Shown here one piece after another: positions 1-42,567 of a stretch of 42,567 nucleotides of DNA (positions are counted from its first letter, which is position 1; every line of letters begins with the position of its first letter). The position numbers and the translations under genes were made by a program. The stretch spans positions 1-42,567 of the IMG/VR virus record IMGVR_UViG_3300034072_002197. One strand, written 5' to 3'. This DNA is from a virus. The notes under the pieces were generated by a model. That model was not told the DNA's origin. It worked only from the letters and a program-made list of their open reading frames with translations, and did no database searches.

Positions 1-84
1 GTGTTCCTCGGTCGTTCACAAGCGTTCACAAGGAAGCATGGTATCAGGCATGGTATTGGACCTGCCGAAGCATGGTATCGGCGC
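1..84 (+). repeat. Short direct repeats upstream of integrase 1, possible arm-type att sites
   Basis: The left edge carries two adjacent copies of CGTTCACAAG (13-22 and 23-32) and three copies of GCATGGTAT (36-44, 48-56, 70-78). All lie between the window edge and the integrase ATG at 85. The reading frame is open through this stretch from a GTG at 1, but repeats plus the family-typical start at 85 make it more likely non-coding. Repeats of this kind beside a P4-type integrase are often integrase or AlpA arm sites. The matching right end of the prophage is not in the window, so an attachment core cannot be defined. Confidence 0.5.
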
Positions 85-1410
85 ATGTTGAACGACGCGA
101 AGATCAAGGCCGCGAAGAAGCAGGAGAAGCCCTACAAGCTAGGGGATTCGAACCAGCTTTATCTCCAGGTGCAGCCGACGGGCGCAAAGCTCTGGCGCAT
201 GAACTATTGCCACCGCGAAACTCCGGCTGGCCCGCTGAAGCAGAAGACGCTCGCCCTCGGGGCCTATCCCGCCGTCACGCTTCTCGAAGCGCGCCGCCAG
301 CGAGACGAGGCGAAGGAACTGCTCAGGCAGGGCATCGACCCAGGAGCGAAGCGGAAGATCGACGTGCTTACGACGTCGGCGCAGATGGCGAACACGTTCG
401 AAGCCGTCGCCCGCAGCTGGTGGGGCAAGCAGCGCAAGCGCTGGTCGCCGGTTCACGCCGACGACGTCCTCTCAAGCCTTGTCGACAACGTTTTTCCCGC
501 GATCGGCGCGCTGCCGATCTCGACGATCAAGGCTCCGAAATTGCTTGAGGTGCTGTCGACCGTCGAGAACCGCGGCGCGATCGAAACCGCCCATAGGATT
601 CGTGCCCGCATCTCGTCGATCTTCGTCTTCGCGATAGCGTCGGGCCTTGCCGAGCAGGATCCGGCCGCCAGCCTGGGCAAGGCGCTGCAGCCGAAACCGC
701 GCGCTACGAAGCAGCCGGCTATCACTACGCTGCCAGCGCTCCGGCAAATGCTGGTCGACTGCGAGGCCGAGCGATGCCGTGCCAGCACGAAGTTGGCACT
801 GCGCTTCATTGCACTCACCGCTGTCCGGCCGGGCGAACTTCGCGGCGCACGTTGGGCAGAGTTCGAGGACTTGGAGGGCGAATACCCCCTGTGGCGCATC
901 CCCGCGGAGCGCATGAAGGGCGATGACGAGCGCAAAGCCGAGGAGGGCGGGGACCACTTGGTACCGCTGGCGCCGCAATCGGTCGCAATCCTCAACGTGC
1001 TGCAGAGGCTTTCTGGCGACCTTGATCTCGTCTTTCCGAGCGAGCGGCACCCACACCGGCCAATCTCCGAAAATACGCTGCGCGCACTGCTTATCAGAGC
1101 AGGCTATCACCAGCGCCATGTTCCGCACGGCTTCCGCGCTGGCTTCTCCACGATCATGAACGAGCGTGCGGAGCGGCTGTGGCGCGAGAGCGGCGCGGCT
1201 GGTCACTCGCCCGACCGTGCCATCATCGATCTGATGTTGGCACACGTCCCGAAGGACAAGGTCGAAGGCGCCTATAATCGCGCGGCCTACATGCCTCGCC
1301 GGCGCGAATTGGCTTGTGAGTGGGCCGATATGCTGGTCGGGGATTTCTGGCCGCCCGAGGTCCACCTCGGGCAGCCGATCAGATACGCGGCGACGGGGCC
1401 AGGGCGCTAG
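85..1410 (+). CDS. int: P4-type tyrosine integrase of the main prophage
   Basis: A site-specific tyrosine recombinase of 441 aa that would integrate and excise the main prophage. The N-terminus (MLNDAKIKAAK...PYKLGDS) is the arm-DNA-binding domain typical of P4-like integrases (DUF4102 type), and ALGAYPAVTLLEAR lies near residue 60. Catalytic residues are visible in the C-terminal domain: R248 in TAVRPGE, H348-x-x-R351 in HGFR, H387 in LAHVPKD and the nucleophile Y397 in GAYNRA. The frame is open to a GTG at position 1, but the start at 85 matches the family and avoids the repeat region. It converges on the leftward early operon, overlapping its last gene by 4 bp. P4-type integrases commonly target tRNA genes, but none is visible here. 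Confidence 0.93.
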   Translation: MLNDAKIKAAKKQEKPYKLGDSNQLYLQVQPTGAKLWRMNYCHRETPAGPLKQKTLALGAYPAVTLLEARRQRDEAKELLRQGIDPGAKRKIDVLTTSAQMANTFEAVARSWWGKQRKRWSPVHADDVLSSLVDNVFPAIGALPISTIKAPKLLEVLSTVENRGAIETAHRIRARISSIFVFAIASGLAEQDPAASLGKALQPKPRATKQPAITTLPALRQMLVDCEAERCRASTKLALRFIALTAVRPGELRGARWAEFEDLEGEYPLWRIPAERMKGDDERKAEEGGDHLVPLAPQSVAILNVLQRLSGDLDLVFPSERHPHRPISENTLRALLIRAGYHQRHVPHGFRAGFSTIMNERAERLWRESGAAGHSPDRAIIDLMLAHVPKDKVEGAYNRAAYMPRRRELACEWADMLVGDFWPPEVHLGQPIRYAATGPGR

Positions 1411-1853
1411 TCGGGGTTGGCGGCGAACTCAGCCGCAACCCGCTTGAAGAATGTGGATTTATTGAAGCTCAGCTTTGCATTGAGCGGCATTTCCGCAGCA
1501 ACGCGAAACACTGCCTCACTTGTTTCTGCTTCGCCGGCGACGCTCGGTTCTGACCGAATGTATGGTGCCGCTTCCGGCAATTGGAGCATCTCATTCATCG
1601 CCATTATCCGAAGAAGGAGAGGTTGAAGTTTCCCCTTTGGAAACTGGTCTCTGATCGCGATTGCCGCACGGTTGATTGGGGTATCAGTAAGCTCTACCCA
1701 CCGCGCGCTGCCGTCCTCGTCTGCGATGGCTACACCCATTCCGGACACCCCGGAGCGGGGGACTTGATTGATGGCCGCACGCCCCCCTAGGTCATACGCA
1801 AAGACCAACTCTTCGAAAGTGACAGCCTCAATTTTTGGCAGTTTAGACTTCAC
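1407..1853 (-). CDS. Hypothetical protein, last gene of the leftward early operon
   Basis: 148 aa, not recognised. It starts at a GTG (1853) that overlaps the stop of the upstream gene (GTGA), which supports translational coupling. The protein is soluble and mixed alpha/beta by composition, with no membrane segment, signal peptide or obvious catalytic motif. Its 3' end overlaps the convergent integrase by 4 bp, so transcription from both sides meets here. Confidence 0.7.
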   Translation of the reverse strand: MKSKLPKIEAVTFEELVFAYDLGGRAAINQVPRSGVSGMGVAIADEDGSARWVELTDTPINRAAIAIRDQFPKGKLQPLLLRIMAMNEMLQLPEAAPYIRSEPSVAGEAETSEAVFRVAAEMPLNAKLSFNKSTFFKRVAAEFAANPD

Positions 1854-2104
1854 GATTCGGACAGCTTTTTTGCGTCGTTAGCCATCGCGTCTTTGATAAG
1901 ATCCGGCCAGTTTTCTAAAGCATCAGCGAGGCAGTGCCGCTCGTTCGGGAACTTCTCGTAAAGGTCCCATAACAGGCCGGTGACCGCATGCTTTAAAATG
2001 CCCTCGCGGATGAAGCTGCTGTCGGAAAACGTCAGAAGGGTGTCAGCAAACTCCTCCGTCAACCGATCAATTTCGACACTCGGGTCTGTCCTGGCATCGC
2101 TCAC
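1850..2104 (-). CDS. Small hypothetical protein of the early operon
   Basis: 84 aa, acidic, probably all helical, no recognised domain. It starts at GTG 2104 with a purine-rich GAGGGGGAA upstream and overlaps the previous stop by 4 bp. Its own stop overlaps the next gene's GTG. Tight packing on both sides supports a real gene although the function is unknown. Confidence 0.68.
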   Translation of the reverse strand: MSDARTDPSVEIDRLTEEFADTLLTFSDSSFIREGILKHAVTGLLWDLYEKFPNERHCLADALENWPDLIKDAMANDAKKLSES

Positions 2105-2613
2105 TTTGCTTCCCCCTCAACCTTCTTCGCAGCGCTTGCCTTAAGACGCTCATATTTCTCGACAGCCGCCTTTGTCATGTACTTCATCCAGCTGTGCAAA
2201 TCGTCGTATGCAGCATCGACCGCATGGACCTTTCCAGTTGGCTCGAGAATGGCGTGATCTGCGTCCATGGTCGTGAAGTTATAATCGATCACAACCGGCT
2301 CAAGCCCGCCTTGGACATCGACGCGCCAGCCTAGAACTGGTTCGTCCGACGACCACGGCGCTTCGCCTGGCTCTGACGGGTCGAAGCAAAAGGTAAGAAG
2401 GCGATAACCAGGTTGCGCCGGAATCACCGGCTGAGATGCTCGCACAATTCGATCGATGGTATAGTCATCCACGATCATGGCTCGATCAGGATCGCGCTTG
2501 AAATATATACGAGCCTCGATCTCGTCTCCGCCTCGCGTTTTTGAGGACTTGGCCATGCGGTCAATGGCTTCTGTCGGATAGAATTGGTTCCGACCATTGT
2601 CGAAGAATGGCAT
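2101..2613 (-). CDS. Hypothetical early-operon protein
   Basis: 170 aa from the ATG at 2613. AGGAG lies 7 nt upstream, so this start is preferred over an in-frame TTG two codons earlier. The protein is soluble, acidic in the middle and lysine-rich at the C-terminus (MTKAAVEKYERLKASAAKK). I recognise no domain. It overlaps the following gene by 4 bp. Confidence 0.68.
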   Translation of the reverse strand: MPFFDNGRNQFYPTEAIDRMAKSSKTRGGDEIEARIYFKRDPDRAMIVDDYTIDRIVRASQPVIPAQPGYRLLTFCFDPSEPGEAPWSSDEPVLGWRVDVQGGLEPVVIDYNFTTMDADHAILEPTGKVHAVDAAYDDLHSWMKYMTKAAVEKYERLKASAAKKVEGEAK

Positions 2614-2638
2614 TCCCAAACTCCTGCTTGCTTAAGCG

Positions 2639-3028
2639 TCAGCGCTCCCGACGCGGTCCATACACGTCGCTGACTTCCCGCTCGCAATAGCTTGGTTGCG
2701 TTCCAGCCTCAGCGATCTTGGAGAGGCGCCGAGGATGCGGCTCAATAAGCCGAGACGAAATATTGAAGTATGGGTACGTCCCCGAAATAGCTGGGTGCAT
2801 TGCCGCAGCGACGTCAACGTCGGAGGCACTGACATATCGGCCGGCCCACCGCTCGATGATATGCTTTATGGAGAAGGTGGTGCGCTTGTTCGCGCTGGCG
2901 GTCTTGGTCTGGGCGTCGAGCCATTCGTAAGCAATGCGAATGCAGTCGGGGTGCTCATGGTGAGGGGCCTCCCGCGAGCTATATCGAGTCGTCTTCTTAC
3001 CCTGTTCAATTTGCTCGTCGGTCAACAC
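2639..3028 (-). CDS. Hypothetical protein downstream of the AlpA-like gene
   Basis: 129 aa from a GTG at 3028. The frame also extends to a TTG at 3058, but an AAAGGAG motif sits 9 nt before the GTG, so the shorter form is preferred. The GTG overlaps the stop of the AlpA-like gene (GTGTTGA), indicating coupling. A basic C-terminus (YGPRRER) and several arginines would fit a nucleic-acid-associated protein, but no fold is recognised. Confidence 0.62.
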   Translation of the reverse strand: MLTDEQIEQGKKTTRYSSREAPHHEHPDCIRIAYEWLDAQTKTASANKRTTFSIKHIIERWAGRYVSASDVDVAAAMHPAISGTYPYFNISSRLIEPHPRRLSKIAEAGTQPSYCEREVSDVYGPRRER

Positions 3029-3246
3029 CCGTTGATACTCCTTTGTGATTCTCGCCAAGCCTGCACTTCACTCTCGCTCCAGCGACTTGCATAGCCCCCC
3101 GGCTTGTACGGCTGGGGAAACCTCTGTTGACGCATCAGGCGATAGATCATTGTCTTGCCGATGCCGGTGATGGCGATCACCTGGCTGAGGCGGAGAAGCC
3201 GGTCTGCCCTAGGCTCTTCCGCTAAGGAATGTTCTGAGTCGGTCAC
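3022..3246 (-). CDS. AlpA-family transcriptional regulator / excisionase-like protein
   Basis: 74 aa with the AlpA-type winged helix-turn-helix at about residues 17-67: LLRLSQVIAITGIGKTMIYR, then FPQPYKPGG and a WSESEVQAW end. AlpA proteins in P4-like elements activate integrase expression or act as excisionases, so a role in prophage excision together with integrase 1 is likely. The GTG start at 3246 overlaps the stop of the upstream gene (GTGA). It is expressed as part of the leftward early operon, so it should be repressed in the lysogen together with that operon. Confidence 0.88.
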   Translation of the reverse strand: MTDSEHSLAEEPRADRLLRLSQVIAITGIGKTMIYRLMRQQRFPQPYKPGGYASRWSESEVQAWRESQRSINGC

Positions 3247-3911
3247 TTACCCTCCTCGTTATCCGCGCTGTCCGGCGGTGAAGGCAGCGGCTGCCAATGG
3301 GTGGGAGTATCCCAGATCGTGTGAGAATCCCGATCCCACCAGCGGCCTTCACTGAAGGAAACGACCTCGATGCTTTGCCATACGGGGCACCAAGCCAAGA
3401 CGTATTCATCTGTTGGCACAGTCTCTGCAGCCTGCCACGTTGCGAGTGCGGTCATTCGCTCGTCACCACTTGCTTTAGCGAGAGCGGCTTTTGTGGCCGT
3501 CAATGCACGCTCATAGGCCAGCATGAAGTCCACCGTTTCGGGGTCTGCATCCTGATCGTAGGCAATCCATAACTTCAGCGCTGCAAGCATTTCAGTGGGA
3601 GACATCCAGTCTTTTGCGCACTCTTGGCAGCAGCAAGCGGGCGGGTGTCCTCCCTTTACTTGTCGGTCGGGCATGGCAGAAAGGGCGGCGCGGGCTGCGT
3701 CACGGCAAACGTCCATTGTTATTCGCTTGGTTGCGTCAGCTTCCGTTTCACCGTCTCTGACATCAACGAACAGATGCTCTGAATTGTAGATCACCGTTCC
3801 TACACAGTCGCCGCTCTGGCGGTCAGCGGCATTGTAGATTGCGATGGCAATCCTCTCCACATCACCCCTCGGTACGTCCTCCGGGTTTGGTTGCTGTTCA
3901 GCGGCCGACAT
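3243..3911 (-). CDS. Early protein with a DUF551-like C-terminal domain
   Basis: 222 aa. The C-terminal portion (EYVLAWCPVWQSIEVVSFSE, then THWQPLPSPP) resembles the DUF551 domain found in many phage early proteins of unknown function. A cysteine cluster at about residues 112-119 (PPACCCQEC) could bind metal. The ATG at 3911 overlaps the upstream gene by 14 bp and the stop overlaps the AlpA start. No enzymatic motif is seen. Confidence 0.72.
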   Translation of the reverse strand: MSAAEQQPNPEDVPRGDVERIAIAIYNAADRQSGDCVGTVIYNSEHLFVDVRDGETEADATKRITMDVCRDAARAALSAMPDRQVKGGHPPACCCQECAKDWMSPTEMLAALKLWIAYDQDADPETVDFMLAYERALTATKAALAKASGDERMTALATWQAAETVPTDEYVLAWCPVWQSIEVVSFSEGRWWDRDSHTIWDTPTHWQPLPSPPDSADNEEGK

Positions 3912-4890
3912 CGAGACCTCCCTTCAACGCATAGTTCTTCTCGACGAACCCGACCTTGCTGCCGCCGACGATGCAGGAGTTTACCCAAGTCACTCGAGTG
4001 TCGCTGAGGCGTCGGACGTGCCCTCGGCGGAGATGTGCCCTGCGGCTGGCACCTTGCGTTCCCCCGGCAGAACCGAGCGATGCATCGCCGGCAAGGTTCA
4101 GGATATGGAAGTCCTTAAGCGGGACCTTTCCTGCCTTCATGCGCGCCCGGTTAAGCTTCACTGGCTGCGGGCAACGCTGCGTGCTGACGTTGGTGCAGGC
4201 CAGCGCGATGCACATGTCGAGGTAAGCGTTTACCTCGTCCATGAGGTCCGCCGAGATCATCTCCATAGTCGTCTGCCAGCCGTGCTGGCGAACCGTGCGG
4301 CCGAGCCATTCTGGCATTAAGGCGACAACGCCTTCCATCTGAAGCGCTTCTGCGTTGAATTGCGCCCGATTGATCCGCCCGGTCTTCAGCATGGCCTCGC
4401 GATACGCACTTGGCCCCGCCTTTGCGTAGATCGCATCAAACGGAACCATTGTCGCGCCGGCAACCGGCACCCACCGCCGGATCTCGTCGAAGTAACAAAT
4501 CGAAGCGACGACCACGCCCGAGCCGGATTTCGGTGCATCCGGGTACGTCTTGCCACCTGGAAACTTCCCGTCGAACAACCACGCCAAGGCAATCCGCCGT
4601 GACGAAGTGGTTGCCTCGTAGAAGTTGTCGCGCCGGCCAGTCTCGACCGCCCGATATTCCAGCGCGACGACTGGGAAAGGTGGATGGAACATGACGCCTG
4701 GCACCTGTGGTCTAGGCTTGTCGCGCGTGAGGAGCATGCCCGCATCGGGCAGCACGAATACCTCGGCCTTGCTCAACATATCCGCGATGAAAGCGACGCC
4801 TTCCCGATCGGCTGCACCGAGGGCCGGCTGATGTTCGAGTTCCGCCAGATCGGCTAGCGCTTTGGTGGTGAAGTTAAGGGCCTCAATCAC
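3898..4890 (-). CDS. Conserved-looking phage hypothetical protein, 330 aa
   Basis: 330 aa from GTG 4890, the largest gene of the early operon. The C-terminus has a basic patch (RRAHLRRGHVRRL) followed by TWVNSCIVG, a combination I associate with conserved phage and prophage proteins of unknown function. The body is soluble with no Walker or nuclease motif. It overlaps both neighbours (8 bp and 14 bp). Confidence 0.72.
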   Translation of the reverse strand: MIEALNFTTKALADLAELEHQPALGAADREGVAFIADMLSKAEVFVLPDAGMLLTRDKPRPQVPGVMFHPPFPVVALEYRAVETGRRDNFYEATTSSRRIALAWLFDGKFPGGKTYPDAPKSGSGVVVASICYFDEIRRWVPVAGATMVPFDAIYAKAGPSAYREAMLKTGRINRAQFNAEALQMEGVVALMPEWLGRTVRQHGWQTTMEMISADLMDEVNAYLDMCIALACTNVSTQRCPQPVKLNRARMKAGKVPLKDFHILNLAGDASLGSAGGTQGASRRAHLRRGHVRRLSDTRVTWVNSCIVGGSKVGFVEKNYALKGGLDVGR

Positions 4891-5065
4891 GGAACAGCCC
4901 CAACCACATCACGAGATCAATCGCAGCGATATTTATTAATGCGCAGATGGTTGCGATGGCCTCCGATAGACGGGCCTGTCGGCCTCGCCACACTGCCCAC
5001 GCAAAGACTGAGAGGTAGAAGGTCCAGATCAGACCAATACCTACTCTTATGAGATAGTAGGTCAT
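4883..5065 (-). CDS. Small membrane protein with two predicted transmembrane segments
   Basis: 60 aa. Two hydrophobic stretches (about residues 3-26 and 38-57) flank a short basic loop (WRGRQARLSEA), typical of a two-helix inner-membrane protein with the loop in the cytoplasm. The ATG overlaps the preceding stop (ATGA at 5062-5065) and the stop overlaps the next start. Early-operon membrane proteins can act in superinfection exclusion or host takeover, but nothing specific is shown here. Confidence 0.65.
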   Translation of the reverse strand: MTYYLIRVGIGLIWTFYLSVFAWAVWRGRQARLSEAIATICALINIAAIDLVMWLGLFRD

Positions 5066-5499
5066 GCCGCCCTCCGCGCTTGCCGAGCACGTACCTTGGT
5101 GCGGACGCGTTCAGTATGCGGCCGCATGATCCTGCGATCAGCGTAGGGGTCGAACGGCAGAGGACCGAGGCTCTGGTCCGAGCGATAGACTGGCGTGAGG
5201 AAGCTTTCCTCTTCGCGATCGTCGTTGCGGTCGTCACATGGCTGGTCGTCGACAGCGAAGTCTGGATCTGCAATCGGACAGCCAGGTCCGGCCGTTGGGG
5301 CGGTGTTGTGGCCGCAGAAATCGTCCTCGGCCATGCTGCCGTCGAACTCATCGCCGTCAAGTTCGAATCCATCGCTGGCGTCGATGGCGTCCAGCGCCTG
5401 AATGAGGCATTCGATAAGGTTCTCGATCTGCGTGCGGAAATGAAAGCCGGGTGTCGCGCGGCAGGGGGCAAAAGCTTCGAGCGAGGTCATCATGTTCAT
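5062..5499 (-). CDS. Acidic hypothetical protein
   Basis: 145 aa from ATG 5499. The frame extends 39 codons further, but only the inner ATG overlaps the upstream stop in the ATGA fashion used throughout this operon. The middle is strongly acidic (LDGDEFDGSMAEDDF), followed by GPGCPIADPDFAVDD, and the C-terminus is arginine-rich (RVRTKVRARQARRAA). The acidic/basic layout suggests a disordered, interaction-type protein. I have seen this acidic pattern in other proteobacterial hypothetical proteins but know no function for it. Confidence 0.62.
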   Translation of the reverse strand: MNMMTSLEAFAPCRATPGFHFRTQIENLIECLIQALDAIDASDGFELDGDEFDGSMAEDDFCGHNTAPTAGPGCPIADPDFAVDDQPCDDRNDDREEESFLTPVYRSDQSLGPLPFDPYADRRIMRPHTERVRTKVRARQARRAA

Positions 5500-5756
5500 G
5501 ACGCGACCTTTTCGATTAGAGTGCGGAGAGCGAGAGGCAGGCCGGGAGTATCGAGCAACTGGTTGACCAGCCGACACGACACCTTCACCGCCTTGCGATC
5601 GGCGAAGTGCATCCATGGGACGATCTGCCCAGTGGGGCCGATCGTCACCGCCCCGCCCAAGCTCTGCCAGGAGTGAAGCCAGCCTTCCGCGAGAAGGATA
5701 GGCGCTGGCTTGACGCTGGCGTCGACGGTAATTCCGGTGATGTTGCTTGTCGTCAT
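5496..5756 (-). CDS. Small hypothetical protein
   Basis: 86 aa, ATG at 5756 overlapping the previous stop, and stop overlapping the next ATG. Mixed hydrophobic/basic protein without recognisable motifs (core GGAVTIGPTGQIVPWMHFAD). Its place in a tightly coupled operon is the main support. Confidence 0.62.
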   Translation of the reverse strand: MTTSNITGITVDASVKPAPILLAEGWLHSWQSLGGAVTIGPTGQIVPWMHFADRKAVKVSCRLVNQLLDTPGLPLALRTLIEKVAS

Positions 5757-6682
5757 GTGCCGGCTCCCGTTGCTGACGAGGAGCTAACCAGTTGAGGCCA
5801 GTCGCGCTCGATCTCCTCCATGACTTCGGTCGTCCGCACGCGATGATCGAAGGCGATCAGGCGACGCAGTCGGTCTGCCTCACGATATGGGGCCGTGCCG
5901 AAATCTGCCTCGATATCCATCGACTGCCAGAGCGTCCGGACGCCGTTGACGGCGATCAGGCCTACCCGCAGGCCGATCGCGTCGGCACGCTCCATCCAGA
6001 GTTCAGCGGAAAAATGTGGCTGTCCGTAGGCGAGTAGATTTGCGCCGATATCTGAGTGGTCGATATCGAAGTAAGCTGCGCGGTGAAAAGCGCAGGTGTC
6101 ATCGCGCTCGTCATCTTCGATCGCAATGTTGATGTCGAAGATGTTGCCCCAACCAGCCTCGCGATTGGTGCCAAGCCATGTGTGGCCTAGGAGGCCGAGC
6201 AAATTAATGTATGTCTTTGCGATAAAGTCGCCAGCGGTCGTGCAGGGCGTCGACATCAGCGCGCGAAACGCGCTCGACCGTGCATTGCAGATCCGATTTC
6301 CCTCATCGCTCTCAAGGTCTGGAGCGTACTGGTAAATCTCCTCGACCTTCCGCCAGTCTGCGAGGGCTTCGAACATGGCTGGGCCCGGGTAGTGGCCCTG
6401 CAGCGTGGTCGTGTCGTTGATGATCGCTTCGAAAGCGTCTCGGCCTTCCGCGGACCAACTGCCGACGTTGTGGTCCCGGTAGAGAATGAGCTTATGACAC
6501 AGTTCAGTTGGTGTGACGGCGGGGTGCTGCAAGCACTCAATTACTGAGGACATGTGCGCGGCAACCGCTGCCGCGGCTTCATCACTTTCGTCGTTGCGGG
6601 TGATTTCCGAGATGCAATCTCTGTGAGCTGCGGTTGTGGCAACCAACTTTTGGTTGAATGCTTTAGTGCTACGGAACCGCAT
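5753..6682 (-). CDS. Hypothetical early protein, about 309 aa
   Basis: 309 aa from ATG 6682, four bases after the upstream stop with GGGGAGG as ribosome-binding site. An in-frame TTG at 6700 would overlap the previous gene and is less likely. The protein is predominantly helical and acidic with no recognised domain. It sits second in the leftward operon. Confidence 0.68.
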   Translation of the reverse strand: MRFRSTKAFNQKLVATTAAHRDCISEITRNDESDEAAAAVAAHMSSVIECLQHPAVTPTELCHKLILYRDHNVGSWSAEGRDAFEAIINDTTTLQGHYPGPAMFEALADWRKVEEIYQYAPDLESDEGNRICNARSSAFRALMSTPCTTAGDFIAKTYINLLGLLGHTWLGTNREAGWGNIFDINIAIEDDERDDTCAFHRAAYFDIDHSDIGANLLAYGQPHFSAELWMERADAIGLRVGLIAVNGVRTLWQSMDIEADFGTAPYREADRLRRLIAFDHRVRTTEVMEEIERDWPQLVSSSSATGAGT

Positions 6683-6686
6683 GGCC

Positions 6687-7295
6687 TTATGCCTCCCCAA
6701 GCAGGCGCGCGATGTCGCGGCGAGTTTGCTCGACGTAGCTGTCGGTCCACGGGTTCAGCGAGCCGTTGTCATCTTCAAGCAAGTGGTCGAGTTTGAAGCG
6801 CAGCGCCGCCAGGTGCGGCGCAGGCATCTCCATCAGTGCAGAGTGCAATTCGCTGGCGGAGTGATCGAGGCGGTCAGCTTCAGCCGCGGTTTGGGCTGTG
6901 TGAGCCTTGGCGCCAACTGCGAATACGGCGTGGTAGCGTTCTGCTTCAGCCTTCGCAGCTAACCACCCCTGCATTGCAGCATCCCATTCCTTCCCGACAG
7001 GCAGGATCAGAACATTCACAAGGTCATCGGCGTGGCTAAGCAGAGATTGGAGCGCCTCAACCGCGATGACATGCATCGACGCGATCTGGTCGCAGGCGTC
7101 TATCAATTCGGGGAGTTGGGCGTGTTCAGCATAGCCCGTGATGCGCTCTTGATGGACCTGGTCGATGCCCATCAGCAGGTGGCGGATATCGTTGATCCGC
7201 CTGGCAATTGCCTCGGCCCGATACTGCCGATCTTTCAAGTTAAGCGGGGGCGTCTCCGCAAGCGACATCGCTTGCGGCATAGTCATTGCCGTCAT
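6687..7295 (-). CDS. Hypothetical first gene of the leftward early operon
   Basis: 202 aa from ATG 7295, with GGAG 7 nt upstream. The frame continues to an ATG at 7367, but that extension (Pro/Arg-rich) covers a hairpin leader and is unlikely to be coding. The protein is mostly helical (long Ala/Glu/Leu-rich stretches), soluble and unassigned. In a lambda-like layout this position right after the leftward promoter would hold the first delayed-early gene. Its ribosome-binding site is paired in the 7303-7321 hairpin. Confidence 0.68.
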   Translation of the reverse strand: MTAMTMPQAMSLAETPPLNLKDRQYRAEAIARRINDIRHLLMGIDQVHQERITGYAEHAQLPELIDACDQIASMHVIAVEALQSLLSHADDLVNVLILPVGKEWDAAMQGWLAAKAEAERYHAVFAVGAKAHTAQTAAEADRLDHSASELHSALMEMPAPHLAALRFKLDHLLEDDNGSLNPWTDSYVEQTRRDIARLLGEA

Positions 7296-7302
7296 CGTTG
7301 AT

Positions 7303-7321
7303 CTCCTGCGGTGAGCAGGAG
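7303..7321 (-). promoter_or_regulatory. Hairpin sequestering the ribosome-binding site of the first early gene
   Basis: On the minus-strand transcript CTCCTGC pairs perfectly with GCAGGAG across a 5-nt loop. The 3' arm contains the GGAG that serves the ATG at 7295. The structure would limit translation initiation of the first leftward gene unless opened by RNA, protein or ribosome binding. This is seen directly as a perfect 7-bp inverted repeat. The regulatory role is inference. Confidence 0.5.
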
Positions 7322-7380
7322 GAGGCGTCTCACTTGCACAAGGCAAAGGGCGCCATCCCACCTGCATCGGAGGGTCAGCG

Positions 7381-7462
7381 GCCCATTGGGCGATCGTCTC
7401 CGATGCCCGTTAGTTAGCCATTAGGCTAGAAAATATCAAGAACAAAATTAGCCCATTGGCTA
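7381..7462. promoter_or_regulatory. Leftward operator region (two clear sites, one degenerate)
   Basis: Two 14-bp dyads fit TAGCC-N4-GGCTA: 7415-7428 (centre ATTA) and 7449-7462 (centre CATT). A related palindrome GCCCATTGGGC lies at 7381-7391. Centres are about 34-35 bp apart. The same dyad recurs twice on the other side of the repressor gene. Reading leftward, TTGATA (5/6 to the -35 consensus) lies 5 nt before the 7428-7415 dyad with a weak TAACTA 17 bp further, a tentative leftward promoter overlapped by the operator. The 7449-7462 site includes the repressor stop codon. Confidence 0.7.
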
Positions 7463-8071
7463 GAGCGATGACCCTTGCCAGATCACCCGGCCTACTACGG
7501 TGAAGGGTTCGCGTCCGATCGGAATGGGCTTGTGCTCCGGATTCGACGACACTGGTTCAAGGCGTGGCGGGTTGGTCCGATATCGCTTGAAGGTCGTTTC
7601 GCCCGCTCCGTTCATGATGGCATAGAGCCTGCCCTCCATCAGATCCAAGTCGTCTGGATCGACGATGATAATCGCGTCCTCCCCAACGACCTTGTTCATG
7701 CTGTCGCCCTCTGGACGTAGCGCGAAGGTGTTATTGCTCCGAACAGGCGCCGGGATGTAACCTTCAGGCTGCAACACCGCTTCCCGCCAGTTTCCAGCCG
7801 CAATGGTTCCGATCAAGGGAACCATGCGCACCGCTATGGTCTGTGGCATTTGCTCGACTAGCTCTGCAGGTGAAACATCAAGAGCCTGAGAAATCAGCGA
7901 CAGCATCTCACCCGAAAGGCCCCGCTTGGAGCGCTCGATCTTTGCGATCGTAGTGAAATGAACAGGCCTCCCAAGGAGCTCGCCGACGCGCTCACCCAGC
8001 TGCTCCATAGTGAGCCCTTTTGCTTTGCGGACCTGACGAACCTTGTTGGTCGGGATGGATTTCTCTTGCAT
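7460..8071 (-). CDS. CI-type repressor, S24 autopeptidase
   Basis: 203 aa from ATG 8071, chosen because AAGGAG lies 6 nt upstream. An in-frame ATG at 8095 lies inside the operator region. An N-terminal helix-turn-helix (about residues 10-65) is followed by an S24/LexA-type peptidase domain with nucleophile S124 in RPEGDSM and general base K162 in TTFKRY. A candidate self-cleavage A92-G93 lies in TIAAGNW. RecA-stimulated self-cleavage upon DNA damage is the known mode for this family, so SOS induction is expected. It lies between two pairs of matching operators, as lambda cI does. Confidence 0.92.
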   Translation of the reverse strand: MQEKSIPTNKVRQVRKAKGLTMEQLGERVGELLGRPVHFTTIAKIERSKRGLSGEMLSLISQALDVSPAELVEQMPQTIAVRMVPLIGTIAAGNWREAVLQPEGYIPAPVRSNNTFALRPEGDSMNKVVGEDAIIIVDPDDLDLMEGRLYAIMNGAGETTFKRYRTNPPRLEPVSSNPEHKPIPIGREPFTVVGRVIWQGSSL

Positions 8072-8095
8072 GGCCAACTCCTTACGCGGCCCCAT

Positions 8096-8109
8096 TAGCC
8101 TATCGGCTA
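8096..8109. promoter_or_regulatory. Operator dyad near the repressor start
   Basis: TAGCC-TATC-GGCTA, the same dyad as the other three sites. It lies 24 bp upstream of the repressor ATG and is positioned to control repressor transcription. Its centre is 67 bp from the dyad in the rightward promoter. Confidence 0.65.
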
Positions 8110-8152
8110 CGCTAGGGCTATGGTGTTTTTGCGCACCAAATCAGTGTGGGGC

Positions 8153-8180
8153 TGGACATAATTAGCCATTAGGCTAGAAC
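8153..8180 (+). promoter_or_regulatory. Rightward early promoter overlapped by an operator dyad
   Basis: TGGACA (8153-8158, 5/6 to TTGACA) and TAGAAC (8175-8180, 4/6 to TATAAT) are separated by 16 bp. The dyad TAGCC-ATTA-GGCTA (8163-8176) fills the spacer, so repressor binding would exclude polymerase. The predicted start point falls within a few bases of the Cro-like ATG at 8189 and no good ribosome-binding site precedes that ATG. The transcript may therefore be leaderless or nearly so. Confidence 0.55.
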
Positions 8181-8188
8181 CTTTCGGC

Positions 8189-8389
8189 ATGAAACTAGCC
8201 GACTATCTCTCCGAGGCAGGTCTGAGCCTGTCGGAGTTCGCCCGCCAGATCGGAGCGCGCAACGCTCGGACGGTGCAACGCTACACCAAGCATGGGAGGG
8301 TGCCATCTGGCACCATGATGGCCAAGATCATGTCGGCCACCGGTGGCAAGGTCATGCCAGACGATTTCATCTCCCTCGCTGGCGAGTGA
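8189..8389 (+). CDS. Cro-like helix-turn-helix protein
   Basis: 66 aa with a single helix-turn-helix (about residues 10-40: SLSEFARQIGARNARTVQRY). It is the first gene of the rightward operon, divergent from the repressor, and sits where lambda cro sits. Its likely role is to turn down repressor and early transcription by binding the TAGCC-N4-GGCTA operators. No dimerisation domain beyond the HTH is present, as usual for Cro proteins. Confidence 0.8.
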   Translation: MKLADYLSEAGLSLSEFARQIGARNARTVQRYTKHGRVPSGTMMAKIMSATGGKVMPDDFISLAGE

Positions 8390-8393
8390 GCCA

Positions 8394-9416
8394 GTGCAGA
8401 GGGGCGCGCGCAGTAGCAGCCGACCGGGACGGCTGAACGATACAGAGTTTCGAGAGCTCTGTGACCGGGCGCGAGAGCGCCATTCAATCTCCGAGATCAT
8501 CGGCCGCCACACCACGCTTAAGAAGCGTGGCGCGCGCGAATTGGTCGGGCTCTGCCCTTTCCACAGCGAGAAGTCGCCGAGCTTCGAAGTCAACGACACA
8601 AAAGGCACGTATCACTGTCACGGCTGTGGCGCTGGGGGCGATGCCATTCAGTTTCTTGTCGCCCGCGAAGGCATGACCTTCATGCAGGCCGTGCAGCTGC
8701 TCATGGGCGATGAGTTTCCGGTCATCTCCGAAGAGGAGAGGGCGCGACGCAAGGTAGCTGATGAAAAGGACCGCGCCGACCGGATCCACCTTGCGCGCTG
8801 GATATGGGGCAACTCGGTGAAGGCCGAGGGCACGCCGGCTGAAGTTTATGCTCGATCGCGCGGCATTACGATGCCGTTGCCACCGACCGTCAGATATGTG
8901 CTGAGCTCGCGCTGGTTCAACTTTGAAACCGGCGAGTGCGGTCGCGAGCATCCGGCGATGGCTTGCGCGCTGCAGGATGTGGCCGGCGCTATCGTTGGAG
9001 TGCAATGCGTATTCCTGCAGGACGGGGGCGCTCGCAAGTACGAGCGCATCAACCCGGATGGCTCGAAGGCGAAGGCGAAGCTGTCGTTCGGCATCCTCGT
9101 TGGGTCGGCTCTGCGGCTGGGTCCAGTCGCTCCGCACCTGGTCAACTGTGAAGGACCCGAAGACGGCCTCACATTGGCGCAAAAGTTGACCGGGCAGTCG
9201 GTCTGGGTCTCATGCGGCACCGCTCTCCTGTCGCGCATCGAATATCCGCCCGCAGTGAAGTCGGTCTGCTTCGCGGGCGACAACAATGCAGCGGGCAGGG
9301 CTGCGGTTGAGCAGGCGCGTGACGCTGCACTCGCTCGCGGCCTCATCCCCACAGAGGTTTATCCCGACGCGCGATTCAAAGACTGGAACGACGAGCTTCG
9401 CGGGGTGCCCCTGTGA
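8394..9416 (+). CDS. DNA primase with CHC2 zinc finger and Toprim domain
   Basis: About 340 aa from GTG 8394. The frame extends upstream over the Cro-like gene to 8343, which is unlikely to be used. A CHC2-type zinc-binding motif is clear near the N-terminus: C54-x-x-H57 in LCPFH and C75-x-x-C78 in HCHGC. A Toprim-like core follows (NCEGPEDGLTLAQ, then CFAGDNNAAG with the DxN/D acidic pair). It would make primers for phage DNA replication. It is shorter than bacterial DnaG and lacks a DnaB-interaction domain. The next gene overlaps by GTGA and encodes the putative helicase partner. Confidence 0.88.
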   Translation: MQRGARSSSRPGRLNDTEFRELCDRARERHSISEIIGRHTTLKKRGARELVGLCPFHSEKSPSFEVNDTKGTYHCHGCGAGGDAIQFLVAREGMTFMQAVQLLMGDEFPVISEEERARRKVADEKDRADRIHLARWIWGNSVKAEGTPAEVYARSRGITMPLPPTVRYVLSSRWFNFETGECGREHPAMACALQDVAGAIVGVQCVFLQDGGARKYERINPDGSKAKAKLSFGILVGSALRLGPVAPHLVNCEGPEDGLTLAQKLTGQSVWVSCGTALLSRIEYPPAVKSVCFAGDNNAAGRAAVEQARDAALARGLIPTEVYPDARFKDWNDELRGVPL

Positions 9417-10942
9417 GCCTCGATGATCCAATGAAATTCGGGCCGGGCCCTGACGTGGCAATCGGCCAGCCGATCGACATCAAGCCGATCCTCCCCGACG
9501 CCGAAGCCTTCCCCATCGACATGCTACCGGCGCGCCTTTCTGCGGCCGTGCAGGCGATTACCGATATTGTACAAGTTCCCATATCGCTTGCGGCGCAATC
9601 CGTGATCGGTGCCTGCGCACTGGTCGCGCAGACCCGCATCAATGTTGAGGTGCCGACGCGCGAAACCGTTCCTGCGTCACTCTTCCTGTTCACGATCGCG
9701 GCCTCAGGCGACCGCAAGACGACAGCCGACAAGCTGGCGCTCGGCCCGGTCTATGAGCATGAGCGCGAACTGCGGAAACGGTTCGAGCCCGAGCAGCAGC
9801 AGTACACGATCGACAAGGCTGCGTACGAGGCCGCTATGTCTAAGGCCAAGAGAGACGGCGGCAAAGACCGGCTGGCTGTGAAGCGCAACATGGAAGCATG
9901 CGGATCACCACCGCTTCCGCCGGCGCTACCTATGCTGCTCGTCGAAGATCCGACGATCGAAGGCATGACCAAGCTGCTCGACGAAGCTTACCCGTCAATC
10001 GGCCTGTTCTCCGACGAAGGCGCAAAGATGCTGGGCGGTTACAGCATGCAGGAGGAGCGCCAGGCATCGAGCGGCGCCGCCTTGTCGCAGCTCTGGGACG
10101 GCAAACCTATCAAGCGCGTGCGAGGCACGGACGTCACCAAGATCCTCGACGGTCGCAGGGCCTCGGTGCATCTCATGGTTCAGCCAGGCGTCGCGTCGAA
10201 GCTATTCGGCAACAAGGCCCTGCGCGATCAGGGCATGTTGAGCCGCATGCTCGTCACATACCCCAAGAGCCTGAAGGGCTCGCGGTTCTGGAAAGAGCCC
10301 GCACCGGAGACGTGGGATGCTGTTGAGGCGTATCACAAGAGGTTGAGCGGGCTGCTCCGGCAAGCCTTTACCCGTATGAATCCCGAAACGCGCGAACTCG
10401 AATTCAGCAGCGTTGCTCTACAACCCGAGGCGCGAGAGATGTGGATCGCGTTCAGCGACATGCTCGAGCGGCAACAAGGTCCCGATCAGGCGCTGGCCGA
10501 AGTCAGCGACCTCGCATCGAAGATGGCACAGCATGCGCTTCGGCTAGCCGCGGTGATCTCCTACTTTGAGAATGGCGAGAAGCTGGTGGCGAGCGGGATA
10601 AGTCCTGCGAGCATGGCGGCCGGTATTGCCTTGGGCGAGTTCTATCTCTCGGAAGCCATCCGTCTCTTCAATGCCGGTAGCGTCGACGAGGATTCGGAGA
10701 ACGCGGCGACACTGATCGACTTCATCCGAAAGGAGCGGCTGCCAATCGTCGGCCATCGCTGGCTCAGTCGCAACTGTCCGAAGCCAGTGCGCCCAGCCAA
10801 GGTCCTCCAACGGGCGATTGAGCTCCTCATGGATCAAGGCCACCTCCGCAAGATCGAAGGTGGGGCAGAGTGTACCGCACGCGGCAAGTCCTTCTCCGAA
10901 CGCGCGGCCTACACCGTCATCTATCCGGAGGCGGACAAGTGA
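9413..10942 (+). CDS. DUF3987-type replication protein (putative helicase)
   Basis: 509 aa from GTG 9413, overlapping the primase stop. The protein resembles DUF3987/YfjI-like phage proteins found beside primases. A Walker-A-like loop is seen at about residues 97-104 (ASGDRKTT), followed by a long charged helical segment (ELRKRFEPEQQQ). The pairing with a CHC2 primase suggests the replicative helicase or an ATPase acting with it. Direct helicase activity is not shown for this family. Confidence 0.75.
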   Translation: MSLDDPMKFGPGPDVAIGQPIDIKPILPDAEAFPIDMLPARLSAAVQAITDIVQVPISLAAQSVIGACALVAQTRINVEVPTRETVPASLFLFTIAASGDRKTTADKLALGPVYEHERELRKRFEPEQQQYTIDKAAYEAAMSKAKRDGGKDRLAVKRNMEACGSPPLPPALPMLLVEDPTIEGMTKLLDEAYPSIGLFSDEGAKMLGGYSMQEERQASSGAALSQLWDGKPIKRVRGTDVTKILDGRRASVHLMVQPGVASKLFGNKALRDQGMLSRMLVTYPKSLKGSRFWKEPAPETWDAVEAYHKRLSGLLRQAFTRMNPETRELEFSSVALQPEAREMWIAFSDMLERQQGPDQALAEVSDLASKMAQHALRLAAVISYFENGEKLVASGISPASMAAGIALGEFYLSEAIRLFNAGSVDEDSENAATLIDFIRKERLPIVGHRWLSRNCPKPVRPAKVLQRAIELLMDQGHLRKIEGGAECTARGKSFSERAAYTVIYPEADK

Positions 10943-11400
10943 CCTTTCAGCGCTTCTCCGACATCGCTCCTGTCGCTGCGCATGAGCCCGCCGCTCTGCC
11001 CGAGCAGGACAGGCCTGACCTGTTTACGCATATCGAGCGCATGGAGCAGGCGCGTCGTCCCGAGGGTTATGCTGAGGCCCGTTGGTATACCCTCCTTCGC
11101 GATATGCGTGGCTTTGCAGAGCACAGGCTTGACGAAGCGCTGGCGGCCGGATGGTCCTTGCTTGATCTCTTCGGCTCGCCGCCCGACACCAGCGCCCGTC
11201 GGTGGGACCTGACCGGGCTTGTGCTAATGCTTGACGGCCGCGAGGTCGGACAGATCACGCGCGACACGATCACCATTCTCAACCGGCTCGGGGATCCGAA
11301 CACGTTCTATCGCCACGCGCCTGGCTGCTCTGTTCCGTTCAACCGCAATGGCGCCGTCCTGGTCTGGGTAGCAGTCGCAAACCGGAGTTCGGTGCAATGA
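10939..11400 (+). CDS. Hypothetical replication-region protein
   Basis: 153 aa from GTG 10939 (GTGA overlap with the previous stop, GGAGG 8 nt upstream). The reading frame extends upstream but only as a shadow. The central LFGSPPDTSARRWDLTGLVL segment looks conserved in style, but no domain is recognised. It precedes the TGTCGCA array directly. Confidence 0.65.
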   Translation: MTFQRFSDIAPVAAHEPAALPEQDRPDLFTHIERMEQARRPEGYAEARWYTLLRDMRGFAEHRLDEALAAGWSLLDLFGSPPDTSARRWDLTGLVLMLDGREVGQITRDTITILNRLGDPNTFYRHAPGCSVPFNRNGAVLVWVAVANRSSVQ

Positions 11401-11726
11401 CTGTCGCCGCTGTCGCAACTGTCGCAGCAACGCGCAAGAACGGCGGATTTCTGCGGGTTACCGCCAACTGTCGCACGGGTGTCGCACCGAAAGCTGCGAC
11501 ACTTCTAAGCATGGCGACAATTCTGAGTACCGCGCCGATTTCGCCGCATTTCGAAAACGGCGGATTTCTGGGGGTTTCAGCTTCCGCGCAACCCGAAGCT
11601 TCATGGCTGCGATCGCGGGAAGGGGAGGGAGGTCAACCCCCACCGCTTGCAGCGGTTGGGGGTTGCCCGCCACGTCAACCCTTTTGGAGGTGGCAAATGC
11701 AATGGTTTTGCGACGAACGGGGATAG
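11397..11726 (+). CDS. Doubtful ORF spanning the TGTCGCA array
   Basis: 109 aa if translated, with an ATGA overlap to the preceding stop. Much of its sequence reflects DNA repeats: TVAAVATVAAT from TGTCGC repeats and NGGFLRV/NGGFLGV from a 15-bp repeat (11439-11453 and 11556-11570). The second half is Gly/Pro/Trp-rich and low in coding character. The stretch may instead be a non-coding control or origin region between 11401 and 11728. Translation cannot be excluded because of the coupled start. Confidence 0.3.
   Translation: MTVAAVATVAATRKNGGFLRVTANCRTGVAPKAATLLSMATILSTAPISPHFENGGFLGVSASAQPEASWLRSREGEGGQPPPLAAVGGCPPRQPFWRWQMQWFCDERG
11402..11519. repeat. Seven-copy TGTCGCA / TGCGACA array of the main phage
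   Basis: Direct copies begin at 11402 (TGTCGCC), 11411, 11420, 11469 and 11480. Inverted copies begin at 11495 and 11513 (GGCGACA). The 11480/11495 pair forms a perfect 7-bp dyad with an 8-bp spacer. Offsets from the first copy are 0, 9, 18, 67, 78, 93, 111. A second array with nearly the same offsets lies at 19053-19171 inside the nested element. Binding sites for a replication or regulatory protein are likely. Confidence 0.7.
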
Positions 11727-11728
11727 AG

Positions 11729-12310
11729 ATGAGCCAAGTTGATGGATTTACGGTCACTGAGTGGTGCATCCTTCGAACATCGCCATCGCAGACACTGAGA
11801 CTTGCCTCCGCACTATCGGAAGCAGGGTACGCTGCGTGGACGCCGACAGAGATCGCAACGCGCCGAATGCCTCGTTCGCGCAAGCGCATAGAGCGGCCCA
11901 TTCCGATTACCCCGTCGTTTGTATTTGTCTCGCGTGACAGGCTGACCGAGTTGATCGCATTGGCGCGGTCAGCATCGTTGAACCATCTCATTTGGGACAA
12001 GGAGCAGCGTCGCATGGTGCAGCGTGGCTTCCCGCAGTTCACTGTGTTTCGGTCAATGGGGGCTTATCCTCGCATTCCGGATGCGAGCCTCAATCCATTG
12101 CGGTCAATTGAGCGGAGGCGAAAGCCGGCGGTTAAGCCGACGTCCTTCGCGATCGGTGACCAAGTGCAATATCCTGATGCTGGGTTCGAGGGGCTGACTG
12201 GAAAGGTTGAGGGGATCAAGGGCCGCTACACACTGGTGCAATTCCCCGGCTTGCCCATCGCAGTCCAGATCGACCCTCGCTACCTGCAGCCAGTAAAGCA
12301 CGCCGCTTGA
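11729..12310 (+). CDS. NusG-like transcription antitermination protein
   Basis: 193 aa from ATG 11729 (GGGG ribosome-binding site). Residues 8-80 resemble the NusG N-terminal domain (TEWCILRTSPSQTLRLASAL, then PITPSFVFVS). The C-terminal part is a KOW module (FAIGDQVQYPDAGFEGLTGK, VEGIKGRYTLVQF). NusG paralogues such as RfaH bind RNA polymerase and let it read through terminators. Placed between replication and packaging genes, it is a plausible functional equivalent of lambda Q for late transcription. It might also help transcription pass the terminator at the left edge of the nested element, which is inference. Confidence 0.8.
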   Translation: MSQVDGFTVTEWCILRTSPSQTLRLASALSEAGYAAWTPTEIATRRMPRSRKRIERPIPITPSFVFVSRDRLTELIALARSASLNHLIWDKEQRRMVQRGFPQFTVFRSMGAYPRIPDASLNPLRSIERRRKPAVKPTSFAIGDQVQYPDAGFEGLTGKVEGIKGRYTLVQFPGLPIAVQIDPRYLQPVKHAA

Positions 12311-12312
12311 CC

Positions 12313-12465
12313 ATGAGTCTCCATATGGGTTACACAATAGACACAGCGCTGCCGCTTTCGAACTTGGGCAAGCATCGTGTGGACCTCGGTCCCTGGCCCC
12401 CGGAAGAGATCGCCGCCCTGATGCGCTACCCATATCGGAGATGCTCCGAGCGGGATCCCGAATGA
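12313..12465 (+). CDS. 50-aa hypothetical protein coupled to the HNH gene
   Basis: Encodes MSLHMGYTIDTALPLSNLG... ending SERDPE, 50 aa. Its stop overlaps the HNH start (ATGA at 12462-12465) and it begins 3 bp after the NusG-like gene. Length and coupling suggest a real small gene; no domain is visible. Confidence 0.5.
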   Translation: MSLHMGYTIDTALPLSNLGKHRVDLGPWPPEEIAALMRYPYRRCSERDPE

Positions 12466-12788
12466 TGTCCTTTCACCGCGACGCAAAACGCACGACGACG
12501 GAACGGGGCTACGGCTGGCGCCATCAGAGGATGCGCGCCCTTGTGCTCCGAGAAGAGCCGCTCTGCCGTTTCTGCATGAAGCGGGAGCCTCCACTCTACG
12601 CACCCTCGGTCATAGCTGACCATATCAAGCCTAAGGCTGAGGGCGGCTCGGACGATCGAGAGAACTACCAAGGACTGTGCCAGTCCTGCTCAGACGCCAA
12701 GACGGCTGACGAAGCAGCACGAGCGCGAGGTGCCCGGGCACCGCGGCGTCGTGTCGATATAGGAGTGGACGGATGGCCGAAGCAGTGA
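12462..12788 (+). CDS. HNH endonuclease, packaging-associated
   Basis: 108 aa. Zinc-type HNH fold signature: C35-x-x-C38 (CRFC), D53-H54 in IADHIKP, N68 in RENYQ, and C73-x-x-C76 followed by DAK. The final histidine usually seen after the second cysteine pair is Ser here (CSDAKT), so the third metal ligand is altered. In HK97-like phages an HNH protein beside the terminase is needed for cos cleavage, and this gene lies just upstream of the presumed cos region. Start at 12462, though the second ATG (12465) is possible. Confidence 0.85.
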   Translation: MMSFHRDAKRTTTERGYGWRHQRMRALVLREEPLCRFCMKREPPLYAPSVIADHIKPKAEGGSDDRENYQGLCQSCSDAKTADEAARARGARAPRRRVDIGVDGWPKQ

Positions 12789-12967
12789 TCAACGCAGGCA
12801 AGGTTCTTAGTGAAGTGACTATAGAGGCCCGGGTAACAGGCTGGCCGGTTGCGAAGGCGCGGTGGTGGGTCGGTGTTCAGGTCATGAAGCTCGCAGTGCT
12901 GATAATGGGCTGCAAGATCGAGATTGAGGCCGAATTTAGCTTGAAAACCGAGGGTTTCGGCGGCTGA
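12773..12967 (+). CDS. Small hydrophobic hypothetical protein before cos
   Basis: 64 aa from ATG 12773 with GGAG upstream, overlapping the HNH gene by 16 bp. It carries one hydrophobic stretch (WWVGVQVMKLAVLIMGCKI) that could be a membrane helix or a buried strand. No function is recognised. The gene ends immediately before the G-rich block of the cos-like region. Confidence 0.55.
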   Translation: MAEAVINAGKVLSEVTIEARVTGWPVAKARWWVGVQVMKLAVLIMGCKIEIEAEFSLKTEGFGG

Positions 12968-12968
12968 C

Positions 12969-13055
12969 GGAGGGGGGATGTCGGAAAATTGGGGGTGTAA
13001 GGCCTCCTGACCGGTGTCGGCCAAAAATCCGCGCAAAACCACATTAAATGTCCGG
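12969..13055. other. Probable cos / packaging region of the main phage
   Basis: Non-coding stretch directly upstream of the small terminase gene, the usual place for cos in HK97-like phages. It starts with GGAGGGGGG (12969-12977), then CCTCCTGACCGGTGTCGGCC (13003-13022) and an AT-containing segment ending GTCCGG (13055). The block recurs at 19814-19900 in the nested element with the same internal spacing, 49 of 53 bases identical over 13003-13055. Repetition of a non-coding block at this position is strong support for a terminase recognition site. The exact cut is not determined. Confidence 0.7.
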
Positions 13056-13066
13056 AGTGCTTCAAT

Positions 13067-13468
13067 ATGGCCAAGCCAGGAGCGAAGCCGAAGGCTGCGC
13101 ACCTGCGTATAGTCGACGGCACCCATAGAGCGACCCGCCACGGCGACGCAGCCAAAGCTAAAGAGATCATCGAGGCGACTGCAGACAAGTTCGGTCGGCT
13201 GACGAAGCCCAGCTACCTCAAGGGCGAAGCTGCGACAGCGTGGAAGCGCTACATCGAACCGGCCGGCTGGTTGGACGCCTCGCGAGAGGCCGCGGCAATT
13301 GCCTTCTGCGAACTCTGGAAAGAATTCCGCTTCAATCCTGCGGGCTTCCCCGCGTCGAAGCACGGACAAATGCGCGCCTACATGAGTGAGCTTGGCCTGA
13401 CCGACGAGCGCAATCGCGGAGATCAGGATGGCGGCGAGGAAGAAGACGAGTTCTTCGGGCGAGACTGA
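13067..13468 (+). CDS. terS: Terminase small subunit
   Basis: 133 aa, P27-like phage small terminase: basic N-terminus (MAKPGAKPKAAHLRIVDGTH) then a helical region with KGEAATAWKRYIEPAGWLD, typical of this family. It recognises the packaging site and recruits the large subunit. ATG 13067 with GGAG 9 nt upstream; the GGAG belongs to the end of the cos-like block. It overlaps the large terminase by 41 bp. Confidence 0.88.
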   Translation: MAKPGAKPKAAHLRIVDGTHRATRHGDAAKAKEIIEATADKFGRLTKPSYLKGEAATAWKRYIEPAGWLDASREAAAIAFCELWKEFRFNPAGFPASKHGQMRAYMSELGLTDERNRGDQDGGEEEDEFFGRD

Positions 13469-15287
13469 CCGCGCGACCGCATACGCTAAGGCCGTTGTCG
13501 CTGGCGAAATCGTCGCCGGGCCGCACGTCCGAAATGCTTGCCGCCGACACCTCGATGACCTGCAGCGCGGACATGAGCGGGGACTGCGCTACGATCGCGA
13601 AGCAGCGGCGCGCGGCATCCGGTTCTACGAAGAACGGCTGCGGTTGAACGACGGCCAGTTCGAAGGTCTGCCTTTCAAGCTGCACGCGAGCCAGGCGTTC
13701 AAGACTGGTTCGATCTTCGGCTGGAAACGCAAGGACGGCACACGCCGCTTCCGCCGCGCCTATATCGAGGAAGGCAAGGGTAACGGCAAAAGCCCTTGGG
13801 TCGCAGGTCTCGGGCTCTACGGTCTGTGTGCTGACGGCGAAGCCGGATCGGAAGTCTACGCGGCGGCGTCAAAAAAAGATCAGGCGGGGGTATTGTTCCG
13901 CGACGCCATCAAGATGTTCAAGTCGTCGCCGACGCTAAAAGCGCGCCTCTCGGCAAGTGGTGGCGAAGGCAAGGAGCACAACCTCTCCTATCTCGCCAAG
14001 GCTTCGTTCTTCCGGCCGATCAGTCGTGAGGCGGGCCGCACCGGTTCGGGCCCTCGACCACACTTCGCGTTGTGTGACGAAGTTCACGAAATGCCCGATC
14101 GCACCATCGTCGAGATGCTGGAACGCGGCTTCAAGTTCCGACGTCAGCCCTTGCTGGCGATGATCACCAACAGCGGCAGCGACCGCAACAGCTTCTGCTA
14201 CGAGCAGCACGAGCATGCGATCAGGGTTGCGGCTGGCAATCCTGATGCGAAGGACGACGACCCGACCTATCTGGGTGAGCCGCTCGACGACAACACTTTC
14301 GCGTTCGTATGCTCGCTTGATCCCGGCGATGACCCGCTCAATGACCCGTCGTGCTGGCCGAAGGCGAACCCGCTGCTCGGCGTCACGATCACGGAGGACT
14401 ATCTCGCCGACGTCGTGAAGCAGGCGAAGCAGATGCCTGGCGCGTTGAACGGTATCCTTCGACTGCACTTCTGCGTGTGGACCGATGCTGAGACGGCATG
14501 GATGACGCGGGACGTTCTTGAGCCGTGCCTCGCTGAGTTCGACCCTACCGAGCATTACGGCAAGCAAATATTCGACGGCATCGACCTTTCGCAGAACAAG
14601 GACATCACTGCGAAGGCCAGCGTCTGCCAGACCGGTGTTGTCGAAGAAGGGCCACACGCTGGCAAGCCCATGTTCGACGCTTGGGTCGAGGCATGGACGC
14701 CAGGCGATACCGTCGCGGCGCGAACCTTGCGAGACAAAGCGCCTTATGACGTTTGGGTTCAGCAGGGATTTCTATCAGCGCCACAGGGCGCCAGTATCAG
14801 TTACCGCCATGTCGCGCAGGCGCTGGCCGAGGACACGCACAACTACGACCTCGTGGCTGCGGCCTACGACCGATACGCATTCAAGCGGGGTCTTGAGCCG
14901 GAGTGCGATGAGCTCGGCCTATCGATCGAGTTCGTGGAGCATCCGCAGGGCGGCACCAAAAAGGGCAAGCCCACTGAGGCAATGATCGAGGCGGCAGAAG
15001 TCGCCGATCGCGAGCCTGAGGGTCTGTGGATGCCGATGAGCGTCCGGCAATTCGAAGAGCTGGTTCTTGAGCGGCGAATCCGCATCCGCGACAATCCGGT
15101 GGTCATTTCCGCGATCATGAGCGCGGTGACGGCATCGGATCGCTGGGGCAACTACTGGCTGGCAAAGGAGCGCGCCGTGAACAAGATCGACTGCGCCGTT
15201 GCGCTCTGCATGGCCGTCGGTGTCGCGCTCGCTTACGGTGAGGCCGAGGCTGACGGCATCAATGCTCTGCTTGCGAGCCTCGCATGA
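13428..15287 (+). CDS. terL: Terminase large subunit
   Basis: 619 aa, HK97-like two-domain packaging motor. ATPase: Walker A at residues 114-122 (EEGKGNGKS), Walker B with D217-E218 in FALCDEVHE. RNase-H-like nuclease: first catalytic acid D386 in FDGIDLSQNKD, later acids around DRYAFKR and NKIDCAVA. It cuts DNA at cos and pumps it into the prohead. Start ATG 13428 with GGAG upstream. Full length for the family. It is the only large terminase in the window, so the nested element would have to use it. Confidence 0.95.
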   Translation: MAARKKTSSSGETDRATAYAKAVVAGEIVAGPHVRNACRRHLDDLQRGHERGLRYDREAAARGIRFYEERLRLNDGQFEGLPFKLHASQAFKTGSIFGWKRKDGTRRFRRAYIEEGKGNGKSPWVAGLGLYGLCADGEAGSEVYAAASKKDQAGVLFRDAIKMFKSSPTLKARLSASGGEGKEHNLSYLAKASFFRPISREAGRTGSGPRPHFALCDEVHEMPDRTIVEMLERGFKFRRQPLLAMITNSGSDRNSFCYEQHEHAIRVAAGNPDAKDDDPTYLGEPLDDNTFAFVCSLDPGDDPLNDPSCWPKANPLLGVTITEDYLADVVKQAKQMPGALNGILRLHFCVWTDAETAWMTRDVLEPCLAEFDPTEHYGKQIFDGIDLSQNKDITAKASVCQTGVVEEGPHAGKPMFDAWVEAWTPGDTVAARTLRDKAPYDVWVQQGFLSAPQGASISYRHVAQALAEDTHNYDLVAAAYDRYAFKRGLEPECDELGLSIEFVEHPQGGTKKGKPTEAMIEAAEVADREPEGLWMPMSVRQFEELVLERRIRIRDNPVVISAIMSAVTASDRWGNYWLAKERAVNKIDCAVALCMAVGVALAYGEAEADGINALLASLA

Positions 15288-16546
15288 GCGCGCTCAGCGG
15301 CTTTATCGATACCTTGTCCGGAATTTTTCGGCTGGGCACGCGCACTAGCGTGGAATCCGCGCCCGGCGTCGGCAGTTCGGCTGGCGAAGTAGTCAACGAG
15401 AGCACCGTCCTTTCCATCCCGGCAGTCGCCGCTTGCCTACTCATTCTTGCCGGTACGCAGGCAACCCTCCCCTTGATGGTCTATCGCCGAAACGGGACGG
15501 GCCGTGAGGCTGCAACGGATCACTGGCTCTACTCAATACTGCACGATGACCCGAACGCGGATCAGACTGCAGAGGACTTTTGGGAGTTCATGTGCGTCGC
15601 GCTGGAGTTGCGCGGCAACGCCTATGCCGAGAAGCTTCGCGGATCGATGGGGCAGATCGTCGGCCTTGATCCTATCCCGCCTTCGATTGTCAGCCGGGCG
15701 CGCCGCGCCGACGGTCGCATCGAATACCGCTGGACCTGGAACGGGAAAAGCCGCGTCGAGACGGACGAAAACATTCTGCATCTGCGAGGATTTGGCGGCG
15801 ACCCGCTTGGCGGAATGTCGACGCTGCAAATTGGTGCCGAGGCATTCGGACTAGCACGCAGCCTTTCGCGCACAGCTGCTAACGTCAGCCGCAATGCGAT
15901 GTATCCGAGCGGCGCGTGGCAGTCAGATGCCAAGATGACGGCGGAACAAGTCAAGGAGACGGAGGCGCTTCTTGCGAAGAAGTATCAGGGCGCCATCAAT
16001 GCCGGACGTCCACTGGTTATGGGCCACGGCCTGAAGTGGGAGCAGCTCACCATGTCCCCCGAGGATTTGCAGATGCTGCAGTCCCGGTCGTTCTCGGTCG
16101 AAGAAGTCTGCCGCATTTTCGGCGTTCCGCCGCACCTCATTGGTCACACCGCTGGCAATACGCAGCTTGGCAGCAGCATTACTGAACAGACCCGAGCATT
16201 TGAAAAATTTACCCTGCGTCGGCGCCTTCGCAAGATCCAGTCCGCGCTTCGCAAGCAACTGCTGACGGCAGAGGACATCGCGCTCGGAATCACCATCGAA
16301 TTTAACATGGATGGTCTGCTTCAGGGCAGCACAGCCGAGCGCTCGGCATTCTACAAGTCCGCCCTCAGCGACAAGTGGATGGTGATCAACGAGGTGCGCG
16401 GGAAAGAGAACCTCGCACCCGTGCCGTGGGGCGACGAGCCTATCGTGCAGCAACAGGACCGCCCCCTCGGGCAACAGATCGAGGAGTTGGCGCAGCAAAT
16501 GGGCGCGCTTACGCAGAGAGTCGAGGAGTTCCGCCACCGTGGATAG
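15284..16546 (+). CDS. HK97-family portal protein
   Basis: 420 aa, length normal for HK97 gp3-type portals. Diagnostic segments include VVNESTVLSIPAVAACLLI near the N-terminus, LRGFGGDPLGGMSTLQ and the strongly conserved EVCRIFGVPPHLIGHT near residue 280. The ATG overlaps the terminase stop (ATGA). The portal forms the dodecameric DNA entry ring and binds the terminase. The C-terminus is Gln/Glu-rich (QQQDRPLGQQIEELAQQ). Confidence 0.94.
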   Translation: MSALSGFIDTLSGIFRLGTRTSVESAPGVGSSAGEVVNESTVLSIPAVAACLLILAGTQATLPLMVYRRNGTGREAATDHWLYSILHDDPNADQTAEDFWEFMCVALELRGNAYAEKLRGSMGQIVGLDPIPPSIVSRARRADGRIEYRWTWNGKSRVETDENILHLRGFGGDPLGGMSTLQIGAEAFGLARSLSRTAANVSRNAMYPSGAWQSDAKMTAEQVKETEALLAKKYQGAINAGRPLVMGHGLKWEQLTMSPEDLQMLQSRSFSVEEVCRIFGVPPHLIGHTAGNTQLGSSITEQTRAFEKFTLRRRLRKIQSALRKQLLTAEDIALGITIEFNMDGLLQGSTAERSAFYKSALSDKWMVINEVRGKENLAPVPWGDEPIVQQQDRPLGQQIEELAQQMGALTQRVEEFRHRG

Positions 16547-17192
16547 AACCAAGAACAGCGGCTTCGCGCTCGACGTGAAGGCGGTTGGCGATGACGGTGC
16601 AATCGCCGGGTACGCCTCAGTTTTCAACGTGGTCGACAGCTACCGGGAGTTGGTTCTCCCAGGCGCCTTCAAGGCGTCTCTCGCTGACTCCAAGAAGGCG
16701 AAGCGCTCGATCAAAATGCTGTACCAGCATGATCCCTATCAGCCGATCGGCGTCTGGGACGTGGTGCAGGAAGACACCAAGGGCCTGCACGTCGAGGGCC
16801 GCCTGCTTAAGGACGTCTCGCCGAAAGCCGCCGAGGTCTACGGTTTGGTCCGCGAAGGGGCGATAGACGAGCTTTCGATCGGCTATCGCGAGATCGAGAC
16901 GGTCAAGATGCCGAACGGCCTTGGCCTCAAGAAGCTCGATCTCAAGGAGGTCAGCATCGTGACCTTCGGCGCGCTCGGTCGCAACGCGCATATCGACGAA
17001 ATCAAATCCATTCTCGCCCGAGGCGAAATGCCCACGGTCCGTGAATTCGAGGAGTTTCTGCGGGACGCAGGTGGCTTCTCGAAAAGCCTCGCTGTCGCAA
17101 TCGCGGGCAAGGCTGCGCCGCACCTTCGGGGGGATCCCGAAGCCCAGGCAGACGACGAAATGCTCAAGTTCCTGAAGGCCTTGGGCGCCTGA
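16539..17192 (+). CDS. Prohead protease 1 (HK97 gp4-like, S78-type)
   Basis: 217 aa from GTG 16539, GAGGAG upstream. S78-family features: H64 in LYQHDPYQPIG and S113 in DELSIGYREIE, with SIVTFGALGRNAHI following. It would remove the N-terminal scaffold domain of the capsid protein during prohead maturation. It overlaps the portal gene by 8 bp and precedes MCP1. A homologous gene is present in the nested element at 20443-21075. Confidence 0.93.
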   Translation: MDRTKNSGFALDVKAVGDDGAIAGYASVFNVVDSYRELVLPGAFKASLADSKKAKRSIKMLYQHDPYQPIGVWDVVQEDTKGLHVEGRLLKDVSPKAAEVYGLVREGAIDELSIGYREIETVKMPNGLGLKKLDLKEVSIVTFGALGRNAHIDEIKSILARGEMPTVREFEEFLRDAGGFSKSLAVAIAGKAAPHLRGDPEAQADDEMLKFLKALGA

Positions 17193-17221
17193 ACTTCAAT
17201 CCTCCCAACCGGAGCACGATC

Positions 17222-18457
17222 ATGAAAAAGAATGCCCTTTACGGCGCACTTCGCGCCGCCGGTGCCTATGGCATCATGACCAAGAACGAAGCGCGCCTCG
17301 GCCGCTATATCCGCGACGGCGAAGGTCACCCGACTGGCACCAAGTCGGTTGAGCAGTTGGCCGACGATCTTCGCAAGTCGATCGATGCCAAGCAGGCCGA
17401 AGTCCTCAAGAAGGCAGACGAAGCCCTTACCGAGGCAAAGACTGCGGGCTCGCTGTCGGCCGAGACGAAGAAGTCGGTCGACGAGATGCTGACTGGCGTG
17501 AACGTCATGCGCGAGCAGCTGAAGGCGCTCGAACAGAAGATGGCGCGCAAGCCCGGCGAGGGCGAGGACGAGGTCAAGTCCTACGGCGGCCAAGTGATCG
17601 GCAGCGATCGCTTCAAGTCGTATCTCGACAATGGCGCGCAGGGCACGATCAAGTTCGAACTCAAGGATTCGAACCGCGTCAAAGCGATCACCGCGGCTCA
17701 GGCAGCCGCATGGAGCGAACGCGATCCGACGATCACCTCGCTGCCGCAGCGTACGCTCACCATTCGTGATCTACTCACCGTGGTTCCGACCTCTGGCGGC
17801 AGCGTGGACTATGCTCGCCAGACCACCCGCACCAACAATGCGGCCGTCGTTGCGGAAGGCGCGACCAAGCCGACCAGCGCTTACATCTGGGAGCAGGTGA
17901 ACGCTCCGGTTCGCGTGATCGCACACCTTGCCAAACTCACCCGGCAGGCGCTCGAAGACTCGGCGCAGCTGCAGGGCGAAGTTGACAGCGAGATGCGTTA
18001 TGGTCTGGCACTCGCTGAAGAAGGCGAACTGCTTACCGGCGACGGTACCGGACAGCACCTCACCGGCATCAACACCAACGCCACCGCGTTCGCTGCAGCG
18101 ATCGCAATCGTCGGCGCCACCGAGATCGATGTCATTCGCCTTGCCCTGCTCCAGGCAGAGCTCGCTCTCTATCCGACAGACGGCGTCGTCCTGAACCCGG
18201 CCGACTGGGCCGCGATCGAGATGACCAAGACGACCGACGGTGCATACATCTTCGCGAACCCGATGATGCTTGCCGGGCCGCGCCTGTGGGGCAAGCCGGT
18301 CGTCTCCACGCCAGCACAGACGATGCGCAAGTTTACGGTGGGCGGCTTCAAGCTGCAGACCCTCTACGACCGCATGGCCCCCGAGGTCGTCATTGCATCC
18401 GAGAACTCGGATGACTTCGAAAAGAATCTTTACACGGTGCAACGCGAAGTTGCATAA
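17222..18457 (+). CDS. Major capsid protein 1, C-terminus replaced by the nested insertion
   Basis: 411 aa HK97-fold capsid protein. Residues 1 to about 120 form the helical scaffold region with a long Lys/Glu/Ala coil. The body includes RNTNNAAVVAEGA-like and LAEEGELLTGDGTGQHL segments. It matches MCP2 up to EKNLYT, but then ends VQREVA instead of continuing. The missing 29 codons of the family C-terminus (MRCEERVAL... LIYGDF) are found at 28027-28113, behind integrase 2. The last codons 18436-18457 belong to the inserted element. The truncated protein lacks a strand region shared with MCP2 and may not assemble. Excision would restore a 434-aa protein in frame. Confidence 0.93.
   Translation: MKKNALYGALRAAGAYGIMTKNEARLGRYIRDGEGHPTGTKSVEQLADDLRKSIDAKQAEVLKKADEALTEAKTAGSLSAETKKSVDEMLTGVNVMREQLKALEQKMARKPGEGEDEVKSYGGQVIGSDRFKSYLDNGAQGTIKFELKDSNRVKAITAAQAAAWSERDPTITSLPQRTLTIRDLLTVVPTSGGSVDYARQTTRTNNAAVVAEGATKPTSAYIWEQVNAPVRVIAHLAKLTRQALEDSAQLQGEVDSEMRYGLALAEEGELLTGDGTGQHLTGINTNATAFAAAIAIVGATEIDVIRLALLQAELALYPTDGVVLNPADWAAIEMTKTTDGAYIFANPMMLAGPRLWGKPVVSTPAQTMRKFTVGGFKLQTLYDRMAPEVVIASENSDDFEKNLYTVQREVA
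18428..18435 (+). other. Left attachment core (attL) of the nested element
   Basis: CTTTACAC, codons Leu-Tyr and part of Thr of the capsid gene, identical to 28018-28025. The match extends leftward as AGAA plus one mismatched base. Sequence to the left is helper capsid gene and to the right is element. The core is in the same codon phase at both ends. Confidence 0.82.
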
Positions 18458-18480
18458 AACCTAGCGTTTTCAGCACTTTA

Positions 18481-18503
18481 GGGGCCTTCGGGCCCCATTT
18501 TTT
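18481..18503 (+). terminator. Rho-independent terminator just inside the element
   Basis: GGGGCC-TTCG-GGCCCC forms a perfect 6-bp GC stem with a stable TTCG tetraloop, followed by ATTTTTT. It lies 24 bp after the truncated MCP1 stop and would end helper late transcription inside the element's left edge, separating helper head genes from downstream genes while the element is integrated, unless antitermination overrides it. Confidence 0.85.
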
Positions 18504-18601
18504 GCGCAATTCCGCTTTCCCCATCCACCCCCGTGAAAACCGCAGTTTTCCGCCACTTTTGAAAGCGTCCCGGCTGCTCTGTTGCGCAACAGTTGCGCAA
18601 C
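18502..18601. promoter_or_regulatory. TTGCGCAA palindromic sites, left arm of the element
   Basis: TTGCGCAA occurs at 18502-18509 and twice in tandem as GTTGCGCAAC (18581-18590 and 18592-18601), 11 bp apart, about one helical turn. The last is followed by GG, giving TTGCGCAACGG, which recurs identically at the right end (27973-27983). The tandem pair ends 20 bp before the ATG of the excisionase-like gene, so it could serve both as autoregulatory operator and as recombination arm site. An inverted repeat GAAAAC/GTTTTC (18535-18550) lies between. Confidence 0.6.
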
Positions 18602-18621
18602 GGTCGGGCAAGGAGACCACC

Positions 18622-18843
18622 ATGGCCGAAGTCAACGAAGAGTCCCGCGCGGACCTGCTCTATGGCGTTCCTGCGATCGCCGCTCACCTCGGGCTGACCG
18701 ACAAGCAGGTCTATCACATGCGCGATCGGGACAAGCTGCCGACGTTCAAGATGGGCGGCAAGGTCTGCGCTCTGCGCTCTGCGCTGGCGAGGCACTTCGC
18801 CGACCTCGAAGCCAAGGCAACCGCAGGGAAGGTCGACCAATGA
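18622..18843 (+). CDS. Excisionase-type helix-turn-helix protein of the nested element
   Basis: 73 aa from ATG 18622 (AAGGAG 6 nt upstream). The frame extends upstream through the arm sites, but only this start has a proper ribosome-binding site. An HTH_17/excisionase-like fold at residues 12-60: LLYGVPAIAAHLGLTDKQVY, then LPTFKMGGKVCALRSAL. Proteins of this type bind DNA as excisionases or regulators of element genes. It is the first gene inside the left end and is coupled to the next gene (ATGA). Confidence 0.8.
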   Translation: MAEVNEESRADLLYGVPAIAAHLGLTDKQVYHMRDRDKLPTFKMGGKVCALRSALARHFADLEAKATAGKVDQ

Positions 18844-19046
18844 CCGCGCTGATACAGATACCGCACCGCGCCAAGCTGCGCGCGGTACTGGTGAAGCGCT
18901 CAGGCACCGGTTGGCGCGTCGGGATAGGATCGGTCCTGTCAGGGGCCTTCGAGGCCGACAGCACCGGTTACAGCAACGAGCGCCAAGCCGAAACCGCAGC
19001 GCTTCGCCTGGCTGATGCGCACGACCTGATGGCGCTGCAGGATTGA
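18840..19046 (+). CDS. Small hypothetical protein of the element
   Basis: 68 aa, ATG 18840 overlapping the previous stop. Basic N-terminal half (IPHRAKLRAVLVKRSGTGWR) and an acidic, Ala-rich C-terminal helix (AETAALRLADAHDLMAL). No recognised domain. The coupling to the HTH gene supports expression. Confidence 0.6.
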   Translation: MTALIQIPHRAKLRAVLVKRSGTGWRVGIGSVLSGAFEADSTGYSNERQAETAALRLADAHDLMALQD

Positions 19047-19052
19047 GGCCAG

Positions 19053-19171
19053 TGTCGCAACTGTCGCAACTGTCGCACCTTGCTCCGTATATCCCGCAAA
19101 CGCTGGGCTTCCGGCCTGCTGTCGCAGAGTCGTGCGACAGCGCCTGCGACAGCGCGGCAAGGGCCGCGACA
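19053..19171. repeat. Seven-copy TGTCGCA / TGCGACA array of the nested element
   Basis: Direct copies start at 19053, 19062, 19071 and 19120. Inverted copies start at 19133, 19145 and 19165 (CGCGACA). The pair 19120/19133 forms a perfect 7-bp dyad with a 6-bp spacer. Offsets are 0, 9, 18, 67, 80, 92, 112, nearly those of the main-phage array. It fills the gap before the HTH gene at 19171, whose ATG overlaps the last copy, so it may be that gene's operator or part of an origin. Confidence 0.72.
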
Positions 19172-19533
19172 TGAGCAAGGAAGCGGTGGAATGGGCCGCC
19201 CGCATGATCCCAGACAACCCGCCTGACAAGCTGGTGCTGTGGTGCATCGCGCACTGCCACAACAAGGGAAGCGGCATCGCCTATCCGTCGGTCGCTGCGA
19301 TCATGGCTTTCACCGGCTATCGGCGCACGGCGGTGCAGGAAGCCCTGACGCGCCTGCACAAGGCAGGCTTGATCCTCGACACCGGCGACAGGCGAGGACG
19401 TACCGGACAGGTTAAGGTCTGGGCCCTTCCTCTGTCCGAACCGATCGGCAAGGCCAAGCCTGCGCCAGTCCGAAAGGATGCATCTGATGCACCCTTGGAC
19501 CCTGATGACCCAGCCGCCGACCGAGAGTTCTAA
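19171..19533 (+). CDS. Helix-turn-helix replication-type protein of the element
   Basis: 120 aa from ATG 19171 (AAGGG upstream). A winged HTH of the HTH_36 type, as in the N-terminal DNA-binding domain of phage replication initiators, spans about residues 20-90: AYPSVAAIMAFTGYRRTAVQ, EALTRLHKAGLIL. The C-terminus is short, acidic and Pro-rich. No helicase-loading domain is visible, so it may be only the DNA-binding part of an initiator. Position between the TGTCGCA array and three iterons supports a replication role. It could also be a plain repressor. Confidence 0.7.
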   Translation: MSKEAVEWAARMIPDNPPDKLVLWCIAHCHNKGSGIAYPSVAAIMAFTGYRRTAVQEALTRLHKAGLILDTGDRRGRTGQVKVWALPLSEPIGKAKPAPVRKDASDAPLDPDDPAADREF

Positions 19534-19665
19534 GGGTCCGCTAGACGGCTTCTTAGCCAGTGCAAAGGGTCCGCTAAACGCACCCTTAAAGGGTCCGCCA
19601 AACGGACACGGAACTATATCTATAAGAGATACCTAAGCTGCACCGTAGTGAAACGTAGGTGCAGC
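19532..19665. repeat. Iterons, AT-rich segment and inverted repeat: candidate replication origin of the element
   Basis: Three direct repeats of AAGGGTCCGCYARACG lie at 19532-19547, 19565-19580 and 19589-19604. The third overlaps a perfect palindrome ACCCTT-A-AAGGGT (19582-19594). Next is an AT-rich run around 19611-19635 (ACTATATCTATAAGAGATAC). GCTGCACC/GGTGCAGC (19637-19644 and 19658-19665) closes the region. Iterons beside an initiator-type gene plus an AT-rich unwinding zone are the usual makeup of an origin. The rest of the 509-bp gap (19534-20042) holds no credible gene, only the cos-like copy. Confidence 0.6.
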
Positions 19666-19813
19666 GTTGATAGGTAGCGCGTGCGCGAGAGGCGTGTCGC
19701 TCACCTTGTGGCGGCTCCACGCGCAAGCTCTGCCACGACAGGACAGGGCAAGGTCGATGGACGCTCCGCTCGCTTGCGCGGCGTCGCTCCGCGCTTGGCA
19801 GATGGATAGCCGG

Positions 19814-19900
19814 GGAGGGGGGTGGGAGCAAAATGCGCCGCCCCAACCCTCCTGACCGGTGTCGGCCTGAAACTCGCGCAAAACCACATTAAATGTCCGG
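19814..19900. other. Copy of the helper cos-like region inside the element
   Basis: GGAGGGGGG (19814-19822), then an AAAAT at the same internal offset as the helper copy. CCTCCTGACCGGTGTCGGCC (19848-19867) is identical to 13003-13022. The final 33 bases differ at four positions and end in the same GTCCGG. Both copies have 34 bp between the starts of the G-rich block and the CCTCCTGACC block. No terminase gene follows here. A helper packaging signal in an element without terminase is the hallmark of packaging parasitism. Confidence 0.75.
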
Positions 19901-20042
19901 GCTTGCCTATTCTGGCTCCGGCCGCCGCGCTGCAGATTGGCCAATCTGGCGCAATCAATCTGCAAAAGCGTCAATTTCAGGTCCGCATCGGTCAGGGGCC
20001 CGATGCTCCCCCATTTTCCACCACCCCCCCGAAGGAACGACC

Positions 20043-20300
20043 ATGTCGAGCGAAACGATGTTTGAATCCGGCACCCTGACGCCTGAGCAGTACGAGCAGT
20101 CCACCATGGTGCAAGGCGAAGTCCTAGCGCTGATGAAGGGGCTGGTGCGTGAGGGCGTAGACTACCGAATTGTATCGGTGGGCGTCTCTACCGCGCTCGC
20201 GGACATGATTTCATCCATCTGCGGGGCAGGCGCGGTGCCGGTGCACTTCGCGCGCCTGTCGGCCTACACGATGCACCTGGGGCCGCCGCGCACGAACTGA
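20043..20300 (+). CDS. Small hypothetical protein between cos copy and protease 2
   Basis: 85 aa from ATG 20043 with AAGGAA 7 nt upstream. The frame extends upstream through the cos-like block, but that part is not coding. No recognised domain. It includes a Glu-rich N-terminus (TLTPEQYEQSTMVQGEV) and a helical middle. It occupies the place that terminase and portal genes hold in the main phage. A role in redirecting packaging is possible but only by position. Confidence 0.6.
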   Translation: MSSETMFESGTLTPEQYEQSTMVQGEVLALMKGLVREGVDYRIVSVGVSTALADMISSICGAGAVPVHFARLSAYTMHLGPPRTN

Positions 20301-20349
20301 GCGCGCTTGCAAATCGTCCAATTTCACCGTATTGGTTTGCTCGTTGGAA

Positions 20350-20397
20350 GCGCGGGTGTCCGCGCGACCGCACCGACTTTCTCGCGGGTGTCCGCGC
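20350..20397 (+). repeat. Two copies of a 15-bp palindromic repeat upstream of protease 2
   Basis: CGCGGGTGTCCGCGC at 20351-20365 and 20383-20397. Each copy folds as CGCGG-GTGT-CCGCG (extended to GCGCGG/CCGCGC in the first, 20350-20365). They lie in the 142-bp gap before the head genes of the element and could be RNA hairpins or operators for the head module. Confidence 0.5.
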
Positions 20398-20442
20398 CGG
20401 TCGGCTGGAAAACGAGCAATGCTCGACAGTCGAGGTGTGCGC

Positions 20443-21075
20443 ATGAACCACGTAAGCTCCCCATTTGAAATCAAGCAATTGTCCGACGGCGGCCAGATTG
20501 AGGGCTTGCTCGCCGGATTTGGCAACGTCGACAGCTACGGCGACGTCATCCAGAAGGGCGCATTTTCGCGAACGCTGGCTGCGCGTTCGCGGCCACTCCC
20601 GATGCTGTTGCAGCACGATATTACCCGACCAATCGGGGTCTGGACGCAATGGCAGGAATCGGACGCAGGTCTCCACGTAAAAGGGGAGATTGTCCTTGGC
20701 ACGCAGGATGGCCGCGAGGCCCATGCCTTGGCGAAGGCCGGGGCGCTGACCGGTCTCTCGATCGGCTATCGCGAGGTCAAAGCTGCGAAAAATCCGCAGA
20801 CGGGCAACCGGGATGTTTTCGAGATTGACCTGTTCGAGGGCAGTCTCGTGACCTTTCCGGCCAACCCATCCACATACTTGGACAGCGTCAAGTCGATTGG
20901 CGCCCCCAGCGATATCGAGGCCCTGCTCCGCGCAGGGGGGCTGTCTGGCCGGCAAGCAAAGGCCGCTGCCAGCGCAGCATGGAAAGCCTTCAACACACTT
21001 GGCGATGACGCAGCCGTACAAGCCGAGATGCGCGAGATTTTTGACCTGTCCGCCGCTCGGATTGCGGCTCTCTGA
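20443..21075 (+). CDS. Prohead protease 2 of the nested element
   Basis: 210 aa from ATG 20443 (GAGG upstream). The frame upstream is open but covers the repeats. S78-type catalytic residues are present: H58 in MLLQHDITRPIG and S106 in LTGLSIGYREVK. The FEGSLVTFPANPS segment corresponds to the VSIVTFGALG region of protease 1. The two proteases are clearly homologous but diverged, so this is not a recent copy. It should mature MCP2, which follows 14 bp downstream. Confidence 0.9.
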   Translation: MNHVSSPFEIKQLSDGGQIEGLLAGFGNVDSYGDVIQKGAFSRTLAARSRPLPMLLQHDITRPIGVWTQWQESDAGLHVKGEIVLGTQDGREAHALAKAGALTGLSIGYREVKAAKNPQTGNRDVFEIDLFEGSLVTFPANPSTYLDSVKSIGAPSDIEALLRAGGLSGRQAKAAASAAWKAFNTLGDDAAVQAEMREIFDLSAARIAAL

Positions 21076-21089
21076 AAAGGACGATGACC

Positions 21090-22313
21090 ATGAAAAAGAA
21101 TTCCATTTTCCGCCCTGCGCTCGGTCCCATGACGGCCAATGAGCGCCGCCTCGGCCGCTATATCCGCGACGGCGAAGGCCACCCTGCCGCTTTGACCAAG
21201 CAGTTCACCGACGCAGTAGAAGCGAAGCTGTCTGCGCTGAGTGACGGCGTGAAGACCGCGCTCGACAAGAGCGGCACACTCGACGTCATGCGCGAGCAGC
21301 TGAAGGCGCTCGAGCAGAAGATGGCGCGCAAGCCGGGGCCGAGCGGTGAAGCCGTGGCGCCCTCTTGGGGCAGTCAGCTGGTCGAGGCGAAGGCCGCTGA
21401 GATCCATGCGCTCAAGGACGACCGCAAGGGGCGCGTCCAGATGCAGTTCAAGACCGCCCTCACCTCTGCGACGTCCGATGCTCCGGGTTCCGCCGGGGGC
21501 CTGCTTGTCCCCGGTCGAGATGGACTGGTTGGCATGGCCCGTCGGCGGCTGACGATTCGCGACCTGCTTAACGTCATTCCGGTCACGACCGGTTCGGTCG
21601 AGTATCCGCGCCAAACCGGTCGTACCAACAACGCCGCGGTTGTAGCGGAAGGCGCGAGCAAGCCAGAATCGGACCTCAAGTACGATCTCGAAACCGTTCC
21701 GGTTCGCACGATAGCGCACTGGCTGAAAGCGTCTCGCCAGATTTTGGACGATGCTCCGCAGCTGCAGGGCGAAGTCGACAGCGAACTGCGGTATGGCCTC
21801 GCTCTCGCCGAGGAAGGCGAACTGCTCACCGGCGACGGCACCGGCCAGCATCTGTTCGGGATGATCCCGCAAGCAACGGCTTTTGCTACCTCGGTTTCGG
21901 TCTCAAACATGACCCGCATCGATGCAATTGGTCTTGCGATCCTTCAGGCGGCACTCACCGATGTAGAGCCCGACGGCATCATCATCCATCCGGCGGATTG
22001 GTGGGCCATTCGTTTGACCAAGAATGCCGACGGAGACTACGTCTTTGGCCCTCCGGGCACTTCGGTTATCCCTTCGTTGTTCGGACTGCCGCTGGTGCCG
22101 ACGAAGGCCATGGCCGCAAACAAGTTCCTCGTCGGAGCATTTAAGGCGCAGACCTTGTATGATCGCTGGGAAGCGCGCGTCGAAGTCGGATTTGTGGACG
22201 ACGATTTCACGCGCAATCTTGTGACCATCCTCGGAGAAGAGCGGATCGGCTTCGCGGCCAAGCGCCCCGAATCCCTAATCTACGGCGACTTCCTGTCGAT
22301 CCTCGGCGAGTAA
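21090..22313 (+). CDS. Major capsid protein 2 of the nested element
   Basis: 407 aa, HK97 fold, intact. ATG 21090 gives an N-terminus (MKKNSIF) matching MCP1 (MKKNALY), with AAAAGG 9 nt upstream. The scaffold part is shorter than in MCP1 but shares ERRLGRYIRDGEGHP and MREQLKALEQKMARKPG. The body shares LAEEGELLTGDGTGQHL. The end NLVTILGEERIGFAAKRPES then LIYGDF aligns without gaps to the MCP fragment behind integrase 2. At the position equivalent to the attachment core it reads CTTGTGAC rather than CTTTACAC, so it should not be a target for integrase 2. Confidence 0.93.
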   Translation: MKKNSIFRPALGPMTANERRLGRYIRDGEGHPAALTKQFTDAVEAKLSALSDGVKTALDKSGTLDVMREQLKALEQKMARKPGPSGEAVAPSWGSQLVEAKAAEIHALKDDRKGRVQMQFKTALTSATSDAPGSAGGLLVPGRDGLVGMARRRLTIRDLLNVIPVTTGSVEYPRQTGRTNNAAVVAEGASKPESDLKYDLETVPVRTIAHWLKASRQILDDAPQLQGEVDSELRYGLALAEEGELLTGDGTGQHLFGMIPQATAFATSVSVSNMTRIDAIGLAILQAALTDVEPDGIIIHPADWWAIRLTKNADGDYVFGPPGTSVIPSLFGLPLVPTKAMAANKFLVGAFKAQTLYDRWEARVEVGFVDDDFTRNLVTILGEERIGFAAKRPESLIYGDFLSILGE

Positions 22314-22320
22314 CGGAACA

Positions 22321-22395
22321 CGGCTGGCATCATCCCCCCTGCCAGCCGGGGAGCATAGGCGGCGCGCAGAAATCTCCGGTGGGCTGCGCGCCGCC
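22321..22395 (+). other. Two strong hairpins between MCP2 and TMP1
   Basis: CGGCTGGCA/TGCCAGCCG (22321-22348, 9-bp stem) and GGCGGCGCGCAG/CTGCGCGCCGCC (22358-22395, 12-bp perfect stem). Neither has a T-tract, so they are more likely mRNA processing, stability or attenuation elements than simple terminators. They occupy the place where head-tail connector genes would lie in a complete phage. Confidence 0.55.
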
Positions 22396-22418
22396 GCTCC
22401 GAACAGAAGGAATTGACC

Positions 22419-24905
22419 ATGACAACCCTTATCGGTGCGCTTCGCGTCACGCTCGGCCTCGACAGCGCAGCGTTCGAAAAGGGCGCCAGCGCTGTTGAAA
22501 AGCGCGCCAAGGGCATGGTGCGAACCGTCGAGGCTCATGGCAAGGCCATGACTGACCTCGGCAAGACCATGTCAGTAGCCGTCACCGCGCCCCTCGTTGC
22601 GTTTGGCGTGAAGTCCGTGCAGGCGGCAATGGAGTCTCGCGACGCCATGGGCCAGGTCGAAGCCGCGCTTGCGAGCATGGGGTCGGCCGCCGGGCGCACT
22701 TCAGATCAGCTTGCCGCGATGGCTGGCAACTTGATGCACAACTCGCTCTACGACGATGACGACATCCTCAGGAAGGTGACCGCTAACCTCCTGACGTTTG
22801 GCAACGTTGCGGGGGAACAGTTTGACCGGGCGCAGCAAGCTGCAGTCGATCTTGCAGCGCGTATGGGGATGGACCTGCAGGGTGCGACCCTGCTCGTGGG
22901 CAAGGCGCTGAACGACCCCATCAAGGGCATGGGCGCGCTACGCAAGGCCGGCATCCAGCTTACCGAGCAGCAGCAGCAGCAAATCAAGGCTATGGTCGCG
23001 GTCGGCAATGCGGCTGGGGCGCAGAAGGTGCTCTTGTCCGAGCTCGAGAAGCAGTTCGGTGGCAGCGCGGCAGCCGCGCAAAAGGCAAACCCGTTCGACA
23101 CTCTCAAGGATTCGGCGGCTGACTTCATGGAAGCGGTCGGGGGCCAGCTTCTCGAGATCCTGCCCAACGTTACGGCTGCGCTCACCAAGGTTATCGACGC
23201 GTTCGGTGCGCTTTCGCCCGCCATGCAGCAGGGTGTGGTCTATGGCGGGTTGCTGGCGACCGCGCTCGGCCCTGTTCTTACCATAATGGGCGCGATCACG
23301 ACCGCGACCGCGCCATTTACCGGAACCCTCGCAGCGATCGCGTCGGAACAAGGTGTCTTGGCGGCTGCGCGCGCCGGGTTCATCGGCCTTGGCGCTGCGA
23401 TCGGACCAATGCTTGCGCCGCTCGCAGCGGTCGGCGCGGCGGGCTACATCATCTACCAGAACTGGGACAAGATCGGCCCCGTAGTGTCCGACCTTTGGGC
23501 CTCGATGCAAGCCGCGCTCGGTCCGCCCCTACAAGCATTGATTTCGAACCTGACGGCGACACTCACCGAACTCTGGAACGGCCCGTTGGGCGAAAGCCTG
23601 CGCCAAGTGATCGGCCTGATAGGTGACCTTGTGGTGTGGCAGGTCAAGGCGTTCGGGCCGGTGTTCATCGCGCTCTTGCGCAGCGTGGTGGACGTGGCCG
23701 GCGGCGTACTCAGCGCGATCGGCGATGCCCTGAAGGCAGTGTCTCGATTGCTCCAGGGCGATTGGGCCGGCGCATGGGAGGCGGCAAAGAGCGCTGCGGT
23801 CAACGCGTTCAAAGCGATCAATGCGGTTTTTCTGGGATTGCCCGGCTTTGTCGCTGACGTACTAATGCGGATGGTCGGCGCTGTGAATGAGTGGATCGGC
23901 GGGAAACTCAACGCAATTTGGGAAAGCGCTGCGCACAAGATTGAGTGGGTAAAACAGCAGTTCTACGACCTGTATGACGCTGTCGTCGGTCACTCCTACA
24001 TTCCAGACATGGTCGATGGCATCGCAGCGCAGATGCTCCGCCTCGACGGCGTCATGGTCGACAAAGCTGAAGCAGCTACAGCAAAAACTAAGGCGGCCTT
24101 CCAGAAGCTGGCCGAAGAACTACAGCCGCTGATGGCGCGCCTGTTTCCTGAGGCTGTCGCGCTAAACGAGTACCGGGACAATCAGAAGACATTGGACGCG
24201 GCGCTCAACAGCAAGGATCCCCGCGTCAAACTGTCGCAGTCTCAATATGACGAGGCCAAGCGTCGGCTGCATCTCGACGGTGCGGGCCTTGATCCGACTG
24301 CTCCGCTCGGCCCCAGTGCGATCGAGGGCATCACTTCGGGCCCGATTGTGGTCGACATCGACAAAATCAATGCAGGCTTGGACCGTCTGCGCGAAACCAC
24401 GACCGGAACATCGGGGCAGGTGGGCGTGGCAACTGTTCGCATTGCCCAATCCTTCAAGGATATGGCCGACGCGACGTTGAACTCGCTTCAGAACATGGCT
24501 AGCGCAATCAAGGGCGGCGGCTTCCTTGATATCTTGGGCGCTGTAATCGGCCTAGGCCTGCAGATCGGCAGCGTCGGGGCTTTCGGGAAGGGCCTTCAGA
24601 CGAGGCTCAACAGCACGCCGAACACTACGCCGACGATTCCGCAGTATGCCAACGGCACAAACTTTCATCCTGGGGGGTGGGCAGTCGTCGGCGAGCGCGG
24701 GCCTGAAATGGTCCATCTCCCAAGAGGCTCTGCGGTGACACCAAACGAGCGACTTGGTGGCAGCGTAACCAACAACTTTACCGGCAACCTTCTGACGCCG
24801 GAATTCTGGGCCCAGATCAACACCGGGCACGCTGTTGCCGCGCAAGCTGGCGGCGAGCTGGGATATCGCAAGGTGGTCAGCAAGGGGCGGAGGCGGCTGG
24901 CATGA
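22419..24905 (+). CDS. Tape measure protein 1 of the nested element
   Basis: 828 aa from ATG 22419 (AGAAGG upstream; an in-frame TTG at 22413 is not favoured). A siphovirus tape measure with an N-terminal helical region, hydrophobic central segments (about residues 275-460) and a C-terminal tail-tip motif (GNLLTPEFWAQINTGHAVAA). Residues 3-265 differ from TMP2 at only about ten positions, and the last 40 residues are nearly identical, while the middle diverges. Tape measures set tail length and bind chaperone and tail tip through their ends, so the protein looks compatible with helper tails. No tail chaperone or major tail gene accompanies it. Confidence 0.9.
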   Translation: MTTLIGALRVTLGLDSAAFEKGASAVEKRAKGMVRTVEAHGKAMTDLGKTMSVAVTAPLVAFGVKSVQAAMESRDAMGQVEAALASMGSAAGRTSDQLAAMAGNLMHNSLYDDDDILRKVTANLLTFGNVAGEQFDRAQQAAVDLAARMGMDLQGATLLVGKALNDPIKGMGALRKAGIQLTEQQQQQIKAMVAVGNAAGAQKVLLSELEKQFGGSAAAAQKANPFDTLKDSAADFMEAVGGQLLEILPNVTAALTKVIDAFGALSPAMQQGVVYGGLLATALGPVLTIMGAITTATAPFTGTLAAIASEQGVLAAARAGFIGLGAAIGPMLAPLAAVGAAGYIIYQNWDKIGPVVSDLWASMQAALGPPLQALISNLTATLTELWNGPLGESLRQVIGLIGDLVVWQVKAFGPVFIALLRSVVDVAGGVLSAIGDALKAVSRLLQGDWAGAWEAAKSAAVNAFKAINAVFLGLPGFVADVLMRMVGAVNEWIGGKLNAIWESAAHKIEWVKQQFYDLYDAVVGHSYIPDMVDGIAAQMLRLDGVMVDKAEAATAKTKAAFQKLAEELQPLMARLFPEAVALNEYRDNQKTLDAALNSKDPRVKLSQSQYDEAKRRLHLDGAGLDPTAPLGPSAIEGITSGPIVVDIDKINAGLDRLRETTTGTSGQVGVATVRIAQSFKDMADATLNSLQNMASAIKGGGFLDILGAVIGLGLQIGSVGAFGKGLQTRLNSTPNTTPTIPQYANGTNFHPGGWAVVGERGPEMVHLPRGSAVTPNERLGGSVTNNFTGNLLTPEFWAQINTGHAVAAQAGGELGYRKVVSKGRRRLA

Positions 24906-25168
24906 TCGAACAACAAGATACCGTTCCCGCGCCTGTGTTTCAGGCGCTGGCGATGGCATTCTACTGCCTTCACGACACGCTCGTATCCAAAGGGGCGCTC
25001 GACGAGGGCGAGGTGGGGTACAATCTCAGCAGAATGAGGTCAGACGACCCGATGTTCGCTGAGACACTTCAGCGCATTCGCAACAACCTAGATTCGATGC
25101 CGTTCCGGCCACAATCGGGACCATCTCTGCGCTTGGTCGAGACTAAGGAGGCAGGTGACAATGGCTAA
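24902..25168 (+). CDS. Small hypothetical protein downstream of TMP1
   Basis: 88 aa, ATG overlapping the TMP1 stop (ATGA). Soluble, helical, acidic. The equivalent position after TMP2 holds an unrelated 196-aa tail gene that also starts ATGATCGA, suggesting a recombination joint at the end of the tape measure genes. Function unknown. Confidence 0.62.
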   Translation: MIEQQDTVPAPVFQALAMAFYCLHDTLVSKGALDEGEVGYNLSRMRSDDPMFAETLQRIRNNLDSMPFRPQSGPSLRLVETKEAGDNG

Positions 25169-25670
25169 GGTTCTTCGCGTCGTCGCCGTAGTTGCGGGCG
25201 CAGTGGCGATCGCCGTTCCCGGCCTGCAGGCGCTCGCTCCTGCGCTCATATCAGCAGGCACTGCATCCACCATTGCCACGATAGCCAGTGTGCCCGCGAC
25301 ATTGTCCGCGCTGGGCGTTCAACTCATGAACGAAGGAAATTCCCATGACCCTACAGAACGGATTCGTGCAGGCTGGCGAAGTTCGCCTCTACTCCGACAC
25401 GGCTTGGATATGCCCGGAGACTGGCGCGGTCGCGGCTTTCTTCCCAAAGGGCTTTGTCTCGCAGAACGTAGTGTTTCCCTATGCGGTAATCACGACCATG
25501 ATCGGGCCAGGCCAGTGGCCGAATCCCATGGAGCACATCGTCACGCAGGTGAACTTGGACTTGCCAGGCAACACCTCAGAGCTTCTCGATTGCCTCGCTG
25601 GATTCGCCAAGTCTTACGCGCGATCGGGAGGCCTTTGCCGCATCCTCGCGGCTTCGTTCGGGTCGAGTGA
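25155..25670 (+). pseudogene. Fragment of a tail-tip (J-like) gene
   Basis: The first 57 residues (MAKVLRVVAVVAGAVAIAVP...) match the N-terminus of the tail-tip protein at 35903 (MAKVLRGIAVVAGAVALFVP), including the ISAGTATTIATVAS-type segment. After about 25325 similarity stops and the frame merely shadows the next gene. A good AGGAGG ribosome-binding site is retained, so a short peptide may still be made. This looks like the remnant of a deletion that removed about 590 codons of the tip gene. Confidence 0.65.
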
Positions 25671-26018
25671 CGAGCGACCGCGGCTGCATTTCATCGCGTC
25701 CGACGATTCCGATTTCGCTAGGGGCTTCGAACCCATCGAATGCTCTCCTATGTGTCCTCGCACAACACCTCGCCAACATACTTGCATGCGATGTCTCAGG
25801 GCGGCTTCAATCGACAGCGCATGCTCAATCAGATCGACTCGCAGCGGTTGAGCAAGTTGTCGGCGGCTTGCGCCTTGGGTGAGGTGCATGGCGTAGGTGG
25901 GGAGGTGATGGAGATCATCGTCAGACGCGAAGGCGTTTCTGAACAGATCGTGCGAGTTTGGAACGACCGCCTCGATTGCCCCATCGATCCTAGCCGAGAC
26001 GAAGTCCTTACGGCCTGA
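25345..26018 (+). pseudogene. Tail-region hypothetical gene split by a frameshift
   Basis: ATG 25345 with AAGGAA upstream encodes a protein-like sequence (WICPETGAVAAFFPKGFVSQ ...). Near 25735 it switches to a Cys/Arg-rich shadow and ends at 25851. The sensible sequence continues in the -1 frame (25740-26018: MLSYVSSHNTSPTYLH... RVWNDRLDCPIDPS). One missing base in GAAATGCTC would explain it. It may be a true mutation, a sequencing error, or two coupled genes, since the second frame has an ATG. No equivalent exists in the main-phage tail region of this window. Confidence 0.55.
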
Positions 26019-26036
26019 GCTGCAGGCAGCGCCCTA

Positions 26037-26056
26037 CCTCCCCGGTTAAGGGGAGG
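26037..26056 (+). terminator. Hairpin after the frameshifted gene
   Basis: CCTCCCC-GGTTAA-GGGGAGG, a perfect 7-bp stem beginning 18 bp after the stop at 26018. There is no clear T-run, so termination is plausible but uncertain. The 26019-26351 gap has no credible gene. Confidence 0.45.
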
Positions 26057-26098
26057 CTTGCGCTTATGCGTCTGTGAGGGCAATGTCGTCCGTGGGCC

Positions 26099-26343
26099 TG
26101 AGAAACCCGGACCAGTGATAGCGAGTGGACCCGTTGGCGCGGTATCCGTTCGCGAATGCGAGCTTGGCGGCTCGCCTGAGGCAGCGCTTGGCGGCGCGCC
26201 CACTTCGGCTATGTAGCCGGGGGCGGCGCGCTATGTCCAGAGCGAAAGCTTAAAGGCGCGTCGGCTTGTCTCACTGGCAGGTTTCTCACCCCCGGCGATC
26301 GCCCGAAGCGGTCAACGGCCCTGAGAAAGCCGTCAACCAGTGA
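26099..26343. repeat. Three copies of a TGAGAAA...CCAGTGA composite motif
   Basis: TGAGAAA followed by CCAGTGA after 6 bp (26099-26118) and 8 bp (26322-26343), and an inverted copy with 4 bp between halves (TCACTGG...TTTCTCA, 26271-26288). They lie in the gene-free stretch upstream of the 26352 gene. They may be binding sites for an element regulator; spacing between halves is variable, which weakens the case. Confidence 0.35.
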
Positions 26344-26351
26344 GACCAAAC

Positions 26352-26726
26352 ATGTTCTATACCCCAAATTCGCCGCCCAGAGGCCCGACAGAGGCCGCTG
26401 GCGATTTCGTGGCGCGTGCACTGCCTCTCGGAGTGCCTGACAGGCCTGAAATCGCCGCGCTAGGCGAAAGCATCCTCTGCACCGCCGAATACGTCGGCTC
26501 GCTCGGCGAAGCCGTCCTGCTCTGCCTCGAAGAACTGCCCATCGAGCAACGCGGCGACAAGGTGCACCTCGCGGTCAGCCTGCTCAACCTGCTCGACGAT
26601 CAGGTGCGAATCCTGTTCGACCTCGCGGGCAAGGTAGAAGTCGCAGGTATGGAGCGCGCCGCGACCGATGCGGCGCTGTCCGACTGGATGGCCCTGAGTC
26701 CGGCAGGCACGGCCCCCTCGAAGTAA
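26352..26726 (+). CDS. Hypothetical protein next to integrase 2
   Basis: 124 aa from ATG 26352 (a GTG at 26340 would add four residues). Helical and acidic (AALGESILCTAEYVGSLGEA, then SLLNLLDDQVRILFDLAGKV), no recognised domain. A strong hairpin separates it from integrase 2. No good ribosome-binding site is seen at either start, so the start is uncertain. Confidence 0.6.
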   Translation: MFYTPNSPPRGPTEAAGDFVARALPLGVPDRPEIAALGESILCTAEYVGSLGEAVLLCLEELPIEQRGDKVHLAVSLLNLLDDQVRILFDLAGKVEVAGMERAATDAALSDWMALSPAGTAPSK

Positions 26727-26733
26727 GGCAGAC

Positions 26734-26761
26734 GTCCCGGCCGGGTTCGCCCGGTCGGGAC
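26734..26761 (+). terminator. Very stable 12-bp hairpin with TTCG loop upstream of integrase 2
   Basis: GTCCCGGCCGGG-TTCG-CCCGGTCGGGAC, twelve pairs including one G-T. It has no T-tract, so it may be a termination signal helped by other factors, or an mRNA barrier. It ends 17 bp before the integrase ATG and could insulate integrase 2 from readthrough of the head and tail genes. Confidence 0.5.
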
Positions 26762-26778
26762 AAGCACTGGAGATCAAC

Positions 26779-28014
26779 ATGGCAAGCGTGAGCAAACGCA
26801 AGTGGACCCACAAGGGCGTCGCGAGTGAGGCGTGGGTTGTGCGGTATGTGGACCGTGCCGGGAAGCAACGCTCGAAGCAATTCGACCGCAAGAAGGATGC
26901 GGACAACTACCGCACCAAGGTCGAGCACGAAAAGGCGGAGCGCGGACACATCGGTTATGTCGAGGTCAAGTCCGTCGCTGAGATTGCAAAGGCTTATGGC
27001 GCCCATGTCGATCGTCGCCTTGAAGATGCTCAGATTAAGCGCGGAACACACAAGAACATCGTGCAGGCGCTTCGCACCTCGATCCTTCCCCGGCTTGGCA
27101 AGATGCGCATTGAGGACGTCACCGCCGACCTGTGCGAGCAGTGGTTCACCGCGATCCGTTCGGAAGATGGACTTGCCGCCAAGACTGCGCAGGAGCGACT
27201 GGTAAAGCTGGGAGCAATGTTTGACTTCGCGATGCGGCGCAAGTTCGCGAGGTCTAACCCGGCTCGCGAGGCCCTGGCCAATATCGGCGGCATCAAGGCC
27301 AAGAAAATCAGGATACTCTCGCGCGATGAAATTGCAGCAATCCTGCGGGCGGCGCAGAAGCGCCGCCCCGGTCAGCATCGAAGCACGTGGCTGATGGCGA
27401 ATTGCGCGATTAACCTTGCGGCTTTCTCTGGCCTACGGTGCGGTGAAATTCTTGCCCTCCGCCTTGCAGACATCGATCTGGAGCGTCGCGTTGTGCACGT
27501 GAGGCACACGATCAACGCATGGGATGAACTCACATCTCCTAAGACCGAAAGCAGCCGACGTACTGTGCCTATCCCGGCGCACGTCGCCTCCATGCTGCGC
27601 GACTGGATTAGGGAGTATTACGTTCCCAATGACCGAACCCTCGTGTTCCGCGCGTGGCGAACACAGAACGGCAAGAGGGGAGGGGCAATTTCCATCTCGA
27701 ACTTCAACTCGGGTTACTGGCGACCTGTCACGGCTGCAGCCGGGATGGACCGGCCCGACGATCATATTCACTTCCATGCGCTGCGGCACTTCGCCGCGAG
27801 CTGGTGGCTGAAAAACCAAATGCCAATTCCTGAGGTTTCCGAACTTATGGGCCACGCCAGCCCGCAGGTAACATTGTCGATTTACGCTCACGCCATGGCT
27901 GACGATCGGGAGCGTGGCGCAGCGGTCGAGACGATGGCGCAAGCGTTCATGGGTTCACACAGTGCGCAAGAATTGCGCAACGGCCAATTTCTCTTGGAAA
28001 ATCAAGCGGCTTAG
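26779..28014 (+). CDS. int: Tyrosine integrase 2, integrase of the nested element
   Basis: 411 aa with GGAG before ATG 26779. It has an N-terminal arm-binding region with SKQFDRKKDADNY, a core-binding SAM-like domain (about residues 65-155) and the catalytic domain with R220 (SGLRCGE), K255 (SPKTESSRR), H333-x-x-R336 (HALRH), H359 (LMGHAS) and Y369 (SIYAH). All catalytic residues are present. It is not of the P4 type and is unrelated in layout to integrase 1. Its stop lies 3 bp before the attR core, as usual for integrases flanking their site. It should insert the element into CTTTACAC of the capsid gene. Confidence 0.94.
   Translation: MASVSKRKWTHKGVASEAWVVRYVDRAGKQRSKQFDRKKDADNYRTKVEHEKAERGHIGYVEVKSVAEIAKAYGAHVDRRLEDAQIKRGTHKNIVQALRTSILPRLGKMRIEDVTADLCEQWFTAIRSEDGLAAKTAQERLVKLGAMFDFAMRRKFARSNPAREALANIGGIKAKKIRILSRDEIAAILRAAQKRRPGQHRSTWLMANCAINLAAFSGLRCGEILALRLADIDLERRVVHVRHTINAWDELTSPKTESSRRTVPIPAHVASMLRDWIREYYVPNDRTLVFRAWRTQNGKRGGAISISNFNSGYWRPVTAAAGMDRPDDHIHFHALRHFAASWWLKNQMPIPEVSELMGHASPQVTLSIYAHAMADDRERGAAVETMAQAFMGSHSAQELRNGQFLLENQAA
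27962..27983. promoter_or_regulatory. TGCGCAA sites, right arm of the element
   Basis: GTGCGCAAG (27962-27970) and TTGCGCAACGG (27973-27983), the latter identical over 11 bp to the left-end site at 18593-18603. They lie inside the integrase 3' end, 35-56 bp from the attR core. Matching sites at both ends are expected of integrase or excisionase arm sites on attP. Confidence 0.55.
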
Positions 28015-28017
28015 AAC

Positions 28018-28025
28018 CTTTACAC
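28018..28025 (+). other. Right attachment core (attR) of the nested element
   Basis: CTTTACAC identical to attL. Immediately to the right ACACC-ATGC-GGTGT (28022-28035) forms a perfect inverted repeat spanning the core edge on the capsid-gene side, as often seen at tyrosine recombinase core sites. Confidence 0.82.
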
Positions 28026-28116
28026 CATGCGGTGTGAGGAGCGCGTTGCCCTGGCGATCAAGAAGCCCGGCGCACTGATCTACGGCGACTTTGACGCTGC
28101 GCTCGCGGCTGGTTGA
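28018..28116 (+). pseudogene. Separated 3' end of the main-phage major capsid gene
   Basis: In the capsid frame this reads LYT-MRCEERVALAIKKPGALI... ending YGDFDAALAAG and stop at 28114-28116. It aligns without gaps to the MCP2 end (ILGEERIGFAAKRPESLIYG). It has no start codon or ribosome-binding site of its own. Joined at the CTTTACAC core to the 5' part at 17222-18427 it gives a 434-aa capsid protein. Confidence 0.88.
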
Positions 28117-28127
28117 GCCGCACCAGG

Positions 28128-28151
28128 TGGGGGCGGTTAAGGCTGCCCCCA
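28128..28151 (+). terminator. Hairpin after the capsid gene end
   Basis: TGGGGGC-(10 nt)-GCCCCCA, a 7-bp stem followed by TCCTTT, 12 bp after the capsid stop. It is a weak terminator or an intercistronic element that would reduce expression of connector genes relative to the capsid gene. Confidence 0.45.
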
Positions 28152-28170
28152 TCCTTTCAGGAGATGAACA

Positions 28171-28461
28171 ATGGCCAAGACGGTCGATTATCTCGTCGCC
28201 CGCGAACATCAGGGCGACCGCCTAACTGAAGACGGCTCAGAAGTGCATCGCTTCATGGAAGGCGAAATTCGCAAGGCCGATCCCGCCATCGTCGCCAACC
28301 TCGTGAAGTCCGGTGTCCTCGTGGCTCCGAACGAAACGGAAGAGGAGGACGAACCGGTGGAGGAAAAGTCCGATGCTGCTCCTGCAAACAAGTCCGAGCC
28401 CGCCCCCGCGAACAAGGCTCAAGGCAAAGCTCCTGCCAACAAGTCCAAACCAAAGGACTGA
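28171..28461 (+). CDS. Hypothetical head-region protein with Ala/Pro/Lys-rich tail
   Basis: 96 aa, AGGAG 8 nt upstream. An N-terminal ordered part (DYLVAREHQGDRLTEDGSEV) is followed by an acidic stretch and an APANKS-type repeat at the C-terminus (PANKSEPAPANKAQGKAPAN). Proteins of this build often follow the capsid gene in siphoviruses. The function is unknown. Confidence 0.65.
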   Translation: MAKTVDYLVAREHQGDRLTEDGSEVHRFMEGEIRKADPAIVANLVKSGVLVAPNETEEEDEPVEEKSDAAPANKSEPAPANKAQGKAPANKSKPKD

Positions 28462-28502
28462 AACCCTAAGGCGCTGCGGCGCCGATATAAGGAACCTTTA
28501 TT

Positions 28503-28874
28503 ATGCGTCGTTTCAAGCTGACCGTCACCACGGCCGCCGATGGCACCGCAACGGCCTACACGCCTCGCCTTACCGGCAAGATCCACCAGATCGAGTACGT
28601 CAAGGATGGCTCGAACGCCTACACCGATGGCGTCGACTTCACGATCACCGGCGAAGCAACCGGCGTGGGCCTCTGGACCGAAGCCAACGTCAACGCCTCG
28701 GCAGTTCGCGCGCCGCGCATGCCGACTCACTCGCAGGTGGGTGTTGCCTCGCTTTTCGCCGCTGGCGGCACTGCCGTTCAGGTGCCGGTCGCACTCGCCA
28801 ACGACCGCGTCAAGATCACCCTCGCACAGGGCGGCAATGCCAAGGTCGGTGTGTTCCACATTCTCGTGGATTGA
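28503..28874 (+). CDS. Hypothetical head protein, possible decoration or head fibre
   Basis: 123 aa, AAGGAA 9 nt upstream. Beta-rich, with VGVASLFAAGGTAVQVPVAL and NAKVGVFHILVD. Position between capsid and connectors is where decoration or head-fibre genes sit. Assignment is by position and composition only. Confidence 0.6.
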   Translation: MRRFKLTVTTAADGTATAYTPRLTGKIHQIEYVKDGSNAYTDGVDFTITGEATGVGLWTEANVNASAVRAPRMPTHSQVGVASLFAAGGTAVQVPVALANDRVKITLAQGGNAKVGVFHILVD

Positions 28875-28970
28875 TCACCGCGGACCGGGGGGGCTCAACT
28901 CCCCCGCTTCCGAGAGCGCCGCTGCACTGTTTAGCGCGACGGCTCTCTCGCAAGCGAAAGGCCTTGATGG

Positions 28971-29528
28971 ATGGCTCTCATTCTTAGCACACCGGCCAGC
29001 ACGTTTCCTGTTAGCGTGGAAGCGGCAAAGGAGCAGTGTTCAGCCACCGGCACATCAGATTTCGACTTCATACTGCAGGGCTACATCAGCGCTGCCTGCG
29101 ACGCTGCCGAACTGTATCTTGGAAAGGCGCTGACGCAGCAAGAATGGAAGTTGGTGCTGGATGACTGGTCCAATGTAATCGAGTTGCCCCTCGGTCCGAT
29201 CACCAATTCAACTGTCGTCAGCTACTTGGACGAAAACGGCGATGAGCAGATCCTGGCGCCATCGGCCTATGAGATAGACGCTTACGGCTCGCCACCTCGT
29301 TTGCAGCCCGTGAACGGCCAAGCTTGGCCGAAACTCAAGGGCGGTCTCAATTCGGTTTCTATCACTTTTACAACTGAGCCCGCAGCTACGCCAAACTCTG
29401 TCAAGCAAGCCATCCTCATGATGGTCGCTTTCTGGTTCAGCAATCGAGAGGCTATCGGCAGCGCAATGACGGAAATTCCAATGGCTTGGCGGCACCTGCT
29501 TGACCCTCACGCGCGAGTGCAGATCTGA
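28971..29528 (+). CDS. Head-tail connector protein (gp6-like)
   Basis: 185 aa. The build matches HK97 gp6-like connectors: an N-terminal ASTFPVSVEAAKEQC helix, ISAACDAAELYLGKALTQQE, a beta region (ITFTTEPAATPNSVKQAILM) and a final helix ending in a PMAWRHLLDPHARVQI-type segment. It forms the ring below the portal. The stop overlaps the next ATG (TGATG). Confidence 0.85.
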   Translation: MALILSTPASTFPVSVEAAKEQCSATGTSDFDFILQGYISAACDAAELYLGKALTQQEWKLVLDDWSNVIELPLGPITNSTVVSYLDENGDEQILAPSAYEIDAYGSPPRLQPVNGQAWPKLKGGLNSVSITFTTEPAATPNSVKQAILMMVAFWFSNREAIGSAMTEIPMAWRHLLDPHARVQI

Positions 29529-29878
29529 TGCCGATAAAGCCGGCCGGTCGCCGCATTCACTCGATTCAGTTCCAGCGTCTTGCAGCGAGCGAGGACGCGC
29601 TGGGCGGGACCGATGGAAGCAACTGGACAGACCTTTTTTCTTCGCGCCGGCCCGCCGCGATCTATTTCGGCACTGGCGCAGAGCGAAGGGAGGCAGCCGC
29701 CGAGAAGGCGACGCTGGTTGCGACCTTCAACGTACTGGCTGACAGCTGTACACGTACTGTCACTGCCGCTGATAGAATCGAGTATGGTGGTAGCACTTGG
29801 GACATTACTTCGGTCACACCGATCGGTGGCGTAGTTCCGACAGAGTTGGATTTCACCGCCACGGCCAGCAAGGGCTGA
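29528..29878 (+). CDS. Head closure / head-tail joining protein
   Basis: 116 aa, Phage_H_T_join type: RRIHSIQFQRLAASEDALGG followed by a W-containing loop, REAAAEKATLVATFNV and TAADRIEYGGSTWDITSV. The family plugs the connector and docks the tail. Order (connector, closure, gp10-like, terminator) is canonical. Confidence 0.83.
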   Translation: MPIKPAGRRIHSIQFQRLAASEDALGGTDGSNWTDLFSSRRPAAIYFGTGAERREAAAEKATLVATFNVLADSCTRTVTAADRIEYGGSTWDITSVTPIGGVVPTELDFTATASKG

Positions 29879-29879
29879 C

Positions 29880-30305
29880 GTGGCCGATCTCAAAATGACT
29901 GGCCTTAAAGACCTTGAGGCAGCACTTCTGGAGATGGCCACCAAGGAGGCCAAGCGCATCGGCAAATTGGCGCTACGTAATGCCGCAAAGCCCATCCTCT
30001 CTGAATACAAAGCTAGGACGAAGGTTAAGACCGGCGATCTGGTGAGCAACGAAAGCGCGGGCACGCGCTTGAACAAGCGGCAGCGTTCGCTCACACCTCG
30101 CCCAGGTCCAAGCGAGATTGAAATCCATATCGGCACAGCCGACCCGGGCGGGATCATGGAAGAATTCGGCAACCGCAATCAGGTCGCCAATCCGGCACTT
30201 ACACCGGCTTGGGACAAAGAAGGTGGTGAGACTGCGCTACGCCGTATCGGCGAAGAGCTTGGCGCGGGAATCGAGCGGTTCGCAGCCCGCGCAAAGAAAG
30301 GCTGA
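29880..30305 (+). CDS. HK97 gp10-like tail completion protein
   Basis: 141 aa from GTG 29880. MTGLKDLEAALLEMATKEAK, ALRNAAKPILSEYKARTKVK, then EFGNRNQVANPALTPAW are typical of the HK97 gp10/minor tail completion family, which acts at the head-tail interface. It begins 1 bp after the previous stop. Confidence 0.88.
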   Translation: MADLKMTGLKDLEAALLEMATKEAKRIGKLALRNAAKPILSEYKARTKVKTGDLVSNESAGTRLNKRQRSLTPRPGPSEIEIHIGTADPGGIMEEFGNRNQVANPALTPAWDKEGGETALRRIGEELGAGIERFAARAKKG

Positions 30306-30308
30306 AGA

Positions 30309-30716
30309 ATGGCACTCGAGGAAGCGCTGGTTGCGCGCGTAAAAACGGCCGCGGGCGTCGAAGCGATGATCGATGAGCCGAACCGGATCACATACTTTGA
30401 GCGGGTGAGGGGGGCTGGTCTTCCGGCGATTTCCATCCTCACCGTCTCGATCACCGATGGATGGACGCACGACGGCGCCAATGGCTTCGACTGGGTGCGC
30501 GTCCGGTTCGATATCTGGGCTGCGAAACGCACTGATGCGGTCGAACTCGGCCGGTTGATCCGCGCAGACATGCAGGTCGCCAAGGAAATATCCGGCGTGC
30601 GTTTTCAGCGCGCGGAGCGGTTGGCACAGCGGAATATTGACGAGGGCGAACAAGAGGGCGGTGGGGAGCTTTTCCGGCTGCAGCAAGAGTACGGCTTTTA
30701 CTACGAGGAGCTTTGA
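30309..30716 (+). CDS. Tail terminator-type protein (DUF3168)
   Basis: 135 aa. MALEEALVARVKTAAGVEAM and a beta core (TYFERVRGAGLPAISILTVS, FDWVRVRFDIWAAK) match DUF3168, the tail terminator / tail completion family that caps the tail tube. Ends QEYGFYYEEL. Confidence 0.82.
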   Translation: MALEEALVARVKTAAGVEAMIDEPNRITYFERVRGAGLPAISILTVSITDGWTHDGANGFDWVRVRFDIWAAKRTDAVELGRLIRADMQVAKEISGVRFQRAERLAQRNIDEGEQEGGGELFRLQQEYGFYYEEL

Positions 30717-30718
30717 AC

Positions 30719-31156
30719 ATGACGGACCAGGCCAAGAATTCGTTCGGCGCCGAACTGTGGATGGGGCCCGCAGGCGGCACCCTGGTAAAGATCGCGGAAC
30801 TGACATCTGTCACGCCGCCCAAGCGCTCGCGCGGCACGAAGGACGTAACCACCCATGACAGTCCGGGTGGCGCGCAGCAGTTCATCGCGTCGGGCATTTA
30901 TGATTCCGGCGAGTTCGGCGGCGCGGGCAACTACATCGCTGGCAGCGCCAGCGACGACCTCCTCACCGCTGCACTGATCGACGGCGAGACGCGCGACTTC
31001 AAGTATGTCTCGAAGGGCGCAGATGATACCTTCGATTCCGCCTTCTCCGGCATCCTGACCGACTACGGCGTTGACGAACTTCCGGTCGACGGCGTGCAGA
31101 CCTTCACCTTTGGTGGCAAGGTAACCGGCGAAATCACGCAGGCGGCGTCGGCCTGA
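30719..31156 (+). CDS. Major tail protein (tube)
   Basis: 145 aa from ATG 30719 with GAGGAG upstream (in-frame TTG at 30713 rejected). TP901-1/phi13-type tube subunit: GAELWMGPAGGTLVKIAELT near the start, THDSPGGAQQFIASG and DYGVDELPVDGVQTFTF, GKVTGE near the end. It polymerises into the tail tube around the tape measure. It is the only tube gene in the window, so tails built with TMP1 would use it. Confidence 0.85.
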   Translation: MTDQAKNSFGAELWMGPAGGTLVKIAELTSVTPPKRSRGTKDVTTHDSPGGAQQFIASGIYDSGEFGGAGNYIAGSASDDLLTAALIDGETRDFKYVSKGADDTFDSAFSGILTDYGVDELPVDGVQTFTFGGKVTGEITQAASA

Positions 31157-31575
31157 TGTCGGCGCCTGATGGCCAGGTATCGTTCGAATACGATCGATGC
31201 CAGTTCACAATGGTGTTCGACATGAAGGCCATCGCCTTTTTCGAGCGCGAGGCCGACTGTTCGATCCTTGTCCCCTTGCGAGATCTGGCAAATGCGCAAG
31301 ACGATCCGACTGCCAATCCGCCTAAGCTTAGTCATGTGGCATTGCTGGTTCAGTCTGGCCTTCGTGCATTTCATCCTGAAATCTCACTCGACAAGGCGAT
31401 GAGGATGGCTTCGGATCCTGCAGTGCAGGCAGCGCTTGGTACCGCGCAGCGCGCAAGTCAGCCTCAGGCGGGGCCTGACGACAGGAGCATTGAGGGAAAC
31501 GTTCAGACGGCCACGCGATCGAAAACCAGTGGCCGTGGGAAATCCACCTCGGCCAAGCGCTCGAAGCGGGATTAA
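31156..31575 (+). CDS. Tail assembly chaperone, upstream (G-like) frame
   Basis: 139 aa, ATG overlapping the preceding stop. The N-terminal FEYDRCQFTMVFDMKAIAFF and LVQSGLRAFHPEISLDKAM match tail-chaperone G-type proteins (GTA gp10-like). A slippery GGGAAAC near its 3' end (31494-31500) lets a fraction of ribosomes enter the -1 frame to make a longer G-T fusion. Without slippage the end is basic and repetitive (KTSGRGKSTSAKRSKRD). It precedes the tape measure gene, as in lambda. Confidence 0.82.
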   Translation: MSAPDGQVSFEYDRCQFTMVFDMKAIAFFEREADCSILVPLRDLANAQDDPTANPPKLSHVALLVQSGLRAFHPEISLDKAMRMASDPAVQAALGTAQRASQPQAGPDDRSIEGNVQTATRSKTSGRGKSTSAKRSKRD

Positions 31576-31826
31576 CTGCTAGCGAATACTGGTCTGCGAC
31601 GCCGCGCATGATCGACATCGCATGCAAAGCATATTTTCGTAGGCGCGGCTGGCTTGCGTGGCACACTGCGATGCTAATTCGGCAGGACGGCAAGAGCTTC
31701 CCTTCGCTTGGTGATTTGACTGGCGAAGCTCGCAACAAGCGAACCTCGAAGGTGGTCAACACCGCCGAGCTCAAGCACAACATGAAGCTGTTCAAGGCTG
31801 CGCTTGAAGCGCGGAAAGGTGGCTGA
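31494..31826 (+). CDS. Tail assembly chaperone, downstream (T-like) frame reached by -1 frameshift
   Basis: From the slippery G-GGA-AAC at 31494-31500 the -1 frame is open to 31826: ...QWPWEIHLGQALEAGLTASE, YWSATPRMIDIACKAYFRRR... The W..H...GL...YW..TPR pattern is typical of tail-chaperone T domains. The frame has no start of its own until an ATG at 31608 in its middle. Zero-frame codons GAG GGA AAC give a perfect X-XXY-YYZ heptamer as in lambda G/GT (GGGAAAG). The stop overlaps the TMP2 start (TGATG). Confidence 0.82.
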   Translation, partial: GKRSDGHAIENQWPWEIHLGQALEAGLTASEYWSATPRMIDIACKAYFRRRGWLAWHTAMLIRQDGKSFPSLGDLTGEARNKRTSKVVNTAELKHNMKLFKAALEARKGG

Positions 31827-34267
31827 TGTCCGCTCTAATCGGTGCACTGCGCGTCACGCTCGGCCTAGACAGCGCTGCTTTCGAAAAGGGCGCCAGCGCT
31901 GTTGAAAAGCGCGCCAAGGGCATGGTGCGAACCGTCGAGGCTCATGGCAAGGCCATGACCGACCTCGGCAAGACCATGTCGGTGGCCGTCACAGCGCCGC
32001 TCGTCGCGTTTGGCGTGAAGTCCGTGCAGGCGGCAATGGAGTCTCGCGACGCCATGGGCCAGGTCGAAGCCGCGCTTGCGAGCATGGGGTCGGCCGCCGG
32101 GCGCACTTCGGATCAGCTTGCCGCAATGGCTGGCAACTTGATGCACAACTCGCTTTACGACGATGACGACATCCTCAGGAAGGTGACCGCTAACCTCCTG
32201 ACGTTCGGCAACGTTGCGGGGGAACAGTTTGACCGGGCGCAGCAAGCTGCAGTCGATCTTGCAGCGCGCATGGGAATGGATCTGCAGGGCGCAACCCTGC
32301 TCGTGGGCAAGGCGCTGAATGACCCTGTAAAGGGCATGGGTGCGCTGCGCAAAGCCGGCATCCAGCTAACCGAGCAGCAGCAGAATCAGATCAAAGCCAT
32401 GGTCGCGGTCGGCAATGCAGCTGGCGCGCAGAAGGTCCTTTTGTCTGAACTCGAAAAGCAGTTTGGTGGAAGCGCGGTGGCTGCGCAAAAGGCAAACCCG
32501 TTCGACACTCTCAAAGATTCTGCGGCTGACTTCATGGAAGCGGTCGGGGGCCAGCTTCTCGAGATCCTGCCCAACATCGCTGCCGCCGTAACCCGCGTTA
32601 TCGACGCGTTCGGTGCGCTATCACCTGGCGTGCAGCAAGCGGTTGTCGTCGGCGGTATGCTAACCGCGGCGTTAGGTCCGGTCCTCACTGTTCTTGGAAC
32701 AATCACGAGCGCAATGGCGCCATTCCTCGGCGTGCTGGGCACGGCGTTTGCCGAAGGCGGAATACTGGTCGCAGCCCAGGCTGCACTTGTCGGCCTTGGC
32801 GCCGCCTTGGGCCCCGTCCTTATTCCCATCGCGGCCCTCGCAGGGGCAGGCGCGCTCATCTATGCGAACTGGGAAAAGATCGGTCCCGTTCTATCTGAGT
32901 TTTGGCAGGCGCTGCAGGCCGCGCTCGGCCCGCCACTGCAGGAGATGGTGGCGACGGTCACCAGCACGCTCACCGAACTTTGGAACGGTCCCCTTGGCGA
33001 GGCAATGCGCACAGCTATCGGTCTGATCGGCGACTTCGTGGTCTGGCAGACGAAGGCCTTCGGCCCAGTTTTTATCGCCCTGCTGCGCGCAGCGGTCGAT
33101 GTCGTCTCGAACGTCCTTGGCGTGGTCGGCGATGCTCTCAAGACGGTTTCGCGTTTACTCGCAGGAGATTGGGCGGGCGCCTGGGATTCGGCCAAGAGCC
33201 TTGCCATCCACGCGCTGAAGGCGATCAACGCTGCGTTTGCAGGCCTCCCGGGCTTCGTTACGGATATCATGATGCGCCTTGTCACGGCGGTGAGCAGCTG
33301 GGTCGGCGACAAGCTCAACGCGATCTGGGAAAGCGCCGTCCAGAAGATCGACTGGGTGAAACAGAAGTTCTTCGAGCTTTACGACGCCGTCGTCGGCCAC
33401 TCCTACATTCCGGACATGGTGGACGGCATCGCGGCACAAATGCTCCGCCTAGACGGCGTGATGGTTGATAAGGCCGACAAGGCGACTTCCAAAACGAAGG
33501 AGGCGTTCCGCAAGCTGGCCGAAGAAGTGCAGCCGCTACTCGCGCGCTTGTTCCCTGAGGCCACCGCAATCAACGCCTACAACGCCGACACAGCGACGAT
33601 AGCCAAGGCGCAAAAGGCGGGCATCCTTTCCGGCAGTATGGCGGACGAAGCGCGGCACCGCCTCGCCATCGAGGGACGGTCGAGCGATTCCGCCATCCCC
33701 GGCATGATGGCCGACCCATTCGTGCAGGACATCAGCAAGATCAACGATGCTCTCGATCGACTGCAGCAGGGCACGATGTCCAAGGGAGGTGGCATTAATC
33801 AAGCGACCGTCCGCATTGCGAAGTCTTTCAGGGAAATGGCCCAAGACACGCTCAATTCGCTGCAGAACGTCGCGAATGCAATTCAGGGCGGCGGCTTCCT
33901 CAACATTCTGGGTGCCGTAATAAATCTTGGCATGCAGCTTGGTAGCGTCGGAGCCTTTGGGAAGACGGTTCAGACGAGGATCAACGCCCCGGGCGTGCCT
34001 GGATATGCCAACGGCACAAGCTTCCATCCGGGCGGGTGGGCGCGGGTCGGCGAGCGCGGACCTGAAATGGTCGAACTCCCTAGAGGGTCGGCTGTGCACC
34101 CTCACGGCGCTCCGGGTAGCGGCGGAGATACTTTCGTCTTCAAGGGCAACCTTCTGACGCCGGAATTCTGGGCCCAGATCAACACAGGTCATGCTGTCGC
34201 CGCTCAGGCAGGCGGCGAGCTGGGTTATCGCAAGGTGGTTACCAAGGGGCGGAGGCGACTGGCATGA
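31826..34267 (+). CDS. Tape measure protein 2 of the main phage
   Basis: 813 aa, ATG overlapping the chaperone stop. Same organisation as TMP1: conserved N-terminal 265 residues, hydrophobic segments in the middle (about 280-460), and a C-terminal GNLLTPEFWAQINTGHAVAA with a basic end (KGRRRLA). It differs from TMP1 mainly in the region after residue 265 and before the last 60. It is flanked by a complete tail gene set, so this is the resident copy. Length predicts a tail similar to that given by TMP1 (813 against 828 residues). Confidence 0.93.
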   Translation: MSALIGALRVTLGLDSAAFEKGASAVEKRAKGMVRTVEAHGKAMTDLGKTMSVAVTAPLVAFGVKSVQAAMESRDAMGQVEAALASMGSAAGRTSDQLAAMAGNLMHNSLYDDDDILRKVTANLLTFGNVAGEQFDRAQQAAVDLAARMGMDLQGATLLVGKALNDPVKGMGALRKAGIQLTEQQQNQIKAMVAVGNAAGAQKVLLSELEKQFGGSAVAAQKANPFDTLKDSAADFMEAVGGQLLEILPNIAAAVTRVIDAFGALSPGVQQAVVVGGMLTAALGPVLTVLGTITSAMAPFLGVLGTAFAEGGILVAAQAALVGLGAALGPVLIPIAALAGAGALIYANWEKIGPVLSEFWQALQAALGPPLQEMVATVTSTLTELWNGPLGEAMRTAIGLIGDFVVWQTKAFGPVFIALLRAAVDVVSNVLGVVGDALKTVSRLLAGDWAGAWDSAKSLAIHALKAINAAFAGLPGFVTDIMMRLVTAVSSWVGDKLNAIWESAVQKIDWVKQKFFELYDAVVGHSYIPDMVDGIAAQMLRLDGVMVDKADKATSKTKEAFRKLAEEVQPLLARLFPEATAINAYNADTATIAKAQKAGILSGSMADEARHRLAIEGRSSDSAIPGMMADPFVQDISKINDALDRLQQGTMSKGGGINQATVRIAKSFREMAQDTLNSLQNVANAIQGGGFLNILGAVINLGMQLGSVGAFGKTVQTRINAPGVPGYANGTSFHPGGWARVGERGPEMVELPRGSAVHPHGAPGSGGDTFVFKGNLLTPEFWAQINTGHAVAAQAGGELGYRKVVTKGRRRLA

Positions 34268-34854
34268 TCGAGCTGCCAACCGAGTTCAGTCCACGCGAGG
34301 CGATGCCACAGCTGCTCGATTTCGGGATGATCTTGCGGCCTGCATCTGGTGCAGGCGCATTGCGTGTAAACCGCGCTGGCAGCCGCTTCGTACTGCAGGT
34401 CCTTATGCCTGACATGAAGCCGGAAAAGGCGCGTCGCTTCAAATCGCTGATGCTTCGTGCAAAGCGCGAGGGACTGCGCATGCCCTTTCCGCTTCTCGGT
34501 CTCGTACAGGGTGGCGGAGCGGCAAAGGTCGACGGGTCCGGCGCAGCTGGCACGTCACTGCCACTCAAGAACATGACGCCGGGTTTCATGGTGAAACAGG
34601 GTGTCTGGCTCAGTGTCGAGGACGCGGCCGGCACGCGCTGCCTTCATGACGTTGCGGAACCGGCCCGCGTTGATAGTGCCGGGAAAGTCACGCTCTCGAT
34701 TGAGCCCCCACTGCGTGTCGTTCTTGTAAACGATGACGACGTATTGATCGCGAAGCCGACAATCGAGGGCATCATCACCAGCGACGTTAACTGGGCGTTG
34801 CCGGTAGACCGGATCGTGCCAGGCCTTTCCTTCACCTTGGAAGAGACCGACTGA
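34264..34854 (+). CDS. Distal tail-type protein
   Basis: 196 aa, ATG overlapping the TMP2 stop (ATGA). RPASGAGALRVNRAGSRFVL, KARRFKSLMLRAKREGLRMP and an all-beta second half ending VNWALPVDRIVPGLSFTLEE. Directly after the tape measure it occupies the distal-tail position. Family name not recalled with certainty. Confidence 0.65.
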   Translation: MIELPTEFSPREAMPQLLDFGMILRPASGAGALRVNRAGSRFVLQVLMPDMKPEKARRFKSLMLRAKREGLRMPFPLLGLVQGGGAAKVDGSGAAGTSLPLKNMTPGFMVKQGVWLSVEDAAGTRCLHDVAEPARVDSAGKVTLSIEPPLRVVLVNDDDVLIAKPTIEGIITSDVNWALPVDRIVPGLSFTLEETD

Positions 34855-35474
34855 TGCGCTCGGTTTCTCTGACCGGCCTGCTCAAGATCGAATTGCCCGA
34901 TGTCACGGTGCGCCTGTGCGACGGCGGCATCGTGAGGTGGGGCAGTGAGACCTTCAGTGCGAAGGATGCGTTGTTCGGCTCCATAGCCTCGCTCAGCGAG
35001 CTCAACGAAGGCGTCGGCGAGGAAGTGCCCGCCTTCGACATCACGTTCCTACCCCCAGAGAGTTCTACGCCAGACGAGATTGCTGCGCCGGGCTACCAGA
35101 CGGCACGAGTATCGGTATGGATAGCCGAGTATAGCCCTGCTGCAGGGTCTGTTGTGGGGACACCTGACCTGGTGTTCCTCGGCCAACTCGACCAGATCGA
35201 ACTAGGCGTCGAAAAAGACCGGCGCGACTTAGGCTGTTCGGTGGTCAGCCTGGCTGAGCGGCTTTTCAACCGCAACGAGGGCAACACGCTTTCTCCATCG
35301 TTCCACAAATCTATTTGGCCCGGCGAGACCGGGCACGACGCCGCCAACGGTCTCACAATTCCTGTGGCGTGGGGTGTGGAGACCACGAGCGGCACGACAA
35401 GCGGCCTCAGCGGCTTGTTTAACAGCTTCGGCACTGTGGCGGCCGGAGGCGGCGAATATGCGCAGGTAAATTGA
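34854..35474 (+). CDS. Tail protein, probable baseplate hub component
   Basis: 206 aa, beta-rich: VSLTGLLKIELPDVTVRLCD, GGIVRWGSETFSAKDALFGS, then DLVFLGQLDQIELGVEKDRR and LAERLFNRNEGNTLSPSFHK. It resembles GTA-type tail proteins (DUF2163-like) in gene order and beta-strand pattern. It overlaps both neighbours. Confidence 0.68.
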   Translation: MRSVSLTGLLKIELPDVTVRLCDGGIVRWGSETFSAKDALFGSIASLSELNEGVGEEVPAFDITFLPPESSTPDEIAAPGYQTARVSVWIAEYSPAAGSVVGTPDLVFLGQLDQIELGVEKDRRDLGCSVVSLAERLFNRNEGNTLSPSFHKSIWPGETGHDAANGLTIPVAWGVETTSGTTSGLSGLFNSFGTVAAGGGEYAQVN

Positions 35475-35899
35475 TGATCCCAGACCTTATCCGAAGGCAG
35501 CGCGCCACTGAGGCGACGCTCGCGAAATATCGCGCCAAGCCCTTCGAATGGAAAACGGGTGTGACCTGCGTGCACATGGCGCGCTTTCATCTGCGGCAGA
35601 TGGGACATCGTCCACCATCTCTACCGCGCATTGTGTCGCTGCTTGGCGCTTGCCGTGCGCTTGAGCGGAATGGTTGGGCTAGTGTGGCGGACATGCTCGA
35701 TGCGCAACTCTCGCTTGAGCGGATTACGCCTGCTTTCATGCGGGTGGGTGATCTGGCCGTCCTGCCCGGCGAGGGAATGGATGGCATTGTGATCTGCGCT
35801 GGCACTCACAAGTTGCTTGGTTGGCATCAAGACTGGGCATGTGGGATGATCGAGATGGAGGCACCGCTCGACAACCTTATCGGCGCGTGGCGGGCCTGA
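35474..35899 (+). CDS. DUF6950-like tail protein
   Basis: 141 aa from ATG 35474 (TGATG overlap). FEWKTGVTCVHMARFHLRQM has the Cys-(x)n-His layout and AGTHKLLGWHQDWACGMIEM a second His region, reminiscent of the NlpC/P60-derived DUF6950 proteins encoded just before the tail tip in many alphaproteobacterial phages. It may help penetrate peptidoglycan; catalytic competence is unsure. Confidence 0.65.
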   Translation: MIPDLIRRQRATEATLAKYRAKPFEWKTGVTCVHMARFHLRQMGHRPPSLPRIVSLLGACRALERNGWASVADMLDAQLSLERITPAFMRVGDLAVLPGEGMDGIVICAGTHKLLGWHQDWACGMIEMEAPLDNLIGAWRA

Positions 35900-35902
35900 T
35901 CG

Positions 35903-37834
35903 ATGGCGAAAGTTCTCCGTGGAATCGCTGTCGTCGCTGGCGCTGTCGCCCTGTTTGTTCCAGGCCTTCAGGCTGTCGGTGCGCTGTCGATCTCGGCCGG
36001 CACCGCAACGACGATCGCGACCGTGGCAAGCATCGTTGCGACTACGGCAAGCATTGGCGCGCAGGTTCTTACCAAGCCACCGCCGGCGCGTGGCAGCGTG
36101 GGCCAAGTCCTGATCGCTGCTGAGCCACCCAGTCCCTACGTCATGGGTGAGGGCTATTGCGGCGGAGTGCTGCGCTACGACCGCGCTTACGGATACGAGA
36201 ACGACGTGCCAAATCCGTTCCGGTGGCAGGTGTTCGTGCATTCGCACGGGGGGCCGATCCACTCGATAACGCCAAGGCTCGACTATGATGTGATCAGTAG
36301 CTGGTACACGGGCTACCTGCATCTCTACACGCAGCTCGGCGCTTGTCCGGAAAGCTCCGCCCTGATGCCAGGAGCATGGCCGGGCGCTCCTGATTGGTCG
36401 AGCACCTCCAAGCTCTCCGGCCAAGCGGCTCTCGGATGGAACATGCACTTCGATAAGAAGGGCAAGCGCTTCGGATCGGGCGTGCCGCTGCAAGGCGCCT
36501 ATGGCAAGTGGGTGAAGGTCTACGACCCGCGTAAGGACAGCACCCGCCCAGGCGGATCGGGCAGTCACCGCATTGGCGTGGAAGCCACCTACGAGTGGAG
36601 CGAATGCCCCGCGTTGCATGCCGGCACCTATACTTACGGCCGCTGGCAGAACGGCAAGAAGGTCATGGGCATCGGGCAACCCAATGAAGGCATTGACTGG
36701 ACCGCGATCGCCGCTTGGGCCAACGACTGCGACGCAAATGGCTGGACGATCTTCGGGCGGGTGTTCGAACCAGGTGATCGCTGGGCCAACCTGAAGGACA
36801 TTGCCATGGCCGGCGGCGGCCGACCGGTGTTTTCGGGTGGGCTGATCAGTTTCGACTGGGCGAGGCCGCGGGTGGCGCTGGCAACGATCACCGAATCCGA
36901 CCTCGGTGAAGGACGCTTTTCTAAGATAGCGGCCAAGGGCTACGCCGAACGCTTCAACACGCTGGTGCCGAAGTACACCGATCCGGGCAGTAACTGGGAA
37001 CAGGTCAGCGCCGAGGCTGTCAAAGTGGCTGCATATGTCACCGCTGATGGCGAGGAGAGACGGCAGGAATGGCCGCTGAATCTGGTTAAGGATGTGGACC
37101 AGGCAGCGCAGCTGACGCGATACGCGATCGAGGACAGTCGCGAGCAGGAGCCGATCACGATACCGCTGCAGCCGCAGTGGCGTTCGATCAGGCCTGGGGA
37201 GGCTTACGAGCTCGACTTGCCCCAGTTGGGCTACAACGGCCAGCTGGCAGTGCTACAGAGCAGGTCCGTGAACCCGCAGACGTTCGAGGTAACTGCGACC
37301 TTTCGCACTGAGAACGATGCCAAGCATGCCGCAGCCTTGGCGCAAGTTGGTGTCCCGCCGCCGGCGGTGGGTACGGTGCAGACGCCGCAGGAGCGGGACG
37401 AGACACGCGCAAATGCCATGGTGCCGTCAGAGGTGATCACGCAGCTGATCAGCACCAGCTACGTGACCGACAGCGATCCGTCCGATGGCCTGATCCAGGC
37501 AACGGGCACCACCATCACAGTTGAGACACATGCCCGCACGTATACAGACCGAACGGTCACCGTGACGGGCGGTTCGATCACCACGGAAGACGACGGTACG
37601 ACGGCGCTGACTGCGACGACCACCTATCATGTCTACTACGATGACGGTGGAAGGCTTGGCGGCGCGGTCAGCCTGAAGGCCACGAAGATTCCAGCAACGG
37701 CTGCGACGAGCGGCGACAACCCGACGCGCCACTATGTCGGGTCAATCACGACGGACGTCGCCACTGGCGGCACAGGTACCAGTGCCGGCGGCGCGCTTCC
37801 GCCCAGCTGGAAGTACGAAGACTTCTACTTCTAA
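35903..37834 (+). CDS. Tail tip / host specificity protein (J-like)
   Basis: 643 aa. It starts with a hydrophobic segment (MAKVLRGIAVVAGAVALFVP), then LIAAEPPSPYVMGEGYCGGV, a Gly/Trp-rich central part (YNGQLAVLQSRSVNPQTFEV near residue 440) and a Thr-rich C-terminal beta domain ending FYF. It is shorter than lambda J but is in the same place, between tail hub proteins and the fibre. It probably forms the tip that contacts the receptor. The element at 25155 carries only the N-terminal 57 codons of a homologue. Confidence 0.8.
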   Translation: MAKVLRGIAVVAGAVALFVPGLQAVGALSISAGTATTIATVASIVATTASIGAQVLTKPPPARGSVGQVLIAAEPPSPYVMGEGYCGGVLRYDRAYGYENDVPNPFRWQVFVHSHGGPIHSITPRLDYDVISSWYTGYLHLYTQLGACPESSALMPGAWPGAPDWSSTSKLSGQAALGWNMHFDKKGKRFGSGVPLQGAYGKWVKVYDPRKDSTRPGGSGSHRIGVEATYEWSECPALHAGTYTYGRWQNGKKVMGIGQPNEGIDWTAIAAWANDCDANGWTIFGRVFEPGDRWANLKDIAMAGGGRPVFSGGLISFDWARPRVALATITESDLGEGRFSKIAAKGYAERFNTLVPKYTDPGSNWEQVSAEAVKVAAYVTADGEERRQEWPLNLVKDVDQAAQLTRYAIEDSREQEPITIPLQPQWRSIRPGEAYELDLPQLGYNGQLAVLQSRSVNPQTFEVTATFRTENDAKHAAALAQVGVPPPAVGTVQTPQERDETRANAMVPSEVITQLISTSYVTDSDPSDGLIQATGTTITVETHARTYTDRTVTVTGGSITTEDDGTTALTATTTYHVYYDDGGRLGGAVSLKATKIPATAATSGDNPTRHYVGSITTDVATGGTGTSAGGALPPSWKYEDFYF

Positions 37835-37858
37835 GCCCTGATCCCTTCGGAGACAGCA

Positions 37859-38269
37859 ATGAATACCAATTTCGACACCTGGCTGCAGGCCCTTGCAGCC
37901 GGAGGGAAGGGTGGTGCGGCCGTCGTGCTGAAAACAGCCACGCGCGGCCTTGTCTGGAGCGATGTAATCGAAATCGACGGCAACTGGCTGACGGCCACGC
38001 TGGAGGGTTCGATCAGTGCTGCGCCGGATGCGCCGAGCGTGCTGGCCAACATCATTGTCAACTCGCCGAGCTATGACGGCAGCGATGATGTCACATTGTG
38101 GACCGTGTCTCTGGCCGCCGGGACAGGCTCGAACAGCACGGGCTCACTGCCCACTGACACAGATGGTGACGGCGTCGAATACTTGCCGGTTGCCTTCTAT
38201 CTGACGCCATCCGGCGGATCGAAGGAGCTGCTGTTCGGCACGGCGTTCCCACTGACTGGAAAGGTCTGA
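37859..38269 (+). CDS. Hypothetical tail-fibre-associated protein
   Basis: 136 aa with GGAG upstream. Beta-rich, with WSDVIEIDGNWLTATLEGSI and GDGVEYLPVAFYLTPSG. It lies between the tip and fibre genes and ends 3 bp before the fibre. A small structural fibre component is likely. Confidence 0.62.
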   Translation: MNTNFDTWLQALAAGGKGGAAVVLKTATRGLVWSDVIEIDGNWLTATLEGSISAAPDAPSVLANIIVNSPSYDGSDDVTLWTVSLAAGTGSNSTGSLPTDTDGDGVEYLPVAFYLTPSGGSKELLFGTAFPLTGKV

Positions 38270-38272
38270 ACG

Positions 38273-40132
38273 ATGGTTTCCGTACGCTTCGGTAAATCGC
38301 CGATCGTCCTGAATGTTGGCGAGAATACGGGTGAAGCGCGCCGGGCTCGCGCTGCGGCTGAAACCGCAGCAAGCTCTGCGGCCGCGTCAGCAGCAGTTGC
38401 CGAGGCGGCTGTGGGTCCGACCTATGCCAGCACTGCAGCGGGTCTCGCCGCCACCACCAGCGGTCAGAATTTCGCTGTCGACAATGGCAACAGCACCGTC
38501 ACCATCTACCGAAACAACGCAGGTTCTGCGGTAGCCCAGCGCACTCTTGCGACTGTGGCCTACTTCTCTGGCACAGCCGGTGCGTCACGCGTCGGCGTGG
38601 CTGGTGGCGGCACGGTCGAATCCGAACTGGTCGCGCGGCCCAAATCGACCGATCTTTCGGGAACGGGTGGCGCTGCACTGATCGGCAAGGCTGACGGCGG
38701 CACGGTCCAAGATCATCTGACCGCATGGGGCACGCGCACGGTGGGCGCTGCACCAGCGGGGACCAGCACGCCCGCGCAAGTCTACCCGACCTTCAGCGCG
38801 CATTCGGGTGGCACGACCGACTTCCGTGCGACCTTGTTCGGCGCGATGCTTACCGGGGGCAGTGACTGCAGCCTGGTCGCGCTGATGAACGGGCAAAGCG
38901 AGGCGCGGCATACGTCGAGCACGCTGACGTTCCAGTACGGTATTACGGGCTTCAATCGCTTGGGTCGACTTGGTTCGACCACTGGCAACATCACGACTTC
39001 CCGCGGGGTGGAGTGGCACATTGCCAACGAGGGCAGCGGCACCATCGGTGTAGCCTTCGACTTCTATGCGCAAGACGTCGATTTGCTGGATGGCTCCGGC
39101 ACGATCGGCACGATGGTCGGGTTTAAGTGCGGCAACCAAGGCCATGCATCCCGCGTGACCACGGCAGCGATCGGTTTCGACTGCGGTAACATGACGCAGG
39201 GCGCACCGCTGACCGTTGCGTACCGCTCGGAAATGACCAGTGGGACCGGCAAATGGGCGTTCCTCGGGGCAGGTAGCGCTCCAAGCTCCTTCGCGGGCCC
39301 GGTGCGCATCGGCGATAACACCGTTCCGACGCGCACCTTTGAGATGTTCCAATCCGATGTATGGCAGCGGTTTGTGAATGCATCGCGCAGCTGGATCGTC
39401 GGCCTCGGCTCCTCGAGCGACTTTCAGGTCTATGACGACACCGGTTCGACGACGCGGTTGCGCATTGCTTCCTCTGACGGATCCTTGCGGCCGGGTGCTG
39501 ACAACACGCAGACAAATGGCGCCGCCGGCGTGCGCTGGTCACAGCTTCATGCGGCCACCAATGTGATTGCGACGTCCGACGAACGGGAGAAAACGTTTCG
39601 AGCCGACGGGGCGCTTACTGTCGCAGAGTTGACAGCCGCGCGCCGTATCATTGACGAACTCGGCTTCTACCAGTGGAACTATGCCATCGACAGCAAGGGT
39701 GTGGATGGCGCCCGTTGGCATTTCGGCCCACGCGCACAGGCCGTCGCGCGGATCTTGGTCGAAGAAGGGCTTGAAGAACCGTTCGACTCTGACGTTCCCG
39801 GAGACGTCTACCTCGAGGAACCGCCGAGCTTCCGCACGGCGTTCATCTGCTTTGATACTTGGCCTGCTGAATACGAAGATGAGTACGAGACGGTGGAAGT
39901 GGAAAACACCGTACCCGTCGTGCGGCAATCCAAAAGCATTCTGAACGCTGACGGGACGCCCTTCGAAACCATAGGGGAACAGACCGAGCTGGCGCTCGAG
40001 CAACGTGCGACGGGCACGCAGCGGCTTGTTCTGGCTGCCGGCAATCGCTTCGGGTTGCGAGTTGAGCAGCTCTCCCTCTTCCTGATCGCAGCGCAAGAGC
40101 AACGCCTAGCCGCACTGGAGGCCGCACTGTGA
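38273..40132 (+). CDS. Tail fibre with C-terminal S74 self-cleaving chaperone
   Basis: 619 aa. N-terminal Ala-rich coil (RRARAAAETAASSAAASAAV), then repeated beta segments. The C-terminal region starts NVIATSDEREKTFRADGAL, the conserved S-D-x-R-x-K signature of the S74 intramolecular chaperone, followed by GFYQWNYAID and HFGPRAQAVARIL. Such domains trimerise the fibre and then cut themselves off at the Ser. The segment after the chaperone is acidic with a final coiled coil (AAQEQRLAALEAAL). Role: host receptor binding. Confidence 0.85.
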   Translation: MVSVRFGKSPIVLNVGENTGEARRARAAAETAASSAAASAAVAEAAVGPTYASTAAGLAATTSGQNFAVDNGNSTVTIYRNNAGSAVAQRTLATVAYFSGTAGASRVGVAGGGTVESELVARPKSTDLSGTGGAALIGKADGGTVQDHLTAWGTRTVGAAPAGTSTPAQVYPTFSAHSGGTTDFRATLFGAMLTGGSDCSLVALMNGQSEARHTSSTLTFQYGITGFNRLGRLGSTTGNITTSRGVEWHIANEGSGTIGVAFDFYAQDVDLLDGSGTIGTMVGFKCGNQGHASRVTTAAIGFDCGNMTQGAPLTVAYRSEMTSGTGKWAFLGAGSAPSSFAGPVRIGDNTVPTRTFEMFQSDVWQRFVNASRSWIVGLGSSSDFQVYDDTGSTTRLRIASSDGSLRPGADNTQTNGAAGVRWSQLHAATNVIATSDEREKTFRADGALTVAELTAARRIIDELGFYQWNYAIDSKGVDGARWHFGPRAQAVARILVEEGLEEPFDSDVPGDVYLEEPPSFRTAFICFDTWPAEYEDEYETVEVENTVPVVRQSKSILNADGTPFETIGEQTELALEQRATGTQRLVLAAGNRFGLRVEQLSLFLIAAQEQRLAALEAAL

Positions 40133-40413
40133 CGTGGGGCCACATCATCGCAGCGCTGGCATCACAAGCGCTGATCGGCGTGACAACCGGAAACTGGTGG
40201 GCCGGCGCATGCTTCGGCGCAGCGTTCTTCGTCGGCCGCGAGATCACGCAGGCCGAATACCGCTGGATTGAAAACTTCGGCCAAGGCCGCCGCGCCAACA
40301 TGCCGTGGTGGGGGCCGTTCGATCGGCGGGTGTGGACCAAGGCTGATCAGTGGCTGGATTGGATCGGGCCGGTGCTGGCGGTCATTGGCGTGGGGGTCGC
40401 GTTCGGTGGCTGA
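40129..40413 (+). CDS. Small membrane-associated protein of the lysis region
   Basis: 94 aa from GTG 40129 (GTGA overlap). Hydrophobic at both ends (ALASQALIGVTTGNWWAGAC and IGPVLAVIGVGVAFGG) with an amphipathic RANMPWWGPFDRRVW between. This build recurs in proteobacterial prophages before endolysin genes. It could be a holin or antiholin partner. Confidence 0.62.
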   Translation: MTWGHIIAALASQALIGVTTGNWWAGACFGAAFFVGREITQAEYRWIENFGQGRRANMPWWGPFDRRVWTKADQWLDWIGPVLAVIGVGVAFGG

Positions 40414-40795
40414 CGGCAACTCCCTCATGGAGGTTGCCGCCTCTGCCACAGGCGTAGGGGTCAGCGGCGGTGCTGGCTTCTTCGCGCTCAAATGGTTGGT
40501 CGAGTACTTCGGGGGACGAATGGACAAGCGTGCGGCGGCCTTGGATGCAGGGACGCAGCGGCTCATGGAGCGGCTAGAGGCCCGCGTCGACGAACTCACC
40601 AAGCGGGTGACAACTGTCGAGAAAGAGCTGGCTGATTGCCAGAGCAAGCATGCCGAGAGCGAGGCCAAAGCGGCGCGCTTGGAGGCGCTCATCGGTCTGA
40701 CAACTCCAGGCATGCGGGCTGCATTCCCGCTCGATGCGACCATGCCGAACGACCTCGCAATCATGGCTGCGAAACTGGAAGGAGGCGCGAAGTGA
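40406..40795 (+). CDS. Membrane-anchored coiled-coil protein of the lysis region
   Basis: 129 aa from GTG 40406, overlapping the previous gene by 8 bp. The N-terminal hydrophobic stretch (VGVSGGAGFFALKWLVEYFG) is followed by a coiled coil (RLMERLEARVDELTKRVTTV ... LADCQSKHAESEAKAARLE). Function unknown; the neighbours suggest lysis control. Confidence 0.6.
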   Translation: MADGNSLMEVAASATGVGVSGGAGFFALKWLVEYFGGRMDKRAAALDAGTQRLMERLEARVDELTKRVTTVEKELADCQSKHAESEAKAARLEALIGLTTPGMRAAFPLDATMPNDLAIMAAKLEGGAK

Positions 40796-41211
40796 CGCCC
40801 ATCAAATACCTGACCATCCACTGCGCCGCGACCCCCGAAGGCCGTGATGTCAAAGCGGCGACAATCACGCAGTGGGACAAGGATAAGTTCGGCCAGACCT
40901 CCTACCACTGGGTCATCGAACTCGATGGTTCCATGCATCGCACGTTACAGGACACGCAGCGTGGCGCGCACGTTGGGGGCAACAACACCGGCAATATCGG
41001 CATCTGCTATATCGGTGGTGTCGACAAGGCGATGAAGCCCAAGGACACGCGCACCAGCGCCCAGAAGACATCGCTGCGCACCCTGATCCGCACATACCAG
41101 GAGCGCTACCCCGGCATCGTGATCCGTGGCCACCGCGACTGGCCCAAGGTGCAGAAGGCGTGCCCGTCGTTCGATGTGGCCGCATGGATCAAGGAAGGGA
41201 TGCCGGTATGA
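40792..41211 (+). CDS. N-acetylmuramoyl-L-alanine amidase endolysin
   Basis: 139 aa from GTG 40792 (GTGA overlap). T7-lysozyme/PGRP-type amidase with zinc ligands H in YLTIHCAATPEG, H in IRGHRDWPK and C in QKACPSFDVA; the preceding K corresponds to the catalytic Lys of T7 lysozyme. SSYHWVIE-like and GGNNTGNIGICYIGG segments are typical. It cleaves the amide between muramic acid and L-alanine. No signal sequence, so release depends on a holin. Confidence 0.93.
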   Translation: MTPIKYLTIHCAATPEGRDVKAATITQWDKDKFGQTSYHWVIELDGSMHRTLQDTQRGAHVGGNNTGNIGICYIGGVDKAMKPKDTRTSAQKTSLRTLIRTYQERYPGIVIRGHRDWPKVQKACPSFDVAAWIKEGMPV

Positions 41212-41459
41212 TGATCGAGGACTGGGCCGAAAAGGTCTGGAAGCTCTGGAGCGTCCGCCTCGCCGCACTGGCGGGCATCGTGGCTGGGTATTTCGCCGCC
41301 TATCCCGGTGATGTGCAGAAGCTCGTTGGCATGGTGCCTGAGGCTTACCGCCCTCTCGCTTCCTTGCTTATCGGGGTTTTCGTCTTCGCAACGGCTACGA
41401 CTTCGCGCCTGGTCAAGCAAGGGACACCACCTTGTCCGCCGGAGGATGGTGAGAAATGA
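41208..41459 (+). CDS. Putative holin
   Basis: 83 aa from ATG 41208 (overlapping the amidase stop). Two hydrophobic stretches (RLAALAGIVAGYFAAY and ASLLIGVFVFATATT) with a charged N-terminus and a short polar tail. Position between endolysin and spanins strongly suggests the holin that opens the inner membrane. Confidence 0.72.
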   Translation: MMIEDWAEKVWKLWSVRLAALAGIVAGYFAAYPGDVQKLVGMVPEAYRPLASLLIGVFVFATATTSRLVKQGTPPCPPEDGEK

Positions 41460-41755
41460 CCCTCCCCTACCGCCTCCTCGCCGCCGCGTTGGCCGTCCTC
41501 GCCCTCTACGGCGCCTATCGCTGGCATGTGGCCGCCCAAGTCGAAAAGGCCCGCGCAGAAGACGCCGCAGAGGCCGCTCGCATGGATCAGGTCGCCGACG
41601 ATGTAGCCGGCCAGATTGCCGCCACCGAAGCCGCCAGAATTGAACAGGAGAACGCAGATGCACGCGAAGCTGCTGCTCGTAGCGACGATCCCCTTGCTGA
41701 TGGGCTTAGGAGCCTGCGGACAGGAAAGAGTGGCGCTCACAAAGCCACCGACTGA
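41456..41755 (+). CDS. Rz-like inner-membrane spanin
   Basis: 99 aa, ATGA overlap with the holin candidate. N-terminal transmembrane segment (YRLLAAALAVLALYGAYRW) and then a long Ala/Glu/Arg coiled coil in the periplasm, the normal form of an i-spanin. The Rz1-like gene starts inside it in another frame. Confidence 0.78.
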   Translation: MTLPYRLLAAALAVLALYGAYRWHVAAQVEKARAEDAAEAARMDQVADDVAGQIAATEAARIEQENADAREAAARSDDPLADGLRSLRTGKSGAHKATD

Positions 41756-41927
41756 CCTCCTGACCTGTGCCGACGAGCCTGTCGCGCCGGACCTTCCGGG
41801 GCGTGATGCCCAAGCCGCACGCGACCTGCTTGTCTTCAACTACATCCTCTCGCTGCGTCAGGCGTGGGGCGACTGTTCCGCCAAGGTGGCCGGGGTGGCT
41901 GCTTGGTCTGAGAAGGTATCGCAATGA
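41658..41927 (+). CDS. Rz1-like outer-membrane lipoprotein spanin
   Basis: 89 aa from ATG 41658, AGGAG 7 nt upstream, overlapping the Rz-like gene by 98 bp in a different frame. Lipoprotein signal with lipobox LGAC (C20 lipidated): MHAKLLLVATIPLLMGLGAC. A Pro-containing mature part follows. Together with Rz it should fuse inner and outer membranes at lysis. Confidence 0.8.
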   Translation: MHAKLLLVATIPLLMGLGACGQERVALTKPPTDLLTCADEPVAPDLPGRDAQAARDLLVFNYILSLRQAWGDCSAKVAGVAAWSEKVSQ

Positions 41928-42265
41928 CCACAACCTTCACCTTCAATCGCGGCGAACCGATCCGTGTCGATCTGGTCGATGTCGACGGCGCCTATACCGG
42001 TGCTACCGTCACGATGAAGATCAAGGAGGCGGACGCGAACAAGCCGCCGCCGAAAAGTGCTGCCACCAAGGTCGTGCCTGTAGTGACATACGTAGCCGCC
42101 GATGGGGCTGAACCGGCGTACTGGAAGGCAGAGGTCGCAGGCTCGATCACGGCGGACTGGAAAGCTGGGGTCTATGTGATGGATGCCATGATCTCGGTTT
42201 CCGGCACTGTTACCGAAGTCACCGAATACGCCCTGATCCGGCTCTCGGAAACGGTGACGCCGTGA
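41924..42265 (+). CDS. Hypothetical structural-type protein after the lysis genes
   Basis: 113 aa, ATGA overlap. Beta-rich (TFTFNRGEPIRVDLVDVDGA, YTGATVTMKI; WKAGVYVMDAMISVSG), reminiscent of immunoglobulin-like or baseplate small domains. Role unknown. Confidence 0.6.
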   Translation: MTTTFTFNRGEPIRVDLVDVDGAYTGATVTMKIKEADANKPPPKSAATKVVPVVTYVAADGAEPAYWKAEVAGSITADWKAGVYVMDAMISVSGTVTEVTEYALIRLSETVTP

Positions 42266-42567
42266 CCGCTGCTGTCCTGATGTGGCGCCAGCAAGAGCGT
42301 CTCGGCGAACTGGCCTGGCGGGGTCCGGATCGCTCCGTGATGCTCATGGCGGCTCGGGGGCAGACCGGGGCTATAGCGGCGGTGTTTGGCGCGCCGTATC
42401 CGCTGACCGGCGAGGCAATTGCAGATGCAGGCGGCGCGCTGGAAACCGACCTCGCCAAGCGCGCGGAAAGCTACGTGCAGGCCAGCTCCCCTGAGACCGA
42501 TGCGCCGGCACTGTGGTTCGACACTTCGAACCCGTCCTTCCTGACCATCAAGATCCAGCGAGGCTGA
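42262..42567 (+). CDS. Hypothetical protein at the window edge
   Basis: 101 aa from GTG 42262 (GTGA overlap), ending exactly at the window edge. VLMWRQQERLGELAWRGPDR and a C-terminal ETDAPALWFDTSNPSFLTIK segment suggest a small structural or fibre-associated protein. No domain recognised. Confidence 0.58.
   Translation: MTAAVLMWRQQERLGELAWRGPDRSVMLMAARGQTGAIAAVFGAPYPLTGEAIADAGGALETDLAKRAESYVQASSPETDAPALWFDTSNPSFLTIKIQRG

Follow-up and report, generated by a model that had tools for sequence, protein, structure and literature searches.

The 42,567-nucleotide stretch of viral DNA analysed here (IMG/VR record IMGVR_UViG_3300034072_002197, hereafter the window) contains a separate element with its own integrase inside the major capsid gene of a helper prophage, a late gene which the element disrupts and whose orientation it shares. 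The most probable explanation is a satellite of about 9.6 kb, integrated site-specifically in the capsid gene, that would excise and be packaged on induction. Its position, attachment core, the restored gene, the recurrence of the arrangement, the gene content and the match to DNA upstream of the terminase are shown, while excision and transfer are inferred. The helper-embedded lifestyle itself is already known, having been published in 2023 for helper-embedded PICIs (HE-PICIs) of Enterobacteriaceae (PMC10111431), and what appears to be new is a separate integrase lineage with the same preference for prophage late genes. All coordinates below are window positions on the plus strand.

The interrupted capsid gene

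The helper's late genes run up to the joint in the order small terminase subunit (13067..13468; phrog_83, a weak match), large terminase subunit (13428..15287; phrog_9), portal (15284..16546; PF04860) and head protease (16539..17192; PF04586). The 5' part of the major capsid gene (MCP1, 17222..18457; Phage_capsid, PF05065) follows with 402 codons ending ...DDFEKN, then LYT, the six foreign codons VQREVA and a stop. The lost codons lie behind the integrase of the element, 9,590 bp from the NLYT end, in a 3' part (28018..28116) that comprises the last 32 codons including the stop and matches intact relatives at 96% over 24-26 residues. The core CTTTACAC occurs at both joints (18428..18435 and 28018..28025) in the same codon phase, and fusing the two flanks takes out 9,590 bp and recreates a capsid reading of 434 aa (...EKNLYTMRCEERVALAIKKPGALIYGDFDAALAAG). 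Further helper genes, including connectors, major tail, tape measure and tail fibre, occupy 28171..37834, where the family scans covered six genes and the tape measure. No tRNA or Rfam match was found in the window.

An identity of 8 bp is weak by itself, and it rises above chance because relatives of the capsid protein carry the gene uninterrupted. One of them, L002, has an uninterrupted homologue (...EKNLYTMRCEERVALAIKKPGALVYGDF...) followed by a homologue of the window gene at 28171-28461 (38% identity), and at the whole-genome locus L022/L042, which matches 26 residues of the tail fragment at 96% identity, the capsid gene is likewise uninterrupted. The initial annotation had proposed that MCP1 is cut at NLYT with its remainder behind the second integrase, and that a 9590-bp deletion between the in-phase copies of CTTTACAC would give back a 434-aa protein; both claims hold in the window sequence and against the intact relatives. 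The uninterrupted homologue that it proposed looking for among related prophages was thus found (L002; L022/L042), and what it had said would refute it, the lack of such a homologue or of an attachment core, was not met. Its further claim that an ACACC/GGTGT inverted repeat flanks the core holds only in part, the repeat being real but lying to the right of the 8-bp block and not symmetric about it. Since it is off-centre and altered to ACACC...GCTGT in L002, it is probably mere capsid coding sequence, and it was rejected as an integrase site.

Gene content of the element

Among the insert's genes are those for an AlpA-like protein, a protease, capsid and tape-measure proteins and a tyrosine integrase. 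On its left side, a doubled 11-bp repeat (GTTGCGCAACA/GTTGCGCAACG, 18581..18602), probably an arm site, precedes the gene for an AlpA-like helix-turn-helix protein, a probable excisionase or regulator (18622..18843) with a weak HTH_17 match under the Pfam cut-off. A replication-initiator-like protein follows (19132..19533; PHROG replication initiation families), whose start codon is unsure, with an ATG at 19171, and then a cos-like segment (19848..19900). The element's own copy of an S78-type head maturation protease (20332..21075; PF04586, phrog_80; start unsure) stands before its major capsid protein MCP2 (21084..22313; PF05065, phrog_10) and its tape-measure protein (22413..24905; PF06791 and PHROG tape measure). 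An ORF of 171 aa (25155..25670) has no match in PHROG or Pfam and, judged by eye, is a captured remnant, the first residues of its translation resembling those with which the helper gene at 35903 begins. A small ORF of unknown function (26340..26726; no PHROG or Pfam family) lies ahead of the tyrosine integrase (26779..28014; PF00589, phrog_1, and placement in trees), near the end of which is an imperfect doubled 11-bp repeat (AGTGCGCAAGAATTGCGCAA, 27961..27980), probably the right arm site, for which the repeat finder at its own thresholds listed nothing. Among the element ORFs scanned, none was recognised as a portal, large terminase, connector or major tail gene; as far as these ORFs go, the element has no full virion gene set, as the criterion for a phage satellite requires.

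The cos-like segment is 92% identical to the helper DNA at 13003..13055, upstream of the small terminase gene, which is probably the helper's packaging (cos) site; its function in the element is inferred. Among 11 helpers, the terminase-upstream DNA of seven matches their own embedded element best of 12 elements, and in the other four (L058, L065, L066, L067) the best match is with a non-cognate element. This count comes from unselected regions, whereas an earlier comparison had used regions chosen for their match. The match fits a shared packaging site and is suggestive of mobilisation by the helper, which remains an undemonstrated inference.

Recurrence across the integrase clade

The initial annotation's central claim, a mobile element using its own integrase to sit in the helper's capsid gene, is supported by the recurrence of this integrase clade beside cut virion genes. 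The clade has 26 distinct members, 22 of which adjoin an interrupted virion or packaging gene of a prophage, the targets being capsid, terminase, portal, head protease and tail genes, assigned through PHROG and Pfam or, for four short ones, through alignment to relatives. Both gene halves were found at 13 of these 22 targets, with the core in frame and 7-14 bp long (merely 7 bp in three cases), and the remaining nine are one-sided, with the right half only. No left joint was found for L021, L045, L049, L050, L053, L055, L056, L057, L061 or L062, several of whose contigs end first, and two members from the plasmid collection were excluded from that search. L055, located where a portal gene begins, was left out of the cut-gene count, L049 is beside an apparent IS66 transposase fragment, and the Lichenicola member adjoins no phage gene. 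Most members come from a viral-contig collection, which favours finding them inside prophages. Whole-genome and plasmid searches supplied four members, of which those in G141, G233 and Azospirillum brasilense 2020WEIHUA_K adjoin cut phage genes, the last a lambda-type portal gene, and the one in Lichenicola does not. Where the host is known, it is an alphaproteobacterium.

A compact plan recurs in 14 complete elements from various helpers, 10 kb or 15-20 kb in length, all of which have the AlpA-like gene, homologous to that of the window, as first ORF and the integrase as last. A circular contig of 10,355 bp has the integrase followed by the AlpA-like end. Doubled 11-bp repeats lie near the right end in 9/14 and near the left end in 7/14, against 0-11% of interior windows.

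The window integrase as a single-protein query returned no close relatives in viral contigs, where clade members were recovered only after three integrases had been aligned as the query; MCP2 as a query found none there. Against genome contigs the window integrase gave one locus, at 29% identity. A 3-row integrase profile at E 1e-60 found nothing in 385 genomes of the class, and a 22-row profile matched 2 of 388 genomes of the phylum and 5 of 385 of the class. Among these matches only G720 (5e-72), at a contig end, stands out, because the generic integrase of G001 already reaches 6e-64, similar to three others. Seven plasmid records were counted at E 1e-25, and the analysis covered the two at 35-37% identity, leaving out the other five (27-29%) and a further place in the Azospirillum record.

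Comparison with known satellites

The integrase of 11capE, the HE-PICI of E. coli NRG857c, is 21.7% identical to that of the window over 286 residues (E 0.005) and carries Arm-DNA-bind_3 (PF13356), which is absent from the three clade integrases scanned. With added P4-type integrases, an AU test rejected a single clade of 17 clade members, 11capE and the nearest phage relative of 11capE (p 1.2e-5); with fewer P4-type outgroups the joint clade was not rejected (p 0.158). The window integrase thus likely falls outside the HE-PICI clade, apparently as an independent lineage, a placement that rests on an outgroup-dependent test and on trees with only one published HE-PICI integrase.

The window element resembles HE-PICIs in being embedded in a prophage late gene, in late-gene orientation and without replacement sequence, in having its own capsid gene, an AlpA-type gene and a packaging-type segment common to the helper, and in the sites used (terminase, portal, ClpP-like protease, capsid and tail genes). 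In HE-PICIs the upstream end carries integrase and AlpA, and Bro, replication and late zones come after them (PMC10111431), whereas the integrase of the window clade is at the downstream end, so that integrase and AlpA-like gene flank the attachment site; drawn as circles, both have these two genes as neighbours. The doubled TGTATTGC motif on both sides of the HE-PICI attP (PMC10111431) has no exact copy in the window, which has a different doubled 11-bp repeat. The window element also differs in its HTH_17-like protein instead of Phage_AlpA, its tape-measure gene and, where known, the alphaproteobacterial hosts of its clade. The terms 'tape measure', 'alphaproteobacteria' and 'sphingomon' are absent from the main text of PMC10111431, the only report on such satellites in the literature searched (which covered no preprints and few subscription journals), where the present variant was not found.

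Capsid-forming PICIs (cf-PICIs) are satellites with their own head genes, a complete set in which portal and terminase are included. The window element also has head genes of its own, but only protease and capsid were recognised, with no portal or large terminase; element L058 comes closer, with portal and capsid genes and, by eye, a terminase-like ORF. Satellite P4 has an AlpA-type regulator, as the window element does, and integrates away from its helper, unlike the window element. The two are also alike in size (about 10 kb) and in the paired arm repeats beside the P4 attachment site, but the P4 integrase groups with that of 11capE and not with that of the window.

Alternative explanations

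That the element is a strict HE-PICI, its published integrase clade having spread to other bacteria, would account for the shared habitat, late-gene orientation, AlpA-like protein, doubled end repeats and own capsid gene. We consider it very unlikely given the low integrase identity (21.7% to 11capE), the lack of PF13356, the rejection of a joint clade (p 1.2e-5, albeit p 0.158 with fewer outgroups) and the missing exact TGTATTGC. Protease, capsid, tape measure and an apparent tail-gene piece in phage order could point to a decayed second prophage, or to a prophage within a prophage that later lost genes. Against this stand the compact plan of 14 complete elements in differing helpers, the 10,355-bp circle and a best-ranked integrase match of just 29% identity among 50,697 phage records, and there is little to recommend it.

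A dead-end insertion that has permanently disabled the prophage (domestication) is harder to dismiss, the capsid gene being cut and the attachment site offering no replacement for the lost codons. It nevertheless seems unlikely, with the integrase frame open, both cores present and the other scanned helper virion genes open. The window is an isolated virus record, and excision of its element has no read support. A single contig without reads could be an assembly artefact joining two phages; the repetition of the configuration in independent assemblies, among them the G141 and G233 whole genomes and one plasmid record, all but rules this out.

Proposed life cycle and significance

In the preferred reading, site-specific recombination has placed the satellite in the 3' part of the helper's major capsid gene. 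Its integrase belongs to a clade that for the most part takes short pieces of phage virion or packaging genes as attB. While lysogenic, the helper could not produce its complete capsid protein. Induction of the prophage would let the satellite leave through its integrase and AlpA-like protein, which would repair the capsid gene, and the helper terminase would then cut the freed circle and package it by way of the copied packaging site. The portal, connectors and tail of the particles would come from the helper, and the satellite could contribute its own protease, capsid and tape-measure proteins. For 11capE, excision was measured after mitomycin C and no virions were detectable (PMC10111431).

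A bolder reading, towards which the balance tips only slightly, is that a second, unrelated integrase lineage has independently specialised on coding sites in prophage virion genes, and that its satellites carry substitutes for virion components (protease, capsid, tape measure) as well as a duplicate of their own helper's packaging site, keep the helper locked for as long as they stay integrated and, once out, assemble particles in part from components of their own. If the lineage is truly separate, embedding in the helper would be a repeated satellite solution and not an oddity of enteric bacteria. Satellites of the clade and their helpers form natural pairs, which allow target sites, integrases and packaging segments to be compared. 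It also raises the question of why such satellites carry their own tape-measure protein: most elements scanned bring this gene, and 1.7 kb of the copy in the window element matches that of the helper at 80% DNA identity (blastn).

The interrupted capsid gene

The window, a virus record of 42,567 bases, contains the prophage that hosts the element, its helper. Besides a repressor and an HNH endonuclease, this prophage encodes both terminase subunits (small and large), portal, head protease and capsid proteins, connectors, and major tail, tape-measure and tail fibre proteins. The 5' part of the capsid gene (402 codons plus LYT) lies at 17222-18436 and its last codons at 28018-28116, and 9,590 bp separate two copies of CTTTACAC, the core common to both joints. 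The initial annotation had claimed that the element splits the capsid gene, with the missing codons behind the integrase, and had proposed comparison with uninterrupted homologues. The claim held, being supported by the joints and by two intact genes: in L002, a relative from a viral contig (69% identity), the capsid gene is uninterrupted and ends as predicted, with a homologue of the gene that comes next in the window behind it, and a second uninterrupted gene occurs in a bacterial genome (L022/L042). The cut protein is likely to be inactive, because it lacks the last 29 residues, most of which can be aligned with relatives at 96% identity; this expectation is inferred from sequence alone.

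The leftmost gene of the element encodes an AlpA-like HTH protein, whose HTH_17 match is weak and below cut-off. After it come a replication-initiator-like gene, small ORFs of unknown function, and genes for an S78 protease, a capsid protein and a tape-measure protein; apparent remnants occupy the next stretch, and the tyrosine integrase gene, rightmost, reads into the right joint. Among the element ORFs scanned, none was recognised as a portal, large terminase, connector or major tail gene. Both the capsid gene and the tape-measure gene are related to their helper counterparts, the latter aligning over ~1.7 kb at 80% DNA identity. A small ORF before the integrase (26340-26726) has no blast relative among the pre-integrase ORFs of other elements; judged by position, small ORFs, many acidic by eye and several related to one another, also precede the integrase in L020, L044, L058, L063 and L065.

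Relatives of the integrase and their target genes

A search with the window integrase covered 397 genomes from the family to which a matching Sphingomonas genome belongs, and 16 gave a match at E 1e-30. Two of these integrases were clearly nearest (41% and 38%) and group with that of the window in a tree. In G141 (locus L020) the element interrupts a ClpP-like head protease gene, of which both halves are present, and joining at the 8-bp core TGGACGTT restores the frame, which joining at a longer, 19-bp repeat on the element side of both joints does not. In G233 (L021) the integrase runs into a large terminase gene (phrog_15) whose first part lies beyond the contig. An alignment of the three integrases found 24 loci among viral contigs (two of them, L047 and L054, repeat contigs already counted, judged by length and position), and a plasmid search added members from Azospirillum and Lichenicola. 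With identical junction sequences counted once (L064 with L059, L067 with L060) and a second integrase inside L046 included, the clade comprises 26 distinct members. L053 has tandem integrase genes (8692-11215), the first of which falls outside the clade.

A cut virion or packaging gene adjoins 22 of the 26 members. The target is a capsid or capsid-like gene in eight (window, L044, L045, L046 twice, L053, L061, L065; that of L061 is counted as capsid-like, its family, phrog_771, being named virion structural protein), the large terminase in five (L021, L051, L056, L057, L060/L067), the portal in four (L058, L062, L063, Azospirillum), the head protease in three (L020, L050, L052) and a minor tail gene in two (L059, L066). 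Four right fragments, those of the window, L020, L044 and L058, are short and had no PHROG match; they were assigned by alignment to relatives. The four members not counted are L048, a circle; L055, at the start of a portal gene; L049, which adjoins an apparent IS66 transposase fragment (by eye; the PHROG scan gave no match); and the Lichenicola cladoniae plasmid member (L082:14995-16218), which has no phage gene alongside, is flanked by an antirepressor gene and a damage-inducible mutagenesis gene, and may represent an off-target insertion. Most members come from a viral collection, and sampling thus favours prophage settings; three of the four found in whole-genome or plasmid searches adjoin cut phage genes.

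Both gene halves are present in 13 of the 22, and joining at the common core restores the frame; the remaining nine retain the right half only. The core measures 14 bp in L046 (right element), L052 and L065, 11 bp in L044, L063 and L066, 10 bp in L058, 8 bp in the window, L020 and L046 (left element), and 7 bp in L051, L059 and L067. By rough arithmetic, a chance 7-bp match in the windows searched would be no surprise, arising about as often as not, so the last three cores are provisional; the split of their target genes does not depend on them. Cores fall in conserved motifs, for example FFGVP in the portal, YIWQPG and DWARIE in capsids, and the residues that precede GN in the ClpP-like protease. 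In the ClpP-like gene, the match of the right part to PF00574 starts at position 118, a few residues past the joint; a published HE-PICI (helper-embedded PICI) site lies at 110 of that profile (PMC10111431).

A common plan

Fourteen complete elements could be cut out, the 13 two-sided ones and the L048 circle, with lengths of 9.5-10.9 kb or 15-20 kb. Every one of them has the AlpA-like protein as the first ORF kept and the integrase as the last. HTH_17 matched five of nine AlpA-like proteins scanned, one above cut-off; the nine include an extra one in L065, where a second AlpA-like gene (9587-9802) directly precedes the integrase. An own PF05065 capsid gene was found in 10 of 13 elements searched (L020 was outside the search), with no match in L048, L059 and L066. 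The tape-measure scan, which left out L044, both L046 elements and L052, matched the window and eight of nine long ORFs from other elements, the exception being that of L067. Near the right end, at a distance of 53-61 bp, 9/14 elements have a doubled 11-bp repeat, and 7/14 have one 154-210 bp from the left end (an extra left-end repeat in L065, at 37, is excluded), compared with 0-11% of interior windows. Such repeats alone are no mark of the clade, since paired arm repeats are annotated in P4 too.

In L046 (with L069 and L070; G781) two elements of 15,181 and 15,863 bp, both bringing a capsid gene of their own, split one helper capsid gene at two sites into three pieces. With its 70-bp terminal repeat, L048 is taken as a 10,355-bp circle in which the AlpA-like end comes after the integrase; this could be the form expected after excision, or packaged DNA, and a tandem array could assemble likewise. 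Its genes include the integrase, a tape-measure gene and an ORF that partially matches tail fibres. The 16.8-kb L058 element (with L074; G791) interrupts the portal gene of its helper; its own genes include a portal, a capsid and a tape-measure gene and, judged by eye, a terminase-like ORF, a set nearer to that of a capsid-forming satellite. The L066 element (with L078; G799), in a minor tail gene, brings a whole homologue of that gene.

A segment matched between element and helper

Element positions 19848-19900 (53 bases) are 92% identical to helper positions 13003-13055, between the HNH and small terminase genes. Cos sites are often found between these two genes. The segment was first noticed in blastn hits, and the initial comparison, on regions chosen for their match, was circular. 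In an unselected test, the region upstream of the large terminase gene (at most 700 bases, with gene starts placed by hand from tblastn) in each of 11 helpers was scored against 12 elements. An embedded element scored best in 7/11 helpers, the chance expectation being about one in 12: window (86 vs 32 for the next), L044 (82 vs 43), L046 (67 vs 36), L051 (124 vs 38), L063 (84 vs 35), L020 (52 vs 39) and L059 (91 vs 42). The best match was L065's element for L058 (73), L059's for L066 (68; their integrases are sisters) and L051's for L067 (51; own element 40), and the L065 segment gave nothing above 30 against the 12 elements. Likewise, 11capE of E. coli NRG857c, the type HE-PICI, has 258 bp in common with its helper at the cos position (PMC10111431).

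Insertion, restored gene, recurrence, gene content and matched segment are shown. The proposed way of life is inferred: helper induction would lead to excision, which has not been shown for the window, repairing the capsid gene and freeing the satellite; the freed satellite would be packaged by the helper terminase; and the protease, capsid and tape-measure proteins that it encodes may help to build its particles or alter them, the purpose of the tape-measure protein remaining unexplained.

Relation to HE-PICIs

The published survey covers Enterobacteriaceae, and phage surroundings of top integrase matches were seen only among Enterobacterales (PMC10111431, cited by the review PMC11389934). 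The present elements differ from HE-PICIs in having the integrase at the opposite end and in the presence of a tape-measure gene; no report of this variant was found in the literature searched, preprints and most subscription journals being outside its scope. The 11capE integrase has Arm-DNA-bind_3 and groups with P4 and the window helper's own integrase (support 98/97), and the 26 members stand apart in the same tree (97/95). In a second tree the clade, with three other sphingomonad integrases from the 397-genome search (settings unexamined), is split from nine P4-type ones at 100/100. A single clade uniting the members with 11capE was not excluded by the AU test on 34 rows (p 0.158); after six P4-type integrases were added the value fell to 5e-64, but 11capE had been parted from a close relative, and with that relative moved along p was 1.2e-5. 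On the basis of these trees and tests it is likely, with moderate certainty, that tropism for prophage virion genes arose twice. The helper's own integrase (window 1-1410) belongs with the P4-type lineage, as does the published HE-PICI integrase. Among clade members, sister integrases often have the same target, as in the window and L044 (capsid end), L020 and L052 (protease), L058 and L062 (portal) and L059 and L066 (tail); the targets of the sisters L056 and L063 differ.

Follow-up and report, generated by a model that had tools for sequence, protein, structure and literature searches.

A putative helper-embedded satellite with a copied cos region and a second, inverted cos site in the capsid gene of an HK97-like prophage

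The window analysed in this work, an IMG/VR virus contig of 42,567 bp, comprises an HK97-like prophage with HNH, terS, terL, portal, S78 protease, capsid and tail genes and, on its left side, its own integrase, S24 repressor and primase. The host appears to be alphaproteobacterial, judging by best matches only. The non-coding block 12969-13055 recurs at 19814-19900, inside an insert (18436-28025) in which the initial annotation saw no terminase; neither terminase nor portal was recognised there with Pfam/PHROGs. Why should such an insert carry this block? The second copy had been taken for the helper's cos region duplicated in a terminase-less satellite, and every in silico test reported here agrees with that proposal.

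The repetition with the same internal spacing was confirmed, and the G-rich start, the AAAAT offset, the 20-bp block and the 25-bp end listed in the initial annotation were all seen in the sequence. Reading of the two copies gave a constant offset of 6,845, the same nine opening bases (GGAGGGGGG) and AAAAT at the same position. The longest gap-free match, 13003-13055 against 19848-19900, is identical at 49 of 53 positions (BLAST E = 1.5e-17 within the contig); the cores have a 20-bp block in common, CCTCCTGACCGGTGTCGGCC, and the copies share an identical end of approximately 25 bp, CGCGCAAAACCACATTAAATGTCCGG. BLAST found no third match to the block in the record. The features concerned are as follows.

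12441..12788 (+), helper HNH endonuclease gene directly preceding cos (Pfam HNH, 2.3e-8), comparable to HK97 gp74, HNH being at the HK97 right end
12969..13072 (+), helper cos region with a G-tract, GACCGGTGTCGG at the predicted cut (13009-13022) and the TerS site at 13034-13048 (independent cos profile, E 5.6e-10; Arg/CC class profile, E 1.5e-15)
13067..13468 (+), helper terS of the Arg21 type, VDGTHR (phrog_83 terminase small subunit, 3.4e-5)
13428..15287 (+), helper terL (TerL ATPase and nuclease Pfam domains)
19814..19913 (+), cos1, the copy of the helper cos, Arg/CC class (49/53 core, BLAST, independent cos profile E 1.5e-8, Arg/CC class profile E 2.7e-12)

Upstream of the late operon the helper also carries a transcription antiterminator-like gene (11603-12307), which is a likely late switch.

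The HK97 record ends with ...GGGGGGGGGATCAAATC...AAATGACCGCCGCCAAA and begins with GTTTG...; its terS starts at nucleotide 50 and its HNH gene lies at the right end. Ends of the HK97 type have a 10-nt 3' overhang. The helper block follows this mapped plan: the G-tract is separated by 31 bp (approximately 30 bp in the HK97 type) from GACCGGTGTCGG with its GACCG motif, terS starts about 50 bp past the predicted cut and HNH lies upstream. The minimal HK97 TerS site extends from +15 to +29 from the cut, and the C:G pair at 21 is essential (PMC11331095). By alignment this site maps to 13034-13048 in the helper, and the 15 aligned bases are the same in both copies (13034-13048 = 19879-19893); the exact cut sites were likewise placed by alignment to HK97 and should be read as predicted. 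The G-tract, GACCG, a TerS site at about +15 to +29 and HNH upstream of terS are all found in the HK97 cos/TerS system (PMC11331095, PMC9410871), but there the site is the phage's own packaging site, whereas here it has been copied into a satellite and occurs in two specificities.

An independent cos profile was built from 14 blocks of other phages, with the window excluded. In the window it ranked 12969-13072 first (E 5.6e-10) and 19814-19913 second (E 1.5e-8), followed by an inverted match at 20030-19935 (E 6.2e-5). In 792 kb of relatives all matches above 14 bits lie upstream of a terminase gene on the same strand, one 14-bit match (L088) aside, for which the terminase distance was not computed. 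Profiles of the two cos classes described below gave 97 loci of at least 15 bits in 1.7 Mb of related loci, none of them on the strand opposite the terminase genes, and therefore the alternative considered in the initial annotation, a promoter or terminator that unrelated genes share, did not hold: the matches follow terminase loci. A promoter or operator common to late operons would fit the position of both copies directly upstream of late genes. Against it stand the architecture of the mapped HK97 ends, the confinement of profile matches to terminase loci, the covariation of the block with TerS and the lack of any sigma-70 promoter match in 18300-28300; this reading has next to no probability and was rejected on the cos profile together with the TerS covariation. 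Both blocks are HK97-type cos regions, at which cleavage and packaging are putative.

The limits of the insert were defined from the interrupted capsid gene.

17222..18457 (+), helper major capsid gene, left part (Pfam match stops at 258/280; the flanks join to a 434-aa capsid)
18428..18435 (+), attL core CTTTACAC, repeat common to both flanks
18436..28025 (+), satellite element of 9,590 bp (att cores, adjacent integrase, restored capsid frame)
18481..18496 (+), stem-loop resembling a terminator, directly inside attL
18584..18603 (+), left doubled arm-type motif, GCGCAACAGTTGCGCAACGG
27964..27983 (+), right doubled arm-type motif, GCGCAAGAATTGCGCAACGG
28018..28025 (+), attR core CTTTACAC, repeat common to both flanks
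28026..28116 (+), detached 3' part of the helper capsid gene, MRCEERVALAIKKPGALIYGDFDAALAAG and stop (frame resumption; intact in L007)

The helper capsid gene is cut at NLYT, so that its left part now ends with ...NLYTVQREVA and a stop, and its frame resumes right after the element's integrase as NLYTMRCEERVALAIKKPGALIYGDFDAALAAG and a stop. When the flanks are joined at the 8-bp core CTTTACAC, a capsid of 434 aa results, 316 residues of which are identical in the uninterrupted capsid of prophage L007, and the element was therefore delimited to 18436-28025, 9,590 bp. Near each element end a doubled TTGCGCAA motif was found, with a chance expectation of 0.04 matches in the whole window; such motifs would be expected as integrase arm sites. 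The element's predicted tyrosine integrase is what placed it in the helper capsid gene. L007 (11257-17954), the relative with the intact capsid gene, has approximately 6.5 kb of extra genes between the capsid and head-tail adaptor genes.

The contig is an IMG/VR record without read data and some sequence at 25160-26060 looks decayed, as might be expected if a second prophage had decayed here or the assembly were chimeric. This explanation is very improbable, since the insert is bordered by the 8-bp core and the doubled arm motifs, the two parts of the broken gene join in one reading frame, there is no further set of terminase, portal or tail genes, and relatives agree with the element in size and gene order.

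The following genes and repeats were recognised inside the element.

19132..19533 (+), HTH_36 replication-initiator-like gene (Pfam HTH_36, 2.1e-9; PHROG replication initiation, 1e-13)
19526..19604 (+), three iteron-like repeats AAGGGTCCGCTA, a possible origin
20043..20300 (+), small gene without significant match in family searches
20332..21075 (+), satellite S78 prohead protease, longest ORF with the likely start at about 20444 (Pfam, 1.2e-23)
21084..22313 (+), satellite HK97-fold major capsid gene with complete C-terminus (Pfam, 4.1e-55 over 1-280/280)
22419..24905 (+), satellite tape-measure protein (Pfam TMP_2)
24902..26726 (+), small genes in the interval from tape measure to integrase, with sequence that may be decayed (no confident families)
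26779..28014 (+), tyrosine integrase reading outward into attR (Pfam, 3.8e-26; 22 % local identity to the 11capE integrase)

The satellite capsid is 51 % identical to that of the helper, and its delta domain is approximately 25 residues shorter before LTIRDLL. A smaller capsid size was considered on this ground and set aside as weak, the capsid of phage L018 being equally short. In the satellite tape measure about 240 N-terminal codons and the C-terminus are helper-like and the middle is divergent, as if the ends contacting the helper had been kept matched. At the DNA level the two tape-measure genes (22419-24905 in the element, 31826-34267 in the helper) are mosaic: identity is 89-98 % across the initial 240 codons, falls to 51-77 % in the central part and reaches 84 % towards the end. 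The region 3' of the satellite tape measure (25160-26060) resembles decayed tail-gene sequence, with no confident match to the helper tail genes. No excisionase or defence genes were recognised in the element, and searches of Pfam/PHROGs found neither alpA nor a primase.

The inverted profile match corresponds to a second cos site that was absent from the initial annotation.

19941..20030 (-), cos2, inverted second cos of the Asn/GC class, with GACCGATGCGG and TTTTGCAGATTGAT (Asn/GC class profile E 1.2e-13, 45.9 bits; alignment z about 9)

The two classes were recognised in a sample of 80 terS loci, with counts made on distinct pairs. TerS residue 21 is Arg where the site reads CCA (33/33 distinct pairs) and Asn where it reads GCA (32/33), so that in 65 of 66 distinct phages the cos class (CC or GC) can be told from this residue (Fisher 2.8e-19, a p-value that ignores relatedness). 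On the best TerS tree residue 21 and cos class each change 12 times and agree in every resolved independent pair; two of the 12 co-switches lie on well-supported branches, both in the expected direction. Alignment to HK97 would place the class switch at cos base 20, adjoining the conserved C:G at 21. This near-perfect covariation in HK97-type phages is a candidate specificity code.

With the Arg/CC profile the helper cos scored 52.4 bits and cos1 41.9 bits; with the Asn/GC profile the inverted site scored 45.9 bits in comparison to 22.8-24.1 for the helper cos and cos1. The helper TerS is of the Arg21 type (VDGTHR) and the helper cos and cos1 are Arg/CC, so by these scores cos1 fits the TerS of this helper and cos2 fits the other class. 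Since cos1 and the helper are Arg/CC and cos2 is Asn/GC, the satellite seems to be built for two terminase specificities. No comparable inverted site was found in 1.7 Mb of related loci, no inverted dual cos pattern and no other satellite with two inverted cos sites in IMG/VR, and no DNA similarity to the cos1-cos2 stretch in phages.

Two readings of cos2 have to be weighed. In the first, the element would be a vehicle for two helpers: cos1 and cos2, inverted with respect to each other, would be read by mutually exclusive TerS specificities, one with Arg at residue 21 and C at cos base 20, the other with Asn and G. Either phage type could then package the satellite, which resides in the capsid gene of one of the two and contributes a capsid and a tape measure. 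We consider this proposal evenly poised. In the second, cos1 alone works; cos2 would have lost its function and would persist, by chance, from an earlier helper, cos1 having since been gained from the present one. Satellites are known to track their helpers, the present helper is closely matched by cos1 and not by cos2, and the 3' part of the element contains decayed sequence, but cos2 retains its G-tract, GACCG and TerS site, all recognisable cos parts being at the right spacing, it reaches 45.9 bits with the Asn/GC profile and obvious decay was not seen; a relic is possible, though somewhat doubtful.

Relatives of the element are few. In genome G011 (contig C6; L106 9183-19696) a 10.5-kb chromosomal island, which has a 16-17-bp repeat of the 3' end of tRNA-Ser at its borders, encodes HTH_36, protease, capsid (47 % identical to the element capsid), tape measure, a MerR-like gene and integrase. 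It has the G-tract/31-bp/GACCG motif at the same place as the element, which is a pattern match only, the profiles giving 6-8 bits. A TerL search found no co-resident helper in G011. A partial third member, L120 (IMGVR_UViG_3300005289_000423), comprises a capsid end, tape measure, MerR- and HTH_17-like genes and integrase, followed by chromosomal genes. The layout is rare: 398 genomes of the order contained one instance, and 385 genomes of the class yielded that instance again. IMG/VR yielded no close relatives of the element capsid or integrase and no exact copy of the cos string, and no DNA similarity to the left part of the element was found in plasmids. Integrase relatives in Azospirillum and Lichenicola (35-37 %) showed no similar satellite context in either record, the Azospirillum stretch being without annotation, and capsid-tape-measure matches in L009, G120, G304, G112 and G185 proved to be ordinary phages with a portal and, where the stretch reached it, a terminase.

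The G011 island bears on the possibility that the insert is a cassette serving the phage and not a parasite, by which the old capsid is inactivated and a new protease, capsid and tape measure are supplied. The embedded state does break the helper capsid gene, the element does supply a full capsid and the tape-measure ends are almost identical to those of the helper. Such a role is nevertheless improbable, as the element comes with a replication-initiator-like gene, iterons, cos sites and an integrase of its own, and the related island sits away from any prophage, in a bacterial tRNA-Ser gene. The reading we prefer, as very probably correct, is that of a helper-embedded phage satellite that would excise and be packaged from cos1 by the helper TerS/TerL, and whose inverted cos2 would serve Asn21 phages.

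As in cos-type satellites, the helper cos has been copied and no terminase of the element's own was recognised. The cf-PICIs carry their own capsid and protease as well as terminase and portal, and use helper tails; the element likewise encodes capsid and protease, but no terminase or portal was recognised in it, and it has a tape measure. SaPIbov5 is a cos SaPI whose capsid-protein homologue Ccm has a shorter delta domain and makes small heads (PMC5052747). Both elements are cos-type and encode a capsid-protein homologue with a shortened delta domain, but SaPIbov5 is a Gram-positive PICI of other gene content, is not helper-embedded and lacks a tape measure.

Satellites that are embedded in a helper and bring both a capsid gene and a copy of the cos region are already known (PMC10111431): HE-PICI 11capE, in prophage 50icd of E. 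coli NRG857c, is inserted in the capsid gene and has its own capsid and a copied cos region, and HE-PICIs have been reported from Enterobacteriaceae only (PMC10111431). The element is likewise integrated, co-oriented, in a helper late gene, the capsid gene split at NLYT, but at a different site, the C-terminal end of an HK97-type capsid. Its integrase scores 29.6 bits (22 % local identity) against that of 11capE, the clade cut-off of PMC10111431 being 400 bits, and is thus unrelated beyond the family level; it is the last gene and reads outward, whereas that of 11capE is first and reads inward. The HE-PICI order and content (Int first and inward, AlpA, Bro zone, primase) were not found, and the doubled TGTATTGC arm motif is replaced by a different doubled motif, TTGCGCAA. 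In comparison to 11capE the element adds protease, tape measure and two inverted cos sites. Membership of the HE-PICIs is ruled out by the integrase, the gene order and the missing alpA and primase, although the element works like one. Neither a protease-capsid-tape-measure set without terminase and portal nor paired inverted cos sites of two specificities was found in the literature searched, which left out most subscription papers.

The preferred reading suggests the following course of events. After induction the composite prophage would replicate and excision of the satellite at CTTTACAC would restore the helper capsid gene. Satellite multimers would then be cut and packaged from cos1 by the helper TerS/TerL, into particles that may use the satellite capsid or a mixture, with the helper portal and tail and with participation of the satellite tape measure. 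Through the inverted cos2, Asn21, GC-class phages could package the same element in the other direction. As long as the satellite stays embedded, the broken capsid gene and the stem at 18481-18496 should cause a delay in the late gene expression of the helper, an effect already proposed for HE-PICIs (PMC10111431).

With this element, helper-embedded satellites are no longer confined to the family described in Enterobacteriaceae, and its unrelated machinery makes it probable that insertion into helper late genes has had more than one origin. A pair of cos sites in opposite orientation would explain in a simple way how a satellite could come to use a wider range of helpers. The relation between TerS residue 21 and the cos base opens terminase-cos specificity in HK97-type phages to direct testing, and it could allow satellites and helpers to be paired from sequence.

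Follow-up and report, generated by a model that had tools for sequence, protein, structure and literature searches.

The window analysed here, a virus-collection record of 42,567 bases, is in our judgement likely to hold a temperate siphophage (the helper) together with a satellite embedded in its capsid gene, which would build chimeric particles. The satellite element is 9,590 bp long, is integrated within the helper major capsid gene and carries a tape measure gene (TMP1) of its own, which forms a mosaic with the tape measure gene of the helper (TMP2). From the sequence we infer that the element is mobile and that its virions are chimeric.

Results

The element splits the helper capsid gene

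The genes of the helper follow in the order integrase, early genes, primase, helicase, HNH, terS, terL, portal, protease, capsid, connectors, tail tube, TMP2 and tip, those outside the family searches having been named by position and homology, and the foreign DNA of the element separates the capsid gene from the connectors. The relatives point to an alphaproteobacterial host. The assigned genes of the element and the helper capsid gene all lie on the + strand, the direction of the helper late genes, and the window coordinates below are for that strand.

The 5' part of the helper capsid gene (MCP1, 17222–18435) matches Pfam Phage_capsid and is truncated relative to the C-termini of 11 relatives; as it stands, its reading frame stops at 18457 and encodes 411 aa ending in NLYTVQREVA. 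Since MCP2, the capsid protein of the element, aligns with solved HK97-type capsids through the C-terminal stretch, the truncated MCP1 lacks a conserved part. The displaced 3' end of the helper gene (28026–28116) is found just past the element integrase gene int2, where the frame NLYTMRCEERVALAIKKPGALIYGDF is the standard end of the helper's capsid family and its C-terminus aligns with the 11 relatives. At each junction there is an 8-bp core, CTTTACAC, as attL (18428–18435) and as attR (28018–28025, 4 bp beyond the end of the int2 stop). These cores were located by reading the capsid frame, and the sequence occurs only at these two places on both strands of the whole window. Joining the two parts at the core gives a 434-aa capsid frame, the end of which aligns with 11 other capsids. 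When direct repeats at the element ends were sought as shared words of at least 10 bases, only unrelated words emerged, and a search for a tRNA target in the window found none. As a control of the method, the core search was applied to the satellite 11capE, where it gave a 10-bp block at 29331/40408 of locus L148 that fits the annotated capsid split and the length published for 11capE (PMC10111431).

The record belongs to a viral collection and is not a finished isolate, which speaks for a metagenome assembly chimera of two DNAs. However, both junctions fall on one 8-bp core and the capsid gene is reconstructed across it, while ordinary assembly errors require much longer shared words than 8 bp. 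We regard such a chimera as very improbable.

Gene content of the element

A strong, intrinsic terminator-like hairpin (18481–18496; six G-C pairs, a UUCG loop and a T run) stands just inside the left end of the element; it follows the truncated 5' part of the helper capsid gene while the element is integrated and would follow int2 in the excised circle. Terminator-like sites are fewer than expected across the region (11 vs 18.3 in shuffles), the search for sigma-70 promoters gave nothing usable (1 found vs 3.9 expected) and Rfam had no match in 12400–31900.

The genes that follow begin with a small HTH protein resembling excisionases and AlpA (18622–18843; phrog_66 excisionase at E 1.6e-4, phrog_18541 at E 2.6e-9 and HTH_17 below its cut-off), a 68-aa protein of no family (18840–19046) and an HTH protein resembling replication initiators (19171–19533; HTH_36 at E 1.8e-9, phrog_1032 replication initiation at E 7.8e-14). 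At the end of the latter gene are two 22-nt direct repeats (19526–19580) that are 86% alike and are possible iterons, a likeness that could be due to chance. An 84-aa protein (20046–20300) belongs to no family, its only match being phrog_22830 at E 0.047. The prohead protease (20332–21075, with a start perhaps at 20443; Pfam Peptidase_S78, TIGR01543) and MCP2 (21084–22313; Pfam Phage_capsid, TIGR01554), which aligns with the solved HK97-type capsids to its C-terminal end, precede TMP1 (22419–24905). The stop of TMP1 is overlapped by the gene of an 88-aa protein of no family (24902–25168), followed by a fragment encoding the N-terminus of a tail-tip protein (25158–25334; 61% identity across 59 aa with the beginning of the helper gene at 35903–37834), a 128-aa protein of no family (26340–26726) and the tyrosine integrase int2 (26779–28014; Pfam Phage_integrase).

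Of the proteins scanned in the element none matched a primase. The 88-aa protein next to TMP1 matched no tail family, the tip-gene fragment being the sole tail match besides TMP1, and homologues of the 84-, 88- and 128-aa proteins were absent from all fetched loci. The large + strand reading frames in 18436–28017 are those of the protease, the capsid, the tape measure and the integrase, leaving no room for a terminase or portal. The gene in 25345–26018, which had no homologue, has a possible frameshift near 25740, guessed from the reading frames; together with the truncated tip N-terminus, the stretch 25158–26018 has the look of decay within the element.

A copy of the helper's cos-like site

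A 53-bp candidate for cos or a packaging site (19848–19900) is identical at 49 of 53 positions (92%, E 3e-15 in a self-search of the window) to a helper sequence at 13003–13055, so that the copy in the element matches the site of its own helper. The helper counterpart lies between HNH and terS, the interval in which phages with this gene arrangement have their cos; its position and the copying suggest that the 53-bp site is cos. In L149, the nearest terL relative found (89%), only the 3' part of the site is recognisable, upstream of terS at 7179–7203 with 4 mismatches in 25 positions. The 3' half (GCAAAACCACATT...) thus recurs in L149 while the GC-rich half differs, and the two halves may set a terminase-binding part apart from a nicking part. 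The cos pattern had no match in viral_contigs, and the core GACCGGTGTCGGCC, searched in other loci with up to 2 mismatches, gave scattered, chance-like matches.

The direction of the insert genes, all along the late genes, and the presence of a complete MCP2 beside a truncated MCP1 would also suit a composite that is now one phage, in which the insert is domesticated, MCP2 stands in for the broken capsid gene and a single tape measure is in use, the other being spare. We consider this quite unlikely. The displaced end of the capsid gene has kept both its frame and its conservation, as would be expected only with continuing excision or a recent insertion; the integrase, the excisionase-like gene and the cos-like copy have been retained; and a strong terminator follows MCP1.

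The two tape measure genes form a mosaic

TMP1 (828 aa) and TMP2 (31826–34267, 813 aa) are both assigned to tape measure families, by PHROGs profiles and by Pfam TMP_2, the profile search giving 43.8 bits for TMP_2 (curated cut-off 30.2) and E 8.9e-41 for phrog_27166. They differ by 15 aa in length, are 77% identical overall and are mutual closest relatives among the matches listed. The initial annotation, which had placed TMP1 in the element and TMP2 in the helper, described about ten differences over some 265 N-terminal residues, almost identical C-terminal ends, and DNA that is alike at the ends and diverged in the centre. TMP1 does lie between the att cores inside the helper capsid gene, and counting bears the description out, with 9 differences in residues 1–265. 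Protein identity is 245/250 in codons 1–250, 207/300 in codons 251–550, 135/221 in codons 551–787 and 39/41 in codons 788–828; the corresponding counts of differing nucleotides are 52 for the first 750, 13 for the last 126 and, by contrast, 284 for the 900 of codons 251–550. In 50-bp steps, the DNA identity of the two genes is 0.78–1.00 up to about position 23212, then 0.46–0.86, and climbs to 0.86–0.91 at the 3' end.

Part of the pattern at the protein level is ordinary, since the N-terminal 250 aa are the best conserved across the family (50–64% to five outside tape measures vs 19–45% in codons 251–787). The contrast is nevertheless present at silent sites, with 46/183 synonymous differences in codons 1–250 and about 269/427 in the remainder (Fisher p=5e-18), a contrast that needs more than constraint on the protein as its explanation. 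On this evidence the N-terminal block shares a younger ancestor than the centre, TMP1 having recombined with TMP2 or undergone gene conversion, much as had been proposed for the ends of TMP1. In the same codons we counted 6 nonsynonymous differences (about 567 sites) against 46 synonymous ones (about 183 sites; p=3e-22 against neutral). These are far fewer amino-acid changes than drift predicts; TMP1 has probably stayed functional and in use since the exchange, its N-terminal block being under strong purifying selection. Hydrophobic segments at 271–349 and 412–435 fall within the diverged centre of both proteins, and TMP1 has an extra one at 701–723.

The pair is thus a mosaic without the uniform pattern of a duplication. 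A simple, recent tandem duplication of one tape measure gene in a phage would agree with the mutual closeness of TMP1 and TMP2, but it has next to no probability and is ruled out by the non-uniform identity, by the contrast at silent sites and by the position of TMP1 between att sites, beside a different capsid and protease.

Relatives and other satellite-like elements

The viral_contigs searches and 385 genomes yielded no close relative of the element as a whole, and direct relatives of MCP2 and int2 were absent from viral_contigs. For int2, none of the 385 genomes of the class matched at E<=1e-40, a search that was run without a positive control and is hence uninformative. TMP1 as a single sequence recovered 5 weak loci. 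An alignment of tape measures matched 9 of 390 genomes at E<=1e-30; the 390 genomes represent one family, that of G010, reached through the alphaproteobacterium L41A, and at most 2 candidates were scored in each. Five of the matches are in ordinary phages (L061, L063, L064, L065 and L067), three (G001, G119 and G784) in rearranged units of the order portal-protease-MCP-TMP-connector-tube-TerL, and one (G010) in a locus with protease-MCP-TMP alone.

The G010 element (contig C6, 14182–24695; loci L049/L050) is about 10.5 kb long and stands alone between 17-bp repeats of a tRNA-Ser end. Its genes run HTH-X-protease-MCP-TMP-small gene-...-int, and its ends carry integrase, AlpA-like and HTH genes, AlpA-like being an assignment by reading and position with no NCBIfam match. 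Protease, capsid and tape measure are its only recognised structural genes, and within the 40 kb searched there was no match to a helper terminase, portal or connector. It shares with the window element an HTH gene, protease, capsid, tape measure, small gene and integrase in the same order. In contrast, it occupies a chromosomal tRNA-Ser site, its integrase is of another lineage and its structural proteins are only about 36–47% identical. Its capsid is closer to that of the phage in L063 (53%) than to MCP2 (47%). As the G010 capsid and tape measure are closer to those of local phages than to those of the window, we regard it as a parallel case and not as a close homologue of the window element, and the two may have arrived at their common architecture by convergence, if each satellite took genes from the helpers available to it. 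A tape measure gene directly behind the capsid gene was seen only in the window element and in G010 among the best 80 of 577 relatives and the previously fetched loci, a count that was read by eye and that includes many fragmentary loci lacking a capsid gene.

The order of genes in the insert is that of a phage with deletions, and in its right part a tip gene is cut short and a frameshift is possible in 25345–26018, as in a decaying prophage, which counts against a satellite. The insert might be what is left of another, related prophage that entered the helper capsid gene and lost most of its genes, with TMP1 a leftover. However, a full satellite set has been kept in open frames (att sites, integrase, excisionase-like, replication-initiator-like, cos-like, protease, capsid and tape measure), codons 1–250 of TMP1 show the deficit of nonsynonymous changes given above, and the trio of protease, capsid and tape measure recurs in the G010 element. 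We judge a prophage remnant unlikely.

Rearranged units of about 15–18 kb were seen at four loci, one of them a viral record (L066, 1043–18788; L062, 999–17954; L051, 529–15213; and L072). Their order is portal-protease-MCP-TMP-connector-gp10-tail terminator-tube-TerL, tail tip genes were not found in them, and an integrase lies at one end in L066, L062 and L051 and was not seen in L072. The unit of G784 (L066) has a perfect 54-bp repeat at tRNA-Thr, with copies 17.7 kb apart, and its interior gave no match to a tail tip at E 1e-3. These units look like satellites that form capsids and tail tubes. With G010 and the rearranged units, the group includes several satellite-like elements that carry a tape measure.

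Discussion

A working model of the satellite

We favour the reading of the window as a helper with an embedded satellite, for which the following cascade can be proposed. In the integrated state, helper late transcription would yield a truncated capsid and then meet the terminator at 18481–18496, while the satellite's own genes would supply protease, capsid and TMP1. After induction, int2 would excise the satellite, restoring the helper capsid gene, and the satellite would replicate. The helper terminase would then cut and package satellite DNA at the copied cos-like site, and the chimeric particle would combine the protease, capsid and tape measure of the satellite with the portal, connectors, tail tube and tip of the helper. 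Since the integrated satellite truncates the helper capsid and adds a terminator, helper production should await excision or use MCP2.

The C-terminus of a siphophage tape measure meets the tail tip. It is plausible that the ends of TMP1 are tuned to the tail partners of the helper, as the initial annotation held; these helper-like ends would fit and be refreshed by recombination with TMP2. The centre, with its hydrophobic segments, has a history of its own and may change DNA entry or allow escape from a defence directed at tape measures. In lambda-type phages, according to one study, changes in the centre of the tape measure alter the inner-membrane requirement and accompany sensitivity to SNIPE (PMC13190303). 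As a speculation, because the att site lies in helper lysogens and the satellite must enter those, a tape measure that avoids exclusion would pay.

Relation to known satellites

The founder of the helper-embedded PICIs (HE-PICIs), 11capE, resides in prophage 50icd of E. coli NRG857c and resembles the window element in several respects: a satellite lies within a late gene of the helper (capsid) and is co-oriented with it, brings a second capsid gene from the same family as well as a copy of a cos-like stretch of the helper, and measures about 11 kb (PMC10111431). Two features of HE-PICIs are directly visible in the window element, an interrupted late gene, here a capsid frame that is restored by joining at the core, and satellite genes co-oriented with the interrupted gene. 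The same authors proposed that a carried late gene may replace the interrupted one before excision (PMC10111431). The differences are as clear. In the pairwise comparison int2 and the 11capE integrase have 21.7% identity over 286 aa (E 8e-4) and so are related at the family level only, which places int2 outside the single integrase clade around 11capE. The zones of HE-PICIs are described in the order int + AlpA - Bro - replication (primase) - late (PMC10111431), whereas in the window element int2 is at the opposite end and none of the proteins scanned matched a primase. The window element has inserted close to the 3' end of an HK97-type capsid gene, 11capE at codon 80 of a lambda E gene (PMC10111431). 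The window element also carries a protease and a tape measure, neither of which is annotated inside 11capE. In the HE-PICI survey, embedded elements were found in Enterobacterales only and more were judged likely (PMC10111431); the window element, by its relatives, is not from Enterobacterales. The working plan of the element is that of HE-PICIs, while the integrase and the zone order set it outside that group.

Capsid-forming PICIs (cf-PICIs) bring their own terminase, portal and head-tail connectors. The window element shares with them a capsid of its own; unlike them, it has no terminase, portal or connectors among its large + strand reading frames (18436–28017). Some cf-PICIs carry putative tmp genes, and PLE satellites of Vibrio cholerae have their own tape measures, which are incorporated in virions whose tails are otherwise made by the helper (PMC12987554). 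A satellite-encoded tape measure is thus common to PLEs and the window element, where its use in chimeric tails is expected from the genes alone. In PLE11 the tape measure is 20% identical to that of ICP1 and differs by 95 aa (PMC12987554), compared with 77% and 15 aa for TMP1 and TMP2. PLEs exploit the lytic, contractile-tailed ICP1 (PMC12987554), while the helper here is a temperate siphophage, and the companion TAC and baseplate hub genes of PLEs were not recognised in the window element. If 95 aa correspond to about 10 nm of tail, as in PLEs (PMC12987554), the 15 aa that separate TMP1 and TMP2 amount to only about 1.6 nm; with the two proteins nearly equal in length, two tail lengths are not expected and contrast in microscopy would be weak.

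The interpretation in the initial annotation is therefore partly supported. Its account of the mosaic stands. It overlooked the insertion that splits the helper capsid gene, as well as the prohead protease, the capsid gene and the copied terS-upstream site of the element, and its view of a satellite tape measure as unusual is weakened by the PLE virion proteins and putative cf-PICI tmp genes (PMC12987554) and by the stand-alone satellite-like elements with tape measures described above. The combination of a capsid-embedded satellite and a carried tape measure was not found in searches of the open-licence papers in PMC.

The window element unites two themes that were formerly separate, the satellite inside a helper late gene and the swapping of tape measures. 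The element combines both with an unrelated integrase and belongs neither to Enterobacterales nor to Vibrio, suggesting that each strategy evolved more than once. TMP1, with its matched ends and free centre, amounts to a natural swap that bears on which parts bind tail partners and which decides membrane passage. A bolder and rather doubtful proposal is that of a convergent, non-enterobacterial class of helper-embedded satellites that break the helper capsid gene, halt late transcription just behind it and supply a replacement set of protease, capsid and tape measure. All virions before excision would then be chimeric and the helper dependent on its parasite, the ends of the tape measure being kept helper-matched by recombination while its membrane-facing centre resets the specificity of DNA entry for entry into helper lysogens.

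The capsid proteins and the proteases of helper and element are diverged throughout. Exceptions are two short, near-identical DNA patches (95–96%) in the N-terminal parts of MCP1 and MCP2 (17290–17331/21142–21184 and 17502–17556/21283–21337), which look as if they had been exchanged with the helper too.
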